Shown here piece by piece: positions 1-64,000 of a DNA stretch of 64,000 nucleotides (position 1 is its first letter; every line of letters begins with the position of its first letter). The notes under the pieces are model-generated. The model did not search any database and was not told where the DNA came from. It worked only from the letters and a program-made list of their open reading frames with translations. Origin of the DNA: Bowmanella yangjiangensis (lineage in GTDB: Bacteria; Pseudomonadota; Gammaproteobacteria; Enterobacterales; Alteromonadaceae); assembly GCF_017255015.1 (NCBI RefSeq), contig NZ_JAFKCS010000010.1:537-64536 (forward strand). The letters are read 5' to 3'. The position numbers and the translations under genes are program-made.

Positions 1-1
1 C

Positions 2-1390
2 ATCACCAGCTGTACCAATACCAGTAATCCACGCAACGTGATTGCCGCCGGTTTATTGGCCCGCAATGCCAACGCCAAAGGTTTACTCAGAAAACCCTGG
101 GTAAAAACTTCATTGGCCCCGGGCTCAAAGGCCGTGCAGCTGTATTTGGAAGAAGCCGGGCTATTGCCGGAACTGGAAAAACTTGGCTTTGGCATTGTGG
201 CTTTTGCTTGCACCACCTGTAATGGCATGAGCGGGGCGCTGGATCCGGTTATTCAGCAGGAAATTATCGATCGGGATCTCTATGCTACTGCGGTGCTCTC
301 GGGCAACCGTAACTTTGATGGACGGATTCACCCTTATGCCAAACAAGCATTTTTAGCCTCACCGCCCCTGGTAATCGCTTATGCCATTGCCGGTTCGGTG
401 CGTTTTGATATTGAAAAAGACCCGCTCGGTGTGGATGCCCAGGGTAATCCGGTTACCCTCAAAGATATCTGGCCCACCGATGAAGAGATTGATGCGGTTA
501 TCGCCACCTCGGTGAAACCCGAACATTTCCGCAAGGTCTACGACCCCATGTTCGATTTAACCGTCGACTATGGCAGCCATATCGACCCGCTGTATAACTG
601 GCGTGAAAAGAGCACTTATATTCGTCGTCCACCTTATTGGGAAGGGGCACTGGCGGGTAAGCGTAGCTTATCTGGTATGCGTCCGCTGGCAGTACTTGGC
701 GATAACATCACCACCGACCACTTGTCACCATCCAACGCCATATTGCTGGATAGCGCCGCAGGTGAATACCTGGCCAAGATGGGCTTGCCTGAGGAAGATT
801 TTAACTCCTACGCCACCCACAGGGGCGATCATCTGACTGCCCAGCGTGCTACTTTTGCCAATCCCAAGCTGTTTAACGAAATGGTCAAAGACGATGCAGG
901 CAAGGTCAGACAAGGTTCACTGGCGCGCATTGAGCCAGAAGGGCAGGTTACCCGCATGTGGGAGGCTATTGAAACTTACATGCAGCGCAAACAGCCACTG
1001 TGCATTATTGCCGGTGCCGATTACGGGCAGGGCTCTTCCCGGGACTGGGCGGCCAAAGGGGTGCGCCTGGCCGGTGTTGAAGTGATAGTGGCCGAAGGCT
1101 TTGAGCGTATTCACCGTACCAATCTGATTGGTATGGGCGTATTGCCGCTGGAGTTTTTACCCGGCACTAACCGTAACACCCTGGGCATTGATGGCACCGA
1201 AACCTTTGATGTGCAAGGCCAGCGTGAGCCTGGCGCGATCCTGACCCTGGTCATCCATCGTCAGGATGGCCAGTCACAGCGCGTGTCGGTGAAATGCCGC
1301 TTGGATACCGCCGAAGAGGTGTCTATCTACGAGGCCGGCGGCGTGTTGCAACGCTTTGCCCAGGACTTCCTGGAAGCAAGCAACGCCTGA
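2..1390 (+). CDS. acnD: Fe/S-dependent 2-methylisocitrate dehydratase AcnD, 3' part (start lies outside the window)
   Basis: Aconitase-superfamily enzyme that dehydrates 2-methylcitrate in the methylcitrate cycle of propionate catabolism. The reading frame is open to the left edge, and the first visible residues are the aconitase signature SCTNTSNP, so about half of the protein is missing. The first cluster cysteine is in that signature and the other two are in ACTTCNGMSG (near 210-235), so all [4Fe-4S] ligands are present. The C-terminal swivel domain follows, with GDNITTDHLSPSNA and GADYGQGSSRDW. AcnD rather than AcnA/AcnB is inferred from prpF downstream, because AcnD makes an isomer that needs PrpF. 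The gene ends TGA, 304 bp before the true prpF start. Confidence 0.9.
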   Translation: MTSCTNTSNPRNVIAAGLLARNANAKGLLRKPWVKTSLAPGSKAVQLYLEEAGLLPELEKLGFGIVAFACTTCNGMSGALDPVIQQEIIDRDLYATAVLSGNRNFDGRIHPYAKQAFLASPPLVIAYAIAGSVRFDIEKDPLGVDAQGNPVTLKDIWPTDEEIDAVIATSVKPEHFRKVYDPMFDLTVDYGSHIDPLYNWREKSTYIRRPPYWEGALAGKRSLSGMRPLAVLGDNITTDHLSPSNAILLDSAAGEYLAKMGLPEEDFNSYATHRGDHLTAQRATFANPKLFNEMVKDDAGKVRQGSLARIEPEGQVTRMWEAIETYMQRKQPLCIIAGADYGQGSSRDWAAKGVRLAGVEVIVAEGFERIHRTNLIGMGVLPLEFLPGTNRNTLGIDGTETFDVQGQREPGAILTLVIHRQDGQSQRVSVKCRLDTAEEVSIYEAGGVLQRFAQDFLEASNA

Positions 1391-1468
1391 TAAAAGCCTT
1401 ATCCCACCGCAACAACATCGGTTTACCAAAGTTCTACTTGGTGTTTGTTGCGGGGGATAGACAACTGG

Positions 1469-1534
1469 CTGCATCGTTGGAGAATATTTATGTTTAAACC
1501 CCAGATTCGTATTCCTGCCACTTATATGCGTGGC
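1469..1534 (+). repeat. Upstream copy of a partial duplication of the prpF start region
   Basis: This segment carries an ATG and the first codons for a PrpF N terminus (FKPQIRIPATYMRGG) and nearly repeats 1676-1741. Differences are few and mostly silent (ttt/ttc, cct/ccc, cgt/cgc), plus a small length change before the ATG. After the match ends, the frame does not continue as PrpF, so this is a non-functional 5' fragment. Silent differences suggest an old duplication, or recombination with a homologous prpF. Confidence 0.8.
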
Positions 1535-1675
1535 GGATGGCGATCTTTTAGGTTTGAATTTCTCCTTAAATTCAAACCCGTCGCAGCAGGAAAATGTGAT
1601 TTTCCCATGCTCGCAAGCATTGCCATGCTTGGTTGCCCATTCCAGGGCAACAGAGGTACCGCCAGTTAGCATCAC
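1535..1675. repeat. Cluster of short perfect hairpins between the two prpF 5' copies
   Basis: About 140 bp holding consecutive inverted repeats: GGTTTGAATTT/AAATTCAAACC (11-bp stem, near 1552-1579), GGAAAAT/ATTTTCC (loop gtg), AAGCAT/ATGCTT, and GTTGCCC/GGGCAAC. The series of compact stem-loops flanked by a duplicated sequence looks like a small palindromic repeat element. No transposase or terminal repeats are visible, and no second copy was noticed in the window. Its identity is unknown. Confidence 0.5.
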
Positions 1676-1694
1676 TGCATCGTTGGAGAAATTT

Positions 1695-2876
1695 ATGTTC
1701 AAACCCCAGATTCGTATTCCCGCCACTTATATGCGCGGCGGTACCTCTAAGGGTGTGTTTTTTAAGCTGGATGATTTGCCTGAGGCGGCGCAGGTAGCGG
1801 GCGCCGCCCGCGATGCGATTTTGCTGCGGGTTATTGGCAGTCCGGATCCTTACGCCAAACATACCGACGGTATGGGCGGGGCAACCTCCTCAACCTCAAA
1901 AACCGTGATCTTAAGTAAAAGCAGCCGGGCGGATCATGATGTGGATTATCTATTTGGCCAAGTCGCCATTGATAAGCCTTTTATAGATTGGAGCGGTAAC
2001 TGCGGCAATCTGACTGCCGCGGTGGGGGCCTTTGCTATCAGTAACGGTTTGGTGGATAGCAGTCGGATCCCGCAAGATGGGCACTGCATCGTTCGTATTT
2101 GGCAGGCCAATATTCAAAAAACCATTATCGCCCATGTGCCTGTCACCGCTGGTCAGGTTCAGGAAACCGGCGATTTCGAACTGGATGGCGTGACCTTTCC
2201 CGCCGCCGAAGTGCAGATTGAGTTTCTTGACCCAGCCGCCGATGAAGACGGTGAGGGCGGGGCAATGTTTCCCACCGGAAATTTGGTGGACACCCTGGAT
2301 GTACCTGACGTGGGCAGCTTTCCAGCCACCCTGATCAATGCGGGTATTCCCACCATCTTCGTCAATGCCAAAGACATTGGCTATACCGGGGCTGAACTTC
2401 AGGATGACATTAACAGCAACCCTGCGGCGCTGGCGCGCTTTGAACAGATCCGCGCTTATGGTGCGCTGAAAATGGGTTTGATTAGCGATATCAGTGAAGC
2501 CGCAACCCGCGCCCATACACCAAAGATTGCCTTTGTTGCGCCACCGCTTAACTATATGGCATCAAGCGGTAAAGCCGTGCACGCCAGCGATATCGACCTA
2601 CTGGTGCGCGCCTTATCTATGGGCAAACTGCATCATGCTATGATGGGCACAGCAGCGGTGGCTATTGGCACTGCCGCCGCTATACCCGGCACCTTGGTGA
2701 ATTTGGCCGCGGGCGGTAAAGAACGGCAAAGTGTGGTGTTTGGGCATCCTTCCGGCACCTTGCGCGTCGGCGCAGAAGCGAAACAGCTGGATGGCCAGTG
2801 GCTAGTCACTAAAGCCATCATGAGTCGCAGCGCACGGGTGCTGATGGAAGGCTGGGTAAGAGTGCCTTCATCATAG
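1695..2876 (+). CDS. prpF: 2-methylaconitate cis-trans isomerase PrpF
   Basis: Converts the AcnD product to the isomer used by the next step of the methylcitrate cycle. The start is set at 1695 because the protein then begins FKPQIRIPATYMRGGTSKG, the usual PrpF N terminus, and gives 393 aa, a normal family length. An upstream in-frame start at 1530 would add residues from the hairpin element and is rejected. Family-like segments include DGMGGATSSTSKT near residue 55 and SGNCGNLTAAVGAF near residue 100, where the catalytic cysteine is expected. The duplicated copy of its own start lies just upstream and may change the leader of the message. Confidence 0.93.
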   Translation: MFKPQIRIPATYMRGGTSKGVFFKLDDLPEAAQVAGAARDAILLRVIGSPDPYAKHTDGMGGATSSTSKTVILSKSSRADHDVDYLFGQVAIDKPFIDWSGNCGNLTAAVGAFAISNGLVDSSRIPQDGHCIVRIWQANIQKTIIAHVPVTAGQVQETGDFELDGVTFPAAEVQIEFLDPAADEDGEGGAMFPTGNLVDTLDVPDVGSFPATLINAGIPTIFVNAKDIGYTGAELQDDINSNPAALARFEQIRAYGALKMGLISDISEAATRAHTPKIAFVAPPLNYMASSGKAVHASDIDLLVRALSMGKLHHAMMGTAAVAIGTAAAIPGTLVNLAAGGKERQSVVFGHPSGTLRVGAEAKQLDGQWLVTKAIMSRSARVLMEGWVRVPSS

Positions 2877-2910
2877 AGCTTGCCGATTACAGTATGTTTG
2901 TGTTGCTATA

Positions 2911-2948
2911 AACCCATGTAGGGATCGTCATAGATCCCGATATGGGTT
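2911..2948 (+). terminator. Stem-loop after prpF
   Basis: Composite hairpin: AACCCAT and GGGATC pair with GATCCC and ATGGGTT around a short loop. No T-run follows, so it may act in 3'-end stability or be a weak terminator of the acnD-prpF unit. Confidence 0.5.
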
Positions 2949-2966
2949 AACACGGACAGCTACACC

Positions 2967-4403
2967 ATGCACAAATTACACGCCTGCATCTTTTCAATTT
3001 CTTTAATGTTCGCCAATTTTCAAGTACTGGCGAATTCTTCCCTTCCGGTTATCGAACAACATTTGCTGCCACAACAATATTTAAAGGGCACACCCCGTAC
3101 TTATTCCATTAAACAGATGATGGAAGCGCATAAAGTAAGTGGGTTGAGTCTGGCATTTATCGATAATGGTCAGTTGCTATGGGTTAAAGCCTACGGTGAA
3201 GCCAATCTGTCAGATAGACAACCTGTTACTACCAGTACGGTATTTACCGGTGCATATTAAGTAAACCGGTTTCCGCTGTCGCTGCCCTTAGGTTGGTTGA
3301 TAAAGGCAAAATATAACTTGATAGTGATGTAAACCAATGGCTGAAAAATTGGCAGATACCTGCCAGTCCATATACCTCGGAGCAAAAAATTACGCTTCGT
3401 CATTTGCTCAACCACACTTCCGGGGTAAAGAATCATATATGGCAGAGTATCCAACCAGGACAAACTATTCCTGAGCTGTCTGTGCTTTTGGCTGGTGAAG
3501 CTAATGAGCCAGGAATAGAGATTCAATTCCGTCCAGGCGAACGTGAGAGATATTCCAATAGCGGTTACGCCATTGTGCAAAAACTCATAGAGGATGTAAC
3601 TGGTGAGCCTTTTGAACTTGCGTTAGACAAGTTAGTACTCGAGGAAGTAGGGATGCTTGATAGCTCTTTTGGGCAACCTGTGCCAGACAGGTTGCGGGAA
3701 AAATTGGCAACGGGCTATAGCGAGGATTTGCAGCCATACTCCTACCAACTGTTCCCCTTTAAAGCGGCCGGTGGAATTTGGACCACACCAACAGATCTAG
3801 CTCATTTCATGGACAAAGTCATGACAAGCTTTCACCATCAGGGCGACGATTTCTTATCCAAAGGCTTGTTAGCACAAATTTTTGCCAACAAAGATGACAG
3901 GTTGTGTTTTTAGAATAAAACATGATGATCAGGGAACTATTTTTGAACATTGGGGCAGTAACGCCGGTTTTACCAGTTATATGGTAGGCTCGCTGGCGCA
4001 GCGTCAGGGACTGGTACTGATGACAAATAGCGATAATGGTTTTGCCTTAATGGCAGCCATTGCACGCACCTTGGCACATCATTACAACTGGCCTGTACTT
4101 AAGCCCCGGCAATTGGAGCCCGTCACGTTAGCCACTCAACAACTCTCGGCCTACGTTGGCACATTTGCTACCGCTTCCCAACCTGATACCGCTATGCAAT
4201 TTCTGCATCTAAACGATACATTGATGCTCATTACAAAATATCAGCCAAAGCGACCACTTATTCCTGTCGGTAAAGCATTATTTTTTGACCCTGAGTCCAG
4301 CAGTACTTTTGAATTTCTGCAAGGTAGAGATGAGGCTGTTGGCTGGGTTAGAGTGACCGAAGCCTCAGGTTACAATAATGATTTCCCCAAAGTTGAACAC
4401 TAA
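2967..4403 (+). pseudogene. Serine hydrolase of the beta-lactamase/penicillin-binding family, inactivated
   Basis: A secreted class C beta-lactamase-fold protein broken by several lesions. It starts at 2967 with a signal peptide ending near VLANS. At about 3256 the frame shifts just before the catalytic SxxK (LSKPV in the new frame). An in-frame TAA follows after DKGKI near 3315. The frame is then open through LRHLLNHTSG and the YSNSGY motif, and shifts again near 3900 into FRIKHDDQGTIFEHWGSNAGF, which holds the HxG-like third motif, and runs to 4403. Three separate lesions make it a true pseudogene rather than a sequencing slip. An intact relative lies at 47764-48819. Confidence 0.85.
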
Positions 4404-4474
4404 AGTCATACATAATGTGTCCGCGGGAATTTGAATTCGTTACATATAGTATTGCTTGTATCCGCTGAGAAAAA

Positions 4475-4543
4475 GTTGATTTTGTTACGTAATTCATGAC
4501 TAATAGCAAATTGATAAAGCCATGATTATGTAACGGAATCAAC
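4475..4543. repeat. Inverted repeat of about 24 bp upstream of a small gene
   Basis: The arms at 4475-4498 and 4521-4543 share GTTGAT-N3-GTTAC-N-TAAT-CATG in opposite orientation, around a 22-bp spacer. Further GTTACATA-type words occur near 4440 and 4820, so the flanks of the small gene at 4547 share this motif. It could be a hairpin, an operator or a remnant of a mobile-element end. Confidence 0.5.
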
Positions 4544-4546
4544 TGG

Positions 4547-4816
4547 ATGCGACGACCGATTCGAAAAGAAATTCAGCTCGATTGGCTGGAACAAAAAGCC
4601 CCCAGAGGCGGCGCCAGGCCTGGAGCAGGGCGACCAGCAAAACGCGGAAAAACCTTGGTAAAACGTATCCCGCTGCAATACGCCGAAGCCATAGATACGC
4701 TCATTGCACATCTGGACGAGCAGCGTGACTGCCCGCAACTCGAGTCTAGTCTGCACATCCAGGATTTAGACAACCGCGACATTCTCCTCTCTGTTAAAAC
4801 CCGGGTTAAAACCTGA
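4547..4816 (+). CDS. Small basic protein with a GGARPGAGRP motif
   Basis: An 89-aa protein of unknown function. Residues 20-30 read GGARPGAGRP, a glycine/arginine motif often seen near the N terminus of small DNA-binding proteins on mobile elements. The rest is charged and probably helical, with no membrane segment. The ATG sits 4 bp after the right arm of an inverted repeat and no clear ribosome site is visible, so expression is uncertain. It stands alone between a pseudogene and genes on the other strand. Confidence 0.45.
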   Translation: MRRPIRKEIQLDWLEQKAPRGGARPGAGRPAKRGKTLVKRIPLQYAEAIDTLIAHLDEQRDCPQLESSLHIQDLDNRDILLSVKTRVKT

Positions 4817-4871
4817 TTGTGTAACATATTCAATGATGCATGGCTGCTGGCCTGAAACGGATTTGCTGAGG

Positions 4872-5048
4872 TTAGTTTTCACTTAATACAAAGCTGAAAC
4901 TCTCTCTCGCGTCGTCCTGCACATCAGGTTGCTGGCCAACTGGTGTTCTTAGCAACTTTAATTGTGAAAGCGTTAATAAGTACCTTTGCGTGGGCAAAGG
5001 TACGTCTTGGTTATCTGGCTGTGCTTTGTGCTTATCTTTTGTTGTCAT
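4872..5048 (-). CDS. Possible small hypothetical protein
   Basis: A 58-residue frame beginning MTTKDKHKAQ, downstream of and in the same direction as the lipoprotein gene at 5103-5975. The sequence is polar, with no recognised domain. A longer in-frame start exists at 5087. Nothing beyond an open frame and the operon position supports it. Confidence 0.3.
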   Translation of the reverse strand: MTTKDKHKAQPDNQDVPLPTQRYLLTLSQLKLLRTPVGQQPDVQDDARESFSFVLSEN

Positions 5049-5102
5049 CTTATTAGTTACCTTGCCGGAATGAGCAGGTAATAACACTGAAGCACAGCGG
5101 TC

Positions 5103-5975
5103 TTATTCACCAGCTCGTTGGTTACCAACAGCGGATTGGGTTGTCTCAGTGGGGGCTACGGAGACGTTAATGGAGTCCACATGGGCACAAACTGCACCTG
5201 CTGCAAGATAGTTTTGGATGTAAGCAGGCCAAGCCATGGCCAGTTCTGGGGCTAAACATTCAATTTGCGCAGTGAGCAAACGAATTTTCTGCTGCAAAAT
5301 GGGGTCAGATTCAACCAGTGGCGCAACCTTCAGCCAGCTTTTTTCTGCCCAGATAATTGCCCAGATCTCGGCTTTATCTTCCTCCAGGCCACTCATAGCA
5401 TAACCATTTACAAAGCCTGGATGCGGATGACTAAACACTGATACGCTGCTGTCTCTGGCAGAAGCACCGCCTTTACCATAAGTAAAATCGGCAGGATTGA
5501 GGCTATGCCACTTAGGATCCTTGTAGTAGGCGCTGCCATAGAGCTGCTGCTCCAGCATATGGTAAAACTCATGATGAACAACATGACGAAGATAGGCATC
5601 ACCAGGCGCATCCACATCGTAATACAACACTTCATGTATGTAATCGGGTACGGCCGCTCGAGGTTGAGCTCCCACAGCCAGCTTACGCACAAAAGCCACA
5701 GTAGCTAAGCCAGATAGGTGGAGCAGGGCTGAAGGCAGTTTATTAACTTCCTGCTCAAACAAGCCTAAATAGTTAATCAGGTTTGGATCACTGTCCAACT
5801 GAAGTGCCTGATATCGGATGTCCCAGGGGGAAGCGATCAGGGGTTGGGTTTCAATGGTAAAAAACACCCCAGTGCGCTGATGTTGTGTGTCTAGCAGACT
5901 GGCACGCTGAAATTCAGGTTTAGCTGCACAGCCTGCCAGCACGAGCAGCACAAGTGGAAACATTCTTTTAAACAT
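5103..5975 (-). CDS. Lipoprotein with a zinc-metallopeptidase-like HExxH-type motif
   Basis: 290 aa. The N terminus MFKRMFPLVLLVLAGCAA is a lipoprotein signal with lipobox LAGC, so the mature protein is membrane-anchored outside the cytoplasm. Near residue 130 the sequence HHEFYHMLEQ contains HEFYH, which fits HExxH, and an E/D-rich stretch follows, as in putative zinc-binding metallopeptidases. The ATG overlaps the stop of the upstream response regulator by one base (TAATG), so it is the last gene of the sensor-regulator operon. Translational coupling suggests it acts with or is controlled by that system. The substrate is unknown. Confidence 0.7.
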   Translation of the reverse strand: MFKRMFPLVLLVLAGCAAKPEFQRASLLDTQHQRTGVFFTIETQPLIASPWDIRYQALQLDSDPNLINYLGLFEQEVNKLPSALLHLSGLATVAFVRKLAVGAQPRAAVPDYIHEVLYYDVDAPGDAYLRHVVHHEFYHMLEQQLYGSAYYKDPKWHSLNPADFTYGKGGASARDSSVSVFSHPHPGFVNGYAMSGLEEDKAEIWAIIWAEKSWLKVAPLVESDPILQQKIRLLTAQIECLAPELAMAWPAYIQNYLAAGAVCAHVDSINVSVAPTETTQSAVGNQRAGE

Positions 5976-6724
5976 TATAGCTCCGAGGGCATACTGCGAA
6001 ACAAGTGCTGAGAACTGCGGCTTACCGGCAGTCCGCTGGCGACACCTTTCATAAATACTTGTAATTGTTCGGGCTCACTGGCGCTCACATGATCAAGATG
6101 ATTAAGGTTGATCACTATGCTGCGATGGATTTGCCAGAAACACTCGGGATCAAGTTGTAACAAGAGTGTTTTAAGCGGCATGCGCACCAGCGCCTCCCGC
6201 TCGGCGGTCACAACTTTCACATACCGTCCACTGGCCTGAAAATACAAAATATCTTGTACCGCCACTAACCAGATCCGCGTACCAATCTGCACCTTAATGC
6301 GTTTGAGATATTGCCTGGTGTCGCCCTGCAGGTTCAAAAGAGTCTGCGTGATATCCATGGGCTGGCTGTTGAGCCGCTCTTGCACGCGTTTGATGCAATC
6401 TTGCAAACGTTCATCAGAATAAGGCTTAAGCAGATAGTCAATGGCCCCGGTTTCAAAGGCCGATACCGCATACTGGTCATAGGCGGTGACAAACACAAAG
6501 TGGCTTTGACCGCCGGCTTTAAGGGCAACGTCAATGCCCGTCAGGTCGCCCATTTGAATATCCAAAAATGCCACCTGGATATCATGCTCCTGTATAGCAT
6601 CCAGTGCTTCTTCGCCGGACTGACACTTAGCTACGATATTTGCCTGAGGCCAGTATTTGCCAAGCTTAACGGCCAGACTATCGAGCAATATCGGTTCATC
6701 ATCGGCAATAATCAGATTAACCAT
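5975..6724 (-). CDS. LytTR-family response regulator
   Basis: 249 aa. An N-terminal receiver domain (about 1-118) has the acidic pocket IIADDEP, the phospho-acceptor in AFLDIQMG and the conserved lysine in LLKPYS. A C-terminal LytTR DNA-binding domain (about 145-245) includes GTRIWLVAVQDILYF and the FWQIHRSIVIN helix. The start is taken at 6724 because MVNLIIADDEP begins right at the receiver domain. This ATG overlaps the last codons of the histidine kinase by 8 bp. It probably controls promoters bound by LytTR proteins, possibly the adjacent TonB receptor. Confidence 0.9.
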   Translation of the reverse strand: MVNLIIADDEPILLDSLAVKLGKYWPQANIVAKCQSGEEALDAIQEHDIQVAFLDIQMGDLTGIDVALKAGGQSHFVFVTAYDQYAVSAFETGAIDYLLKPYSDERLQDCIKRVQERLNSQPMDITQTLLNLQGDTRQYLKRIKVQIGTRIWLVAVQDILYFQASGRYVKVVTAEREALVRMPLKTLLLQLDPECFWQIHRSIVINLNHLDHVSASEPEQLQVFMKGVASGLPVSRSSQHLFRSMPSEL

Positions 6725-7793
6725 GTAAGGGTAACTCCAAGGTGGCAACGGTCAGAGGCGACTGGCAGGACATACTGAACCTGGCCCGGCCATCATAGGC
6801 TTTTTCCAGGCGTGCAATCAGGTTACTCAGGCCGGTTCCTTGGGGTTCGTCCTGTAATAGATCCGCATCATCACTAACCGTCAGCAACATGCTTTGTCCT
6901 TGCTGCGTGGCTACAATGCGAATGGTACCGCCCCGTCGGGTCTTTTCGATGCCATGCTTAATGGCATTCTCAACCAGTGACAACACTGACATAGGCAACA
7001 CCGGGCAGGTCGCTAAATTGTCATCACTATCAATCTGAAAATTTAATTTGTCGCCAAAACGGATCTTTTGGATATTCAGATAGCGTCTGACAATCTCCAA
7101 TTCCTCGCTGAGCTTGATAAAGCGTTGCCGGAATTGGGGAATGGTAGAGCGTAGGTAACGGGTCAATTCTTCTAACAAGTGTTTGGCTCGTTCACCGTCG
7201 ATATCTATCAGATTGTGCAGATTAGCCAGGGTATTAAAGAAGAAATGCGGCTCAAGCTGGGCCTGTAACAGATGCAGTTCCAGCTCGGCTTTATCCCGTT
7301 GCTCGGTAGTTTGGGCAATCTGGTTGCGCAAGTTTTGAAATTGAATCTGCGATTCCCGGCGTTTGACGTAAATGATCACAAAAATGGCCCAGGCAGCCAG
7401 CAGCAGGTTGCCCAACAAATAGGTGGAAGCTGCCAGTAACGGCGGGACAGCCTTACCACTCCAGCCGAACATTAAGAAGCTGACAGGCAAGCTTATGGCG
7501 AAGGCTAAGCCGCCGATTGACATCACGCGCAGAAAACCTAATTTGGCATCCGGGCCTGGCGATAAAAGTAGGTAGGAAAACATCAGGGCAAAACCAAGCA
7601 GGTTATACACCTTGATGTATTCAGTAATGCTGGCATAGAAAGCCGAAAAATCCGCGCCATCAGCGATCAGATAATGTAACGCGTTTAAAACGGCACCAAG
7701 GGTATTGAGCAGTAATACCACCACCAGGTCGCGCCAACCAATGGTGGTGTAAATCGACAGTAATTTATCGCGCAGTAAATTCAGGTACTTCAT
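6717..7793 (-). CDS. LytS-type membrane sensor histidine kinase
   Basis: 358 aa. The N-terminal half holds about four hydrophobic segments (residues 20-140), followed by a coiled linker and a His_kinase domain. The phospho-accepting histidine is in QLEPHFFFNTLANLHNL near residue 185, and the ATP-binding N box is LSLVENAIKHGIE near residue 277. It overlaps the response regulator gene by 8 bp, so the two form a coupled pair. A hairpin separates it from the TonB receptor gene upstream on the same strand. No extracellular sensor domain is evident, so the signal is probably sensed in or near the membrane. Confidence 0.9.
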   Translation of the reverse strand: MKYLNLLRDKLLSIYTTIGWRDLVVVLLLNTLGAVLNALHYLIADGADFSAFYASITEYIKVYNLLGFALMFSYLLLSPGPDAKLGFLRVMSIGGLAFAISLPVSFLMFGWSGKAVPPLLAASTYLLGNLLLAAWAIFVIIYVKRRESQIQFQNLRNQIAQTTEQRDKAELELHLLQAQLEPHFFFNTLANLHNLIDIDGERAKHLLEELTRYLRSTIPQFRQRFIKLSEELEIVRRYLNIQKIRFGDKLNFQIDSDDNLATCPVLPMSVLSLVENAIKHGIEKTRRGGTIRIVATQQGQSMLLTVSDDADLLQDEPQGTGLSNLIARLEKAYDGRARFSMSCQSPLTVATLELPLHG

Positions 7794-7808
7794 TGAATTA
7801 TCCGTGTA

Positions 7809-7827
7809 GCCCGCCTAAGCGGCGGGC
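7809..7827. terminator. GC-rich hairpin between TonB receptor and kinase genes
   Basis: A perfect 7-bp stem GCCCGCC/GGCGGGC with loop TAAGC. Both flanking genes read on the minus strand, where no T-run follows. It may attenuate read-through from the receptor gene into the kinase operon. Confidence 0.5.
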
Positions 7828-7843
7828 CTTCTTATTATCAAAC

Positions 7844-10693
7844 TCAGAACTTATGGGTGATACCCAGGCTGTAATATCTACCCAGGGTGGTGTACAGACC
7901 TGCAGTATAGCCTTGTTCCCAACTGGCACCGCCAGTATTGGCCGCAGGGATTTGCGGTGTTTCTCTGCCGGTCAGGTTTGACACATAGACATTCACACTG
8001 GTGTGGTCATTGAAGTGGTAATTCAATCCCATATCCAGGTACCAGAGCCTGCCAGTATCATAAACAGAGTAGTCTGCAGGGTCATTGCTGTTGTCCGGGG
8101 TTTGCGAGCCAATGTAATGTCCTACCATCGACAGGCTGAGATCCTCTGTCCAAAGGGTCAGCGTGTTTCTACCGCGCCATTTAGGAAAGGCCAGTTCGCC
8201 CATGGTTTGTACAATTTCTGCATTGGGATCCGACTGCAGATCACGTTGCATTAGCCTGCTCCAGTTACTGCGAAGTCCCAGGCTGAATCCCAAATTTGCG
8301 AAGTGATAACTGTAGTCCAGCGCATAATCTATACCTCGGGTTTTATGACTGGCCAGATTCAGATAAGCCACGTTGACCTGCGTGTAGTCATCATGAAATT
8401 CCAACATATCGCAGAACACATTATCCAAGCTCTGGCTGTCCATACAATTGGGATACACGCTGCTCCAGTTAATGGTGCCAATCTTGTCAACCAGATTGAT
8501 ATCCCAATAATCCACGATCAGGTTCAGGCCTTGTAGCACCTCTGGTGAGTACACCATACCAGCCGTAAAGGTGTATGCGCGCTCGGCTTTCAGATCCTCA
8601 TTTCCGGAGTACACAATCAGGGCGTCATTGTAATAGTTAGCTGGGTCTTCCAATCCACGGGCATTACAGTTCGCTTCACGGTACTCAGAGCCGTTTTTAC
8701 GGTACGCGGAGTAACATACCTCATAAACATAGTTCCAGTACTGACTCTCTTCCTGATAGATCTCATTGATGTTAGGTGCTCTGGCGGCTTTCGCGCGGCT
8801 GGTTCTGAGTTTCAGTGAATCAAAGGGATTCCAATCCAATCCAACCATCCAACTGTGGTTCGTGCCAGCGGTACTGTACTTGGCTGTTCGCCAGGCGCCA
8901 CTTAATACCATTGAATCCGCCAGCAGCATGTCACTGAGTAGCGGTACCCGCACTTCAGCAAAGGCTTCGGTAACATCGTACTTACCGGATAAGGGGTTAG
9001 CCGTGTAATAGTTTGCGCCTATCCCGTTTAATTGAGTGTCCGACGGGGTGCTGGTGCTTTGCTCGCGGCGGTGCTCAACACCCGCAGCAAAACTGGCGTA
9101 TCCGGCCGGCAGCTCAAACAGATCGCCATCGATACTGGCGCTGACCACGGTTTGCTTTAATTTGGCTTTGCTGGTGTGAGGATCCAGCTGCAAAGCCGCC
9201 AAGGTGTCGCTACTCAGAGGTTGAAAGACATTAATCGAGCAGCCTTCGTCACAACTGCTTTCCCAGGACCATTCAGTGCCCGTCCATACCCATCCCTGTG
9301 TGCCCCAGACTTCTTTGTCCCAATAACTTTGTGAATAGTCATTTACATAGGTGGTATCCACAGAGGTTTGCCCATGCTGTGCACTTAGCTGCCAGCGATA
9401 GCCGTCGCCAATTCGCCCCTCCAGCGTCACCACGGCCTGAAATAAATCGTATTCATAATCAGAGCCTGCGCGTCCCACTTCTGGAAAATAGCCACCAAAC
9501 AAAAGGCCCTGGCCGGTTCGTGCCACTTCGGCTTGTTGCTCTGCGGTGTAAAAGGGGTAGTTACGGGCCAAACGGGTAACACCATATTCTGCCAGTGGCT
9601 CGGTGCGACTTTCTGATTCCGTTTTTACGTACTTAAATTCGCTGGTTAGTTGCACCTCGTTGCCCAATTCCCGGCTGAGATTAAGGTTCAGGCTGAGTTT
9701 ATCCACCGGAACAGCCAGTCGCCCCCAATTGTAACGGGTGTAAAAATTCGGGTTGCTGCTATCTACGGTCAACGCGGCTAACTGTGTGGTACTGGTACCG
9801 AATACGTCTTCGCCTTCTGCGGTCATGGCCACCAATGCCCCGCTGGCATCTAAACGATAGGGTAGCCCATCAATTAAAAAGGCCCGCTCGTTGGTAGCAT
9901 AAAGCGGTGAACGATGGGCCAGGATTTGCGCAGGGCTGTCGCCGTTGGGATTGGTGATATAAGTCAGATCATTAGCCACATAGTCTCGGGTTCTGGCTTC
10001 CACGGCGTCTGATGTCTGATAGCTCACATGGACATTAAAATTACCTTTGCCATCTTCAAAGTTCTGACCATGGGTAAAAGTGCCGTACCAACGTTTACCG
10101 TCCCCGTCTCCGGTCTGGTTATAAGACACTGATGCTTCAGTACCTTCGAAATCGTCTTTAAGAATAATATTAACCACACCAGACACGGCATCTGCGCCAT
10201 AAATGGCCGATGCGCCACCGGTCATAATGTCAACGCGCTTGATCAGAGCCGTGGGTATGGAAGACACATCCACCTCACTGGTACCAGGCAAAGAAGGTAC
10301 ATGACGGCGGCCATTTACCAGCACCAGGGTTCGATTTGAGCCCAGTCCGCGTAGGTCCTGGCGACTTATTCCGGCATAGCCGTTGGCATTACTGGTTTCA
10401 GTACCGCCAGCTGGCGTCATACTTGGCAATTCATTGAGCAGCTCATTAATGTCCACTGTACCTGTTTTGGCAATATCACCAGCATCAAAGCTAACCACAG
10501 GGGTATGGCTTTCGATGTCGGTGCGGCGAATTCGGCTGCCGGTAACGTCGATAACCTCGACAGTTTGATCTTCATTCTTCACATCGGTGTCGCTGTCCTG
10601 TGCTTGCGCAACAGGGGCGAGCCCCATCATGGATAGTACGAGCAGTGAGTAGCGAAAAGGCTGGGTTCTGGCGGTGTAATTCACTTGATGCAT
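7844..10693 (-). CDS. TonB-dependent outer-membrane receptor
   Basis: 949 aa. The start at 10693 gives a cleavable signal (PFRYSLLVLSMMGLAPVAQA). An upstream in-frame start would add 31 residues before the signal and is unlikely. The plug domain follows (VTGSRIRRTDIESHTPV, SNRTLVLVNGRR, DIMTGGASAIYGADAVSGV). A long beta-barrel ends in an aromatic-rich strand with a terminal F (YSLGITHKF). The plug style is typical of the large receptor families of Alteromonadales and Caulobacter that import peptides or glycans. A divergent M64-type peptidase gene and the downstream regulator operon suggest a peptide-related role, but the ligand is not readable from sequence. Confidence 0.9.
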   Translation of the reverse strand: MHQVNYTARTQPFRYSLLVLSMMGLAPVAQAQDSDTDVKNEDQTVEVIDVTGSRIRRTDIESHTPVVSFDAGDIAKTGTVDINELLNELPSMTPAGGTETSNANGYAGISRQDLRGLGSNRTLVLVNGRRHVPSLPGTSEVDVSSIPTALIKRVDIMTGGASAIYGADAVSGVVNIILKDDFEGTEASVSYNQTGDGDGKRWYGTFTHGQNFEDGKGNFNVHVSYQTSDAVEARTRDYVANDLTYITNPNGDSPAQILAHRSPLYATNERAFLIDGLPYRLDASGALVAMTAEGEDVFGTSTTQLAALTVDSSNPNFYTRYNWGRLAVPVDKLSLNLNLSRELGNEVQLTSEFKYVKTESESRTEPLAEYGVTRLARNYPFYTAEQQAEVARTGQGLLFGGYFPEVGRAGSDYEYDLFQAVVTLEGRIGDGYRWQLSAQHGQTSVDTTYVNDYSQSYWDKEVWGTQGWVWTGTEWSWESSCDEGCSINVFQPLSSDTLAALQLDPHTSKAKLKQTVVSASIDGDLFELPAGYASFAAGVEHRREQSTSTPSDTQLNGIGANYYTANPLSGKYDVTEAFAEVRVPLLSDMLLADSMVLSGAWRTAKYSTAGTNHSWMVGLDWNPFDSLKLRTSRAKAARAPNINEIYQEESQYWNYVYEVCYSAYRKNGSEYREANCNARGLEDPANYYNDALIVYSGNEDLKAERAYTFTAGMVYSPEVLQGLNLIVDYWDINLVDKIGTINWSSVYPNCMDSQSLDNVFCDMLEFHDDYTQVNVAYLNLASHKTRGIDYALDYSYHFANLGFSLGLRSNWSRLMQRDLQSDPNAEIVQTMGELAFPKWRGRNTLTLWTEDLSLSMVGHYIGSQTPDNSNDPADYSVYDTGRLWYLDMGLNYHFNDHTSVNVYVSNLTGRETPQIPAANTGGASWEQGYTAGLYTTLGRYYSLGITHKF

Positions 10694-11031
10694 GTTGTGT
10701 TGTCCGTTTGTTATTGTATTTCGCCAATCATCAGGCTTAGGCAAGCACGGAATCGGCATCACAACTTGATAACATTTAACCCGCAATAAAAATGGTCTTG
10801 TGCATGAATGGTAGAATGCTTGTATCCAATGCTGCCTTGCTGGTTATTAACTGAATGCAAGTTTGACCGACATTGTAAATAACCTGGCATTTGCGCAATG
10901 AAGTCCCCGTCCCTTGATGACCGCAACCGGGGGGCTCATGCCCCGATTACCGCCGCCGGATGCCAGTGACATTGTGTGCTTAGGGCAATGTATTTAGCGT
11001 GCGCCTTGAATTTTGTTTTCAAGGTATTCCT
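10694..11031. other. Divergent intergenic region between receptor and peptidase genes
   Basis: 338 bp with no convincing gene. It holds the start regions of both flanking genes and a small hairpin GGGGC-tcat-GCCCC at 10931-10944. The ribosome site AAGG lies before the peptidase ATG. No operator was recognised. Confidence 0.5.
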
Positions 11032-12369
11032 ATGCGTATATTGCTCGGCCTTCTTACCTCGCTGTATTTACTCAGTGCGTCAGCCACGCCCATCTGGAGA
11101 CTGGATTTTATTCATTCCGGTGGTCACAGTGAACCTGAACAGTTTAGCGAACTGAAATTGGTTAAAGAACCCGGCTCCTGGTCGTCTGCCTGGTTTGACG
11201 AATTGCTGCGTGGCGACTATAAGCTGGAGCTTTTTGCCAAAGGGAGCGACACCCCGTGGTTTGCACAAAGCTTCAACTCGGTGTATTCCGATTGGGCCAG
11301 AGGGGTAGAAGCGACCCGCCAGAAAGGGCGGTTTGAAGAGTCAGTGCGCTTTCCCGCACCCAGTCAGGATTCAACCCTGATCATCTCCGCCCGTCAGTTG
11401 CATCAGCAAGGCCAGCCATTTGTGCCTATTTGGCGCACCGAGATTTATGCCAACAGTCAACCTAAACAAGCCGAACCGCCCGCCAAGTCTGTTATTCGAG
11501 ACCTGCAACACACTGGCGATCCAAAACATAAACTGGATCTGCTGTTTATTGCCGAAGGTTTTATCGAAGACGAGCAGGAGGCCTTTTTTACTGCAGCAGA
11601 CAAGGCCAAAGCTGCGCTGTTCAGCCTAGAGCCTTACCGCAGTTTGCAGGACGCATTTAACATCCGCGCCATGTTCTTACCTTCAAAGGCGTCCGGACTG
11701 GGCGGTGATACGGCGTTAAAAGTTAACCCTAATGCACTAGGCATGGCGCGATATGCCCTGACCCTGGAGAATTTCAGGCTGCGTAATGCCGCAATGCAAG
11801 TGCCATACGACAACATTGTGATCTTAACCAATTCCGCCGCCTACAGTGCCAGCGGCATTTTTGCCGCCTATACCGTGGTACCGGCTTTTGAGCCGCGCCT
11901 GCGTTTTTTGTTGGTGCATGAACTCGGCCACCACCTGGCTGGCCTGGCCGATGAGTATTTTCATGACACGCCGGGCTATGCCAAGGCAACCGAGGTGATT
12001 GAGCCACACGAGCCAAATGTCACTGCACTAAAAGGCAAGCCTCTTAAATGGCAAAAATGGATAAAGCCAGGCACGCCCATTCCCACCCCATGGGATCGTG
12101 AACGCTTTATGCAGAATCCGCGCAACGATCAGCATTGGTTGGAAGATGCGCCTTTTGCCGGCGAGGTTGGTGCCTTTCAGGGGGCGAATTACAGCCCCAC
12201 CCAATTTTACCGACCAGCCCTGAATTGCCTGATGTTTAGAGATGGTGGAAACAACCAGTTCTGCCCCATTTGCGCACACGCCATACGTGAAGTCGTAGAG
12301 GCGGCTGTCAATGCCACAACCAGACCCAATAAACCGCGCCCTGCAGCTCATGCTGCGGCAATGCGCTAG
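11032..12369 (+). CDS. Secreted M64 (IgA peptidase family) metallopeptidase
   Basis: 445 aa. The start at 11032 gives a signal peptide (MRILLGLLTSLYLLSASA), and AAGG precedes it. Residues near 150-350 form the M64 peptidase domain: the segment KLDLLFIAEGF marks its start, and the zinc site is HELGHHLAGLADEY near residue 297, with HExxH and a downstream acidic ligand. An N-terminal beta domain precedes it, as in family members with an M64 N domain. It is divergent from a TonB receptor and could supply peptides to it. It ends 23 bp before putA but is probably a separate function. Confidence 0.88.
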   Translation: MRILLGLLTSLYLLSASATPIWRLDFIHSGGHSEPEQFSELKLVKEPGSWSSAWFDELLRGDYKLELFAKGSDTPWFAQSFNSVYSDWARGVEATRQKGRFEESVRFPAPSQDSTLIISARQLHQQGQPFVPIWRTEIYANSQPKQAEPPAKSVIRDLQHTGDPKHKLDLLFIAEGFIEDEQEAFFTAADKAKAALFSLEPYRSLQDAFNIRAMFLPSKASGLGGDTALKVNPNALGMARYALTLENFRLRNAAMQVPYDNIVILTNSAAYSASGIFAAYTVVPAFEPRLRFLLVHELGHHLAGLADEYFHDTPGYAKATEVIEPHEPNVTALKGKPLKWQKWIKPGTPIPTPWDRERFMQNPRNDQHWLEDAPFAGEVGAFQGANYSPTQFYRPALNCLMFRDGGNNQFCPICAHAIREVVEAAVNATTRPNKPRPAAHAAAMR

Positions 12370-12392
12370 TTCCGATTTTTGAGGTAAATGCC

Positions 12393-15300
12393 ATGCTTTT
12401 TTCCGCCCCGTTCCCCCCCGTTTGTGAGCGTCGCCAACTGATCCGTGACCATTTTCATTGTGATGAAGCCGATTTGGTTTCCGAGCTTATTCCACTTGCC
12501 CGGCTCGATGATAGCGCCAAAGCCAGTGCCAAATGTCAGGCCCATCAGTTAGTCAAGCAAATGCAGCAAGCCGCCGCTGGTTTGATGGAGAGTCTGTTAC
12601 AGGAATATGCCTTATCAAGCGAAGAGGGAGTAATCCTCATGTGTCTCGCCGAGGCCTTATTACGTATCCCTGACAAGGCGACTCGCGATGCCCTGATTGC
12701 AGAAAAACTGGGGCAGGGTAACTGGCAGGCTCACCTGGGCAACAGTGCATCTGGGTTTGTAAATCTTTCCAGCCTGGGGCTACTGACCGGCAAGAAAATG
12801 CTCAATGAGAAACGCAGTGAAGCCCTGTTCAATCGCATGCTTAAAAGGCTGGGTAGCCCCTTGGTGCGCAGCGCCATGGGTTTTGCCATGACCTTGCTGG
12901 GCGGGCAATTTGTGACTGGGCAAAGTATCGAGAAAGCCCGCCAAAACGCCCAATCACAAGAGCAGCTTGGCTATCGTTATTCTTATGACATGCTCGGTGA
13001 AGGTGCCCGCACTCAACAGGATGCAGACCGTTATTTTGCCAGTTACCAACATGCAATACAGGCCCTGGTAGGTAAACATAGTGATATTGCTGCCAATCCT
13101 GGTATTTCGGTCAAACTGTCAGCCATTCACCCGCGCTATGAACTGGCACAAAAAGACCGGGTCATGAAAGAATTGGTCCCCCGTTTGCTCAACCTGGCGA
13201 TGTTAGCTAAGCAGCAACAGATAGGGCTGACGGTGGATGCAGAAGAGGCCAATAGGCTGGACTTGTCACTGGATGTTATCGAAGCGGTTTTCCTGGCGCC
13301 GGAGCTGGCTGATTGGAATGGATTTGGCTTGGCCGTTCAAGCTTATCAAAAACGTGCATTGCCACTGGTTAAATGGCTGGCCGACTTGGCACAACAAGCC
13401 AAGCGTCGCCTGAACGTGCGGTTGGTAAAAGGCGCGTACTGGGACAGTGAGATTAAACTGGCACAGCAACAAGGCCTCGCGGACTATCCGGTTTTTACGC
13501 GCAAACAAAGTACAGATGTCAGCTACCTGGCCTGCGCCAGGGAACTGCTTAATGCCCAGTGGATTTATCCGCAATTTGCCACGCACAATGCCTACACCCT
13601 GGCCTGTATTCTGGAAATGGCCCAGGACAGACGCAACTTTGAGTTTCAGCGTTTGCACGGAATGGGCGAAGCCATGTATAACGATTTAGTACAAAGTGGC
13701 AAAGCCCATTGCCGTATCTACGCTCCCGTGGGTAAATACGCTGATTTGTTACCTTATCTTGTCAGACGCTTATTGGAAAACGGTGCCAATACCTCCTTTG
13801 TTAACCTGGTGCAAAACAAACAGTTGGATCTGAGTTGTTTACTGGCTGATCCTGTCGACGCCCTGGTAAACAAAACTCACAAACGCAACCCGCACATTCC
13901 CTTACCGGCTGATATTTACGGGCCTGAACGGCCAAATGCACGGGGGCTGGACAGCCATAACGATGATGAACTTATCGCGCTCAATGTGAATTTGCAGAAC
14001 TGGTGGCAAACCCAATCGACACAAGCACTGCACAAGGTCGACAACGTCTCAGACGCGCCGACGCTGCAGATCAGAAATCCAGCCGATCGTCGCCAACTAC
14101 TGGCCACACTTATCCCACATGACCAGGCTGGGATTGAACAAGCCATTACGCAAGCCAATGCGGCATTCGAAAGCTGGTCAGCTCGCACAGCGGACGACAG
14201 GGCGGAGGTATTACAAGCATTTGCAGAGCTGCTTGAGACGCATCAGGATGAGTTGCTGGGTCTGTGCATTAAAGAGGCAGGAAAAACCCTGGATGACGCC
14301 ATTGCAGAAGTGCGCGAAGCCGTGGATTTCTGCCGTTACTACGCCGTACAGATAAAGCAATACGCCAGTCAACCTGAACTTAATGCGCTGGGTACCGTGC
14401 TTTGCATCAGTCCTTGGAACTTTCCATTGGCTATTTTTGTCGGCCAGGTAGTAGCCGCGTTGGTAGCGGGCAATACAGTGGTGGCTAAACCGGCAGAACA
14501 AACCAGTTTGATAGCCCTTCGTGCCACAGCGTTATTGTACACGGCGGGACTTACCCCCAACGCCTTACAGATAGTTTTAGCTAAAGGATCTTTAGTGGGG
14601 CAGGTAGCCCTGCCGGATCCCAGGATCCAGGCCGTGATGTTTACCGGCTCAAACCCCACTTGCGCGCATATTGCTAAACAGCTGGCTAAACGGGGAGAAG
14701 CGATTCCACTGATCGCCGAAACCGGTGGCCAGAACACGATGATTGTTGACTCTACGGCTTTGCTAGAACAGGTCGTGGATGACGTTATCCAGTCAGGTTT
14801 TAAAAGTGCCGGTCAGCGCTGCTCTGCGCTCAGGGTGTTGTACGTGCAGGACGATATTGCCGATGCGTTGATTACTATGTTGCAAGGCGCCATGCAGGAA
14901 CTGCGAGTGGGCGACCCGGCTTTGTTGGCCACAGATATTGGGCCGCTGATTGATACTAAGGCATTGGATAATCTGGAGCGCCACGCCCGCCGCATGGACA
15001 ACGAAGGGGTGTTACTGGCTAAAATCAACCCAGACAGCGAGATGGATCAAGGCTACTTTTTTGCCCCGAGATTGTACGAAATCAAGCACATTTCCCAGCT
15101 ACAGGAAGAAGTGTTCGGCCCTTGCGTACACTTGATTCGTTTTCAGGCCGCCAAGCTCAATGAAGTTGTCGAGCAAATTAACTCCACAGGTTTTGGTTTA
15201 ACCGCCGGCATTCATTCACGTCTGGCCAATAGAGCGGAGCAACTGACCAAACAAATTCAGGTGGGTAATCTTTACGTTAACCGTAACATGGTGGGTGCGG

Positions 15301-16130
15301 TGGTCGGGGTTCAGCCCTTCGGTGGCAGAGGGCTGTCGGGAACCGGGCCTAAAGCTGGGGGGCCTTTGTATTTAAGTCGTTTATTAAGACCCGCGGCTAC
15401 CGGCATCAATGTGCAGACAAGCTGGCCCGATGCTCTGCCTTTGGATGTACCCGCGCCGGTCATTGATAAGCAAAGACTGTTGCGCTGGCAAGCCACGACC
15501 TTATCGGTCAGGGAGACTAAGCTTAGTGGCGTATTATCTGGTTTGCTGCCCATGGGGGAGGGATTATTCATTGCACAGCAACAAACTGAGCAGCGGTATT
15601 CTCAGGCCAGGCAGTATCTGGCTAAAGCCAATTGCCTGCCGGGTCCAACCGGGGAGCGTAACGAACTGCATTTTGAGCCAAGAGGCTGGCTGCTGTACTT
15701 ATATGATGCGAGATTCGACGCACATTTACAGGATGCGCTGGTAAGTGCACTGATCAGTGGTAATGGTCTGCTGATTGCCGGCTTGGGTCAGTTGACCGGG
15801 GCCCTTAAAACGTTGGGAAAATCAGAGCTACCTATAGAGCTTACCCAATTTACCCCAAAGCTACTGACGCATCCGGACATAAAAGGGGTTATCTGTGCCC
15901 CGGATGGCGGCTATCACACTTTAGTACAACAGGCATTGGCTTCCAGAGCCGGGCCTTTGCTGCCACTGATTTGTGAACCAACCGGGCTGCGGCTGTTGCA
16001 ACGTATGTGGCTGGAGAAAACCATTACGGTGAATACCACAGCCATAGGCGGAAATGCGTCACTAATGTTACTTGATGACGAGCCTGAGCACGCTGCGCCG
16101 CCGCAGTGGCAAGCCGCAGTTGGGGTCTAA
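12393..16130 (+). CDS. putA: Bifunctional proline dehydrogenase / glutamate-semialdehyde dehydrogenase PutA
   Basis: 1245 aa; oxidises proline to glutamate in two steps at the inner face of the membrane. The FAD-binding proline dehydrogenase domain covers about 130-480, with RLVKGAYWDSE near residue 342 and the ARRL-type loop LVRRLLENGANTSFV. The aldehyde dehydrogenase domain covers about 540-1010, with the general base in AETGGQN near 775 and the catalytic cysteine in GQRCSALR near 808. A conserved C-terminal domain follows. The N-terminal ribbon-helix-helix domain of trifunctional PutA is absent, so it should not repress itself. GAGG lies before the ATG. Confidence 0.95.
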   Translation: MLFSAPFPPVCERRQLIRDHFHCDEADLVSELIPLARLDDSAKASAKCQAHQLVKQMQQAAAGLMESLLQEYALSSEEGVILMCLAEALLRIPDKATRDALIAEKLGQGNWQAHLGNSASGFVNLSSLGLLTGKKMLNEKRSEALFNRMLKRLGSPLVRSAMGFAMTLLGGQFVTGQSIEKARQNAQSQEQLGYRYSYDMLGEGARTQQDADRYFASYQHAIQALVGKHSDIAANPGISVKLSAIHPRYELAQKDRVMKELVPRLLNLAMLAKQQQIGLTVDAEEANRLDLSLDVIEAVFLAPELADWNGFGLAVQAYQKRALPLVKWLADLAQQAKRRLNVRLVKGAYWDSEIKLAQQQGLADYPVFTRKQSTDVSYLACARELLNAQWIYPQFATHNAYTLACILEMAQDRRNFEFQRLHGMGEAMYNDLVQSGKAHCRIYAPVGKYADLLPYLVRRLLENGANTSFVNLVQNKQLDLSCLLADPVDALVNKTHKRNPHIPLPADIYGPERPNARGLDSHNDDELIALNVNLQNWWQTQSTQALHKVDNVSDAPTLQIRNPADRRQLLATLIPHDQAGIEQAITQANAAFESWSARTADDRAEVLQAFAELLETHQDELLGLCIKEAGKTLDDAIAEVREAVDFCRYYAVQIKQYASQPELNALGTVLCISPWNFPLAIFVGQVVAALVAGNTVVAKPAEQTSLIALRATALLYTAGLTPNALQIVLAKGSLVGQVALPDPRIQAVMFTGSNPTCAHIAKQLAKRGEAIPLIAETGGQNTMIVDSTALLEQVVDDVIQSGFKSAGQRCSALRVLYVQDDIADALITMLQGAMQELRVGDPALLATDIGPLIDTKALDNLERHARRMDNEGVLLAKINPDSEMDQGYFFAPRLYEIKHISQLQEEVFGPCVHLIRFQAAKLNEVVEQINSTGFGLTAGIHSRLANRAEQLTKQIQVGNLYVNRNMVGAVVGVQPFGGRGLSGTGPKAGGPLYLSRLLRPAATGINVQTSWPDALPLDVPAPVIDKQRLLRWQATTLSVRETKLSGVLSGLLPMGEGLFIAQQQTEQRYSQARQYLAKANCLPGPTGERNELHFEPRGWLLYLYDARFDAHLQDALVSALISGNGLLIAGLGQLTGALKTLGKSELPIELTQFTPKLLTHPDIKGVICAPDGGYHTLVQQALASRAGPLLPLICEPTGLRLLQRMWLEKTITVNTTAIGGNASLMLLDDEPEHAAPPQWQAAVGV

Positions 16131-16140
16131 TTTATTCGCG

Positions 16141-16158
16141 GGCCGGGATTACCCGGCC
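16141..16158. terminator. Convergent terminator hairpin between putA and the sheath gene
   Basis: Perfect stem GGCCGGG/CCCGGCC with loop ATTA, overlapping the 3' end of the sheath gene on the minus strand. It can serve both converging transcripts. Confidence 0.6.
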
Positions 16159-17666
16159 TGCTGTTGTTCAACCTTGATAAGCAAAAACTCCGCGGGTCGG
16201 GTCAGTGCCAACCCCACTTGCACGATCAGGCGCTTATCCAGGATATCCTGGGCGCTCATGGTCTGGCCGAGGCCGACCTGAACGTAGTAGGCATCTTCAG
16301 CTTTCGCCCCACATAGGCCGCCCTGGCGCCACATCCCTTGCAAAAAACTGTCTATCATGGCGCGTATGCTGATCCAGGTATGAGCGTCATTATTCTCAAA
16401 TACAAAGGCTTTAAGAGCCGTTTGCAGACTTTGCTTCACATAAATAGCGGTGCGCCGAACCGGCACATAGCGCCATTCAGAGTTACCCGCCAAAGTACGT
16501 GCTCCCCAAATAAGCACGCCTTGACCAACAAAGATCCTAAGGGCATTAATGGAAATACCACTTACTGCATCAAGATTCAGGGTTTCTTGCTGTTGGTGAG
16601 TAATATTGATTGGCAGGCTGACCACATTGCTAAGAGAGATATTGGCAGGGGCTTTCCACACACCGTAGTTATTGTCCTGCATAGTGTAACAACCGCAAAT
16701 GGCGCCGCTAGCAGGTTGTAAATTAGCCCATTGACGGGCCAGCTCAATACAGCGGTAGTAAATCGGACTCAGTACCAGCAGGGCCCGATGATAATTAAGT
16801 TGTTCAGATTTATCCGCATAGGGAAGCTTGTCAATCAGAACCTGAAGCTTAGGTTCAACACCTGGATTCAGCCATTCTCCCAGGCCTTTACTGTTGCCCC
16901 CCTGAAACTGGCGATAGGTAATATCATCCTGCCCATATAATGCCGTATTGATAAATGGCAAATAAGCGGCACCATAGCTAAGGTGCTGCTGGCCCACTAA
17001 AGGGCGAAAACGACTGGCCACATCATCAATCGGCATGGCGTCATAACCGCCGCCTGGTACATCGAAAACACAAAATGCAGAATCTAGCTCTGCGGCCTGC
17101 GCCAGCATCGCTTGTACCAGTTTGGCATAATCGTTGTCGCTAAGGGCAATGGCATCCGGGCATAAATACAAGCTGGGTTCAGGGCAGTGCTTAAGGGCCG
17201 CCAACCCTTGCATCAGGCTACTAAGCTGAATATGCCGGTTAGGCTCAAGGCCAAGGAGCTGATTTGAGGCTTTACCAAATTCTCCGACACTAACGATATA
17301 AGCCTGCCGACCACCGTTTTGAAAAAACAGCTTTACCGCATCGGCCAAATAGTAACGGCTGTCTGCACATGGCAACAGGCTAAAGTACTGATTGGCTATC
17401 TGCACCGTATGGCTAGTAGCGCGGTGTTCAGGGTTAAAGTAAAAGTAGGGCGGTTGGCTGGCACCAAAATGGGCGATGAAGTCCTGATAGCTGCCAATTT
17501 TTACTGGTTGATTCAACCATGACTGGCCATCCCAACTGCTATGGCGGGTATAACCAATAAAGGCCGGTATAGCAGTAGGTACACCCACCACCACAGACGG
17601 TAGATTTATTTCTTTGATATACACACCAGGGGTTTTGACTAACCTGCTCCGTGTCGGCTTTTTCAT
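16149..17666 (-). CDS. Orphan contractile tail sheath protein
   Basis: 505 aa. The N terminus KTPGVYIKEI followed by VPTAIPAFIGYT is the hallmark of the sheath protein of phage tails and extracellular contractile injection systems. The C-terminal part, with GARTLAGNSEWRYVPVRR, FVFENNDAHTWISI and LALTRPAEF, matches the conserved sheath core that interlocks subunits. A good ribosome site, AGGAG, precedes the ATG. No tube, baseplate, spike or ATPase gene is next to it: the neighbours are putA and a WYL regulator. It is either a relic of an injection-system locus or a stand-alone sheath-like protein. The frame is intact. Confidence 0.85.
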   Translation of the reverse strand: MKKPTRSRLVKTPGVYIKEINLPSVVVGVPTAIPAFIGYTRHSSWDGQSWLNQPVKIGSYQDFIAHFGASQPPYFYFNPEHRATSHTVQIANQYFSLLPCADSRYYLADAVKLFFQNGGRQAYIVSVGEFGKASNQLLGLEPNRHIQLSSLMQGLAALKHCPEPSLYLCPDAIALSDNDYAKLVQAMLAQAAELDSAFCVFDVPGGGYDAMPIDDVASRFRPLVGQQHLSYGAAYLPFINTALYGQDDITYRQFQGGNSKGLGEWLNPGVEPKLQVLIDKLPYADKSEQLNYHRALLVLSPIYYRCIELARQWANLQPASGAICGCYTMQDNNYGVWKAPANISLSNVVSLPINITHQQQETLNLDAVSGISINALRIFVGQGVLIWGARTLAGNSEWRYVPVRRTAIYVKQSLQTALKAFVFENNDAHTWISIRAMIDSFLQGMWRQGGLCGAKAEDAYYVQVGLGQTMSAQDILDKRLIVQVGLALTRPAEFLLIKVEQQQAG

Positions 17667-17902
17667 GGCAACTCCTGTTCGCTGACAAATTTGGGCATAA
17701 ACGCGTACTTATTAACAGGCGGCCCTTTAAGATCAACTTGTTGCCACCAAGATGACCGCTGTCTAAGTAAGATAAAACATGGCTCACTTGAGCATAGAAG
17801 CGCCATGCCGGGCTTGCCAAAAAAACACCTAAAAATACGCCTTGTTATCCAATTTAAAATAAAGCACACTCGAAAAGTATAAAAGCCTAATCAAGGTGTT
17901 AC

Positions 17903-18775
17903 ATGAATTTAAAGGACATTCCTTTTGCCCAGCGCCAGCGCCTGGCCTATATCGACTTTGTGCTGTTATTTAAAGGCCATCTGACCCGCCAGGATCTGAT
18001 TAACCGCTTCGAGGTGGGCTTATCTGCCGGTACCCGCGACTTTAATCTGTATAAAGAGCTGGCTCCCAGCAATATCCATTACGACACCCGCTTAAAGCAG
18101 TATTTTCAAACCCCGGGCTTTAAACCGCTGTTTGCCCATGACGCCAAAAAGACTCTGGCCAAGCTTGCCGCTGATATCAGTGACGGCTTTGACGCCATTG
18201 GCGATCTCAGCTTTCCGGTTGAAGCGCCCAGCCAGCTTAATGTGCCGGATATTTTTGTCGTTGCGCGTATTATTCAGGCGATTTTAAATGGCCGGGCGGT
18301 CAAGGTGATTTACACCTCACTGTCCAGCGGTTCGGCGGCCCGGGAAATGGTGCCGCATAGTATTATCGATAACGGCTTGCGCTGGCATGTACGCGGCTTT
18401 GACCGTAAAACCCAGACCTTTCGCGACTTTGTGCTGACCCGCTTAAGCTCAGTGACACTGCTAGACAAAGCCCCGCAGCCCAATGAAGAGCCAAGCGAAG
18501 ATCATCAGTGGCAGCGCCAGATGCCGATCAAATTGGTACCGCATCCGCATAATGTTAAACACCCCACCGCCATTGAACTGGACTACGGTATGCAAAACGG
18601 CGCACTGGAACTTAACGTGCGCGCTGCCCTGGCCGGTTATCTGCTAAGGCGCTGGAATGTGGATTGCACCGAAGATGCCAGCCTAAGGGGAGGGGAATAC
18701 CAACTCTGGCTGGAAAACCAGCAAAGCCTGTATGGCGCTGAGAATCTGGCTATCGCGCCTGGGTATAAAAGCTGA
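17903..18775 (+). CDS. WYL-domain transcriptional regulator (BrxR/CapW-like)
   Basis: 290 aa. An N-terminal winged helix-turn-helix (about 15-85, with HLTRQDLINRFEVG) is followed by a WYL ligand-binding domain (about 120-200, AVKVIYTSLSSG through NGLRWHVRGFD) and a C-terminal extension. This architecture matches the BrxR/CapW regulators that sit at the head of defence operons and repress them until infection. Here it is the first gene before the type I restriction-modification genes, in the same direction. The regulatory role is inferred from family and position. Confidence 0.8.
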   Translation: MNLKDIPFAQRQRLAYIDFVLLFKGHLTRQDLINRFEVGLSAGTRDFNLYKELAPSNIHYDTRLKQYFQTPGFKPLFAHDAKKTLAKLAADISDGFDAIGDLSFPVEAPSQLNVPDIFVVARIIQAILNGRAVKVIYTSLSSGSAAREMVPHSIIDNGLRWHVRGFDRKTQTFRDFVLTRLSSVTLLDKAPQPNEEPSEDHQWQRQMPIKLVPHPHNVKHPTAIELDYGMQNGALELNVRAALAGYLLRRWNVDCTEDASLRGGEYQLWLENQQSLYGAENLAIAPGYKS

Positions 18776-18796
18776 GAAAAGCAGTAAGGATAAAAT

Positions 18797-19447
18797 GTGA
18801 CTAAGGCCACTATCGACAAATTGGATACCCTCAGCAGAACACGCTTATCCAAGCACTTTTTTATGCGTGACTTTTTGTATTCAGAAACTGCCGTAGCGCT
18901 GGGATTGGCTAATATACCTGACGATGAGGAACTGGCGATACAGGCAGGAAAGCAGCTTTGCGAGCAGGTATTGGAGCCTGTCCAGGCCGCCTGGGGCCGT
19001 ATTCATATCCGTTCGGCCTATCGTAATTGTGTGGTGAATCAGGCAGGAAATGAGTTGGGGGCGAATTGCGCCGCCAACGAGAAAAACTATGCCGCCCATA
19101 TTTGGGATAGGCGCGATAAAGACGGTTTTATGGGGGCCATGGCTTGCATCGTGATCCCGGCCTATGTGGATTATTACCAGCAAAGTGGCGATTGGACATC
19201 CTTGGCCTGGTGGCTACACCACCATATTCCCGGCTATCAGAAAATGACCTTTTATCGGAATCTCTGCGCTTTTAATATTCGCTGGCACGAGAACCCAGCC
19301 AAGCCCAAAGAGATCAAAACCAAAATTGCCGATCCACGCAGTAATAGTCAAAAGGCCATCTTACTCGATAACAACGCCAGTGACTTTTACGCCAGTATGC
19401 CGCCAGAGCAGCGTTATCAAGCCTGCTTACCAATGCTGGCAAAGTAG
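18797..19447 (+). CDS. Peptidase M15-like protein of the restriction island
   Basis: 216 aa. The opening LSKHFFMRDFLYSE and the later WGRIHIRSAYRN resemble the M15A-like fold of D-Ala-D-Ala carboxypeptidases and endolysins, but the usual zinc ligands are not obvious (HIWDRRDKDG replaces SxHxxGxAxD), so catalysis is doubtful. Start GTG at 18797 with AAGGA upstream; the ATG two bases earlier reads directly into a stop. It lies between the WYL regulator and hsdM in one direction, so it is probably an accessory gene of the locus. Confidence 0.6.
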   Translation: MTKATIDKLDTLSRTRLSKHFFMRDFLYSETAVALGLANIPDDEELAIQAGKQLCEQVLEPVQAAWGRIHIRSAYRNCVVNQAGNELGANCAANEKNYAAHIWDRRDKDGFMGAMACIVIPAYVDYYQQSGDWTSLAWWLHHHIPGYQKMTFYRNLCAFNIRWHENPAKPKEIKTKIADPRSNSQKAILLDNNASDFYASMPPEQRYQACLPMLAK

Positions 19448-19467
19448 CCAAATAACAAGGAAACCGC

Positions 19468-19644
19468 ATGTTTGAACTGGATTTAGCTGAGGTTTTAAGT
19501 ATTGTGCTCGCCAACAGCCCGGATATAGAAGGCCAAAAAGCCATGGTAGACAAAGTGGAGTCACTGATGGCCGAGGGTATGCAACAAAGCGAAGCGGTAG
19601 AACTGGTGTTTGGCCATTTGGTCAGTGATGCCAAGCCGCATTAA
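19468..19644 (+). CDS. Small acidic accessory protein before hsdM
   Basis: 58 aa, beginning MFELDLAEVLSIVLANSPDI and ending DAKPH. AAGGA lies 7 bp before the ATG. It is helical and acidic with no membrane segment. It is tightly packed between the M15-like gene (20 bp upstream) and hsdM (13 bp downstream), so it is very likely translated as part of the operon. Function unknown. Confidence 0.6.
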   Translation: MFELDLAEVLSIVLANSPDIEGQKAMVDKVESLMAEGMQQSEAVELVFGHLVSDAKPH

Positions 19645-19657
19645 CAGATAAAGAACA

Positions 19658-21220
19658 ATGAGAGAGTCAATGAATCCAGAGTCAGCCACGCAGGCCACTA
19701 AGAATACCATTAGTCAGGATGCCATTAACAAAGCCCTGTGGGCCGCCTGTGACACCTTCCGTGGCACCATCAGCGCCGATACCTATAAAGATTTTATTCT
19801 GACCATGTTGTTCCTGAAATATATCTCCGATGTATGGCAGGACCATTTTGAAGCCTATCGGGCCGAACATGGTGATGAGCCCGAACTGCTCGAAGAACTA
19901 ATGAAAAACGAGCGTTTTGTACTGCCTAAGGCGGCCGGTTTCTATGCCCTGTTTGAACGCCGTCACGAACCCGGTAACGGTGAGCGCATCGACCAAGCGC
20001 TGCACGCCATTGAAGAAGCCAACGGCACTAAACTGAAAGACGCCGGTAAAAGCGTGTTCCAGGACATCAGCTTTAACACCGACAAACTGGGGGAAGAAAA
20101 GCAAAAAAACACTATTCTGCGCCATCTGCTGGAAGACTTTGCCAAGCCCGAGCTTAACCTTAAGCCAAGCCGTGTTGGCACCCTGGATGTCATCGGTAAC
20201 GCCTACGAATACCTGATTAAAAACTTTGCCGCCAGCGGCGGCCAGAAAGCCGGTGAATTTTATACCCCGCCAGAGGTGTCTGATCTTATTGCCGAGCTGT
20301 TAGATCCACAGCCAGGCATGAGCATCTGCGACCCGGCCTGTGGCTCTGCGTCATTATTAATGAAGTGCGGCAGCAAAATACGCAGCAGGCACCACAGTAA
20401 AAATTATGCCCTGTACGGTCAGGAAGCCATTGGCTCAACCTGGTCGCTGGCTAAAATGAATATGTTTTTGCACGGCGAAGATAACCACAAAATTGAATGG
20501 GGCGATACCATTCGTAACCCCAAGCTGCTGGATAAAAACGGCGACTTAATACTGTTTGATATCGTGACCGCCAACCCACCGTTTTCCTTAGATAAATGGG
20601 GCCATGACGAAGCCGAACACGACAAGTTCAGCCGCTTCCGCCGTGGCGTACCGCCCAAAACCAAAGGCGACTACGCCTTTATCCTGCATATGATTGAAAC
20701 CCTGAAACCAAAAACCGGCCGCATGGGCGTGGTGGTGCCGCACGGCGTGTTATTCAGGGGGGCCAGCGAGGGCAGAATTCGCCAGCAACTGATTGACGAT
20801 AACCTGCTGGATGCCGTGATTGGCCTGCCGGAAAAACTGTTTTACGGCACCGGCATCCCGGCCGCAATTTTACTGTTTCGTCAGGATAAATACGACGATA
20901 AGGTGCTGTTTATTGATGCCAGTCGTGACTTTAAAGCCGGTAAAAATCAGAACCTTCTGACTGACGAAAATATAGCCAGGATCGTTGCCACCTATAAGGC
21001 CGGCGACACGGTGGACAAATACGCCTACGTCGCCAGCCTCGAAGAAATCAAAGAGAACGATTACAACCTGAACATCCCGCGCTACGTCGATACCTTTGAA
21101 GAAGAGGAAGAAATCGACCTGATGGCGGTGCGTGCCGAGCGTGAGCAGCTTAAAGCGCAACTGACCGAGCTGGAAATCGAGATGGCTAAGTATCTGGAGG
21201 AGTTGGGATATGGTGCCTAA
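19658..21220 (+). CDS. hsdM: Type I restriction-modification methyltransferase subunit HsdM
   Basis: 520 aa; adenine-N6 methyltransferase subunit that pairs with HsdS. The N-terminal HsdM domain (about 20-150, ALWAACDTFRGTISADTYKD) is followed by the catalytic domain, with S-adenosylmethionine motif DPACGSASLL near residue 225 and the target-base motif NPPF near residue 305. The C terminus is a charged helix. The start may be 19658 or 12 bases later; both keep the whole domain. The gene overlaps hsdS by 11 bp, typical of co-translated subunits. Confidence 0.95.
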   Translation: MRESMNPESATQATKNTISQDAINKALWAACDTFRGTISADTYKDFILTMLFLKYISDVWQDHFEAYRAEHGDEPELLEELMKNERFVLPKAAGFYALFERRHEPGNGERIDQALHAIEEANGTKLKDAGKSVFQDISFNTDKLGEEKQKNTILRHLLEDFAKPELNLKPSRVGTLDVIGNAYEYLIKNFAASGGQKAGEFYTPPEVSDLIAELLDPQPGMSICDPACGSASLLMKCGSKIRSRHHSKNYALYGQEAIGSTWSLAKMNMFLHGEDNHKIEWGDTIRNPKLLDKNGDLILFDIVTANPPFSLDKWGHDEAEHDKFSRFRRGVPPKTKGDYAFILHMIETLKPKTGRMGVVVPHGVLFRGASEGRIRQQLIDDNLLDAVIGLPEKLFYGTGIPAAILLFRQDKYDDKVLFIDASRDFKAGKNQNLLTDENIARIVATYKAGDTVDKYAYVASLEEIKENDYNLNIPRYVDTFEEEEEIDLMAVRAEREQLKAQLTELEIEMAKYLEELGYGA

Positions 21221-22415
21221 AGGATGGAGCGTGAAAACTCTTGGTGATCTAACGCATTACAGTGCTTTTGGCCCCCGTTTCTCATCAGATTTGTATTCTG
21301 AAAATGGAAACGTAGGGACCATTAGAACCACTGACCTTAATGATGAAGGCGAAATTAATTACTCTACCATTCCTTATGCAAACGTACCTGATTCGTTCAA
21401 AAGTCATTTTTTGGATGATGGAGATCTATTAATCACTAGATCTGGCTCATGCGGTATACCGTGTATTTTTGTAAGGCAGGATAAACCAGTCATCGCTGGA
21501 GCGTTCTTGATTCGGTTTGTTTTAAACGAGAAGGCCGACGCAACATTTCTTCATGCGTTGCTAAAGTCTGAGAAAGTGCAGATCAAGATACAAAACCTTG
21601 CATCTGGTGGCGTTCAAAAGAATTTGTCTGGTACAAATCTTAAGAAGTTGGAGTTGCTTGTCCCCCCACTTCCCGAACAAAAGAAAATCGCCCAAATCCT
21701 CTCCACCTGGGATAAGGCCATCACCACCACCGAACAACTGCTCGCCAACAGCCAGCAGCAGAAAAAAGCCCTGATGCAGCAACTGCTCACCGGCAAAAAG
21801 CGCCTGCTGGATAAGAACGGGGTTAGGTTTAGTGGGGAGTGGAAATGGCTGAAGGCCAGCGAGCTGTTCAAAACAGTATCAACCAAGAACAACTCCGAAA
21901 CTGAAGAACTATTAGCTGTAACACAAGATCTAGGGGTGTTGCCACGTTCTCTTCTCGAAAGACGTGTTGTTATGCCTGATGGTTCAACAAAAGGCTATAA
22001 GTTGGTCGTGCCTGGTAACTTCATCATTAGCCTGAGGTCATTCCAAGGTGGATTGGAGTACTCAAGCTACCGAGGCTTGGTGAGTCCCGCATACACTGTT
22101 TTAGCGCCAATCAAGACGATTAATGATGAATTCTTCAAGCATTATTACAAGTCTTATGATTTCATCGGGCACCTCGCTGTAGCAGTAATCGGAATTCGAG
22201 ACGGGAAACAGATTAGCTACAGCGATTTTTCATTTTTAAAACTGCCTTATCCAAGTTTGGAAGAGCAACAAAAAATCGCCGCCGCGCTTTCGAACGCCGA
22301 TCAGGGAATCACCGCTCTGCAACAAAAACTCGATGCATTAAAGCAAGAGAAAAAAGCCCTGATGCAGCAGTTGTTAACGGGTAAGCGAAGGGTAAAAGTT
22401 GAGGAGGCGGCATAA
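21210..22415 (+). CDS. hsdS: Type I restriction-modification specificity subunit HsdS
   Basis: 401 aa; the DNA-recognition subunit. Two target-recognition domains (about 1-150 and 205-350) are each followed by a conserved helical spacer: PPLPEQKKIAQILS with KKALMQQLLTGKKRLL in the middle, and LEEQQKIAAALSNA with KKALMQQLLTGKRR at the end. The two spacer-coding stretches near 21762 and 22350 are near-identical direct DNA repeats, which allow recombination between recognition domains. The recognised sequence cannot be read from the protein. It ends where a truncated DUF3800-like gene starts (TAATG). Confidence 0.93.
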   Translation: MVPKGWSVKTLGDLTHYSAFGPRFSSDLYSENGNVGTIRTTDLNDEGEINYSTIPYANVPDSFKSHFLDDGDLLITRSGSCGIPCIFVRQDKPVIAGAFLIRFVLNEKADATFLHALLKSEKVQIKIQNLASGGVQKNLSGTNLKKLELLVPPLPEQKKIAQILSTWDKAITTTEQLLANSQQQKKALMQQLLTGKKRLLDKNGVRFSGEWKWLKASELFKTVSTKNNSETEELLAVTQDLGVLPRSLLERRVVMPDGSTKGYKLVVPGNFIISLRSFQGGLEYSSYRGLVSPAYTVLAPIKTINDEFFKHYYKSYDFIGHLAVAVIGIRDGKQISYSDFSFLKLPYPSLEEQQKIAAALSNADQGITALQQKLDALKQEKKALMQQLLTGKRRVKVEEAA

Positions 22416-22555
22416 TGGACTTTGAAGTCTACTGTGACGAAAACCACCCAGAGCGGTTTACATCACAAAAGCCGACCGCAGATTATCTGATGATTGGTTC
22501 TTTATGGTTGCCAGCTGATTCGCTACGCTGGCTCAGCTGGCAGAAGCCTCGGTAA
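22415..22555 (+). pseudogene. Truncated DUF3800-like gene fragment
   Basis: 46 codons starting at an ATG that overlaps the hsdS stop. The beginning MDFEVYCDEN and YLMIGSLWLPAD match the N terminus of DUF3800 proteins, which often accompany type I restriction loci and have an RNase-H-like fold starting with an aspartate. After LPAD the sequence stops resembling the family and ends at TAA. The remaining 120 bp to the next gene do not restore the frame, so most of the gene has been deleted. Confidence 0.6.
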
Positions 22556-22678
22556 GTTCAACTGCCGATAGGCAGTGAATCCGTTGCTGATCATAGTGAT
22601 TAAAGATCGGAATGCAAGATGAGGCTCTGCAAATATTAACAGTATATATTTCGCTACAGCAAAGGCGAAGGAACTGGT

Positions 22679-23566
22679 ATGACAATACAAAAACGCCCCC
22701 GTATGATTCAGATATTTCTGCCTGGCGGCGATCCTGCCGGTATTCGTATTACCGAACAAACAACCTCGATTATCCGCCTGATTGAAGTGCCTCGTAGTGA
22801 TATTGCCGAGTTTGTCACTATGCCCGAAGCCAAACAGGTGGGGCTGTATTTTTTGCTTTCTGGTGACAATAAAGACGAATTGTATATTGGCCAGTCGGGC
22901 GCGGTGGGTAGCCGCCTGATGCAGCACCATAAGGATGAAAATAAAGATTGGGAGCGTGCCCTGGTGTTGGTGTCACTCACCAACAACCTGACCCAAACCC
23001 ATGTATTGTATTTAGAATCGCTGTCTATTGAAAAAGCCAAAAGCTGCCAGCGTTATAATCTGTTAAATGGCAATGGCGGTCAAAAACCGCATACGCCTGT
23101 GCCGCTAAAAGCCGATTGTGATGAGCTGCATGACATTGGCAGTTTATTATTGGCCACCCTTGGCTATCCGTTATTTGAACCCCTTACCGGGCCGACTGAG
23201 GCAAGCGCCGAACCGTTATTTATTTGCAGCCGCACCGGAGTTGAGGCCAAAGGTATTTATACCAATGAGGGTATGGTGGTACTAAAAGGCTCTTCAGCGC
23301 CGATGACTACCAAGCGCAAAACCGAGCAGCGCTTCTTTGATAAGCGCGACCAACTGCTGGCCAAAGGCGTGATTGCAGAGCAGGGAGAGCGTTTTGTGTT
23401 TCAACGCGATCACTTGTTTCAAACCCCCAGCGGGGCGTCGATGTTTTTGCTGTTGGGTACATCAAACGGTTGGCTGGACTGGAAAACAGAGCAGGGCGTG
23501 ACCTTGCATGATTATCAGGGGCGGGCGCTGGAGTCTGCCAGTAAGCAGCTAAGCGGTGGGGAGTAG
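22679..23566 (+). CDS. GIY-YIG nuclease family protein (DUF4357-type)
   Basis: 295 aa. The region about 55-140 reads as a GIY-YIG-like fold: VGLYFLLSG, then ELYIGQSGAVGSRLMQHH, then a conserved glutamate in LYLESLSIEKA and an asparagine in YNLLNGNGG. The C-terminal part (about 180-290, ICSRTGVEAKGIYTNEGMVVLKGS) matches the DUF4357 domain that is often fused to it. Such proteins are frequent passengers in type I restriction operons. It lies between hsdS and hsdR. Whether it cuts foreign DNA or has another role is not known. Confidence 0.8.
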   Translation: MTIQKRPRMIQIFLPGGDPAGIRITEQTTSIIRLIEVPRSDIAEFVTMPEAKQVGLYFLLSGDNKDELYIGQSGAVGSRLMQHHKDENKDWERALVLVSLTNNLTQTHVLYLESLSIEKAKSCQRYNLLNGNGGQKPHTPVPLKADCDELHDIGSLLLATLGYPLFEPLTGPTEASAEPLFICSRTGVEAKGIYTNEGMVVLKGSSAPMTTKRKTEQRFFDKRDQLLAKGVIAEQGERFVFQRDHLFQTPSGASMFLLLGTSNGWLDWKTEQGVTLHDYQGRALESASKQLSGGE

Positions 23567-23690
23567 CTCACTATGGCTGACAACCAGAAGCAGCACAATA
23601 CCGGCAATAAAATTGGTAAAGTTTCCTTTTGACAGTCAGTTATGCATTTAATGGTGGCGTCGGCAGACATCGAGTAAGTAAGGACAGCGT

Positions 23691-26600
23691 ATGACAAAAT
23701 TCACACCCAAATTTCAGGAAGAATACAGTGCCAAGTTACCGGCGCTGACGTTGTTGACCAACCTCGGGTGGTCGTTCCTCTCTCCTGAACTCGCCTTAGC
23801 CGCCCGTGGTGGTCGCTCCCAGCATCCTGCTTCCCGCGACACTGGCGCGTCCCTGCGTGGCGCCACCGATGAAGTGGTTTTGCGCCAGGTGCTACGCAGT
23901 GAGCTTCAAAAGCGCACTTTTACCTTTGCTGGTAACAGCTACCCGTTGTCTGAAAAGGCTATCGACAACCTGATTGCCGAGGTATGCAGCCCTGCACTTA
24001 ACGAAGGCCTGTTAACTGCCAATGAGCGCCTGTACAACCACCTGCTGTATGGCATATCAGTTACTGAATTTGTGGATGGTAAAAAGGCCAGCCCGACCGT
24101 TGCGCTGATTGACTGGCAAAACCCGGCCAATAACAGCTTTGTGTTTACCGAAGAGTTTACTGTTACCCGCTCGGGCGGAGTCGAGAGCCGCAGGCCCGAT
24201 ATTGTCTGCTTTGTAAATGGTATTCCTCTGGTGGTAATTGAGGCCAAGCGCCCGGATGGCAAGGCCCGAACTGGAAAAGGGGGAGGCCCCACCATTGACG
24301 AAGGCATTTCGCAAAGCCTGCGTAACCAGCGCCATGATGAAATCCCGTTATTGTTTGCCTATAGCCAGATGCTGCTTTCCATTAATGGCAACGAAGGCCG
24401 TTATGGCACCTGCGGTACGCCTGCTAAGTTCTGGGCCGCCTGGCGGGAAGAGGATATTTCTGACGCTGAGATGCACGCCATTAAAAACCAAACGCTGAAC
24501 AACGCGCAACTAACCAGTCTGTTCAGCCACCGACCAGCTAAAGATCTGGATTGGTATCAAAGCTTGTTAGCTTCCGGCAAGCTGGCAGTGACCGGTCAGG
24601 ATAGATTGCTGATCAGCCTGTTAAGCCCTGCACGGTTGCTGGAGATGACCCGTTACTTCACCTTGTTCGATAAAAAAGCTGGCAAGATCGTCGCACGCTA
24701 TCAGCAGGTGTTTGGCATCAAGCGCCTGATTGAACGCATCAATACCCGCAGCGTCTCCGGGGGCCGTGAAGGTGGCGTGATTTGGCACACCACCGGGTCG
24801 GGTAAGTCATTCACTATGGTGTTTTTAAGTAAGGCGCTGATCCTGCACGAAAGCCTGAAGCAATGCCGTATTGTGGTGGTGACTGACCGGGTAGACCTGG
24901 AAACCCAACTGAGTAAAACCTTCGCCTCTGGCGGCGAGCTGGCCGGCAAGAAAGACGTTGAGACCGCCATGGCCACCTCTGGAAAACGCCTGGCCGAGCA
25001 GATTGGCAAAGGTACTGAGCGAATTATCTTTTCGCTTATTCAGAAGTTTAATTCCGCCACCAAAATGCCTGAATGTGTAAACCACAGCGCTGACATCATT
25101 GTGCTGATCGACGAAGGCCACCGCAGCCAAGGTGGTGAAAACCATATCCGTATGAAGCAGGCGCTGCCCAATGCAGCCTTTGTCGCCTTCACCGGCACGC
25201 CACTGTTAAAAGACGACAAGACCACCAATAAGTTTGGCCCCATTGTGCACGCTTATACCATGCAACGTGCAGTGGAAGACCAGACTGTTACACCGCTGCT
25301 GTATGAAGAGCGCATTCCCGACCTGGATGTGAATGAACGCGCCATCGACAGTTGGTTTGAGCGTATTACCGAAGGGCTTTCAGACGAGCAAAAGGCCGAC
25401 CTAAAGCGCAAGTTTGCCAAGAAAGGCCAGGTTTACGGTGCGGATGATCGCATTCGTTTGATTGCCCTGGATATCGCCAACCATTTCGTGAAGAACATCG
25501 ACGAAGGTTTGAAAGGCCAGTTAGCCTGCGACAGTAAAGCCTCTGCCATTAAGTTCAAAAAATACCTGGATGAAGCAGGCTTGTTTGAATCTGCCGTCGT
25601 GATGAGCCCGCCGGATAGTCGTGAGGGCAATACTGCTGTAGATGAGGCCACCACACCCGAAGTCACCCAGTGGTGGAAGGACAATATTGGCAGCCAGGAC
25701 GAACAGGCATACACCAAACATATTATCGAACGCTTCGACAAAGACGATTCACTGAAGATACTCATCGTGGTCGATAAACTGCTCACCGGCTTTGATGAGC
25801 CGAAAAACGCAGTGCTGTATATCGACAAACCCTTGAAAGAGCATAATCTGATCCAGGCGATTGCACGGGTAAACCGTCTGCACCCTAAGAAAAAATTTGG
25901 CTTACTTATCGACTATCGCGGCATTCTGGCGGAACTGGATACCACCATTCAGAAATATCAGGATCTGGCCTCCCGCACTCAGGGCGGTTACGACATTAAT
26001 GATATTGCTGGCCTTTACAACCAGATGAGCACCGAGTACAAGCGCTTGCCACAGCTTTATAAGCAACTATGGGCCATATTCGATGGCGTGAAAAACAAGA
26101 ACGACATTGAACAATTGCGTCAGGTTTTGGTTCCAAAGATTGAAGAGCAAAAGCCTTTAGAGGCTGGAGAGAGCGGTGAGCTGGTTGACGTGCACCTGAA
26201 AGTACGGGAGGATTTTTATGAAGCCCTAACGGCCTTCGCAAGCTGCCTGAAGGTAGCGCTGCAATCAGCCACATTCTTTGAAGACAAGAGTTTTAGCGAC
26301 CAGGATCGCCGCCACTACAAAGAAACAGTGAAGCAATTTTCCAGTCTGCGCCAACTGGTGCAGCAAGATGCGGGCGAGAAGATTGATTACGACGAATACG
26401 CCGAACAAGTAAAAAAGCTGCTGGATAAGCATGTGGTGGGTGTTGAGGTTAAAGAACCCGGTGGCGTGTATGAAGTGGGCAAGATGGGCCAGAAGCAACA
26501 GCCAGAAGACTGGAGCGAAGATAAAACCCGCAACGAAACCGACATTATTAAAACCCGCGTAACCCGCACGATAGAACAAGAGCTGCGGGATGACCCTTAT

Positions 26601-27053
26601 GCTCAGGAAGCATTTTCCAAGCTGCTGCGCCAGGCCATTGAAGAAGCGGAAAGGCTATTCGACCACCCACTGAAACAGTACATGCTGTTCCGTGAATTTG
26701 AACAGCAAGTACAGGACAGACGATTGCATGACATACCAGATGCATTTGCCGGTAATCGCCATGCCCAGGCCTATTTTGGAGTCTTCAAGAAAATGTTGCC
26801 TGAAGCTTTGGCTGTACCCGACAGCCAGGTTCAGGACAAGTGGGTCAAAGTTGCTTTTGAAATTGACCTGGCGGTAGAAACCTCTGTCGCGGAAAACTCC
26901 ATCAACCCACAGAACATCGAAGCCGATATTCGTAAAAAGCTACTTCCCAGAATATTCCAGGAGTGCAAAGCCATTGGTGGCGGTATGGATCAGGCCAAGA
27001 AGATAGTTGAGATGATTGTTCAGATCACCCGGGTTGGATTAAACGGTGCTTGA
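23691..27053 (+). CDS. hsdR: Type I restriction-modification endonuclease/translocase subunit HsdR
   Basis: 1120 aa; the motor and nuclease subunit that cleaves DNA lacking the methylation mark. The N-terminal PD-(D/E)XK nuclease is visible as RPDIVCFVNGIPLVVIEAKR (about 168-190). The helicase core has Walker A TTGSGKS near residue 366, motif II DEGH near residue 473, and motif III FTGTP. The second RecA domain holds VVDKLLTGFDEP and a QAIARVNR motif. A long helical C terminus should bind the methyltransferase core. All catalytic motifs are intact, so the system is probably active. Confidence 0.95.
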   Translation: MTKFTPKFQEEYSAKLPALTLLTNLGWSFLSPELALAARGGRSQHPASRDTGASLRGATDEVVLRQVLRSELQKRTFTFAGNSYPLSEKAIDNLIAEVCSPALNEGLLTANERLYNHLLYGISVTEFVDGKKASPTVALIDWQNPANNSFVFTEEFTVTRSGGVESRRPDIVCFVNGIPLVVIEAKRPDGKARTGKGGGPTIDEGISQSLRNQRHDEIPLLFAYSQMLLSINGNEGRYGTCGTPAKFWAAWREEDISDAEMHAIKNQTLNNAQLTSLFSHRPAKDLDWYQSLLASGKLAVTGQDRLLISLLSPARLLEMTRYFTLFDKKAGKIVARYQQVFGIKRLIERINTRSVSGGREGGVIWHTTGSGKSFTMVFLSKALILHESLKQCRIVVVTDRVDLETQLSKTFASGGELAGKKDVETAMATSGKRLAEQIGKGTERIIFSLIQKFNSATKMPECVNHSADIIVLIDEGHRSQGGENHIRMKQALPNAAFVAFTGTPLLKDDKTTNKFGPIVHAYTMQRAVEDQTVTPLLYEERIPDLDVNERAIDSWFERITEGLSDEQKADLKRKFAKKGQVYGADDRIRLIALDIANHFVKNIDEGLKGQLACDSKASAIKFKKYLDEAGLFESAVVMSPPDSREGNTAVDEATTPEVTQWWKDNIGSQDEQAYTKHIIERFDKDDSLKILIVVDKLLTGFDEPKNAVLYIDKPLKEHNLIQAIARVNRLHPKKKFGLLIDYRGILAELDTTIQKYQDLASRTQGGYDINDIAGLYNQMSTEYKRLPQLYKQLWAIFDGVKNKNDIEQLRQVLVPKIEEQKPLEAGESGELVDVHLKVREDFYEALTAFASCLKVALQSATFFEDKSFSDQDRRHYKETVKQFSSLRQLVQQDAGEKIDYDEYAEQVKKLLDKHVVGVEVKEPGGVYEVGKMGQKQQPEDWSEDKTRNETDIIKTRVTRTIEQELRDDPYAQEAFSKLLRQAIEEAERLFDHPLKQYMLFREFEQQVQDRRLHDIPDAFAGNRHAQAYFGVFKKMLPEALAVPDSQVQDKWVKVAFEIDLAVETSVAENSINPQNIEADIRKKLLPRIFQECKAIGGGMDQAKKIVEMIVQITRVGLNGA

Positions 27054-27067
27054 GTGGGTTTAACCAA

Positions 27068-27838
27068 ATGAATGTGCCGATTAAACCTAGATCCACCAAA
27101 GCGAGCGAGACCATGGGCTTTCGCTACGGTGACGAGCAGATTACGTTTAAGCGAGTCAAGCGCCCGCAAGCCACTGGCAAAGTATTGATCAAGGTGTATC
27201 CCGATTGCCGGGTAGTCGCATCCGCTCCCGAAGACGCTGACAGCGAAGCGATTCTATGGGCGGTTAAAAAGCGTGGCCGGTGGATATACGAGCAATTAAG
27301 GGATTTTCGCAAACAGCTTGAGTTTACCTCTCCACGTCAATACATCAGCGGCGAGAGCCATTACTATCTAGGGAAACAGTATCTGCTGAAAGTGATTGAG
27401 GCACCTGAGCAGGTTCAAGGCGTAAAATTGCTACGTGGCAAACTGGAGGTATCAGTAAGAGCGAAGTCCACCGAAAAGGTGAAAGCACTGCTGACGGATT
27501 GGTACAAAGCTCGCGCTAAAGAAATTTTTGCCAAGCGCCTTGATGCCATGCTGGAGCAAGCCCTTTGGGTAGAAGAACGACCACAGCTGCGCATACTGAC
27601 CATGCAAACCCAATGGGGGAGCTGTTCACCTAACGGTCGCATCACCCTCAACCCTTACTTGGTCAAAGCTCACCGCGACTGTATTGACTATGTGATTTTG
27701 CATGAGCTTTGTCACATTGCCGAGCATAACCATAGTGAGCGGTTTTATAGGCTAATGAACCAGGTAATGCCAAAGTGGGAAAAGACCAAAGAAAGGCTGG
27801 ATTCGATGGCATTTGCCCTTCTGCCAGATGCCTTTTAG
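27068..27838 (+). CDS. YgjP/M48-type metal-dependent hydrolase
   Basis: 256 aa from the ATG at 27068; a TTG at 27050 that overlaps the hsdR stop is an alternative. The C-terminal half has the zinc motif HELCHIAEHNHSERFY (HExxH plus a distal histidine), preceded by QTQWGSCSPNGRITLNPYL, the signature of the YgjP-like (DUF45) family. These small peptidases are a common last gene of type I restriction operons. Their role there is not established. It is in the same direction as hsdR with at most a few bases between them, so it is probably co-transcribed. Confidence 0.8.
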   Translation: MNVPIKPRSTKASETMGFRYGDEQITFKRVKRPQATGKVLIKVYPDCRVVASAPEDADSEAILWAVKKRGRWIYEQLRDFRKQLEFTSPRQYISGESHYYLGKQYLLKVIEAPEQVQGVKLLRGKLEVSVRAKSTEKVKALLTDWYKARAKEIFAKRLDAMLEQALWVEERPQLRILTMQTQWGSCSPNGRITLNPYLVKAHRDCIDYVILHELCHIAEHNHSERFYRLMNQVMPKWEKTKERLDSMAFALLPDAF

Positions 27839-27886
27839 CCAGACAGCATATAAGTAGAGTAGGGTGGTTGTTTATAAGGACCAATT

Positions 27887-28057
27887 ATGAATAAATGGCT
27901 TATTGGCTCTGTTTTCCTCATCCTCGGATTCATACTCGGCTACTGGTATCAGGATTCCAGCAGCACCTACCACGCTGAAGAACTCATAGGTAAAGAAGTT
28001 GCCTTGCTGGAGAGCAGCAAAGCCATTGACCGTATCGCTTTTGATATACATACTTAA
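27887..28057 (+). CDS. Small single-pass membrane protein
   Basis: 56 aa starting MNKWLIGSVFLILGFILGYW, one clear transmembrane helix, followed by a short polar tail. AAGGA lies about 8 bp before the ATG. It sits between the restriction island and the toxin-antitoxin pair. No family recognised. Confidence 0.5.
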   Translation: MNKWLIGSVFLILGFILGYWYQDSSSTYHAEELIGKEVALLESSKAIDRIAFDIHT

Positions 28058-28084
28058 GTGAACGAGGATAAACCAGAGGTGGAA

Positions 28085-28375
28085 ATGGCACAAACATCAA
28101 TGCTGCACGTTCGTATCGATAGCCAGTTGAAAGCAGATGCAACAGAAAAATTGGCCAATGTGGGTCTGACCTTGTCAGATGCTGTGCGCATATTACTCAC
28201 TCGGGTAAGCAAAGAAGGGGGATTACCGGCTGGCCTGACCGTTGATCCTGATGCACATGATGCGTGGTTTAAAGCCAAAGTTCAGGAAGCACTATCCAGC
28301 AATCAGGCGGATGTGCCACATAATCAGGTTGTTAACGACTTACAAGCGCTAGTTAACAGGAAACGCCGTGCCTAA
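28085..28375 (+). CDS. RelB/DinJ-family antitoxin
   Basis: 96 aa. A ribbon-helix-helix N terminus (SMLHVRIDSQLKADATEKL, then LTLSDAVRILLTRV) is typical of RelB/DinJ antitoxins, which dimerise on their own promoter and neutralise the partner. The start at 28085 is chosen because GAGGTGG precedes it and the domain begins at once; an earlier GTG would add nine polar residues. The last codons overlap the toxin start. Confidence 0.85.
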   Translation: MAQTSMLHVRIDSQLKADATEKLANVGLTLSDAVRILLTRVSKEGGLPAGLTVDPDAHDAWFKAKVQEALSSNQADVPHNQVVNDLQALVNRKRRA

Positions 28376-28655
28376 AATTGCATGGTCCAAATTAGCCCAC
28401 GCTGATTTGAGTGCAATTGTTGAGTACATTTCTGAGGATAATCCCGACGCAGCGCAAAGCCTTATTAACGATATTGTCGGAAAAGTAGAGAAGTTACCCT
28501 CATTTCCACAAATGGGCAGAACTGGCCGGGTTGCAAATACCCGGGAATTAGTTGCCCAGGCAAATTACATCGTAGTTTATCAATGCACACCCGAGTTGAT
28601 CCGGATTCTCCGTATCCTACATGCCGCACGTCAGTGGCCACCTTTGGACGAATAG
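28368..28655 (+). CDS. RelE/ParE-family toxin
   Basis: 95 aa with GTG start, overlapping the antitoxin gene by 8 bp. The fold is readable as SKLAHADLSAIVEYI, NPDAAQSLINDI, LPSFPQMGRTGRV, and a C-terminal strand LIRILRILHAARQWP that matches ParE-type toxins. ParE poisons gyrase and RelE cleaves mRNA; the shape fits ParE better, but the target is an inference. The pair may stabilise this terminus-proximal island. Confidence 0.87.
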   Translation: MPKIAWSKLAHADLSAIVEYISEDNPDAAQSLINDIVGKVEKLPSFPQMGRTGRVANTRELVAQANYIVVYQCTPELIRILRILHAARQWPPLDE

Positions 28656-28670
28656 TGTGGCGGCAAAAGC

Positions 28671-28682
28671 GTGACATGTCAC
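28671..28682. promoter_or_regulatory. matS-like palindrome 1 (GTGACATGTCAC)
   Basis: A perfect 12-bp palindrome. The known matS site bound by MatP is GTGAC-RNY-GTCAC, 13 bp; here the same two half-sites are separated by two bases. It lies 87 bp before the start of a MatP-like gene. Confidence 0.6.
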
Positions 28683-28741
28683 AACCACGCTATTGCAACC
28701 AACCAACAACTCGAATAGAGTGGGGTGCATGCATTTTATTT

Positions 28742-28753
28742 GTGACAGGTCAC
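28742..28753. promoter_or_regulatory. matS-like palindrome 2 (GTGACAGGTCAC)
   Basis: The same half-sites with a two-base centre, 71 bp after the first copy and ending 4 bp before the predicted start codon of the MatP-like gene. The position fits autoregulation or a terminus-macrodomain site. Confidence 0.6.
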
Positions 28754-28757
28754 GAAA

Positions 28758-29375
28758 TTGAGTTCAAAACAAAACACATCAAATTCATCCACCCAGGATG
28801 CCAACCAGGCACTCTGGCAGAATTTTGTGCAAAGCGGGTTAATTGAAAAAGCCATTAAGCCGTTAGATATGATTGAGCCGGATAGCGTATTGCCGGATTT
28901 TACTCAGCTTAATGCTAGCGAGGCCATGCAGTTACTGAAGCACAGCATAGTGGCGGATTGCTATAAGCGCCTAAATGCCAAATGGCGTAAGTATAAGCAG
29001 CGCCATTTAAGCAATCTCACCAGCTTAACCATTAAGGCCGAAACCCTGGACAGGCTTAGAGCCTTTGCGGCGAAGGCGGGGCTAGACGGGGATAACTACG
29101 ACCTTGTGCTCGAATACCTGTTAGACCCTGAAGAAGATCTGGAGAGCGCCAAACAAGCGGTGGCCGAACTACCGAGCGGATTAAACACCCAGGACCAGGG
29201 CCAGTTGCTGCAAACCAAACTCAAACTAAGACCAAGCAGCCAACGTTACTTTCACAGTCAGTTAGAGCATGCTTTTGGCCATGGCTGGCTGGCCTGTAAA
29301 GCCGCAAAACAGCGTAGCGATAAACACCGCGACCAGGCCTGTGAAGACTTTATGCAGAACATCAAAGTCCAGTAA
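28758..29375 (+). CDS. MatP-like ribbon-helix-helix DNA-binding protein next to dif
   Basis: 205 aa. The middle (about residues 75-130) resembles MatP, the terminus-macrodomain organiser: a basic helix LNAKWRKYKQRHLSNL, then strand SLTIKAETLDRLRAFAAKAG, then helix NYDLVLEYLL, which together form a ribbon-helix-helix. In MatP the same order is RKRHF, a short strand, LAGLAQRRG and a second helix. MatP is about 150 aa, so this is longer at both ends. Three GTGAC-NN-GTCAC palindromes and a dif site nearby support the call. An in-frame stop at 28743 limits the start to the TTG at 28758 or later. No ribosome site is clear. Identity is inferred. Confidence 0.6.
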   Translation: MSSKQNTSNSSTQDANQALWQNFVQSGLIEKAIKPLDMIEPDSVLPDFTQLNASEAMQLLKHSIVADCYKRLNAKWRKYKQRHLSNLTSLTIKAETLDRLRAFAAKAGLDGDNYDLVLEYLLDPEEDLESAKQAVAELPSGLNTQDQGQLLQTKLKLRPSSQRYFHSQLEHAFGHGWLACKAAKQRSDKHRDQACEDFMQNIKVQ

Positions 29376-29401
29376 TAGCAGCAAATATTCCATCCAAATA
29401 G

Positions 29402-29419
29402 CTGGCCACGGATGGCCAG
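29402..29419 (+). terminator. Hairpin after the MatP-like gene
   Basis: Perfect stem CTGGCCA/TGGCCAG with loop cgga, about 25 bp after the stop codon. A short T-rich stretch follows. Confidence 0.5.
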
Positions 29420-29727
29420 TTTGCATTAGCTAAACTAACGCAAGTTTATATCAAACCATCAGACTTAAGGCTCGAAATAGAGCAAATCCTAACAACGCGC
29501 TGTGGTGAAATCTGCAGGGCAATGTGCCAACCAAACGTACACAGATTTCACGTAGCGACGCCTAAATAAATCCCACCAATTGGTAGCCAATCTAGCAGGC
29601 CATCTGCAGCAATCCTTATCCATAAACCTGCATAAGCAAACAAACAAGAACACCCAAATATCCGAAGAGGGCAAAAAACGAAGTAAACACCTGCATAAAA
29701 GAGAGGCCATATTTAGCAATAAATATC
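29420..29727. other. Gene-poor stretch left of the prophage with a phage-like scar
   Basis: About 300 bp with no convincing full gene. It includes a fragment reading VHRFHVATPK (from 29522) that matches RFHVAT inside the prophage gene at 31717; the DNA repeat is listed separately. It may be what remains of an earlier, related element integrated at the same dif. Confidence 0.4.
29542..29561 (+). repeat. 20-bp repeat shared with the prophage interior (copy 1, outside)
   Basis: The sequence matches 31824-31843 at 19 of 20 positions. It lies outside the left attachment site, so it is not part of the present element. Confidence 0.6.
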
Positions 29728-29755
29728 ATTTAACATAATATACAGTGTACTTGAG
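29728..29755. other. Left attachment site: dif XerD arm and central region
   Basis: ATTTAACATAATATACA (29728-29744) is identical to the XerD-binding arm plus the 6-bp central region of Escherichia coli dif read on the opposite strand. The following 11 bp (gtgtacttgag) match the XerC arm poorly. It is repeated directly at 42561, as expected when a circular element integrates at dif by XerCD. Confidence 0.85.
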
Positions 29756-29830
29756 CTATCCCCCCGCAGGTCAGGCGGGGCGGGGGATTCACTGGTTTAT
29801 ATAGGTCAGAATGACCCTAGAAACGATTAA

Positions 29831-30100
29831 TTAGTGAGCGTAGTTAGACCAGAATGAAATTAAAGTTTCGTCGTTATGGCGTTCGGCCCTTTCAATGTGC
29901 ATGGAAGCCACGACTGTCAAGGGATTGAGGTCTAAAAGCTCTGCAATCTCAATTGCAACCTTGTCATCCAAAGTTGTGCCTTGGCAGCGATACTTGCTTA
30001 CAGCACCCCTAGTTAAACCTAATTTCTTAGCAAGCGCATAGTCGGAAGGCAGGCCATATGCGGCTTTGACCTGTTCTAGCAGTTCAATGGTTTTCAACAT
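29831..30100 (-). CDS. Cro/C1-type phage repressor
   Basis: 89 aa. Residues about 5-60 form a helix-turn-helix of the Cro/C1 type (YALAKKLGLTRGAVSKYRCQG), followed by a short tail. The ATG at 30100 is preceded by GGAG; a TTG five codons upstream is less likely. It is the only leftward gene at this end and faces the early rightward genes across 249 bp, the layout of a lysogeny switch. Confidence 0.8.
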   Translation of the reverse strand: MLKTIELLEQVKAAYGLPSDYALAKKLGLTRGAVSKYRCQGTTLDDKVAIEIAELLDLNPLTVVASMHIERAERHNDETLISFWSNYAH

Positions 30101-30276
30101 TTCGCAACACTCCAAATTACTCGCCTACTAAGAATAATTAATGCGTCAACGCCCTGCAACGTATTCAGGGGGTAGACATGTATCATGGTAGTAGACTAGT
30201 CTGATTTGGCCCTGAACGATCACTGAATTACTCGCAGCACTTCAAGCGATCATCAGGGCAACTTCTGTAAGTTATC

Positions 30277-30338
30277 AGCTTGTCCCAGGTGGCATCTGTC
30301 CGCACAGTGCCGATGGATGCCACCACCTAAGACAAGCT
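30277..30338 (+). repeat. Long imperfect inverted repeat in the early leader
   Basis: The arms AGCTTGTC-NN-AGGTGG...CATC (30277-30296) and its complement (30316-30338) could fold into a stem of about 18 bp with a loop of 19 bases. It lies just before the first rightward gene, in the region between the repressor and early genes, and may be an RNA leader or a site used in replication. Confidence 0.55.
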
Positions 30339-30349
30339 CAGGGGACAAC

Positions 30350-30565
30350 ATGAACACTTATCAAGTTTTACACGAGAACCAGGAGAGGCCGGTTGTCGCT
30401 GAGTCACTAAGGGCGGCAGCACAGAGCGTGCTGCCAACCGGGTTTGACGCCGTACAGGTCGGCCCAGGAGCGTTTGCTGCTGTGGTAGTTGAACGTGAAT
30501 TAGAAGGCTGGCCCAGCCGTGAGCGAGGCTACTTTGCAGCAGTGGTACAGGGAGGCCGCGCATGA
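30350..30565 (+). CDS. Small early prophage protein
   Basis: 71 aa, beginning MNTYQVLHENQERPVV, with GGGGA upstream of the ATG. It is soluble, with alternating polar and hydrophobic residues, and no known domain was recognised. It overlaps the next gene by 4 bp (ATGA-type coupling), so the two are co-expressed. Confidence 0.55.
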   Translation: MNTYQVLHENQERPVVAESLRAAAQSVLPTGFDAVQVGPGAFAAVVVERELEGWPSRERGYFAAVVQGGRA

Positions 30566-30750
30566 AACATCAGATCACCTTTGACACAAAAGAAATTGAA
30601 ATTTCCTACGCCTCCGTTGATGCCATGCACCGAAACATGGCCGCTTTAGTTGAACAGTTCAAAATCAGGAAACAGAGACCGCCACAAATGTTCCTGCACG
30701 AGCTTTCCATCCTGGAAACCCTACTAGCCAAGTTTAATTCCCGCTTATAG
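30562..30750 (+). CDS. Small early prophage protein
   Basis: 62 aa, beginning MKHQITFDTKEIEISY; an amphipathic helical C terminus (LHELSILETLLAKF). It is coupled to the preceding gene, and its stop lies inside the stem of a terminator. Function unknown. Confidence 0.55.
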   Translation: MKHQITFDTKEIEISYASVDAMHRNMAALVEQFKIRKQRPPQMFLHELSILETLLAKFNSRL

Positions 30751-30758
30751 CGGGTTTT
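30740..30758 (+). terminator. Rho-independent terminator of the early unit
   Basis: Stem CCCGC/GCGGG with loop TTATA followed by TTTT. It overlaps the stop codon of the preceding gene. Confidence 0.7.
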
Positions 30759-31010
30759 GTCAATGGTCGGTGGGGTTTTAATAGTTTCTTCTGTCGGCCA
30801 TTGCCAAAGCTCGTTAAAGCATCCAGCTAACAAAAAGCCCTGACGTTTGGATCAAGATGCCTTTGGGCGTTGGGGGTTAACTGGGGAAGGCTGCGGAGGC
30901 AGCAAGCCGGTACAAGGGATAGCGCCAAACAGTCCGGCACGGTACGAAGCAATAGAGAGCGGCGGGTTTCGGGAGTCGCGCCCCGGACAAACCACAGTGG
31001 GTTAGGAGGA

Positions 31011-31088
31011 ATGCCGGCACCACGTAAAAAACGCCGTGTAAGTGGTTCAACGCGCCTTTATTCGGGGGAGCCGTTGGTGTGGGGGTAG
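31011..31088 (+). CDS. Possible 25-residue basic peptide within the structured region
   Basis: An AGGAGG sequence directly precedes an ATG for a short basic peptide starting MPAPRKKRRVSGS and ending VWG. The spacing to the ATG is too short for an ideal ribosome site. It may be fortuitous, or a small regulatory peptide. Confidence 0.2.
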   Translation: MPAPRKKRRVSGSTRLYSGEPLVWG

Positions 31089-31276
31089 GCCTTAGCCTAT
31101 TTCGAATAGTCCCCTGTGCAATGCCCAAGGTCGACAAGACGAACGACGCGAGAGAGTACCTCGCTAGTGCGCCCTTTCAAGGTGAGAGCTGAAAGCTTAG
31201 CGCATTAGTGAACAATGTTAAAGCACCGGCTGTGCTGAGCATTGGGGCAGTGAGCCGACCATGGCCGCAGAGTCCT

Positions 31277-31301
31277 AAACCGCAAGAGATTGCGGTTTTT
31301 T
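31277..31301 (+). terminator. Strong rho-independent terminator
   Basis: 8-bp stem AACCGCAA/TTGCGGTT, loop gaga, then a T-run. It ends the candidate structured RNA; on the other strand the T-run is shorter. Confidence 0.8.
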
Positions 31302-31716
31302 AAGGGAGCGTGGTTAGGGGCTTGCTGCGCCCAAGCGCAGCAAGAGAAGGTAAAAAAGCCTTTAGCCTTATCCCGTCAGGGATTAGCGGAGGCAAAGCCG
31401 ACAGCCTTTTACTAGCGCGGAATATTAGCGCCGCTGCAAGCGGCAGCATTAACGGCGCCCGAAGGGCGGAAAAAGAAAAAACAAGCGAGAAATACAATGC
31501 TTGTTGCTCTGGGCCTGTGAGTAAACGGGAATTAGGGAACGACTGTGGGCAATGGCTGTGGTCAGCTCTGCTGTCCATAGACTTGTCCATAGGTAGTGAC
31601 CGGCCCATAGGGCAATTCCTGTTTTCCACAGGTCGGTATCTGGCCGATAGGCCATTTTTTGGTCCTTTTTTAAAACTCGCCGTGATGGCGATATGGTCCG
31701 AATCAAGGAACCCTAC
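31302..31716. other. Gene-free structured stretch, possible replication origin
   Basis: 415 bp without a credible gene. A perfect 10-bp hairpin CTTGCTGCGC/GCGCAGCAAG is at 31321-31344, and more GC hairpins follow to 31480. TGTCCATAG occurs twice (31572 and 31584), CCCATAG again at 31604, and TTTTCCACA, one base from a DnaA box, at 31622. Repeats plus a DnaA-like box suggest an origin, but this is inference. Confidence 0.35.
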
Positions 31717-31980
31717 ATGATTGAACTATCCAATCAGGCGGCTTGTTGTGATAACACCCGCCAACCCTTTCAAAAGGCGCGCTTCTACGTGCGCCGTTCC
31801 TGGCTACCACCGCCAAAGCCGCGCAGATTTCACGTAGCAACGCATATTTCTAACCGGCCAAAGGAACCACATGAAAACAAACCATCAGATAGCCGCCGAC
31901 GTTGGCTATCGGCTCAAAGAGTGGCGATTAAGACGGCAGCACTATACCGGCCAGTTATGCCGCCAGGAGGATGTCGCTAA
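31717..31980 (+). CDS. Possible small prophage protein with an RFHVAT segment
   Basis: 87 aa, beginning MIELSNQAACCDNTRQPFQK, with FYVRRSWLPPPKPRRFHVAT in the middle. The RFHVAT-coding DNA is repeated outside the element at 29542, which supports a conserved coding segment. The C-terminal third overlaps the next gene in another frame and looks unlike protein, so the true end or the call itself is uncertain. Confidence 0.4.
   Translation: MIELSNQAACCDNTRQPFQKARFYVRRSWLPPPKPRRFHVATHISNRPKEPHENKPSDSRRRWLSAQRVAIKTAALYRPVMPPGGCR
31824..31843 (+). repeat. 20-bp repeat shared with the left flank (copy 2, inside)
   Basis: Differs from 29542-29561 at one position. It encodes part of RFHVAT in the gene at 31717. 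Confidence 0.6.
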
Positions 31981-32170
31981 GGCTGTCGGCATTGCCCAAG
32001 CGACTTATTCCAGAATCGAGTCTGGCAAAGCCCTAATGAACCTGGGGCAGATGCTTGATCTGTGCGAATACTTCGATGGCGATGTGTGGCAACTGCTGGA
32101 TGCCGGGGGCTCTATCAGGGGATACCTGAGCCACAGAAAAGAACAGAAAAAACTTAACCAACAAGGATAA
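31871..32170 (+). CDS. XRE-family helix-turn-helix protein
   Basis: 99 aa. The N-terminal helix YRLKEWRLRRQ is followed by a classic helix-turn-helix, CRQEDVAKAVGIAQATYSRIESGK, and LMNLGQMLDLCEYFDGDVWQLL, as in XRE/Cro regulators. It is the first gene of the late block and could switch on or off the structural genes. Downstream spacing is 4 bp to the next gene. Confidence 0.8.
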   Translation: MKTNHQIAADVGYRLKEWRLRRQHYTGQLCRQEDVAKAVGIAQATYSRIESGKALMNLGQMLDLCEYFDGDVWQLLDAGGSIRGYLSHRKEQKKLNQQG

Positions 32171-32174
32171 AACC

Positions 32175-32366
32175 ATGTTTCTAACAGTCGAGAGACTCTC
32201 AGCCATGTTTAACAAAATTATGGAGCGCATTATTGCCCGGCAGAACGCCCGCATTCAGCGCGAAGCCGAAGCCCTTAGCGCCGCCCAAACCGCGCTTAAA
32301 TCCGCACAGATGGAACGTGATCGGGCCATCAGAGCCAAGCACAAGCTAACGGCGATGTTTGAGTAA
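32175..32366 (+). CDS. Small coiled-coil prophage protein
   Basis: 63 aa: MFLTVERLSAMFNKI followed by a long charged helix rich in Ala, Glu and Arg that should form a coiled coil. AAGGA lies 7 bp before the ATG. The stop overlaps the next ATG (TAATG). Function unknown. Confidence 0.55.
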   Translation: MFLTVERLSAMFNKIMERIIARQNARIQREAEALSAAQTALKSAQMERDRAIRAKHKLTAMFE

Positions 32367-32710
32367 TGCAAATTGTTAAAGCGGTAACGATGCTAAAGGT
32401 TAAGCGCCTGACCAAACTGTTGAAGATGATAGAGGCCAGGCACTATGAACTACAGGAACTGCTGAGTAAAAGCCACGTTAATTCAGTGCTAAAGCCAGGA
32501 AAGCACGGCATTACTCAGGAGATGATTGATAGAAAGCCAATGGAGCTAACAGTTAGGGGTAGGAGGAAGGCAAGGCAGCTGCACCGACTGACAAAAATAC
32601 TGGAACAGCGGCAGGCAGAGCTATTAACCATGCTTAACAAAAGCTGGATAGAAGAGCCATCAGTCTGGAATGAAGAAACTAAACAAATGGAGCGGAGAAG
32701 TACCAAATGA
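32366..32710 (+). CDS. Small basic helical prophage protein
   Basis: 114 aa, strongly basic. Two similar halves each contain a leucine-rich helix (VKRLTKLLKMIEARHYELQ and ARQLHRLTKILEQRQAEL), so it may have arisen by internal duplication. It could bind nucleic acid. It overlaps both neighbours by a few bases within the late operon. Confidence 0.55.
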   Translation: MQIVKAVTMLKVKRLTKLLKMIEARHYELQELLSKSHVNSVLKPGKHGITQEMIDRKPMELTVRGRRKARQLHRLTKILEQRQAELLTMLNKSWIEEPSVWNEETKQMERRSTK

Positions 32711-32874
32711 CACTCAAGCAAAAAGCCCACGCACTTACCCAGGAGATTACCGAGCTACGCCTGAAAGCGGCCAAGTGCGCCTTGCCCTGGAAAGCGGTTG
32801 ATCTGGTCGCCGCTGCCGCCGAAAAACAAGACCAGTTAAACCGTCTGTTAGTGGAGGCCTTACCCAATGAATAA
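32707..32874 (+). CDS. Small helical prophage protein
   Basis: 55 aa, beginning MTLKQKAHALTQEITELRLK. It is amphipathic and helical with no membrane segment. It overlaps the preceding stop by 4 bp and the following start by 8 bp. Function unknown. Confidence 0.55.
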   Translation: MTLKQKAHALTQEITELRLKAAKCALPWKAVDLVAAAAEKQDQLNRLLVEALPNE

Positions 32875-33298
32875 CATAGCCGGTCAGATTGTCTGTGAAT
32901 GCGGCCATGTAGCCGAGATACGGTTACGGCGCAACGGCCAGCGCCTGCCGTTTAAAGCCTGCAAGCATTGCGGCGTCCAGCAAGGCAAAGCGCCGGTAAG
33001 GGCGCGTTGGCTGGCAGAGATGCAACCCAGCATTGGTACCTATGGCGAAAAAGCATCAGGAACCAGCACCAGCGCGGAATCTGAGCCGGTACCAACTTTA
33101 AGTGAAGTTAAAGATCAGGTTAAAACCGATTGGGTACCACCCGCCGAGCTGGCCCCCGAAAACGCCGAGCCAAAACCCGCGCCAGACCAGGAAACACCGG
33201 ATAAAGATAAAAAGTCCGGCAAAGGCTGGCTTGTCGGCTTAGGCGTCTTGGGCCTTGGCGTGCTCGCCGCCCTAGGTTTTGCCCGTACCACCTCCTAA
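32867..33298 (+). CDS. Zinc-ribbon protein with C-terminal membrane anchor
   Basis: 143 aa. The N terminus has CxC...CxxC (VCECGHVAEI and KACKHCGVQ), a zinc ribbon. A Pro/Glu-rich linker follows (about 65-120), then a glycine-rich transmembrane helix (GWLVGLGVLGLGVLAALGF). The shape, a soluble head on a flexible linker with a C-terminal helix, suits a protein of the internal virion membrane. It lies upstream of the ATPase gene. Confidence 0.65.
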   Translation: MNNIAGQIVCECGHVAEIRLRRNGQRLPFKACKHCGVQQGKAPVRARWLAEMQPSIGTYGEKASGTSTSAESEPVPTLSEVKDQVKTDWVPPAELAPENAEPKPAPDQETPDKDKKSGKGWLVGLGVLGLGVLAALGFARTTS

Positions 33299-33316
33299 CA
33301 CCAGGAATAACACCGA

Positions 33317-33847
33317 ATGCAGCAAGAACAGCAGTTAGAAAGCCAAGATGAAACCCTGATTAACCAGGATAAAGTTGAAGTTAAAACCGAGCCGGTACCA
33401 GAGCCGCCCGAAAACCAGCCGCCACAGGTCGAAAATAAAGATTTTGACCAAATGGTAAATGCGGCCCTGGAAACTAAGGACGATGTTAAAAAGGCCGAGC
33501 AGGAAGAAAAGACCGCGCTGGCCGCCAAGCTTACCGAAGATGAAGCAGCAGAATTCGCTATCCAGGGATTAGATGCAGTGGTCGCTTGGGTAGAAGACCA
33601 AACCGGCACCCAGACCGAGTTGCCCAAAGTGGCCGTAATGGCCTATGCGTCCCTGGTCACGCCTTGCATCATGAAACATGGGCCGACTATCAAGCGCCTA
33701 ATGAGTAAGACCCGCGAGATACCCGAAGACAGCTATTTAGTTGAAGTCATGGCCGTGGGCGGCGTGGCAGCGGTCGGGATTCCGCTATGGCTCCAGCTTC
33801 GCAAGGCCAGACAGCAGCAAGGGAACACAGATGGCAATCAACGCTAG
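33317..33847 (+). CDS. Acidic prophage membrane protein
   Basis: 176 aa. An acidic, proline-rich N-terminal half is followed by a helical region and a C-terminal hydrophobic segment (VEVMAVGGVAAVGIPLWLQL). It is probably a minor virion membrane protein or an assembly factor. It overlaps the ATPase gene by 17 bp. Confidence 0.6.
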   Translation: MQQEQQLESQDETLINQDKVEVKTEPVPEPPENQPPQVENKDFDQMVNAALETKDDVKKAEQEEKTALAAKLTEDEAAEFAIQGLDAVVAWVEDQTGTQTELPKVAVMAYASLVTPCIMKHGPTIKRLMSKTREIPEDSYLVEVMAVGGVAAVGIPLWLQLRKARQQQGNTDGNQR

Positions 33848-34640
33848 TAACCGCCACAGCGCCCGCCATGCCTGTATAACGTGCGCCACTGGCAACGGTA
33901 AGGGCATTGCTGTGACATCCCTGGTTTACCCGTCTACGTCCTGTCTGGCCGTGTTTGATCCTTATGGTGAATACGAAGGCCGCTTTGGCCGTCGAAAGGC
34001 GTTTAGCTATCGCACAAGGCGCGGTTTTGCCCGTGCCTTTGCTGCCGCATGGAAAAGTCATAAGCCCTTTGTGGTGGTCTATCACCCCCAAGCAGATCGT
34101 GACCGCCTGGAAGAAATGGAGTGGTTCGGGCAATTGATGTGGATGGCCTCAGACGGTAACCGGGTATTGCATGTGCTGTTTGAAGAATTCGGCAAATGCA
34201 CTGAGTCAATTTCGAAGGATGACACCATCGCCGGGGAGATTGCCACCGGGGGCCGTAAGTTCGGCATGATTGCCGGTTACGTGTTCCAGCGTAGCGCGGA
34301 AGTGCCTAAAACCATTTGGGGCAACTGCCCGATAAAGGTTATTGGCGCTCAGGAGTACACCGCCGACGTTAAACGCATCCAAGACCAACTTGGTTGTAGT
34401 GCTGACGATGTGGCCGACCTGGGCAGGCTAAACCAAGCGTTTAGCGCCTATGTTCCGGCCTATGACGACAGGGTAAAGACCAAGTGTCATTACCTCGTAG
34501 CGCGGGGGCTGATGGATTTCAGCCGCCAAGCGGCCCTGGTGTATCCCAACCGGCATTTAGTGAAGAACTGGAGCGCTGAACAGAAGCGATTACACCAGGA
34601 GAGCCGCTTTACCCTGGTTAACCCGGAGATTTTAAAATAG
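33831..34640 (+). CDS. Viral genome-packaging ATPase (PM2 P9-like, FtsK/HerA class)
   Basis: 269 aa. The nucleotide-binding loop reads CATGNGKGIAVTS, a Walker A variant with Gly instead of Ser/Thr after the lysine. LAVFDPYGEYEGRF follows, typical of HerA/FtsK-like packaging ATPases, and a Walker B-like strand VLHVLFEEFGK lies near residue 115. Size and position just before the major capsid gene match the packaging ATPase of double-jelly-roll viruses. The start at 33831 is chosen because an earlier in-frame start would run deep into the preceding gene. Confidence 0.75.
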   Translation: MAINASNRHSARHACITCATGNGKGIAVTSLVYPSTSCLAVFDPYGEYEGRFGRRKAFSYRTRRGFARAFAAAWKSHKPFVVVYHPQADRDRLEEMEWFGQLMWMASDGNRVLHVLFEEFGKCTESISKDDTIAGEIATGGRKFGMIAGYVFQRSAEVPKTIWGNCPIKVIGAQEYTADVKRIQDQLGCSADDVADLGRLNQAFSAYVPAYDDRVKTKCHYLVARGLMDFSRQAALVYPNRHLVKNWSAEQKRLHQESRFTLVNPEILK

Positions 34641-34647
34641 ACCAGTC

Positions 34648-34671
34648 CCGGCGCGGTTCTGCGCCGGTTTT
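34648..34671 (+). terminator. Terminator between ATPase and capsid genes
   Basis: Stem CCGGCGC/GCGCCGG, loop ggttct, then TTTT. It separates the ATPase block from the structural block. Confidence 0.75.
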
Positions 34672-34789
34672 CCCGCCTTTGTCAGATTAAATCAAGATTA
34701 AACGCCGCTTGAGGCCATTTTAAATCCCTTGATACCTGTATTAACCGCACCAGGGACAGCCCTGGATTTCACTCACTACAGGTAATGAT

Positions 34790-34921
34790 ATGAACACTCA
34801 AGAACTCACCGCGAAGAAGTCTCACTCACTGATCGCGATTATCGGCATTTCAGCCGTGACAGCGCTGGCCGTCACCTGGGCAGCCAATAACGTTTCTGCA
34901 ATTCGCCGTGCGGTACGCTAA
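34790..34921 (+). CDS. Small one-helix virion membrane protein candidate
   Basis: 43 aa: MNTQELTAKKSHSL, then a hydrophobic helix IAIIGISAVTALAVTWAA and a short basic tail (IRRAVR). AGG precedes the ATG. It lies 12 bp before the major capsid gene. Many membrane-containing phages have such tiny proteins in the virion membrane. Confidence 0.6.
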   Translation: MNTQELTAKKSHSLIAIIGISAVTALAVTWAANNVSAIRRAVR

Positions 34922-34933
34922 GGAGCTGCCCCG

Positions 34934-35773
34934 ATGAATTTATTGGATCTGGCCATTAACGGCTATAAACCCACGCCTATCGAGCTGGACGCCTTTGCTA
35001 CGGTAAAGAAGAACCAGCGTAACCAAATGAAGGTCACCACCGGCCCGACGTTCCAGAACATGGAGCTGGTGACCAACATCACCGACCCGGCACTGATTGA
35101 AACCGTACAGGTTGAGCTAAACGGCACCATGATTGTGGACGTGACCGGCACTGAGCTGAAAATGATTGAAGGCTACACCAAGCGCAACCGCGCCAATGGC
35201 CGTTATGTCATTCCGTTTTGCCGTACCGAAGCTAAAACCTTGGACGGTGCAAGAACCGGCGAGCTGGTGACACTGCCCACCGACAACATCACGGTTTATG
35301 TGAAGCTTGGCGATACGGGCGTCACAGAGCCAGAAATGCGCGCCCGCGCCCTGGTAACGCCTGCTCAGTCTGTACGTGTCTTCATCCCCAAACTGGACAG
35401 CGTGAACATCAACGCATCCACAACAGGCATGAACCGCTTTAGCTGGGACAACCGCAGCCCTAACTTGCATATCCGTCGTTTGCACTTCTATCGCGCTGAT
35501 ATGACGCGCCTGGAAGTCTGGCGCGATGATTTGCGTGTGTTTGAAGCCTCAGACGTGGATAACGCCGCCGACTTGGCCGAAGGCAACGACAACGCACCAC
35601 AGGCGGGTATTTTCCACTTTGATCCGGCGCATATGGGTTATCAGTTGCAAGGGCTGTTTGCCACTATCGCCCGTAAGTCTCTGGAGTTCCGTTACTGGGC
35701 AGGCAGTACCGGCAATGTGAAGGTCTTGCGCGAAACTATCGAGCAAGTGGCACCTATTGGACAAGCGGCATAA
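34934..35773 (+). CDS. Major capsid protein, PM2 P2-like double jelly roll
   Basis: 279 aa, almost the size of PM2 P2 (269). Residues about 45-65 (LIETVQVELNGTMIVDVTG) followed by a helix and VIPFCRTEA match the order of the viral coat protein P2 N-terminal domain. The second half (LHIRRLHFYRADMTRLEVWRD) resembles the second jelly roll. AAGGAG precedes the ATG. Position after the packaging ATPase and in front of a series of small membrane proteins also fits. The match is by pattern, not by search. Confidence 0.75.
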   Translation: MNLLDLAINGYKPTPIELDAFATVKKNQRNQMKVTTGPTFQNMELVTNITDPALIETVQVELNGTMIVDVTGTELKMIEGYTKRNRANGRYVIPFCRTEAKTLDGARTGELVTLPTDNITVYVKLGDTGVTEPEMRARALVTPAQSVRVFIPKLDSVNINASTTGMNRFSWDNRSPNLHIRRLHFYRADMTRLEVWRDDLRVFEASDVDNAADLAEGNDNAPQAGIFHFDPAHMGYQLQGLFATIARKSLEFRYWAGSTGNVKVLRETIEQVAPIGQAA

Positions 35774-35812
35774 GCCGCTATGTCCAGCTTTCAACTAGGA
35801 GAGGGCTATAAA

Positions 35813-36151
35813 ATGGAGACTACCGCAGTCGAACAGCCCTGGTATCAATCTCTACTTAACTTCGGCGGGGCCATTGCTGACCGCGCTGGAGAGTATGCAG
35901 GGATTAAGCTAGAGCAGGAAATGGCTCGCCACCGAGCCAAAACCGAAGAGCTACGCAACCGCGAAGCCAGCGCCAACAAGGAAGTGCAGGACAGTCTTGC
36001 CCCGGTAAAGGGCAAAGACGCAGACGGCGCGACGCTGACGGAAACCGTTACCTTTGCCGGACAGTCCTTTAACAAGTCCACCCTAAAAACCGCAGGGTTT
36101 GTATTGGGCGGCTTACTGTTGGCCGGGCTGGCCTATAAGGCGGTGAGCTGA
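35813..36151 (+). CDS. Prophage membrane protein with C-terminal helix
   Basis: 112 aa from the ATG at 35813, which has GGAGAGG upstream; an in-frame ATG at 35780 lacks a ribosome site. A charged coiled-coil region (about 25-65) is followed by a C-terminal hydrophobic helix (AGFVLGGLLLAGLAYKAV). Probably a minor structural protein of the virion membrane. The stop abuts the next ATG. Confidence 0.65.
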   Translation: METTAVEQPWYQSLLNFGGAIADRAGEYAGIKLEQEMARHRAKTEELRNREASANKEVQDSLAPVKGKDADGATLTETVTFAGQSFNKSTLKTAGFVLGGLLLAGLAYKAVS

Positions 36152-36312
36152 TGGGCTACAAGTCACGATCTCAACAAACCAGGGAAGTGAGCCAGATTAC
36201 CCGCCACAACCCGCAAACAGGCCGCCAAGCGGTCACAGCGTACACGCCCACGGTGAATACCCAGGGCATTCCCGCTGAGCGTTTCCACCCACGCCGGAGG
36301 ACAGTGAAATGA
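36151..36312 (+). CDS. Small basic prophage protein
   Basis: 53 aa, beginning MGYKSRSQQTREVSQITRHN, strongly basic, with no membrane segment. It could line the inside of the capsid and bind DNA. It begins directly after the preceding stop and overlaps the next start by 4 bp. Confidence 0.55.
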   Translation: MGYKSRSQQTREVSQITRHNPQTGRQAVTAYTPTVNTQGIPAERFHPRRRTVK

Positions 36313-36518
36313 TAGGCAGTCTGACCGGGGGCGGCGGCCTGTCTAACAGCTCCAGCGCGGGTAGTGGTACAGGTGATCAGGCTGGTAATAACGGCTTCAA
36401 CATCGGCACGTTTAACGGCCAGGGCGGCAGCGGCTTAACCAATCAACAGTTAATGATTGGGGGCGGCCTTCTGCTAGCGGGGCTTGCGCTGTATGCGTTT
36501 AGTAAAAAGAAGCGCTGA
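36309..36518 (+). CDS. Glycine-rich small membrane protein
   Basis: 69 aa. A glycine/serine/asparagine-rich N-terminal half is followed by a hydrophobic helix (LMIGGGLLLAGLALYAF) and a basic tail SKKKR. The topology is that of a virion membrane protein. It overlaps both neighbours. Confidence 0.6.
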   Translation: MIGSLTGGGGLSNSSSAGSGTGDQAGNNGFNIGTFNGQGGSGLTNQQLMIGGGLLLAGLALYAFSKKKR

Positions 36519-36885
36519 ACAGATAGCCCTGGTTAGCAAAGCGGCAGGCACGGACGCCGCCGAGATTGCCGCCGAAGTGGCCGATGGATTGGCTGAGTTC
36601 TTTTCCCTGGGTAGCTGTCATTTTGTGCTTCGGCATGAAGTGACCACCAGGGGAAAAGAGCTGGTTGTGGTCTGTGCTGAGGGTAAACAGCTCAGATCAC
36701 CTCTTCGGGCCATCATCGCCAAAGCCAGGGCCATGGGCTTTGATTGCATCCGTTACCACCCCAAAAATCAGCTAGCCGGATTGGCCTTAGCCAGAATTGC
36801 AGGCGTGTCGGTGCGCTTTTATAGGGAAGCCGAGACGCACTATTACATTTGTTTTTTACGGGAGACTGTAGGCCATGGGCAGTAG
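36493..36885 (+). CDS. Hypothetical prophage protein
   Basis: 130 aa from the ATG at 36493. Soluble alpha/beta pattern: RSPLRAIIAKARAMGFDCIRY and GVSVRFYREAETHYYICFL. No family recognised. It overlaps the preceding gene by 26 bp and the following gene by 11 bp. Confidence 0.55.
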   Translation: MRLVKRSAEQIALVSKAAGTDAAEIAAEVADGLAEFFSLGSCHFVLRHEVTTRGKELVVVCAEGKQLRSPLRAIIAKARAMGFDCIRYHPKNQLAGLALARIAGVSVRFYREAETHYYICFLRETVGHGQ

Positions 36886-37567
36886 CAGCCGCAGCAGCCA
36901 AACACAGCATACGTCGAACCAGAATACCCAAGTGTCCTGGGCGGATAACTCTGAACACTTCACGGACAATTCGGATAACTCCAGTTTCGACTTTAACCAG
37001 GACAATTCGGATAACTCCATAGTTGAGATCAGCAATGAGGGATGGGGGGCCGGTTCCAATATCGGGGGCAACGTCACCATTGTGGATGGCGGGGCCATAT
37101 CAGCTATGCGCGATGTGTCCACCGAAGCCATTAAAGGAGCCACCGAGCAAACCTATTTGGCTACCCAGGTAGCCGAGAACACCGCAAGAGAGGCCATGGA
37201 CTTTGGTCGGGATGCGGTTGCCAGTAACGAACGGGTAAGCCGTGACGCCATGATAACCGCTGAGAACACCGCGAAAAGTTCTATAGCGGGAATGCGTGAC
37301 ACTGCATCCGAAGCGATGCAAGGCTTACTTGAAGGCAGCGAGGCCGCTATTGCTGGTGTAACAAAATCAAGCACGGAGAACACCGACAAGGCCATTGCAG
37401 CCACCACAGCGGCAATGGAGCGTAACGCGGCACTGATTCAAACCACCGCCCTGGGCGGACAGGATCTCATGATTGATATGGTGAAAAAGGTACTTATCGG
37501 CGTAGCCGTTGCGCTAACCGTGGGCGGTGTCACGTATGCCATTAGCGGACGGAGGGCCAGAGCATGA
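36875..37567 (+). CDS. Repeat-rich coiled-coil protein with C-terminal membrane helix
   Basis: 230 aa. The N terminus has repeated DNS-rich units (DNSEHFTDNSDNSSFDF, NQDNSDNSI) and a short beta-like stretch GGNVTIVDGGAIS. A long Ala/Thr/Glu-rich coiled coil (about 80-195) follows, then a transmembrane helix (LIGVAVALTVGGVTYAI). It looks like a fibrous vertex or membrane-spanning virion protein. The gene overlaps the next by 4 bp. Confidence 0.6.
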   Translation: MGSSSRSSQTQHTSNQNTQVSWADNSEHFTDNSDNSSFDFNQDNSDNSIVEISNEGWGAGSNIGGNVTIVDGGAISAMRDVSTEAIKGATEQTYLATQVAENTAREAMDFGRDAVASNERVSRDAMITAENTAKSSIAGMRDTASEAMQGLLEGSEAAIAGVTKSSTENTDKAIAATTAAMERNAALIQTTALGGQDLMIDMVKKVLIGVAVALTVGGVTYAISGRRARA

Positions 37568-38196
37568 TTTTACAACCTGGAGAAATCCAGCCCTTTAACC
37601 TGTCCGGCAAATATCTGATTTGTCGCCGGGTAGAGGGGCATATTGTGATTTCCAATCCTGATATTGGCCTGCCGGAAACCCGCATTAAACAGGCCGATGT
37701 TGTCACCCTGGAGGCCGTGCGGCTGATTTACGTCAAGAACCTGGACAGTGCGCCAGTAACCCTTGATTTGCAGTCCACCACTATTCCTATTGCCTCCAGT
37801 GATGGCGGCGCGGTGACGATTAGCGGCGGCAGCATTGACAGTATCCGTGACGCTATCCAGGTAACCGCACAGGCGACAGTTGAAAACGGCACGATGACCA
37901 GTCAAAGCCCTAATGCTGTAAGTGATGCCATAGATATTTCGGTTGCTGCCGGGGCCAAGGTGCAAATACTTGGTTCAACAACCAAAGCAAGGCGCGTTGT
38001 GACGCTGCAAAACATAAGCACCGAGCCAACAACGCTAAGAGTTGGCGGGGCAACCGTGGCCGCGAACCGGGGCGCGATCCTTCGTGGTTCTATCGATTCG
38101 ATAGCTTCTGCAGAAGTTGAAACAGTGGGCGCGGTATATGTGCATAACACGTCACTCGTGGCCGCCACGGTGTCCGTGATGTGGGGAGATAGATAA
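37564..38196 (+). CDS. Beta-rich prophage structural protein (vertex or spike candidate)
   Basis: 210 aa, almost all short beta strands. Two related halves are visible (SGGSIDSIRDAIQV and LRGSIDSIASAEVE, both followed by strands), suggesting an internal duplication. No membrane segment. In PM2-type viruses a beta-rich spike sits on the vertices; this and the next gene are the candidates. The start is coupled to the preceding gene. Confidence 0.5.
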   Translation: MILQPGEIQPFNLSGKYLICRRVEGHIVISNPDIGLPETRIKQADVVTLEAVRLIYVKNLDSAPVTLDLQSTTIPIASSDGGAVTISGGSIDSIRDAIQVTAQATVENGTMTSQSPNAVSDAIDISVAAGAKVQILGSTTKARRVVTLQNISTEPTTLRVGGATVAANRGAILRGSIDSIASAEVETVGAVYVHNTSLVAATVSVMWGDR

Positions 38197-38870
38197 TGGC
38201 GTTTAACAATCCGCAAGATCCATCTGTAAACCAGCCTCTATTTGATGCATTGCTTGCCGCTGTCGAGGCGCTATTAATGTCAAAGGTTGACGGTGCCAGC
38301 CTTTGGGACAACATCAGGGACGAACTATCGTCACAGATATACAACTTTATCACCCGCGCCGATTCACCTAACAGTGTCCGCGTCTGGATTTCTAATCTGA
38401 TGGCCGAGCTGCAAAGTACCGAGCCGGGTAGCATTTTGGAGCGCATCAGTTACAACAACGATGCCATTTTTGACAACCGCAACTACTTGGGCGGGCTAAT
38501 CAATGGGCTTGCTGATAAATCAGCTAAGCGCTTCGGGGTAACACAAACTCTATTAAATGCCGCTTCGTCACGCCTTGCATATGGAGTTGTATCAAGTAGC
38601 AGTCACATTGAAATTTTCAACTATAGCGGCTCAGGGTTGATAACCAAATGTAAGAGCACTAGCAACCTTGGCTGGCGAATCATTGCCGATGGGGTAACCG
38701 TGGTAGATGACCTTGGGCAAGGCAACGGGAGTAACCAAGTTGCTCCTGTTGACATTACTAACTCTGAGTCAATTTTGGGTGTGCCTTTTGATACCAGCAT
38801 TGTTATCAGTGCCAGGAAAAACGGCGGAACAGATGTAGGTGCAACTGTTTTCGGAGGGATTTATTCATGA
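38196..38870 (+). CDS. Candidate receptor-binding spike protein
   Basis: 224 aa. A helical N terminus (about 1-115) is followed by a beta-rich C-terminal domain (SSSHIEIFNYSGSG to the end). Codon use and base composition shift slightly in the C-terminal part, as often seen in host-range proteins that are exchanged between phages. The start overlaps the preceding stop by one base. Function is inferred from position and shape. Confidence 0.45.
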   Translation: MAFNNPQDPSVNQPLFDALLAAVEALLMSKVDGASLWDNIRDELSSQIYNFITRADSPNSVRVWISNLMAELQSTEPGSILERISYNNDAIFDNRNYLGGLINGLADKSAKRFGVTQTLLNAASSRLAYGVVSSSSHIEIFNYSGSGLITKCKSTSNLGWRIIADGVTVVDDLGQGNGSNQVAPVDITNSESILGVPFDTSIVISARKNGGTDVGATVFGGIYS

Positions 38871-39238
38871 GCTTTAATCCTGACATTCACGAAAAAATCT
38901 ATGGGCCTTCTGTTAACCCTGAGACAGGCGAAGTTACTCAAGTTGAAAAAGGTTACAGAATCAAACCACAAGAGGCAGCGCCCGAGCCTATCCGCGTTAT
39001 CAGTGTCGGTTCTTTCCGTCGCCGGTTCACCCTGGATGAAGATGTTTTGATTGAAACCAGCACGGATCCAAAGGTGCGCGTTTTAGAGAAGCGTCTGATG
39101 GCGTCCACCTATGTGGACTTGGACTTTCCCGAAACCGTCCAGGGCATCGGCTATTTAGAGCAAGTCGGCATTATCGCCGCTGGCCGTAGCGCTGAAATCC
39201 TCGCAGATGGTACAGACCAAGAGCGGCCTGGGCGATGA
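38867..39238 (+). CDS. Small prophage protein resembling spike/fibre accessory proteins
   Basis: 123 aa. The middle RVISVGSFRRRFTLDEDVLI and the later DLDFPETVQGIGYLEQVGII resemble short phage proteins encoded beside fibre genes. It overlaps both neighbours by 4 bp. The role is unknown. Confidence 0.5.
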   Translation: MSFNPDIHEKIYGPSVNPETGEVTQVEKGYRIKPQEAAPEPIRVISVGSFRRRFTLDEDVLIETSTDPKVRVLEKRLMASTYVDLDFPETVQGIGYLEQVGIIAAGRSAEILADGTDQERPGR

Positions 39239-39750
39239 AGCTGGCCGCCGTTCTCTTAATTGCAACCGTTACAGGAATCTATCTTATGAACAACTCACGC
39301 ATGCCGAGAGGCATCCGTAACAACAACCCCCTTAACATGAAGGAGTTTGATATTCCTTGGCGGGGTAAAGTCGGCGACGATGGTATTTTTAGTATTTTTG
39401 AAACGCCCTGGTATGGCATCAGGGCCGCTGCCAATGACATTAAAAATGACTATCTGAAAGGCAAGAACACTATCGCTGCCTTGCTGGATGAATTCGCCCC
39501 GGACGTAGAGAACAACACCAGCGCTTACATTGCCCACATTAGCCAAAAGGTCGGCATTGGCCCGCATGATCCAATTACCAGCGCCAGACAACTAACGGCT
39601 ATGGTCGACACAATGATCCTGCATGAGAACGGGCAGCAGCCTTATGACAAGGAGCTGATTGCTGATGCGGTACTTGCGGGCCTCACCAGCGGCAAGCCGC
39701 TACCTGATTATTTTGATTTAACTAAGGTGGTCAATTATGGCATTGCTTAG
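39235..39750 (+). CDS. Phage lysozyme-like structural protein with N-terminal anchor
   Basis: 171 aa. An N-terminal hydrophobic segment (MKLAAVLLIATVTGIYLM) is followed by MPRGIRNNNPLNMKEF, a motif of phage virion-associated muralytic proteins, and a helical domain with PWYGIRAAANDI. It probably cuts peptidoglycan during entry or release and is held in the membrane. It overlaps the next gene by 14 bp. Confidence 0.7.
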   Translation: MKLAAVLLIATVTGIYLMNNSRMPRGIRNNNPLNMKEFDIPWRGKVGDDGIFSIFETPWYGIRAAANDIKNDYLKGKNTIAALLDEFAPDVENNTSAYIAHISQKVGIGPHDPITSARQLTAMVDTMILHENGQQPYDKELIADAVLAGLTSGKPLPDYFDLTKVVNYGIA

Positions 39751-40141
39751 CGACAAGGCGTCTTTTGCGGTGTTGGGTGTGCTTTCCCTGGGTGTGCTGT
39801 ATGCCGCCCACAAGGGCTTAAAGCTATTGCAGCCGCTAAAGCCCGTAGCGGACAAAATCGGGCAGGGGATAGACACAATCAAAGCTAACTGGGATTTGCA
39901 CCTTGGGGACAGCATACAGGCGTCGGGCGCTGGAATTGTGATGCTCAAGAAGCACTTTGATCCAGACTGGCAACTGATGGACAGTTGGGAAATTGCATGG
40001 GCCAAGATGCATCCTGATAACCAGGGACTGATTAATCGGGTTATGAGCGTTGGGGGCTACTTGCTGCCCCAATACCGCGATGCAATCAGCCAGGGGCGTT
40101 CCCTGGTCGTGCTGCCTGATGAAATCAGGATAGAGGACTAA
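39737..40141 (+). CDS. Prophage membrane protein
   Basis: 134 aa. An N-terminal hydrophobic helix (FAVLGVLSLGVLYAAHKGL) is followed by a soluble domain with WDLHLGDSIQASGAG and DPDWQLMDSWEIAWAKMHP. It is located between lysozyme and holin genes. Virion membrane or lysis role; not resolved. Confidence 0.55.
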   Translation: MALLSDKASFAVLGVLSLGVLYAAHKGLKLLQPLKPVADKIGQGIDTIKANWDLHLGDSIQASGAGIVMLKKHFDPDWQLMDSWEIAWAKMHPDNQGLINRVMSVGGYLLPQYRDAISQGRSLVVLPDEIRIED

Positions 40142-40144
40142 CCC

Positions 40145-40534
40145 ATGTTCGGCTTAATTATGGACATCGTTAAAGAAGGCGTTACGTACTTCAAAGAACG
40201 CCAGGAGCAAAAACACCAGGTTAAATTGTCTGTTCTGAAGAACAAGCAGCGACTGGCCGAGAGCGAACAGGACTATAACCACGACTGGGAAATGGCAAGC
40301 CTTGAATCCAGGGACAGATTTTTACGCATTGTGAGCTTTTCATTGTTTTCTGTTCCCCTGGTTGTCACGGTCATTTGGCCGGACACCGGGGCGCAGATAT
40401 TCACCAATTTGGAGAAAGCGCCGGATTGGTATGTACAAACGTTTATCGCTATTAACGGTGGAGTATGGGGAATTGTAGAGCTTAAACATGCTGCCCCGGC
40501 CCTGGTAAATGGCATTAGGAAGATTAAAGGGTAA
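40145..40534 (+). CDS. Holin-like membrane protein
   Basis: 129 aa. A charged N-terminal helix (KERQEQKHQVKLSVLK) is followed by two hydrophobic segments (SFSLFSVPLVVTVIW and FIAINGGVWGIVEL). The pattern resembles the phage holin family with a long N-terminal helix. The position after the lysozyme-like gene supports a lysis role. Confidence 0.6.
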   Translation: MFGLIMDIVKEGVTYFKERQEQKHQVKLSVLKNKQRLAESEQDYNHDWEMASLESRDRFLRIVSFSLFSVPLVVTVIWPDTGAQIFTNLEKAPDWYVQTFIAINGGVWGIVELKHAAPALVNGIRKIKG

Positions 40535-40536
40535 GT

Positions 40537-40653
40537 ATGGATAAGTTAGTTGTTGATATGCTGTCGAGCCTGGACATAAACACGGCTTTGATTTTGTTAC
40601 TGATGTTCAAGCTACATATGCGGATAACGAGGCTAGAAATGAAAGGTACCTGA
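40537..40653 (+). CDS. Tiny membrane protein at the end of the late operon
   Basis: 38 aa, beginning MDKLVVDMLSSLD, with a hydrophobic core TALILLLMFKLHM. It starts just after the holin-like gene and ends inside the terminator stem. It may be a spanin-like or anti-holin peptide. Confidence 0.5.
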   Translation: MDKLVVDMLSSLDINTALILLLMFKLHMRITRLEMKGT

Positions 40654-40667
40654 TTGGTACCTTTTTT
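40642..40667 (+). terminator. Strong terminator of the late operon
   Basis: Perfect 9-bp stem AAAGGTACC/GGTACCTTT, loop TGATT, followed by a T-run. Confidence 0.85.
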
Positions 40668-40699
40668 ATGTTTACCTGGTAAATGACGTCGCCAATTAT

Positions 40700-40753
40700 G
40701 GTACTAAAAGTTAAGCCGGCCAGCTGAACTTGGTTTTCTTTTTGGTACTAAAA
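40700..40753 (+). promoter_or_regulatory. Paired GGTACTAAAA words before a small gene
   Basis: The 10-bp word occurs at 40700-40709 and 40744-40753, in direct orientation and 44 bp apart, upstream of the gene at 40786. The second copy sits in a near-palindrome TTTTTGGTACTAAAAA. This could be an operator pair. Confidence 0.35.
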
Positions 40754-40785
40754 AGGTATTCTGCAGAAATCCAGGAACAAGCAGA

Positions 40786-41043
40786 ATGGTACCAATGCTA
40801 GTTAAAATCTCAAACGACACACCAGAGTTCGAGCAGGCAATTAATGCCATCAAGAACGCCACTCAAACCAACACGGCCAGCAAAGCAGCACTTCATGCTG
40901 TGTTAAGTTATCCCAACATGTGCAAAACAGAGCAGGACTTAAGAAGCGAAATAGCTGCACTTAAGCGGGCCAACCGGGAACTCTCCGATAAAGTGCAGCA
41001 GGTAAAAAACGCGCTTTCTGTGCTTGCCAGCTTAAATGATTGA
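40786..41043 (+). CDS. Small coiled-coil prophage protein
   Basis: 85 aa. The C-terminal half (EQDLRSEIAALKRANRELSD) is a coiled coil. It is separated from the late operon by a terminator and has its own upstream repeats, so it is expressed independently. It overlaps the 3' end of the convergent cargo gene by 12 bp. Confidence 0.5.
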   Translation: MVPMLVKISNDTPEFEQAINAIKNATQTNTASKAALHAVLSYPNMCKTEQDLRSEIAALKRANRELSDKVQQVKNALSVLASLND

Positions 41044-41853
41044 AGGATTTAGAACTTCATAAGCCTTCTCTTTAAACTCAGGAGACATATACATTCCAAC
41101 AAACTGCTCCAGGTTTACATGACAAAAATCAGCTAAAGATATGATGACGGAACTAAGTATGTAACAGTGCTTTAATGGAGAATCAATAGTATAAGCCACG
41201 TTGAATTCTTTCATATTTTTAAAACGTTCATGTCCTAGAAAGCTGATATTAATTCCTTCCTTAACTGTGAAATTTAGAGCGGTTGAAATTAGGAAAAGCT
41301 CAGTATAAAAGTCTTGTACTGTTTTTTCATTTACATCATATTTTTCAGTAAGTTCCATTATTTCATTCAATTTCTTAGCTTGAAAGTTCAACAGAGAGTT
41401 ATTCGGTTCCAATATAATCCTAGATACAGGGTCAACATAGTGCACAGAGTTAGTAGGGAACAAGTTTTTGTAAAACCTAGATGACTCGTAGAATTCGATT
41501 CCATGCTCGTTACTTAGCTGTTCTAACAACTTAAAGAACTCTTCTCGATGCTTAAAATAGTTGGAAAAAGACTGATTAATAGAGTTTCTTCTAAGTGACT
41601 CAGCGGTTTGTTTAGATCTGTGGTTTGCTGCAACCAAAGCTGTTAGAGGGATGGCAGCGGCTAATGCACCGATTGGAAACTTAAAAATTTCTATAAAGTT
41701 ATTCCATCCAGCCGATGAAGGGTCTGGTATTAAATCAGTATGTTTAAATATGCACCAAAATGAAACTAAAGAAACAACGGCAGGGACTGCAACCGCAAAC
41801 CAAAACAATTTCAGCCTAAAAATACTTCTTTCTTCTTTCATAAATATTTCCAT
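41032..41853 (-). CDS. Two-helix membrane protein, candidate anti-phage cargo
   Basis: 273 aa from the ATG at 41853 (AAGG upstream). Two N-terminal transmembrane helices (LFWFAVAVPAVVSLVSFWCI and FKFPIGALAAAIPLTALVAA) are followed by a helical cytoplasmic domain with FSNYFKHREEFFKLLEQL. The layout resembles putative abortive-infection proteins of the AbiC-like group and other membrane-anchored defence effectors. The gene is clearly more AT-rich than its surroundings and lies on the opposite strand at the end of the prophage, the usual place for cargo. The function is an inference. Confidence 0.5.
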   Translation of the reverse strand: MEIFMKEERSIFRLKLFWFAVAVPAVVSLVSFWCIFKHTDLIPDPSSAGWNNFIEIFKFPIGALAAAIPLTALVAANHRSKQTAESLRRNSINQSFSNYFKHREEFFKLLEQLSNEHGIEFYESSRFYKNLFPTNSVHYVDPVSRIILEPNNSLLNFQAKKLNEIMELTEKYDVNEKTVQDFYTELFLISTALNFTVKEGINISFLGHERFKNMKEFNVAYTIDSPLKHCYILSSVIISLADFCHVNLEQFVGMYMSPEFKEKAYEVLNPSII

Positions 41854-41914
41854 AAGACCTTGGCGATGTGCCAATCATACTCACAAGATTGAACACAGCC
41901 AAAGGTTAAAAAAC

Positions 41915-41926
41915 GTGACTTGTCAC
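41915..41926. promoter_or_regulatory. matS-like palindrome 3 (GTGACTTGTCAC)
   Basis: The same half-sites as the two copies upstream of the MatP-like gene, but inside the prophage, overlapping the stop codon of the DUF3653-like gene. Confidence 0.5.
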
Positions 41927-42471
41927 ACTCCAACAGACATAACTTCACTAAGAAGTTTGGATGCAAGACGAACTTTATCTAAACGGTCGGCAGCGCCAAT
42001 AGATTCCAACATTCTTACTTTGGCTCTGGCCGTCCCAGTTTCATCCCGCATTATTCGGATCTCATTGGTAAGCCAATACAACCGTCTGTGAATCTCCGGG
42101 GTGATTGACTCACCGTTAGGACTAACCAAGGCATTGCCAACAAACCGCCATCCAGTCCAATCCTTGCCAGGGGGAACCCCTCGGTAATGAGCCAACAAAT
42201 ACAGCACAGCGCATGGGTGAGGCTGAGCACGGCCAGACAGCCAGCGCTTAGCCGTGGACTCACTAACAAGCAAAGTTTCACATACTTTTTCTAATGCTTC
42301 TGTACGTGACATACCGCCGTGGATGATTCCAGCAAGCCAGCATTGACGATCAAAAGGTGAATCGATAAACGATTGCGCATCAGGTGGAAGATTATTGAGC
42401 GCTAATGGAAAACTTTTACTAACTGAAGGCAATTTTTTTGAAAATTTTTTTACTGAATTTTTCTTATCCAT
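41923..42471 (-). CDS. DUF3653-like phage regulatory protein
   Basis: 182 aa. A lysine-rich N terminus leads to a helix-turn-helix-like region (RTEALEKVCETLLVSESTAKRWLSG), then AVLYLLAHYRGVPPGKDWTGWRF and a segment with SPNGESITP. This order is typical of phage proteins annotated as DUF3653. It is the terminal gene at the right end, reading inward. It may regulate lysogeny or assist excision at dif. Confidence 0.65.
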   Translation of the reverse strand: MDKKNSVKKFSKKLPSVSKSFPLALNNLPPDAQSFIDSPFDRQCWLAGIIHGGMSRTEALEKVCETLLVSESTAKRWLSGRAQPHPCAVLYLLAHYRGVPPGKDWTGWRFVGNALVSPNGESITPEIHRRLYWLTNEIRIMRDETGTARAKVRMLESIGAADRLDKVRLASKLLSEVMSVGV

Positions 42472-42560
42472 AGTGATTTCCCAAAACTTCTGGAAATAGG
42501 GCGTAGGCTACTGAGTAAGCGCCAACCATGCCTTTTACACCTTTTATCCCAATAAAGTCT
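42472..42560. other. Short spacer between the last prophage gene and dif
   Basis: No gene. It holds the upstream region of the DUF3653-like gene and ends at the dif core. Confidence 0.4.
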
Positions 42561-42588
42561 ATTTAACATAATATACATTATAGGAACT
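42561..42588. other. dif site / right attachment site
   Basis: ATTTAACATAATATACA (42561-42577) plus the 11 bp TTATAGGAACT. Read on the opposite strand it is a close match to gammaproteobacterial dif: XerD arm and central region identical to Escherichia coli dif, and a recognisable XerC arm (agttcctataa). This is probably the functional chromosomal dif where XerCD resolves chromosome dimers. Confidence 0.88.
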
Positions 42589-42604
42589 CGAGAATTGTGA
42601 GAGT

Positions 42605-42624
42605 AAGGGGCGCTTATGCCCCTT
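42605..42624. terminator. Hairpin to the right of dif
   Basis: AAGGGGC/GCCCCTT with a 6-base loop gcttat. It can act for transcripts from either side. Confidence 0.55.
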
Positions 42625-42632
42625 TATATGGA

Positions 42633-42752
42633 TTAGTTTGTGAGGATTGTTTGCAGCCAGGTGTTCAGTTGCGCTTGGTATTCTGGCCAGTCAGATACCT
42701 GGTCTGGATGGGCAAAGACGTTCGGCAATAAGCTGTGCAGCTGATCTGTGCT
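42633..42752 (-). pseudogene. Remnant of a gene 3' end beside dif
   Basis: An open frame of 39 codons ending SDWPEYQAQLNTWLQTILTN with a proper TAA, but without a start codon: a stop lies directly upstream at 42753-42755. The sequence reads like a protein C terminus. It is probably the remnant of a host gene disrupted by rearrangement near dif. The family is not identified. Confidence 0.35.
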
Positions 42753-43141
42753 TCACAAAACCGCTATGCTTTGCTTCTTGGTTAACCTCAGTATAAGGAT
42801 AAGTAAATCTAACTCTAACTTAGTCGTCTTGCAGGCTTAAAGTCTACCTATCTAAGGTTGCTCTTAGCAGCCTGACAAATCTAGCTTGGACAAAATGTCC
42901 TGTCACGCTTTTATGCTTTCCTACTTGAAAGGAAGTTGGGTTTGTGATCGAAAGCATTTTGCCATTTGAATCCGGTAACAGAATCAAATATGGCCAAGAG
43001 CATAGATCTATTCCCAAGGTAGTTTTTCTGTTCCTTCGCTATTCATACGTGCCTTAATTGAAAGATGCCAAAGGCGGTGAATTAGTGGAAACTGTTTGGG
43101 TCGCGCGAGACCATTCGCGCTTTTCTCTACCAGGAGTAAAA
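42753..43141. other. Intergenic region before mobA
   Basis: About 390 bp. It contains one short frame at 42944-43057 (37 codons, GTG start with AGGAAG upstream, beginning VIESILPFESGNRIKYGQ), which may be a real small gene or chance. A small inverted repeat tcgcgcga/ttcgcgc is near 43101. No riboswitch was recognised. Confidence 0.3.
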
Positions 43142-43693
43142 ATGTTGGTTGGGTTGGTATTGGCTGGCGGCAAATCTAGCCGTATGCAACAAGATAAAGC
43201 ACTTCTGGCCTTTGCTGGAACGTCTTTATTGACGTGGGCTGAGGCGTTGCTGCGCCAAAGTGGTTGCGAAGAGGTGCTGGTGAGTCGAAATCAGCCTGGC
43301 TTCTTAGCGGATATTTACCCAGATGCGGGGCCTCTTGGCGGCATTTATTCAGCGCTGATGCACCAAACGATAGGCAGCAGTTTAGTGGTGCTGCCTGTGG
43401 ATATGCCTTTTGCCAGCCCTGAGTTGTTACAACACTTAATCAATGCTGGCCAGGCCCGGGCCAGTGCTTGTTATTTTGCAGATTGCTATTTACCCATGTA
43501 TTTGCCAGTTACTCAGGCTGCCAGAGATTTTTTACAGCACCTACTTGCTACGCAAGGGCAAGGGCGGGTCAAAGCGCTACTACACCACATTAATGCCATA
43601 GCGCTACCCTGCCCGGCTGATCTAGCGCCACAACTCCGTAATCTGAATACGCCAGCCCAGTGGCAACAAGCCACAGGACAGTCGCCACAGTGA
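43142..43693 (+). CDS. mobA: Molybdenum cofactor guanylyltransferase MobA
   Basis: 183 aa; joins GMP to molybdopterin to make the guanine dinucleotide cofactor. The N-terminal nucleotide-binding motif is LVLAGGKSSRMQQDKALL, followed by PDAGPLGGIYSAL and VVLPVDMPFASPELL, all as in MobA. The start at 43142 has AGGAG upstream; an upstream TTG would add 28 residues unlike the family. The guanine form is used by formate-dehydrogenase-like enzymes such as the one at 45258. Confidence 0.92.
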   Translation: MLVGLVLAGGKSSRMQQDKALLAFAGTSLLTWAEALLRQSGCEEVLVSRNQPGFLADIYPDAGPLGGIYSALMHQTIGSSLVVLPVDMPFASPELLQHLINAGQARASACYFADCYLPMYLPVTQAARDFLQHLLATQGQGRVKALLHHINAIALPCPADLAPQLRNLNTPAQWQQATGQSPQ

Positions 43694-43745
43694 TTGGTAT
43701 AAACAGTAAAAGGCCAAAGCTCAGCAACCCAGTTTAAAGTGAAAT

Positions 43746-44561
43746 ATGTCTCAGGATTTAACTAAAACAACAGAGCAGCCAACGCCTTATCGTTACCAGG
43801 AGCTCAATGGCGAAAAACAATGCAGCCAGTTTCCTCTGGCGGCAGAAATCGCCCTTGCCATCAGTTACAACGGCATCAGTCAGGCAGTGATGATGGTATC
43901 ACCGCAAGATCTTGAAGACTTTGTACTGGGCTTTAGCTTTACCAGCGGCATTATTAATGCTGCCGGGCAAATCTATGCCGTCAATATCCAACCTGGGGAT
44001 GAGTCTGCAGTTGTCGAGGTGGAACTTTCCAGCCGGGCATTTTGGCAGCTGAAAAAACAGCGCCGTCAGATGGCTGGCACCAGCAGCTGTGGTTTATGTG
44101 GTGTTGAGGCTATAGCCCAGGCGCTGCCTGAGCTACCGCCACTCACACCCCAGCCACTGCCGCCCATGGAACATTTCATTGGGCTTAGGGATAAGATAAC
44201 CGAGGTTCAACAGGCGACAAAAAGCTCGGGTGCCATGCATGCGGCACTGTATCTGGATGCTGGGGGAAATATTCAGCTGTGCCGGGAGGATATTGGCCGT
44301 CACAATGCCCTGGATAAACTGATTGGCGCGCTGCTACGGCAAAACCTTTCTGCTAAGGAAGGAATGGTAGTGCTGACCAGTCGCGGTAGCCTGGAGCTAG
44401 TGCAAAAGGCGATACGCGCTGGCATTAGCACCCTGGTAACACTGTCAGCCCCCACCGCGTTAACCGTGGATTGGGCACGCCGCCATCAGCTGAATTTTAT
44501 CCATCTTCCCCGTCGTAGTCCGCCCAGGCTATATAGTCCTTTGAGTGAGATTAAGGGGTGA
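43746..44561 (+). CDS. fdhD: Formate dehydrogenase accessory sulfurtransferase FdhD
   Basis: 271 aa; transfers sulfur to the molybdenum site of formate dehydrogenases. SSCGLCGVEA carries the two conserved cysteines (near residue 118), with MHAALYLDAGG and CREDIGRHNALDKLIG after it. It lies 52 bp after mobA in the same direction, so it is probably co-transcribed. The partner enzyme is likely the YdeP-type protein at 45258-47582. Confidence 0.93.
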   Translation: MSQDLTKTTEQPTPYRYQELNGEKQCSQFPLAAEIALAISYNGISQAVMMVSPQDLEDFVLGFSFTSGIINAAGQIYAVNIQPGDESAVVEVELSSRAFWQLKKQRRQMAGTSSCGLCGVEAIAQALPELPPLTPQPLPPMEHFIGLRDKITEVQQATKSSGAMHAALYLDAGGNIQLCREDIGRHNALDKLIGALLRQNLSAKEGMVVLTSRGSLELVQKAIRAGISTLVTLSAPTALTVDWARRHQLNFIHLPRRSPPRLYSPLSEIKG

Positions 44562-44756
44562 CGGATAGAAAAAGGTGAGCGTAGTCAGATGCTGCCATAC
44601 TCTGCTTTGTACCTTACACAATACGTTTTTATCTACATAAACTATGCATCAAAAAAAGCAGGATTTAAGTAGTAATTAGCAACCATCAAATGCATATACT
44701 AAAATTTCGTAGTTTTTGCTTCAGTGAGATATTTTTTAATCTTCATTGTTAGGGAT

Positions 44757-45152
44757 ATGGCTATGAATAATCTCAAAGTCGAGTTTGGAGAGTTCCTGAA
44801 GGCGGGAAAGAATTTTGATGAATTGCTAGAACATCTGAAAAGGAGCATTTCCGCCATTTGTCGAGAAGGGCGAGGGGTTACAAAGTTCTACATAGGGAAA
44901 GCGAGTGGAACAAATGCGACTGATGCTATTTACCGAAGATATGACAGCAAAAAATCCGAATGGGAGTTAACAGAGGTTTGGGCGCTGTTTGAATCTAACT
45001 GTAGTTATTTGATTAACAATCTCGAAAGTAACCTAAATGAACATTATATTAAAAATGCCCCTGACAGGTGTTTGAACACTGGAAAAGGTTCTGCAGGTAG
45101 AATAAGTGCACAACCGAAGGTGTATATATATCTGTCGTTAAAAAGACATTGA
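44757..45152 (+). CDS. GIY-YIG-like small protein
   Basis: 131 aa from the ATG at 44757. KFYIGKASG near residue 45 is the YIG part of a GIY-YIG fold, and LESNLNEHYIKN gives the catalytic-type glutamate, followed by CLNTGKGSAGRISAQPKV. The gene is AT-rich compared with its neighbours and alone between Moco genes, so it may have been acquired. A nuclease function is inferred from motif order. Confidence 0.55.
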   Translation: MAMNNLKVEFGEFLKAGKNFDELLEHLKRSISAICREGRGVTKFYIGKASGTNATDAIYRRYDSKKSEWELTEVWALFESNCSYLINNLESNLNEHYIKNAPDRCLNTGKGSAGRISAQPKVYIYLSLKRH

Positions 45153-45257
45153 TATTCTTAAATTTCATATCCTAATCTTTGAACAACTAGCGTTAAAATT
45201 TTGCAGATTCATGTGAATGTTTGCCAGTGGGTAATATAAAAAGTAACCTTTAATTTT

Positions 45258-47582
45258 TTACACTTGGTTCGATGGGATTTGCTTATCGGGTGAGGCTTTT
45301 TCCAGTTTAATGGCGATAAATTTGGAGGTCGGCGTATAAGTACCATCGCCATAGCTTTCCAGCGGCACCAATGGATTAGTTTCCGGGTAATAGGCGGCGG
45401 CCTGCCCCTTTGGCGTATCGTAAGCCACCAACTCAAAGCCGCAAATTCGCCGCTCCCGGCCATCTTCCCATAACGAGATAATGTCGACTTTATCGCCAGC
45501 AGCAAAACCCAGACACTGGATGTCGTCCTCGTTTACAAACAGCACTTCACGCAGGCCGAATACACCCCGATAACGATCATCCAGCCCATACAAGGTGGTG
45601 TTGTATTGATCATGTGAGCGCAAGGTTTGCAGGATCAAGTCCGGCTTATCGCCTCTGGCGAGAATTTTGTCATTCACCAATTGGCTGGGTAACGGGCTAT
45701 GGCCAAACTGGGCCTTGCCACTTTGGGTATTCCAGCGCCGCTCGGCCGCGGCATTACCCAAATGAAAGCCGCCTGGCTGTTGTAATCTGGCGTTAAAGTC
45801 CGCAAAGCCGGGAATGGTATCGGCGATAAGATCGCGAATGCGGCTGTAATCGGCAATCAGATATTCCCAGTCCACCGGCTGATTGCCCAAGGTGGCTTTT
45901 GCCATACCTGCTACTATGGCGGGCTCTGAGCGAAGTTGTTCAGAGCAAGGCGGTAATTGGCCGAATGATAGGTGCACCATGGAAAAAGTGTCTTCCACGG
46001 TAATGCCTTGCTGCCCCGCAGCTTGCATATCCACTTCGGTGCGGCCCAAGCAAGGCAGGATCAAGGCGTCATGACCGGTTGTCAGATGCGAGCGATTTAG
46101 CTTAGTGCTGATTTGAACGGTTAGATCGCAGTTTTGCAGCGCGGCATGAGTACGAGGAGTGTCTGGTGTAGCCTGGGCAAAGTTACCGCCAAGCCCGATA
46201 AACACTTTGGCTTGCCTGGCCTCCATCGCCTGAATGGCCTGCACTGTATTGTGGCCACGCTGGCGTGGTACCTGAAACTGAAAACGCTGTTCAATGGCAT
46301 CCAAAAACCAGGCGGGCGGCACTTCATTGATGCCCATGGTTCTGTCACCTTGCACATTGCTATGCCCTCGTACCGGCGATAATCCGGCGCCGGGTTTACC
46401 CACATTACCGCGCAGCAACTGCAGGTTAACTATCTCCTGCACTGTGGCCACTGAGTGCTTATGTTGGGTAATGCCCATGGCCCAGCACATAATCACCTTA
46501 TCTGCGCGGCAAAACATCCTGGCTGCCAGTTCAATATCGGCCTTAGACAGCCCAGACTGCTCAACAATATGCTGCCAGGATGTACCATCCACCTCGGCCA
46601 GATACGCATCCAGCCCCTGGGTATGAGTTTGAATAAAGTCATGGTTAAATACTGGAGGTTGACCACCTACTTGCGCCTCGCGCTCCCACTCTAATAAAAA
46701 CTTGGCCATACCGCGTAGCGCGGCCATATCACCGCCTAACTTCGGGCAAAAATAGGCGGTATTCGTCGGCTCTGAGCCGTTGCTAAGCATTTCAAAAGGA
46801 TGCTGCGGGTGCTGAAATCGCTGTAATCCACGTTCTTTTAACGGATTAAAGCACACCACCTGAGCACCCCGGGCAACCGCTTCACGCAAAGGCTCAAGCA
46901 TACGTGGATGATTGGTGCCAGGATTCTGACCTATAACAAAAATGGCATCGGCCAGGGCAAAGTCGCTAAATACAACCGTGCCCTTGCCTATCCCTATGGT
47001 ACTTGCCATACCCTGGCCACTGGCTTCGTGGCACATGTTCGAGCAATCAGGAAAGTTATTGGTACCAAAGGCTCGCACAAATAGCTGATACAAATAAGCC
47101 GCTTCATTACTGGCCCGGCCTGAAGTGTAAAACTCAGCCTGATTGGGCGACTCCAAGCCGTTTAAATGACGGGCAATTAAAGCAAAGGCGTCATCCCAGC
47201 TGGTGGGTATGTAATGATCGGTGAGCGCATCGTAACGCATGGGATGGGTAATACGGCCTTGGTACTCCAACCAGTAATCGCTTTGCTTACGTAACTGGCT
47301 GACCGTGTATTTAGCAAAAAATGCCGGGGTTACCAAACGCCCGGTAGACTCCCAGTTCACCGCCTTGGCGCCGTTTTCACAAAACTTGACCATATGCTTG
47401 TCTGGGGATTCACCCCAGGCGCAGCCGGGACAATCGAAACCCTGATCCTGGTTGGTTTTGAGCATGGCCCTGAGATTTTTCAGTGGTTTCTCACTGCTGA
47501 CCCAGGCTTTAGTGACACTTTTCAGCGCCCCCCAACCAGCAGCGGGTGCCGAATAGGCTTTAATATTGTCACTTTTGCTCAT
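45258..47582 (-). CDS. FdhF/YdeP-family molybdopterin oxidoreductase
   Basis: 774 aa. The N-terminal segment GFDCPGCAWGE has CxxC but not the full four-cysteine [4Fe-4S] pattern of formate dehydrogenase, as in the YdeP group. NFPDCSNMCHEASGQGM, GQNPGTNHPRMLEPLREA and WAMGITQHKHSVATVQEI belong to the molybdopterin-binding core. The C-terminal domain has LRSHDQYNTTLYGLDDRYRG. The cytoplasmic enzyme should carry the bis-MGD cofactor made with MobA. Its substrate is not established; relatives are linked to acid resistance. Confidence 0.9.
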   Translation of the reverse strand: MSKSDNIKAYSAPAAGWGALKSVTKAWVSSEKPLKNLRAMLKTNQDQGFDCPGCAWGESPDKHMVKFCENGAKAVNWESTGRLVTPAFFAKYTVSQLRKQSDYWLEYQGRITHPMRYDALTDHYIPTSWDDAFALIARHLNGLESPNQAEFYTSGRASNEAAYLYQLFVRAFGTNNFPDCSNMCHEASGQGMASTIGIGKGTVVFSDFALADAIFVIGQNPGTNHPRMLEPLREAVARGAQVVCFNPLKERGLQRFQHPQHPFEMLSNGSEPTNTAYFCPKLGGDMAALRGMAKFLLEWEREAQVGGQPPVFNHDFIQTHTQGLDAYLAEVDGTSWQHIVEQSGLSKADIELAARMFCRADKVIMCWAMGITQHKHSVATVQEIVNLQLLRGNVGKPGAGLSPVRGHSNVQGDRTMGINEVPPAWFLDAIEQRFQFQVPRQRGHNTVQAIQAMEARQAKVFIGLGGNFAQATPDTPRTHAALQNCDLTVQISTKLNRSHLTTGHDALILPCLGRTEVDMQAAGQQGITVEDTFSMVHLSFGQLPPCSEQLRSEPAIVAGMAKATLGNQPVDWEYLIADYSRIRDLIADTIPGFADFNARLQQPGGFHLGNAAAERRWNTQSGKAQFGHSPLPSQLVNDKILARGDKPDLILQTLRSHDQYNTTLYGLDDRYRGVFGLREVLFVNEDDIQCLGFAAGDKVDIISLWEDGRERRICGFELVAYDTPKGQAAAYYPETNPLVPLESYGDGTYTPTSKFIAIKLEKASPDKQIPSNQV

Positions 47583-47763
47583 GGCAGGCAGCGTCTCGGG
47601 CTATGAAAAAATGTGACCTAAGCTTACGTTGCGCGCCGGAGATTCTCAACAGAACGCCAACAAGTGCGCCAACTACATATAGTTTTACAGCTTTTAACAA
47701 ATCCCCCCAAGAATCTGAACAGTCTTGATTGCTAGCATACTGATTTACTTAATGCAGAATGAC

Positions 47764-48819
47764 ATGAAGCAAACCAATTCAATTTTTAAAATCTTCACTG
47801 CTCTGGCCTTCGGTCTGAGTTTATTTGCCTGTAACAGTGATAAACACCTTACCCTGCCTGATCCAGTGCAAGGACAAAGTATTGAAGACTATGTTGAGTC
47901 TCAACCTTTTTCTGGCTCTGTGATGATGGTCAAAAACGGTGAGATTCTGCTAAGTCGTGGTTTTGGCTTAGCTGACCGCGGGAAAAACACCGAAAATCGT
48001 GCGAATACCGGCTTCTTAATAGGGTCTGTTACCAAGCAATTTACCGCCATGGCCATGCTAATTTTACAGGAACGTGGGCAACTATCCCTTGATGACCCCT
48101 TATCACTTTACCTGCCGGATTTTCCCAAAGCAGAAAAAATAACCCTGACGAATTTGCTCAACATGAGCAGTGGTATTGTTAATTACACTGCCCTGCCAAA
48201 CTTTGCGGATTACAAATATACCGAACTGACACCCCAGGCATTGATTGCCAAATTCAGTGGTCATGATTTGGAATTTGAGCCCGGTTCAAAGTATCAATAT
48301 TCCAACTCAAACTATGTAATTGCGGGCTTTATTATTGAGTCCGTTACGGGTCTATCTTATGCCGAATTTATAGAACAAGAGATCTTTTTACCCTTGGGTA
48401 TGGCTAACAGCGGATATGGCTATATGGCCACTAATCCAGAGTTTGCTTTGGGTTATGCCGATGGAAAACCGGTTAACAAGATCAATATGACCATCCCTTA
48501 TGCTGCAGGTGCCTTGGCCTCTACCGCGGAAGATTTATACAAGTGGCACATCGCCCTTAACCAGCGATTGTTGATCTCTGAACAGTCAACTCACCTGATG
48601 TTCACTCCGTTTCTGGCGGGCTATGCGCTAGGTTGGAGTATCAGCACCAATAATAAGGGTGACGAATTCCACCAGCATAGCGGCGGCATTGATGGATTTA
48701 GCAGTTACCTGCTCCGCTCCGACGACCTTGATTATTTTGTGGTGGTATTGTCCAACGACGAGGATTTTCCGAGCGCCGAGTTGGCAAACAAAATTACCTC
48801 CATGGCATTGTCCAAGTAA
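47764..48819 (+). CDS. Serine hydrolase lipoprotein of the beta-lactamase family
   Basis: 351 aa. Start at 47764 (MKQTNSIFKIFTALAF), with a lipoprotein signal ending LSLFAC. The active-site SxxK is in GSVTKQF near residue 90, YSN in YQYSNSNY near residue 180, and the third motif HSGG near residue 300. All three motifs are intact, in contrast to the decayed relative at 2967-4403. It is probably a periplasmic esterase or peptidase rather than an antibiotic-resistance enzyme. Confidence 0.85.
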   Translation: MKQTNSIFKIFTALAFGLSLFACNSDKHLTLPDPVQGQSIEDYVESQPFSGSVMMVKNGEILLSRGFGLADRGKNTENRANTGFLIGSVTKQFTAMAMLILQERGQLSLDDPLSLYLPDFPKAEKITLTNLLNMSSGIVNYTALPNFADYKYTELTPQALIAKFSGHDLEFEPGSKYQYSNSNYVIAGFIIESVTGLSYAEFIEQEIFLPLGMANSGYGYMATNPEFALGYADGKPVNKINMTIPYAAGALASTAEDLYKWHIALNQRLLISEQSTHLMFTPFLAGYALGWSISTNNKGDEFHQHSGGIDGFSSYLLRSDDLDYFVVVLSNDEDFPSAELANKITSMALSK

Positions 48820-48886
48820 CGCAATATTGGCAGAGGTGGCAGGTGCAGGTAAGCTTAGCGCTCGCAAGCGTATTCAAGGAAATCTT

Positions 48887-49423
48887 ATGTCACTACCTGC
48901 CAAAATCGGCATACTGACGGTCAGCGACCGGGCTAGCCGCGGTCAGTATGAGGACTTATCCGGCCCTGCCATTATTGACACTCTAAACGACTATTTAACC
49001 AGCGCCTGGCAGCCAGTGTATCGTCTGGTAGAAGACGAGCAGCCGCTGATTGAAGATGCGCTTAAAGCCTTGGTGGATGTAGAAGGTTGTGCTTTAGTGG
49101 TAACCACCGGTGGTACCGGCCCGGCCCAGCGTGATGTCACCCCCGAAGCCACCGAAGCAGTATGTGATCGTATGATGCCGGGCTTTGGCGAACTGATGCG
49201 TATGGAAAGCCTAAAATATGTGCCTACCGCCATTTTGTCACGCCAGACGGCAGGCTTGCGCGGCCAGTCTTTAATTATCAATCTGCCTGGAAAACCCAAA
49301 GCCATTCGCCAGTGCCTGGATGCGGTATTCCCAGCGGTGCCTTATTGCCTGGACCTGATGGATGGCCCTTATTTGCAGTGCAACGAGTCCGTGATTAATG
49401 CCTTCAGGCCCAAAGCCAGTTAA
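48887..49423 (+). CDS. mogA: Molybdopterin adenylyltransferase MogA
   Basis: 178 aa; activates molybdopterin by adenylation before molybdenum insertion by MoeA. ILTVSDRASRGQYEDLSGPAI, VVTTGGTGPAQRDVTPEAT and INLPGKPKAIRQCLDAVFPA are MogA-type motifs. The start at 48887 has AAGGA upstream; a longer in-frame extension overlaps the hydrolase gene and is rejected. Confidence 0.92.
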   Translation: MSLPAKIGILTVSDRASRGQYEDLSGPAIIDTLNDYLTSAWQPVYRLVEDEQPLIEDALKALVDVEGCALVVTTGGTGPAQRDVTPEATEAVCDRMMPGFGELMRMESLKYVPTAILSRQTAGLRGQSLIINLPGKPKAIRQCLDAVFPAVPYCLDLMDGPYLQCNESVINAFRPKAS

Positions 49424-49535
49424 GGCTAAAATGTCTTTTTACCTGCACTGCTTGTTACATTTTTTTAAAACAGCAAACTTGGCAGAAGGTCAGCCGCTCC
49501 TTAGACTGGCTGGCCGAGAATCAAGACAGTCATAG

Positions 49536-50606
49536 ATGAAGTATAGAACCCCTCTTATCGGCCTGACCATCTTGCTGTCTGCCTGTGCAAGCAACCATGT
49601 GCAGCAGATAAGCGGAGAAACGCCGATTGCTAAAATCCAATCAGACGGCCGCTTCGATAATCTCTATCCAGGCAAAAAAACTTACCCGGTGACCTGTGAG
49701 GATGACTGCTATCCGGCCCATCAACACGTTCTATGCGAAACCCCTGGCCAGCATTGTCGTTATACCGGCCCGCAAAAAGTCACCACAAACACAGGTTTTA
49801 GCTTGCGCTGGTTAGGCCATGCCAGTTTTGTCGTGCAAACACCGGATGGCCAGCAAATTTTGCTCGACCCTGTCAGTGATGGCTTTGACTGGCCGATAGA
49901 CTGGGCCGCCGATTGGTTTGCCGACGCCCGTCGGCAGCCTGGCTTCTGGCCAGATGCCCAGCAACTGAGTCAGACCCGCGCGGTGCTTTACTCGCATTTG
50001 CATTATGACCATTTCAATAAGGCGGATATTGAGGCCATTGGTAATCAGGCTGAATATTTTGTTGGCTTAGGTAGCGCCGAGTATTTTGACCAGGGCGGTT
50101 ATACCATCAATGAAATGGATTGGTACGCCAGTAAAACCTTAGGCGAAACCCGGATTCATTCTGTGCCTGCCCATCATTTTAATGGCCGTATCTGGGTGCC
50201 ATTTTTGTATGATGACAATGAAAAGGCACTCTGGAGCGCCTGGCTGATTGAGCATCAGGGCAAAACCCTGTTTTTTGCTGGCGACACCGGCTATTCACCA
50301 CACTTTAGCGATATTCATCAGCGTTTTGGCGATATTGATATCTGTTTGATCCCGGTGGCCTCTTACCACCACGAAGACAACGGCGCCTGGTATCGCTATG
50401 TGCATACCACGCCAGAGGATGCGCTGATTGCTGCTAAAGAATTAGGCTGTAAAAGCATGCTTCCCTGGGGCTATGGCAATGCCAGTTGGGGTATGGGTGA
50501 CATCAGTTCGCATTCCCCCCTGTTGCGGTTATTAGCCATGTACGACAGGTTAGACAGCCAGGTGCCCCTGCTTATTTTAAATGAAGGCGACGAGGTGTCC
50601 TTATGA
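49536..50606 (+). CDS. Lipoprotein metallo-beta-lactamase-fold hydrolase (NAPE-PLD/UlaG-like)
   Basis: 356 aa. Lipoprotein signal with lipobox LLSAC at residues 12-16. After a short cysteine-containing segment, the core has WLGHASFVVQTPDGQQILLDPV and the metal motif SHLHYDHF near residue 155, with further ligands in PAHHFNG and FAGDTGYS. The motif order is that of UlaG/NAPE-PLD-like hydrolases. Probably periplasmic. It overlaps cdd by 4 bp (ATGA). Confidence 0.87.
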   Translation: MKYRTPLIGLTILLSACASNHVQQISGETPIAKIQSDGRFDNLYPGKKTYPVTCEDDCYPAHQHVLCETPGQHCRYTGPQKVTTNTGFSLRWLGHASFVVQTPDGQQILLDPVSDGFDWPIDWAADWFADARRQPGFWPDAQQLSQTRAVLYSHLHYDHFNKADIEAIGNQAEYFVGLGSAEYFDQGGYTINEMDWYASKTLGETRIHSVPAHHFNGRIWVPFLYDDNEKALWSAWLIEHQGKTLFFAGDTGYSPHFSDIHQRFGDIDICLIPVASYHHEDNGAWYRYVHTTPEDALIAAKELGCKSMLPWGYGNASWGMGDISSHSPLLRLLAMYDRLDSQVPLLILNEGDEVSL

Positions 50607-51019
50607 GCCATTCCCCAACACTGCCAAGCGCGTTTATGCCGCTGTATAGCGTCGCTAAACAGGCGGCAGCCAGAGCCTATGTACCTTACAGCCGTTTTCC
50701 GGTTGGTGCGGCACTGAGGTTAAAAGACGGTAGTCTGATCAGTGGCTGCAATGTGGAAAATGCCAGCTACGGTTTATGTAACTGTGCTGAACGCACGGCC
50801 ATTTTCAGCGCCATTGCCCAGGGCAAACAAGCGGCGGATTTTGACAGCTTACTGATTTATATGCCGGGTGAGACCTTATATTCCCCGTGCGGCGCCTGCC
50901 GCCAGGTAATAGTGGAATTTTTTGCCCCTGACGCCGAGATCTTTGCCACTTGTGATAGCGGACTCTGTAAGCACTGGAAGGTTAATGAACTGCTACCCGG
51001 GGCATTCACACTTGACTGA
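50603..51019 (+). CDS. cdd: Cytidine deaminase
   Basis: 138 aa; deaminates cytidine and deoxycytidine for pyrimidine salvage. The short homotetrameric type is evident: VPYSRFPVGAAL, CNVENASYGLCNCAERTA with the catalytic glutamate and first zinc cysteine, and SPCGACRQVI with the other two cysteines. Coupled to the preceding gene by an ATGA overlap. Confidence 0.93.
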   Translation: MSHSPTLPSAFMPLYSVAKQAAARAYVPYSRFPVGAALRLKDGSLISGCNVENASYGLCNCAERTAIFSAIAQGKQAADFDSLLIYMPGETLYSPCGACRQVIVEFFAPDAEIFATCDSGLCKHWKVNELLPGAFTLD

Positions 51020-51108
51020 TCCAGCGCAAGTAATACCGCCAAAGGGATATTGCCCTAGGTTGGCTGTTTTCATACACTAACGGCAGTTTTTCCAATCTGG
51101 ACAGGCAC

Positions 51109-51522
51109 TTGTTCATTCGCCGCACCAAAATCTGGTTTACTCCTCTGCTGTTGTTGCTGTTTATACTCAACAACCTGAGCCTGGCGTTTGAGGCATCCCA
51201 GCATTTGGCCCAGGCACGCAGCTTCAGCGACGAAGACAAGGTACTGATTTGTACCGGCCGGGATATGAAGTGGGTGTCCATGTCAGCCTCCTGGCAAGCA
51301 GGCACTTTCGTGTTTGTCGACGCACCAGAAGACCTTCCCCAGCAACTTAAAAATATCAAATGCGGCGACTTATTTGCCCAGGACTTAAAAAACTTCGCGT
51401 ATAACGCTGAGCTTATTGACGCTCAGCTAAACTACCCTGACCTGATTGCCCAGCGCCTTACTGCGCCCTACTTACAAGCCCAATACGCCAAAGCCTTATC
51501 CCGCGCCCCACCGGCCGTTTGA
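51109..51522 (+). CDS. Small exported protein upstream of the copper receptor
   Basis: 137 aa, probably starting at TTG. A hydrophobic N-terminal signal or anchor (WFTPLLLLLFILNNLSLAF) is followed by VLICTGRDMKWVS and a second cysteine in IKCGDLF, a pattern resembling DUF2946-type proteins found near copper-transport genes. It lies 78 bp before a copper TonB receptor and probably works with it. The start codon is uncertain. Confidence 0.6.
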   Translation: MFIRRTKIWFTPLLLLLFILNNLSLAFEASQHLAQARSFSDEDKVLICTGRDMKWVSMSASWQAGTFVFVDAPEDLPQQLKNIKCGDLFAQDLKNFAYNAELIDAQLNYPDLIAQRLTAPYLQAQYAKALSRAPPAV

Positions 51523-51600
51523 TTCCCCTGCTGTTAATCAATATTTAGCTTTGGGCCTTTGGCTTAGGCCAGCGTGCCCCTATGTAAACGGGATCAAACA

Positions 51601-53634
51601 ATGAAAAAACACACCACTTTTGCTGTCAGCGCTCTGAGCCTGGCCCTTTTCTCTGCGCTTTCCTACGGCGAACAAGCACAACAAAATGACGAGTTAGAAA
51701 CTATTATCGTCAGTGGCGAAGCTCTTAGCCTACCCAACCAGGTAATCACAGATGCCAAGCAGCCGCGCCAGCCCTTGCCAGCCCACGACGGTGCCGATTA
51801 TCTGAAAACCATTCCGGGCTTTTCTATGGTACGTAAAGGCGGGGCCAGCGGCGATCCGGTCTTCAGAGGCATGGCTGCGTCACGGCTGACCATTTTAAAC
51901 GACGGCAACCTGCTGTTTGGCGGCTGTAGCAGTCGTATGGACCCGCCTACAGCTTATTTATCGCCACAAAGTTTCGACCAAATCAGGGTGATCAAGGGCC
52001 CCCAATCGGTGTTGCATCTGCCAGCCAATGCCACCGTGCTGTTCGAGCGTAACAGCTATCAGCTAAGTGAAAGCGGCTTTACCACCGACACCAGCCTGAC
52101 CCTTGCCAGTGCCGGACGCCGCGAAATAAACACCGATATGACCCTGGGCAACACCAGTGGCTTTGTCAGAGTAAATGCCGCCAAAGCCAAAGCGGACAAC
52201 TATAAGGACGGTGAAGGAAATGAAATTAACAGCCATTATGATCGCTGGAGCGCCAATGCTGAGTTGGCCTGGACCCCAGATGCCGATAGTCTGTTGATGC
52301 TAAGTCTGGGTAGCAGTGATGGCGAAGCTGCCTATGCGGACCGCACTATGGATGGCTCATTGTTCGACCGTCGCCAGTTAAGCTTAAAAGGCCGTAAAGA
52401 TAACCTCGCCGATTGGTTAACCCGCCTGGAAGGCCAGTTGTATTTCAACCATGTAGATCATGTGATGGATAATTACAGCCTGCGTGACTTTACCCCCAGT
52501 ATGATGATGCCAACGCCAGCCGCCATGAACCCGGATCGCTATAACCGCGGCGGCCGTATTCAGGCCGATCTGGCCTTTGGCAAGCTACAGGCTAAAGTCG
52601 GCCTGGATGCCAGCCAAAATACCCACCGCAACCGCATGAGCATGAATCAGCCTATGATGCCTTATCAGGATAAGCCTTATGTGGAAGATGGTCGCTTCGA
52701 GCAATGGGGCCTGTTTACCGAGCTTAGTTACGCTTATTCAGACAACCTGAGCCTGCATGGCGGTGTGCGGCTGGATGACTGGCAAGCAAAGGATAGTCGC
52801 ATGAGTTTGCGTAAAACCATGATGATGACCATACCTAACCCCAGCTATGGGCAAAAACGCTCCGATACCCTGACCAGCGGCTTTGTGCGTATGGAGCAGC
52901 AAAGCGACAATCAGACCTGGTATGCTGGTATTGGCCGGGCGGCACGTTTCCCAGACTATTGGGAATTACTGGGTAATAACCGCGGCGGTGAAAATAGCGC
53001 GTCGGCCTTTAACACCGAGGCAGAAATTACCCATCAGTTGGATATAGGTTGGATCCGCAACTGGCAGGATATACGGCTAAGCTTGTCGGGCTATTACGCC
53101 GACATCAGTGATTTTATTTTGCTGGATAAGCACAATCCAATGCTGCCGGAAACCGTGCGTAATATCGACGCCCATACCTTTGGCGGCGAGGCCAGTCTGA
53201 CCTGGCAAGTTACTACTCAGTGGCGTGTGGAGTCGAGTTTGGCCGTCAGTCGTGGTAGCAATGATAGTGATAATGTTGCCCTTGCTCAGCAACCCCCGGT
53301 GGAGCTGCGGTTAAGCACAGCCTATCAGTGGCAGGACTGGCAATTGGGGGCGCTGTGGCGTTTGGTGCAGCGTCAGGATAAGGTGGCGCAAAACCAGGGC
53401 ACCATTGTAGGCCTGGATACCCTGCCTACCGCTGGCTTTGGTGTACTGTCAGCCAATGCCATGTGGCAGCCCAATAGCCAGTGGCAGGTGAGTCTGGGTA
53501 TCGATAATTTGCTGGATAAACAATACCAGGAATACCTCAGCAAAAGTGCCGCGGATATCCCTGGCTATGTGGTTAGTGGTCGTGTCCACGAACCGGGGCG
53601 CACTCTGTGGGCCAAAGTGGATTATCGATTCTAA
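51601..53634 (+). CDS. TonB-dependent copper receptor (OprC/NosA-like)
   Basis: 677 aa. Signal peptide MKKHTTFAVSALSLALF. The plug domain (about 45-170) has GADYLKTIPGFSMVRKGGASG and MAASRLTILNDG, with GGCSSRMDPPTAYLSP that includes the Cys/Met copper-binding type motif. The barrel contains unusual methionine-rich loops (SMMMPTPAAMN, RMSMNQPMMP, RKTMMMT), typical of copper receptors. The last residue is F. It imports copper across the outer membrane, possibly for copper enzymes. Confidence 0.92.
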   Translation: MKKHTTFAVSALSLALFSALSYGEQAQQNDELETIIVSGEALSLPNQVITDAKQPRQPLPAHDGADYLKTIPGFSMVRKGGASGDPVFRGMAASRLTILNDGNLLFGGCSSRMDPPTAYLSPQSFDQIRVIKGPQSVLHLPANATVLFERNSYQLSESGFTTDTSLTLASAGRREINTDMTLGNTSGFVRVNAAKAKADNYKDGEGNEINSHYDRWSANAELAWTPDADSLLMLSLGSSDGEAAYADRTMDGSLFDRRQLSLKGRKDNLADWLTRLEGQLYFNHVDHVMDNYSLRDFTPSMMMPTPAAMNPDRYNRGGRIQADLAFGKLQAKVGLDASQNTHRNRMSMNQPMMPYQDKPYVEDGRFEQWGLFTELSYAYSDNLSLHGGVRLDDWQAKDSRMSLRKTMMMTIPNPSYGQKRSDTLTSGFVRMEQQSDNQTWYAGIGRAARFPDYWELLGNNRGGENSASAFNTEAEITHQLDIGWIRNWQDIRLSLSGYYADISDFILLDKHNPMLPETVRNIDAHTFGGEASLTWQVTTQWRVESSLAVSRGSNDSDNVALAQQPPVELRLSTAYQWQDWQLGALWRLVQRQDKVAQNQGTIVGLDTLPTAGFGVLSANAMWQPNSQWQVSLGIDNLLDKQYQEYLSKSAADIPGYVVSGRVHEPGRTLWAKVDYRF

Positions 53635-53644
53635 GCCTATGATT

Positions 53645-53668
53645 AAGCCGGTCTAGCGCCGGCTTTTT
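53645..53668 (+). terminator. Rho-independent terminator of the copper receptor gene
   Basis: Stem AAGCCGG/CCGGCTT, loop tctagcg, then a T-run. Confidence 0.8.
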
Positions 53669-53789
53669 ACATTCCCGGCATAGCCGCAACGAAATCTTTT
53701 ACCATCATCCCTTTTCTATTCCTTTGGTTGTATTGGCTTCAATGCGCTAACTGGTTACCCTTAAGCCATTGGAATAGTAGGAGAACATT

Positions 53790-55031
53790 ATGTCACATCA
53801 CCCTGAGGAGCCCTCACCTTGCTATCAGGCTCCGGCCTTGCTGCCCGTTGAGCAGGCGCTAGCGCAGATGCATGCATCACTGACCTGCCGCCAAAAGGTG
53901 CAAAAAGTAGCGCTGGAGAGCGCCCTGGGCGCTGTATTGGCAGAAGATGTGATTGCCGAGCTGAATATTCCGCCCCATGACAATTCGTCGATGGACGGCT
54001 ATGCCGTTCGTGCCGCAGATTTACAAACCACTGACAGTTTGACATTAACCGGCAGTAGTTTTGCCGGCGCGCCTTTTAGAGGCGAACTGCTGGCTGGTGA
54101 AACCGTGCGCATTATGACAGGTGCAGTCATTCCCACTGGTGCAGATGCGGTGGTGATGCAAGAACAGGTTGAGGCGAACGATACCAACATACGTTTTTTA
54201 AACAAACCCGACACCGGCAGCAATATTCGCCGCGCTGGGGAAGATATCCGTCAAGGACAAGTGCTGTTGGCCAAAGGTCATCTTATTCGCGCCGTGGACT
54301 TAGGTCTTTTGGCCTCATTAGGTATTGCAGAGGTCAGCATCTATACACCACTTAAGGTGGCCATTATGTCATCCGGCGATGAGTTAGTGGCACCGGGTGG
54401 CAAGCTCAAAGAAGGGCAGATATTTGACAGCAATCGCGCGGTGCTTCGTGCCCAACTGAGTCAACTGGGCATTGAGGTGCTGGATCTTGGCATAGTGCCG
54501 GATAGCAAACAGGCCCTGCGTCTGGCATTAAGCCAGGCAGCCGCAGAGTGTGATGTACTAATTAGCTCAGGCGGGGTGTCGGTAGGCGAAGCCGATTTTA
54601 CCAAAGAGATTCTGGCTGAGCTTGGCCAAATTGGCTTTTGGAAGCTGGCCATTAAGCCAGGCAAACCCTTTGCCTTCGGTAACTTAGGTGAATGCGTGTT
54701 TTTCGGCCTGCCCGGCAACCCCGTCTCGGCTTTCGTCACCTTCGATCAACTGGTTCGCCCTGCCCTGGCCAACCTGTCAGGTCAGATTCAAAACACCCAA
54801 GTTAGACTGCTGGCAAAAGCCGCGGATAATCTGAAAAAGCGTCCAGGCCGGATGGATTTGCAGCGCGGTTGGTTTTGGCAGGATGAAAACGGTGAGTTGT
54901 TAGTTAAAAGCACTGGTAATCAGGGCTCTGGAGTGCTGACCAGTATTGCCAACGCCAACTGTTATATTGTGCTGGAGCAACAGCGCGGTTATGTCACAAC
55001 GGGTGAGCAAGTCAGCATTCAGCCCTTTTAA
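53790..55031 (+). CDS. moeA: Molybdopterin molybdenumtransferase MoeA
   Basis: 413 aa; inserts molybdenum into adenylated molybdopterin. IPPHDNSSMDGYAVRA, RIMTGAVIPTGADAVVMQEQ and SGGVSVGEADF with FFGLPGNPVSAFVTF are the family landmarks, covering domains I, III and IV. AGGAG precedes the ATG. It has its own upstream terminator, so it is transcribed separately from the receptor gene. Confidence 0.95.
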   Translation: MSHHPEEPSPCYQAPALLPVEQALAQMHASLTCRQKVQKVALESALGAVLAEDVIAELNIPPHDNSSMDGYAVRAADLQTTDSLTLTGSSFAGAPFRGELLAGETVRIMTGAVIPTGADAVVMQEQVEANDTNIRFLNKPDTGSNIRRAGEDIRQGQVLLAKGHLIRAVDLGLLASLGIAEVSIYTPLKVAIMSSGDELVAPGGKLKEGQIFDSNRAVLRAQLSQLGIEVLDLGIVPDSKQALRLALSQAAAECDVLISSGGVSVGEADFTKEILAELGQIGFWKLAIKPGKPFAFGNLGECVFFGLPGNPVSAFVTFDQLVRPALANLSGQIQNTQVRLLAKAADNLKKRPGRMDLQRGWFWQDENGELLVKSTGNQGSGVLTSIANANCYIVLEQQRGYVTTGEQVSIQPF

Positions 55032-55037
55032 AACAAG

Positions 55038-55056
55038 CGGCCCGCAAGGCGGGCCG
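55038..55056. terminator. Convergent terminator between moeA and hemN
   Basis: Perfect 8-bp stem CGGCCCGC/GCGGGCCG with loop AAG, followed by AAATTTT; serves both converging genes. Confidence 0.75.
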
Positions 55057-55096
55057 AAATTTTCCTGATGTTGACTTAGTTATTATCGTTATTCCG

Positions 55097-56452
55097 TTAC
55101 ACCACCTTGGAGTAGCGCATTTGTCCTTGCTGCAGGTAGGCGTCAAAACAGGCGCAAATACTGCGCACCCAGAATCTGCCCTTAGGTAAAACTTCGAGCT
55201 GGCTGTCAGTAACACGCACTAAACCGTCATCGATAAAAGGACGAAGGCTGTCATAGGCATCTGCAAAGGTGCGCCAAAAATCAGCCAACTGCCAGGTTTG
55301 GCAAAACGCTGGAATATCCAAATTAAAATGACAGATAAGCTGGCTAATCAGTGCTGCGCGCATCTTGTCGTCATCACATAAACTGAAGCCTTTTTGCACC
55401 GGTAAACTGCGCTGCGGCATAGCTTCGTAATAAGCTGGCAGCTCCTTGGCGTTTTGCCACAGTACACCGTTTACCTGACTGATAGACGACACCCCTAAGC
55501 CAATCAGCGCATCCTGGCCATGGGTGGTATAGCCCTGGAAGTTGCGCTGCAACTTGCCCTGCTGCTGGGCTTTGGCCAGCTCATCATCAGGTTTGGCAAA
55601 ATGATCCATGCCAATAAATTGATAACCGGCCTGCTCGAAGGCTTCGATAGACTGCTGCAGTAGCGCCAACTTAGTGGCAGAGGTGGGCAAGCTGGCATCG
55701 GGAATTTTACGCTGCGCAGCAAAACGTGCCGGCAGATGTGCATAGCTAAACAGGGAAATGCGATCCGGACTTAGTCTGACAATCTCAGCCAGAGTTTCGG
55801 CAAAGCTCTCTGGATGCTGATAAGGCAGACCATAAACCAAATCCAGGTTTATTGAAGCAAAGCCAAGCTCCCGACACAGTGCCACCTGATGGCGAATTAA
55901 GTCAGTTTCCTGCACCCGGTTAATAGCAATCTGCACTTTCTCGTCTAAGTCCTGCACACCAAAACTAACCCGACCAAAGCCGAGTTTGCGTAAATGGCGC
56001 AGTTTATCGTCATTACAACTGCGGGGATCTATCTCAATGCTCAGCTCGGCATCCACCGCTATATCAAAGTGTCTGTGCAGCGCTAACAACAAACGACTTA
56101 ACTGGCTGTTGGTCAGAAATGTTGGGGTGCCACCACCTAAGTGGATCTGATGGATACGCTTACCTTGCAACTTTTGCTCATACAAGGCCATTTCCAACTC
56201 CAAGGCATCCAAATAGTTGTCTGCCTTATGTTGGTGACGGGTAATGACCTTATTGCATCCGCAGTAATAGCAAAGCTTGTGACAGAACGGGATATGAATA
56301 TACAAACTGAGATCATCGCGACTACCGTCTATCGCCACTTGCACCTTGCCAAGATCGAACTCATCGGTCAATGCCAGCGCAGTAGGATAAGAGGTATAGC
56401 GCGGTCCATTGATGTTGTATTTGGCAATTAGTTTGGGATCCCAGCCTTGCAT
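55097..56452 (-). CDS. hemN: Oxygen-independent coproporphyrinogen III oxidase HemN
   Basis: 451 aa; radical-SAM enzyme of anaerobic haem synthesis. The N terminus MQGWDPKLIAKYNINGPRYT and the cluster motif HIPFCHKLCYYCGCNK (CxxxCxxC, near residue 55-62) are diagnostic. HLGGGTPTFL and SIEIDPR follow in the SAM domain, and a C-terminal HemN domain completes it. An FNR-like box lies 60-75 bp upstream, fitting induction when oxygen falls. Confidence 0.95.
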   Translation of the reverse strand: MQGWDPKLIAKYNINGPRYTSYPTALALTDEFDLGKVQVAIDGSRDDLSLYIHIPFCHKLCYYCGCNKVITRHQHKADNYLDALELEMALYEQKLQGKRIHQIHLGGGTPTFLTNSQLSRLLLALHRHFDIAVDAELSIEIDPRSCNDDKLRHLRKLGFGRVSFGVQDLDEKVQIAINRVQETDLIRHQVALCRELGFASINLDLVYGLPYQHPESFAETLAEIVRLSPDRISLFSYAHLPARFAAQRKIPDASLPTSATKLALLQQSIEAFEQAGYQFIGMDHFAKPDDELAKAQQQGKLQRNFQGYTTHGQDALIGLGVSSISQVNGVLWQNAKELPAYYEAMPQRSLPVQKGFSLCDDDKMRAALISQLICHFNLDIPAFCQTWQLADFWRTFADAYDSLRPFIDDGLVRVTDSQLEVLPKGRFWVRSICACFDAYLQQGQMRYSKVV

Positions 56453-56740
56453 TCTGTCTCTGCTTTTCTATTTTTCATGGCCGCATTGTACGAAAGCTCT
56501 TTCAATCGGGTTTTGATCTATCACAAATCCGCGTAGCTTTAACATCGTTCAGACGAATCGCTCAATACAAAAAGAAGCGTGTAAACAGGCGTTAAATGGT
56601 GAATTATTGGTCAACCAAACGGTCATGTTTATGGTTTAACTTTCCATCCTGCCAGGTAAAACGATAGAAATTAGTTGTAGCTTATCAGCGCCTGGCTATT
56701 CCGTTACCATTGCCGCCTTTTTAACGACAGGAAGTGTGTT
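56453..56740. other. Divergent region between hemN and a membrane-protein operon
   Basis: 288 bp, no gene seen. It contains the FNR-like box and the promoters of both directions. Confidence 0.4.
56513..56526 (-). promoter_or_regulatory. FNR-like box upstream of hemN
   Basis: On the hemN strand TTGTG-ATAG-ATCAA, which matches the FNR consensus TTGAT-NNNN-ATCAA at 8 of 10 positions. hemN is a frequent FNR target in related bacteria. Confidence 0.5.
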
Positions 56741-57373
56741 TTGTCCCATTCAGATGCAAAGTCGGTACAGGTCGCCGACACCTCATTGGCCTCTCATCGC
56801 AAAGTTCCACTGGATAATCAGGAGCTACGCAAAACCGGCTTTTGGCTTAATCAGGTATTTATGATTGTTTCCACCATAGTAGGTGTTTATCTCGCTGCTC
56901 AAAGTGGTTTACAGCAGGCTTTGACCTTTGACACTTACTCTAAAATGGAAGACAACTACTACCTGAGAATGTCTCTCTATGAAGAATTGAAAGACAACAT
57001 AGGCGAAGTAGAACACTACGCCACCGAAGTGCTGGCAAAAAGCCCGGCTTTACAAATCATCAAAGACAACCGGCCGCCCATGGATCTCTATGTGTGGGAG
57101 ACCATGCGCTACCACCCTGCCACATTAGAGACCCCCAGTGAAATACTGACCGAAGTCAGGCGCTTTTATGGTAAGTCCAGGCAATTGATGGACAAGGCCG
57201 AAAAGCGCAACTTAGGCGCGGCATACGCTGGTGAGCAATTAAAGCTTCTCACCGATCATATGCAGCAAAATGTATTGCCAGCATTAGCCCATAGTGCAGA
57301 ATCACTGCAACAAGCGCTGGCCGATGAAGGTGTAGTGATTGGTAGTTTAAAGGAGCTAAATCGTGCCGATTAA
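56741..57373 (+). CDS. Hypothetical membrane protein before the rhomboid gene
   Basis: 210 aa, TTG start with AGGAAG upstream. One transmembrane helix near residues 35-60 (FWLNQVFMIVSTIVGVYLAA) is followed by a long helical domain with ELKDNIGEVEHYATEVL. No family recognised. It overlaps the rhomboid gene by 11 bp, so it is co-translated with it and could be a partner or substrate. Confidence 0.65.
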   Translation: MSHSDAKSVQVADTSLASHRKVPLDNQELRKTGFWLNQVFMIVSTIVGVYLAAQSGLQQALTFDTYSKMEDNYYLRMSLYEELKDNIGEVEHYATEVLAKSPALQIIKDNRPPMDLYVWETMRYHPATLETPSEILTEVRRFYGKSRQLMDKAEKRNLGAAYAGEQLKLLTDHMQQNVLPALAHSAESLQQALADEGVVIGSLKELNRAD

Positions 57374-58448
57374 ACCCTGCCCTCGTTGTAAGGACAAAAT
57401 GCTCACACCCACATGCTATAAAACAGACGAAATCGATGTTTGCCAGGCTTGCGGTGGATTGTGGTTTGAGAAGGATGAAGTCAACCGCATGATTAACGAG
57501 CTGCATGAGGATGTGTCCGACTGTCAGTATACGGATCACTTCGGTAAACATCTGGGTGACAGCGAACTCAATTGTCCGGACTGTCATCAATCTTTGCAGC
57601 GTTACCATTTATTGGCCGATTATCATGCCGAGATTGACCATTGTCATACCTGTGACGGTAGCTGGATTGACCGCAGCGAACTACGTGGTGTTCAGCAGAG
57701 TCCCGCCCTGCAAAGCGCACTGGCTAAACTAAATGAGAAAATTAACTGGAAAACCTACCTTTTTCAGTTTCTGTCGCAGATGCCGGTGGAGTATAACCTT
57801 AAGCCGCGTATCCGCCCTGTGGTCAATTGGACATTGCTGTTGCTCAACGCATTGATTTTTGCTCTCTACTATTTCGATGAGCAAAGCTTTATCTGGACAT
57901 TTGAGCACCTGGCAGCCGTACCCAGTCAGGTATTAGCCGGAGAACATGCCTGGACCCTGCTGACCTGCATTTTCTTGCATGGATCATTGCTGCATCTGGC
58001 AGGCAATCTGTACTTTTTGTATGTGGTCGGCGACAACCTCGAAGACGCCTTAGGGCATAAACGCTATCTGGGACTTTATTTATTGTGTGGCCTGGCTGCG
58101 AGCGTCGTGGGCGCACTGGTCAGAAGTGGCAGCGATATTCCCTCAGTGGGTGCCAGTGGTGCCATAGCCGGGTTATTTGGTATGTACCTGATGTGGTTCC
58201 GCCACGCCAGCCTGACCTTTATGTTTGTGATTTTCCAGAAAAAGCTTTCGGCAGTCTGGTTCTTCGCCATTTGGGTAGCCTTTAATATCCTCGGCATGGC
58301 TTTAGGAGACACTGAAGTCGACTACGGTGCCCATTTAGGCGGATTTGCTACCGGCTTGTTAATTGGCTGGTGGCTGAAAGACAAAGTGCTTGCCGCCAAT
58401 CCAATGATTTCGTTACTAAATCAGCAAGAAACCGTCATCCGTCGCTAA
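57363..58448 (+). CDS. Rhomboid protease with N-terminal zinc ribbons
   Basis: 361 aa. Two zinc-ribbon units come first: CPRCKDKM with CQACGGLWFEKDEV, and CPDCHQSL with CHTCDGSWIDRSEL. A rhomboid domain follows (about 155-345) with IFLHGSLLHLAGNLYFLYVVGDN, the catalytic serine in GASGAIAGLFG near residue 265 and the catalytic histidine in AHLGGFATGLLIG near residue 325. The intramembrane protease should cut membrane proteins; the ribbons may bring cytoplasmic partners. Ribbon-rhomboid fusions occur in other gammaproteobacteria. Confidence 0.88.
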   Translation: MPIKPCPRCKDKMLTPTCYKTDEIDVCQACGGLWFEKDEVNRMINELHEDVSDCQYTDHFGKHLGDSELNCPDCHQSLQRYHLLADYHAEIDHCHTCDGSWIDRSELRGVQQSPALQSALAKLNEKINWKTYLFQFLSQMPVEYNLKPRIRPVVNWTLLLLNALIFALYYFDEQSFIWTFEHLAAVPSQVLAGEHAWTLLTCIFLHGSLLHLAGNLYFLYVVGDNLEDALGHKRYLGLYLLCGLAASVVGALVRSGSDIPSVGASGAIAGLFGMYLMWFRHASLTFMFVIFQKKLSAVWFFAIWVAFNILGMALGDTEVDYGAHLGGFATGLLIGWWLKDKVLAANPMISLLNQQETVIRR

Positions 58449-58592
58449 CCACAATCGGGTAGTTGGCTGTGTCAGCTGCCCACCTCTTCCCTCTGATCCA
58501 CATCAAGCAGTCATTCCGTCTTATGCGCTAGCATGCCAGCGGTATTTCACGCTACATTGTGATAAAGCCAGTAAACAAGAAGGGAAGAATCC

Positions 58593-59996
58593 ATGGCGAC
58601 AATTCAGTTTTTAGGGGCAGCGCAGGAAGTAACCGGCAGTTGCCATTTGCTTGAATCGGAACAAATAGGCAAAGTACTGCTTGATTGCGGCATGCATCAA
58701 GGCGGCGACATTATCGATCGTCTTGAAAATGAAGACTTTGAGTTTAATCCCCACAGCATAGACGCCGTGGTGCTATCCCATGCCCACCTTGATCACTCAG
58801 GTATGCTGCCAAAGTTGGTGAATCAAGGCTTTAACGGCCCTATATACTGCACTCAAGCTACCGTCGACCTGTTAGATATTATGCTGCGAGACTCCGCCGG
58901 TTTGTATGAACGGGATTTAGAGCGTGAAAATCTGCGTCGTAAGCGTCAGGGCAAAAAGTTACTGAAACCCCAATATCGCATGCAGGATGTGGAGCATACA
59001 TTAAGCCTTTGTGTCGGTTTGGATTACTGCGAACAGGTGTTGCTGGGCACAAATGCCAAGCTTCGTCTGCACGACGCCGGCCATATCCTTGGCTCGTCAA
59101 TTGTTGAAATTACTTTTAATGAGCGGGGCCAAAACAAGTGTCTGGTATTCAGTGGCGACTTAGGTAAACGCAATGCTGTACTGATGAACGATCCCAGTTA
59201 CCTTAAACACGCTAACCTGGTATTGATGGAAAGCACCTATGGTGATCGTGAGCATAAAAACGAAGATGACACCCTGCAGCAATTAGAGGGTATTCTGGCT
59301 GAAACCTGGCAACGCGGCGGCAATGTGATGATCCCCTCCTTCGCCGTAGGGCGCACGCAAGAATTGCTGTTTTACTTAGGTTGTCTGCATCAGCAAGGCA
59401 AACTGGACAATTGGCAGATTTTCCTCGATAGCCCCATGGCCATTGAAGTAACCCGCATTTATGAAAAGTGGGTTGAGCTGCTCGATCCTAAAGACACCGC
59501 ACATCTGCATTTAGATCACCACAAACCGCTGGAAGATTTTCTGCCCAACCTGTTTATGGCCGTCACTCCGGAAGATTCCATGGCCATCAACAAGATTGCT
59601 CGTGGTGCTATTGTGATTGCCGGCAGTGGCATGTGTAACGGTGGGCGCATTCGTCATCACTTCAAACAGCGCATCTGGAATAAAAACAATACCCTTATCT
59701 TCGTTGGCTTCCAGGCTCGGGGGACACTTGGGCGGGTATTGGTGGATGGCGCCAAGCACATCAAACTGTTTGGTGAGCCCTATCTGGTCAAGGCCCGCAT
59801 AGAAACCCTCGGCGGTTTCTCTGCCCACGCAGGTCAATCCGGCCTGATTAAGTGGATAGGTCAATTTAAACCTCAGCCTAAAGTGGTGCTGGTACATGGT
59901 GAACCACTGGCACAACAAGCACTGGCAGATAAACTCTGGCAGGAGCAACAATTGGCGGTTGAAATCCCGCAAAAAAATCAAAGCATGGTGTTTTAG
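58593..59996 (+). CDS. Beta-CASP metallo-beta-lactamase nuclease
   Basis: 467 aa. The metallo-beta-lactamase core starts IQFLGAAQEVTGSCHLLE with metal motif HAHLDHSG near residue 66, and a beta-CASP insertion follows (MESTYGDREH, then MIPSFAVGRTQELLFYL). The C-terminal RMMBL motif is TLGGFSAHAGQSGLIKWI with VHGEP. Members process RNA. The gene overlaps nothing but is 9 bp before the phosphate transporter gene, so they may be co-transcribed. Confidence 0.92.
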   Translation: MATIQFLGAAQEVTGSCHLLESEQIGKVLLDCGMHQGGDIIDRLENEDFEFNPHSIDAVVLSHAHLDHSGMLPKLVNQGFNGPIYCTQATVDLLDIMLRDSAGLYERDLERENLRRKRQGKKLLKPQYRMQDVEHTLSLCVGLDYCEQVLLGTNAKLRLHDAGHILGSSIVEITFNERGQNKCLVFSGDLGKRNAVLMNDPSYLKHANLVLMESTYGDREHKNEDDTLQQLEGILAETWQRGGNVMIPSFAVGRTQELLFYLGCLHQQGKLDNWQIFLDSPMAIEVTRIYEKWVELLDPKDTAHLHLDHHKPLEDFLPNLFMAVTPEDSMAINKIARGAIVIAGSGMCNGGRIRHHFKQRIWNKNNTLIFVGFQARGTLGRVLVDGAKHIKLFGEPYLVKARIETLGGFSAHAGQSGLIKWIGQFKPQPKVVLVHGEPLAQQALADKLWQEQQLAVEIPQKNQSMVF

Positions 59997-60005
59997 GGCG
60001 TAATC

Positions 60006-61532
60006 ATGATGCAACTGTTGGGTGCGCTTGGCTTATTTTTGCTTGGCATGTGGTTAATGACCGAAGGGTTGAAAATTGCTGGCGGCAAAGCCCTGGAACA
60101 TATGCTGGGTAAATGGATAAGCAGTCGTCTGCGTGGATTTATAGCCGGTATTGTGGTGACCGGCCTGGTGCAGTCATCCAGTGCGGTAACGGTTGCCACG
60201 ATCGGCTTTGTTAATGCAGGTTTGATGAGCTTCTCGCAGTCGGTTTGGGTGATTTTCGGTAGCAATGTCGGTACCACACTGACAGCCTGGTTAGTCACCC
60301 TTATCGGCTTTAAGCTCAATATGTCGGCAGTAACCTATCCACTGATTGGTATCGGTGCCCTGCTTAAGGTGTTTTCGCCCAAAGTACGAGGGCAGTCTCT
60401 GGGCATGGCGCTGGCGGGCTTCGGGCTTTTGTTTATGGGCATTGATGCACTGCAGGCCAGTTTCAGTGCTATACAATTTGACCCGCAAACCCTCACACAA
60501 TGGATCAACAGCCCAATATTGGTGGGATTGGGGCTTGGTGTCGTCTTAACTGTCCTCACTCAGTCATCCAGTGCCGCCATTGCCATCATCCTGACCGCTT
60601 CAGCCAGTGGTATGGGCGATTGGGAGCTGGCTGCCGCCGCGGTTATTGGTGCCAACATAGGCACAACTTCCACCGCTTTGCTAGCTAGCCTGGGCGCCTC
60701 CAGTGGGGCTAAACGATTGGTGATGGCGCATGTCTTGTTTAACCTGCTTACCGGCGTGGTTGCCCTGTGTCTGCTACCCGTTCTTACCTGGGGACTGAAC
60801 GACTGGCTGGGCTCCCCCGAACATATGCCGATGTTCCTTGCGCTATTTCACACCGGTTTTAATTTGCTTGGTATACTCCTGATGTTACCGATAGAACCGA
60901 AAATGTCAGCCTGGCTGCTGAAAAAGTTTCGTCGTGTTTCCCGCTATACGCATTTGGATGCCAACCTGGCCTCGGTGCCTGAACTGGCCCTAAGCGGCGT
61001 GCCAAAAGAAGTCGCCATGCTGCGCTTAGCCATCCTTGAGCTGCCACAGCAGCCGTCAACAGAGACCAAACTCGATGGCTTGCTGGGACGTGTGGAAGAA
61101 ACCCGTGATTTTATCAATAAAGCTGGCCGCAATACCCTGACAGAGCTACAGGGTGAAGGCTTTGAAGCCGCCGTGGCCGATTTACACGGCTTTGCAACAG
61201 CACTGGAGTCTTATGCGGAGTTTGTTCAACATGCAGACGCCCTCAGTAACCCCGCATATAGGCAAGATATACAGGAATGGTTAGCACAAGTTCAGCAATT
61301 TGCCGACCTGCAACGGCAGATGGAGCAAGGATTAGATGAACCCTGGCGGGCATTGAATCAGGCATACCAGCAACTGCGACACAGGTTAATTCGTACCAGT
61401 ATCAGCCAGCACCTCGATGCCGCTGCCCTGGAACAGGTGTTACGAGGACTGAGTGCCTGTCTGCGCTGCCAGCGCCGTATTTTGGAGGTAGGACAGGATG
61501 ACAGGTTAACTGTCGTCCCTGAGGCAGCCTGA
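60006..61532 (+). CDS. Na+/phosphate symporter family protein (NptA/YjbB-like)
   Basis: 508 aa. Two inverted repeats of the Na/Pi cotransporter family each have a QSSSA core: LVQSSSAVTVATIGFVNAG near residue 60 and TQSSSAAIAIILTASASG near residue 185. About eight transmembrane segments are followed by a soluble helical C-terminal domain resembling PhoU (about 310-505). It moves phosphate, probably outward or for homeostasis. Confidence 0.9.
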   Translation: MMQLLGALGLFLLGMWLMTEGLKIAGGKALEHMLGKWISSRLRGFIAGIVVTGLVQSSSAVTVATIGFVNAGLMSFSQSVWVIFGSNVGTTLTAWLVTLIGFKLNMSAVTYPLIGIGALLKVFSPKVRGQSLGMALAGFGLLFMGIDALQASFSAIQFDPQTLTQWINSPILVGLGLGVVLTVLTQSSSAAIAIILTASASGMGDWELAAAAVIGANIGTTSTALLASLGASSGAKRLVMAHVLFNLLTGVVALCLLPVLTWGLNDWLGSPEHMPMFLALFHTGFNLLGILLMLPIEPKMSAWLLKKFRRVSRYTHLDANLASVPELALSGVPKEVAMLRLAILELPQQPSTETKLDGLLGRVEETRDFINKAGRNTLTELQGEGFEAAVADLHGFATALESYAEFVQHADALSNPAYRQDIQEWLAQVQQFADLQRQMEQGLDEPWRALNQAYQQLRHRLIRTSISQHLDAAALEQVLRGLSACLRCQRRILEVGQDDRLTVVPEAA

Positions 61533-61551
61533 GGGGCTATAACAGGCCCCT
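61532..61551. terminator. Hairpin after the transporter gene
   Basis: AGGGGC and GCCCCT pair around an 8-base loop; lies in the convergent gap before the small gene at 61566. Confidence 0.55.
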
Positions 61552-61565
61552 AGCCAAGGAATAAC

Positions 61566-61811
61566 TTAACAATCGTTGCTTTTTAACCACTCATTCAGCA
61601 GTTTAATCTGCCCGCAGCGGTAAGCAGCATAGGTTATGCGTAACGCATTATTCAACAGTTCACCGTCCGTCCAGCCGCTTTTTTCCGACAATTCTTTATA
61701 ACAGTGCATACCTTTGGGGCTGACATAGCCCCTGACTTCCTTATTGCCTTTCTGGCGTTGTCTCTCACGGAAGCGGCGTTGTTTTTCGGCATTAATATTT
61801 GAAGCAGACAT
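61566..61811 (-). CDS. Small hypothetical basic protein
   Basis: 81 aa, beginning MSASNINAEKQRRFRERQRQ with a basic stretch, followed by VRGYVSPKGMHCYKELSEKSGWTDGELLNNALR, which reads like a ribbon-helix-helix or small DNA-binding segment. No family named. It is convergent with the symporter gene. Confidence 0.55.
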   Translation of the reverse strand: MSASNINAEKQRRFRERQRQKGNKEVRGYVSPKGMHCYKELSEKSGWTDGELLNNALRITYAAYRCGQIKLLNEWLKSNDC

Positions 61812-61966
61812 GGAACAACATCGTCAAACAAAAGAGAGCCAGTATCAGCTATTCGTCCGCCAAGCTCAATGGCCGGGCAATGTTATCCATCTGTTTACCC
61901 GGAAAATACCCCGGTTATAAGCCAAGGGTATAGGTTATTGATAATAAAACGACTGTTCAGAGTTGT

Positions 61967-61988
61967 TTAGCGCACAACTGTTCGCTAA
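61967..61988. promoter_or_regulatory. FabR/DesT-like operator before fabA
   Basis: TTAGCGCACAACTGTTCGCTAA is close to a palindrome (AGCG-N-ACA-NN-TGT-N-CGCT), similar to operators of the FabR family that represses unsaturated fatty-acid genes. It lies 41 bp before fabA, a place where FabR acts in other bacteria. The name is an inference from pattern. Confidence 0.5.
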
Positions 61989-62028
61989 ATTAAGCCGCGA
62001 AATTTATGCACTAACCTTCAAGTGAATT

Positions 62029-62547
62029 ATGACTATTAGTAAAAACAGTTTTACCAAAGAAGATTTGCTGGCTTGTAGCCGCGGCGATTTATTCGGTCCT
62101 GGTAATAGCCAACTCCCCGCCCCTAATATGCTGATGATGGACAGAATTGTCAGCATCAGTGAGGAAGGTGGTGCGTTTGACAAAGGCCATATTATTGCTG
62201 AGCTGGATATTTCTCCGGACCTGTGGTTTTTTGACTGCCACTTCCCTGGCGACCCGGTCATGCCTGGGTGTTTGGGACTGGACGCCATGTGGCAACTCGT
62301 TGGTTTTTTCCTTGGGTGGTCTGGCGGCCCGGGTAAAGGTCGCGCGCTGGGCGTGGGGGAAGTGAAGTTTACCGGCCAAATCCTGCCTACCGCCAAGAAG
62401 GTTACCTATCGCATCGATATGAAGCGTGTAATCAAGCGTAAGCTGTTTATGGGTATGGCTGATGGTTGTGTTGAAGTAGATGGTCGTAAGATTTACGAAG
62501 CGAAAGATTTGAAGGTTGGACTGTTCCAGGACACCAGCAACTTCTAA
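62029..62547 (+). CDS. fabA: 3-hydroxydecanoyl-ACP dehydratase/isomerase FabA
   Basis: 172 aa; makes the first double bond of unsaturated fatty acids. [20 protein letters not shown] holds the active-site histidine near residue 70, and the catalytic aspartate is in [23 protein letters not shown] at the N terminus is also typical. The length matches the family. A terminator follows. Confidence 0.96.
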
Positions 62548-62563
62548 CTGCACTTAAAACGTC

Positions 62564-62589
62564 AAAAGCCCCATATCAGGGGCTTTTTT
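62564..62589 (+). terminator. Rho-independent terminator of fabA
   Basis: AAAAGCCCC pairs with GGGGCTTTT around loop ATATCA, followed by T residues. Confidence 0.85.
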
Positions 62590-62630
62590 AATGGTTGAGA
62601 CCGCGAAAAAGCGGCAAATTCAATTGAATG

Positions 62631-62807
62631 TCAGCGGTTTGCTAACCCGACACTTCTATCTTCTTGCGCTGCCCGCCAACCTCCTAACCATTGAGACCGG
62701 GAATCTGTTGTTTGATAAGGACAATTTTCTTTGGAACGACCTGAGATGCCAGCTTGATACCCTTTTGCGTGTGCACGTGAAAGTTTATCTCTCTTCTGTC
62801 TTTTCAT
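62631..62807 (-). CDS. rmf: Ribosome modulation factor Rmf
   Basis: 58 aa; dimerises ribosomes into inactive 100S particles in stationary phase. MKRQKRDKLSRAHAKGYQAG followed by CPYQTTDSRSQWLGGWRAA is diagnostic. The start at 62807 fits the family; a longer frame would add 14 unrelated residues. It is next to fabA and convergent with it, an arrangement conserved in many gammaproteobacteria. Confidence 0.95.
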   Translation of the reverse strand: MKRQKRDKLSRAHAKGYQAGISGRSKENCPYQTTDSRSQWLGGWRAAQEDRSVGLANR

Positions 62808-63230
62808 TAGATACCTCATCCGTAATTTAAAGTGTGATCGAACGACCACCCCTATGTGATATCGAATTCTGCGGCTTGGTTCAATGACACTTATCGCACC
62901 TATTCTTCATATGCTGTTAAGCGCATGATATTCGTTGAAATTTTTCTTACATCATTTTGTCATATTAGACGAATATACTGACCTGTGAGGCATAACGCTG
63001 ATTTGACAAGGGATTTCAAAGCGTTCGGTTATTTTTGATTAAAATGACGAAGGTAAAAGGCGTAAAACACCCAAAGTGAATGCCAATAACAAGATGTGTA
63101 GAGGAAAGGCAAGACTTATGATTATTCCCTGCGTTAAGGCGCAAGGGGTAAAAAGGTTGGAAAAATCGAGCTTGGTAGATAAGAAGTCGTTGCACCCGAT
63201 CGTCATCAATCAGGTGCAACTATTGGGTCA
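62808..63230. other. Gene-poor region between rmf and the DUF3466 gene
   Basis: About 420 bp. No convincing gene was found: a minus-strand frame of 67 codons (63016-63219) lacks protein-like features. A hairpin GTTGCACC/GGTGCAAC at 63189-63220 may terminate the DUF3466 gene. The rest should hold the rmf promoter. Confidence 0.4.
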
Positions 63231-63998
63231 TTAACGGCGACGTAGCAATCCGCTTACGCCGAGCAGCCCTAGCAGCCACCAGCCGAATCCTGCGCCCTGA
63301 CGCTCAACCTTATCTTCACTGGCGCTGCAATCATCGATATCGCCACCTGGAACAGGCACCAATTTCACCGCAACCACCGCTTCTTCCATAATCTGGTTAC
63401 CCGCATCATCTAACTGAGGCTCACCTGTGATATCCAAAGAGGCACGCTTGTACGTTGCTGTGGCAGCAATTTCACCTGACTCATTGATGGCATTGGCTTG
63501 CACCAAGGTGTAAGGGCTATTGCAGCTAATCAGATCATTCAGATTCTGGAACTGTTTATCATTGATATCATATAAAAACGCATTGCGACGACGGACACTG
63601 CCACCGATAGTAGACTCTACTTCTCCATCACCCACTACCTGACCTGCATCGTTAATATCTCTGGCCACACTGGCTGAGCCAGGGAAGAAATCGTCCGGAT
63701 AGGTCATGGTTTGTTCATCAAAGTCATAAACGAAAAACTTGGTGCGTTCAAAGCCGTTTATTAGTTTGAGGGTATAACCAATCACCTGATTATGGTTATT
63801 AATGCCAGTAGCCGCGCTCAGCAGCGGCTGCTGACTTAGGGTATAGCTGCTATACCGCTCTTCATTACCAATAATCAGTGTCTTGTCTTCCGCATACACG
63901 GCGGCGTAATTACGAATAACGTCTTCATAGTCCGGGTAGCTGGCATGGCTGATCCCAACTGCGATTCCATTGCTATTTACGTCCATGGCACGATTGGA
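63231..63998 (-). CDS. DUF3466 family protein with a GlyGly-CTERM-like tail (partial, start outside the window)
   Basis: The frame is open to the right edge. The visible 3' part (about 250 residues) has repeated strands of the type NNHNQVIGYT, INDAGQVVGDGEV and INESGEIAATATY, as in DUF3466 extracellular repeat proteins. The C terminus reads GFGWWLLGLLGVSGLLRRR: a glycine-rich start, one hydrophobic helix and an arginine cluster, like the GlyGly-CTERM signal processed by rhombosortase. Probably exported and surface-linked. An internal ATG at 63986 is not the true start because SNRA precedes it in frame. Confidence 0.8.
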   Translation of the reverse strand, partial: SNRAMDVNSNGIAVGISHASYPDYEDVIRNYAAVYAEDKTLIIGNEERYSSYTLSQQPLLSAATGINNHNQVIGYTLKLINGFERTKFFVYDFDEQTMTYPDDFFPGSASVARDINDAGQVVGDGEVESTIGGSVRRRNAFLYDINDKQFQNLNDLISCNSPYTLVQANAINESGEIAATATYKRASLDITGEPQLDDAGNQIMEEAVVAVKLVPVPGGDIDDCSASEDKVERQGAGFGWWLLGLLGVSGLLRRR

Positions 63999-64000
63999 GT

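Follow-up and report, generated by a model that had tools for sequence, protein, structure and literature searches.

Several described systems come close to the locus considered here. The terminus-linked MatP/matS system of Escherichia coli and Vibrio pairs a protein made of a four-helix bundle, a ribbon-helix-helix (RHH) and a coiled coil with a 13-bp palindromic site whose half-sites read GTGAC. ArgR, PepA and ArcA are accessory proteins of Xer recombination at the plasmid sites cer and psi, where accessory sites stand at a fixed distance from a core with a 6-bp spacer. In Tn4651-like transposons, a tyrosine recombinase and a helper gene (TnpS and TnpT) are divergently arranged around a recombination site, and RHH antitoxins are known to repress their own genes from palindromes of the kind described below. 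With regard to the terminus itself, 23 matS sites over 800 kb have been reported (PMC3330122), a chromosomal domestication has been proposed for the plasmid-borne terminus gene tus of the Tus/ter system (PMC6549158), and tailless prophages integrated at dif have been described in Vibrio (PMC11630473).

The window, i.e., the whole stretch of 64,000 nucleotides from Bowmanella yangjiangensis analysed here, carries beside a dif copy an open reading frame (ORF) for a 205-aa protein, whose stop codon lies 352 bp before that copy (Table 1). A preliminary description of this DNA had seen in it a possible terminus organiser related to MatP and acting through a shortened matS. Its factual basis holds: the ORF is there, and so are the three GTGAC-NN-GTCAC palindromes, two of them just 5' of the gene. 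They are the only exact matches to GTGACNNGTCAC in the window (n = 3), a number that is not due to chance, as had been argued, since 100 dinucleotide shuffles gave a mean of 0.03 and a maximum of one per window. The proximal palindrome also contributes the in-frame stop upstream of the ORF. The third is located between both dif copies, where a provirus ORF has its 3' end, and because it lies within the provirus its membership in the set of the gene is not clear. The provirus (12.8 kb, 29728-42588) is of the tailless-phage type and is integrated at dif between the hybrid left and the canonical right copy; two of its proteins match PHROGs, one those of a major head protein (E 2.4e-56), the other those of a packaging ATPase (E 4.3e-26; 'terminase large subunit'). 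Directly 5' of the 205-aa gene, a RelB antitoxin/ParE toxin pair (28058-28655) can be found, which is also present in B. denitrificans and is unmatched by the B. pacifica stretch.

Table 1. Position, strand and character of the features located in the 64-kb window.
Feature	Position	Strand	Remarks
Gene of the proposed Xer-site companion protein (205 aa; TTG as start codon)	28758..29375	+	From the ORF list
Distal palindrome GTGACATGTCAC	28671..28682	.	Centre 81 bp 5' of the start codon
Proximal palindrome GTGACAGGTCAC	28742..28753	.	End 4 bp 5' of the start codon
Third palindrome GTGACTTGTCAC	41915..41926	.	Within the provirus; possibly chance
Left dif copy	29728..29755	-	Hybrid: XerD half canonical, XerC half foreign
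Right dif copy	42561..42588	-	Canonical; identical to B. pacifica dif over the 28 bp read
GTTATGCGTAAC, one-mismatch copy of the GTTAYGCRTAAC palindrome	61633..61644	+	

NCBIfam, PHROGs and the PDB sequences contain nothing that matches the 205-aa protein, and its matches to Pfam are weak at most, the best being TraD (E 0.008, below the cut-off). TraD and YciF (E 0.83) were both rejected as identities, the likeness being weak and judged to be chance or generic to RHH proteins; ParD is weakly matched by 3 of 22 family members (best E 0.055). As none of the libraries gives it a name, the protein is, judged by sequence comparison, a member of an unnamed and undescribed family. Of 395 Alteromonadaceae genomes, 30, belonging to 9 of 52 genera, have this family according to a profile built from eight relatives (a single-protein search had found it in 7 of 147 genomes). 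It was not found by the profile search in the other 365, among them one Bowmanella (G150), from which it follows that dif works without the family protein. Plasmid relatives are also present, tblastn searches of PLSDB with four members returning 2, 21, 2, and 4 records that overlap in part, and no relative was confirmed among 29 candidate stretches of viral contigs. Within Bowmanella, the protein is 94% identical to that of B. pacifica, 90% to that of B. denitrificans and 63-67% to that of B. dokdonensis (67% over the best segment only). The dN/dS values of the Bowmanella copies (0.06-0.18 in six pairs, dS being saturated in the three with B. dokdonensis) indicate purifying selection.

Regarding kinship with MatP, the 205-aa protein shows a basic helix followed by a RHH-like stretch, collinear with MatP and weakly similar to it. 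Comparison of the family profile with MatP by hhalign, which the preliminary description had called for, depends on the alignment used: P was 0.22 with the first eight relatives, 0.0015 with 22 rows, and 7e-4 after realignment against 22 MatP sequences (score 29.4, probability 26%, 80 columns). Controls in which one side was reversed scored 11.7 and 10.3 vs. 29.4, and reversing both sides, which mirrors the same alignment, gave 20.8. With 55 family rows, some of them redundant, the score was 26.3 (P 0.0026), as compared with a top score of 20.5 among 60 block-shuffled MatP profiles. The order of helices in the family is compatible with helix, loop or strand, helix, helix, and AlphaFold2 models of the family (mean pLDDT 50 and 52) are too poor for fold comparison. 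The Pfam model of MatP (PF06303) does not match the 205-aa protein at E ≤ 1 and is absent from 25 of the 26 families matched by 22 members. The MatP-like basic helix and RHH reported earlier are therefore upheld as a collinear but weak likeness, which is suggestive of kinship and may instead reflect a generic RHH resemblance, MatP being the sole RHH family compared. A canonical MatP was not detected either: PF06303 has no match in this genome (E. coli serving as positive control), and MatP was found in none of 10 Alteromonadaceae genomes drawn vs. 37 of 148 genomes of the order. An alignment search with E up to 10, run without a positive control, found none in 14 genomes including this one. 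Literature matches listed for MatP, matS and Alteromonas were unrelated by title.

The distribution of the 12-bp site does not follow that of matS. The genome-wide count proposed in the preliminary description returned only six copies of GTGACNNGTCAC in the whole 5.4-Mb draft, below the 12 of the reversed control pattern and with no spread over the terminus. In 1.05 Mb around dif from four Bowmanella genomes, 12 of 12 copies of GTGAC-NN-GTCAC are at most 1.7 kb away from a dif copy: four in G149 and three in G148 (all within 1.7 kb), two in G151 (at 0.8 kb), and in the present genome two about 1 kb from the left dif and the provirus copy 0.65 kb from the right one. None was found in far stretches of G148 and G151 (100 kb each). 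Similarly, an 80-kb plasmid contains the cognate 14-mer at two places only, both beside the family gene. The sites are thus confined to the region upstream of the gene and to a few positions near dif (within about 0.7 kb), i.e., two to four at the gene and dif in Bowmanella, where MatP would have some twenty or more across the terminus; a matS-like spread is ruled out by these counts, and a terminus organiser using a shortened matS is not supported. The 13-bp form GTGACRNYGTCAC is absent from the window, allowing up to one mismatch. GTGACNNNGTCAC occurs nine times genome-wide vs. two for its reversed control, with no copy on the dif contig (C2). In this same genome (G000), where MatP was not detected, three copies of GTGACRNYGTCAC, the canonical matS form, were observed within 100 kb of one contig (C223; positions 149154, 239635 and 248438).

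Another palindrome does show a matS-like distribution. Among the matches listed, all 18 exact copies of GTTACGCGTAAC in six genomes whose dif has been located lie within 260 kb of it (three each in G106, G256, G457 and G499, two in G154 and four in G509), and six more copies (one each in G134, G148, G155, G156, G168 and G204) are without placement relative to dif. With up to one mismatch, five genomes together contain 28 copies of GTTACGCGTAAC in the 1.45 Mb surrounding dif, where 12 permuted palindromes give 1-12 copies (mean 3.6), and not one in 0.6 Mb far from dif, the origin region of G106 including some N. Considering 3 kb on each side of the GTTACGCGTAAC sites and two RY variants, 11 of 20 sites are inside ORFs and nine outside; four pairs of such sites share at least one orthologous neighbour across genomes, and the others share none (E 1e-10). 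The commonest variant leads to the consensus GTTAYGCRTAAC, also observed in the dif regions of four Bowmanella. GTTAYGCRTAAC is hence terminus-confined in Alteromonadaceae without detectable MatP, its copies being scattered, like those of matS, across tens to hundreds of kb. As it is present in G106 and G154, where the 205-aa family was not found, its binder is probably a different protein. Literature matches to its letters were unrelated by title.

The surroundings of the family gene were compared in 29 loci, which take in part of the profile matches: 20 fetched for context, L009-L011 and the window, the plasmid stretches L065, L066 and L071, and parts of the two joined plasmids pA and pB. 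They are not all independent, the four Bowmanella, L078 with pA, L085 with L086, and L075-L077 being related. A dif lies within 2 kb of the gene in nine loci from five genera, namely the four Bowmanella, L074 (G176), L072 (G162), L071 (a 647-kb Catenovulum plasmid), and L081 and L084 (G317/G432). A dif-like core stands beside the gene in six more. KOPS, counted by their known motif pattern, converge on dif at the dif-type loci (14 forward and one reverse on the left, one forward and eight reverse on the right), and show no clear polarity at ten recombinase-type or core-bearing loci (four forward and two reverse on the left, six and three on the right). At least nine loci (L073, L078, L085, L086, L088, L090, L091, pA and pB) have a divergent tyrosine recombinase within 3.2 kb, located 0.16-2.1 kb upstream on the opposite strand. 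All seven of these recombinases that were scanned match Phage_integrase of Pfam above the cut-off; all six scanned with the NCBIfam XerC/XerD models match far below the cut-offs, and they are therefore termed Xer-like rather than XerC or XerD. A Tus gene lies within 20 kb in at least seven loci, and an annotated Tus lies about 19 kb from the pB gene, beyond the examined stretch. Both the Tus and the recombinase numbers are minimum values, some stretches being shorter than 20 kb or off-centre. In 11 of the 29 loci, no divergent recombinase was found and no dif at 2 kb or less; one of these loci, L089, retains a core. In L083, a dif-like sequence with two mismatches is located about 8 kb from the gene. 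On chromids of the genus g76 (L075, L076, L077), the family gene is preceded by a ParA-like gene and by KOPS-like GGGNAGGG motifs, of which L077 has eight overlapping ones, and is followed after 100-171 bp by a conserved sequence that weakly resembles dif.

On plasmids, the module has a recognisable architecture. The DNA separating the recombinase from the family gene contains an inverted repeat whose arms stand 6 bp apart, e.g., TCTATTATTACAGATAA-ctgtta-TTATCTGTAATAATAGA in the Salinimonas plasmid. In the six loci with a recognisable core (L078, L085, L088, L089, L090 and pA, of which L078 and pA are near-identical there), the core centre is followed at 51-55 bp by a first palindrome and, 60-62 bp further, by a second one; the core arms have 0-1 mismatches in L085, L088, L089 and L090, and four in L078 and pA. 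The fit is less good in pB (59 and 61 bp, with a poor core), L091 falls outside this spacing (70 and 127 bp), and L073, with a single palindrome, is non-standard in layout. Two paralogous modules, L085 and L086, coexist in G443, and in L086 a 533-aa ORF appears to part the recombinase and core from the palindromes. Core-phased sites were observed in these six plasmid-type loci and not in Bowmanella or the other dif loci. The palindrome pair is spaced by 71 bp in four of four Bowmanella species, about one helical turn longer than on the plasmids. In the Bowmanella stretches searched, neither a core next to the palindromes nor a partner recombinase was found, and since dif is 0.75-1.7 kb away from the palindromes of the gene, the phased geometry has been lost. 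A chromosomal copy in G453 has its palindromes 61 bp apart, and no core was found there.

The half-site differs with the protein lineage, five classes being distinguished: GTGAC (Bowmanella, L073, L074, L075), GTTAC (L072, L080, L082, L085-L087, L090), ATTAC (L091), GTTA-N4-TAAC (L078, L083, L088, L089, pA), and CATGAT (L081, L084). Variants occur in L076, L077 and pB, and none was recognised in L065, L066 and L071. Palindromes of the first four classes are found 5' of the gene (in a stretch that begins 160 bp upstream and reaches 20 bp into the ORF) in 20 of the 29 loci, 13 of them with two or more, and are missing in the other nine; of 363 further ORFs called mechanically in these loci (150 aa or longer), eight have one or more palindromes of these classes. 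Cognate palindromes beyond dif are found in B. pacifica (two, at about 0.1 and 0.7 kb), B. denitrificans (one, at 0.44 kb) and G162 (one of the GTTAC class, at 0.43 kb), and no cognate site was found on the far side of dif in L011 and L074.

We consider it somewhat probable that the family consists of Xer-site companions, small predicted RHH dimers that would be autoregulated, local accessories of recombination, domesticated at dif and not organising the terminus. A dimer would very likely bind both palindromes upstream of its own gene and block the promoter, which would amount to self-repression. On plasmids, two sites at fixed, helically phased distances from the core point to a probable nucleoprotein complex, which may favour plasmid dimer resolution as ArgR and PepA do at cer. 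In Bowmanella and some other genera, one copy would have been domesticated beside a chromosomal or chromid dif, where it may act locally in the same way or, in some species, bridge sites on both sides of dif. Because the plasmid relatives lie in apparent plasmid-separation modules with recombinase and core, a role local to the Xer site is more likely than one across a macrodomain. The likeness to ArgR, PepA and ArcA lies in accessory sites at a fixed distance from a core with a 6-bp spacer, dimer resolution being presumed for the family; unlike them, as far as descriptions can be set against each other, the family gene is dedicated, stands next to the core, has a divergent recombinase of its own, and is found beside dif as well. 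TnpS/TnpT, again compared by description, share the divergent recombinase and helper gene around a recombination site, but no transposon module was recognised in the family loci. With Tus/ter, the family would share the proposed passage from plasmid to chromosome, and Tus genes lie near some of its members; Tus, however, forms a replication-fork barrier and is encoded by a separate gene.

A gene of this kind could also encode a simple transcription factor that regulates itself, or serve plasmid maintenance, having been brought near dif by elements that integrate through XerCD and being without a role in recombination. The operator-like palindrome at the start codon in many loci and the plasmid relatives would agree with this, as would dif being an integration hot spot (PMC11630473), where the window carries a tailless-phage provirus. 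Yet the core-palindrome spacing is fixed in two site classes (GTTAC and GTTA-N4-TAAC), dif adjacency is kept in four Bowmanella under purifying selection, and additional palindromes lie beyond dif in three genomes, so that we regard a plain regulator as unlikely, though deserving serious weight. An antitoxin of a toxin-antitoxin pair would likewise account for the RHH-like stretch, the operator-like palindromes and the weak ParD matches, but no conserved adjacent toxin gene was found: no downstream partner is common to most of the 29 loci, the commonest adjacent clusters recurring in three, and the neighbouring RelB/ParE pair is complete and separate. This variable neighbourhood largely contradicts an antitoxin, which we find hardly credible.

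That the protein organises the terminus as a divergent MatP through a 12-bp matS is, in our estimate, very improbable. The GTGAC half-sites, which recur at the 205-aa gene, the failure to detect MatP in this genome, the weak collinear likeness and the position of the gene next to dif all speak for it. They are countered by the total of six sites in the genome and, in the 1.05 Mb around dif, their restriction to 1.7 kb from a dif copy, by the plasmid on which the cognate site occurs at the gene alone, by the presence of the family in only 30 of 395 genomes, and by a different palindrome being terminus-confined even where the family was not found. Besides the shorter site, the family differs from MatP by its plasmid relatives with a recombinase, a longer C-terminal part and the lack of PF06303. 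It can still be conjectured, as an improbable reading of the likeness, that MatP and the 205-aa family share an ancestor, namely a protein encoded on plasmids that assisted Xer-type dimer resolution and was domesticated beside dif, as proposed for tus. If so, Bowmanella and its kin would represent an intermediate, with a few sites at dif before their spread into a macrodomain.

As an Xer-site companion, the 205-aa protein would add to the short list of terminus parts a new, unnamed family with readable probable binding sites, and the occurrence of GTTAYGCRTAAC in Alteromonadaceae without detectable MatP suggests a further terminus-binding protein there. On plasmids, the family belongs to a compact module combining a recombinase, a core, two phased sites, a putative DNA-binding protein and sometimes a nearby Tus. 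With copies located beside both chromosomal and chromid dif, this suggests that plasmid terminus parts have repeatedly been taken over by chromosomes.
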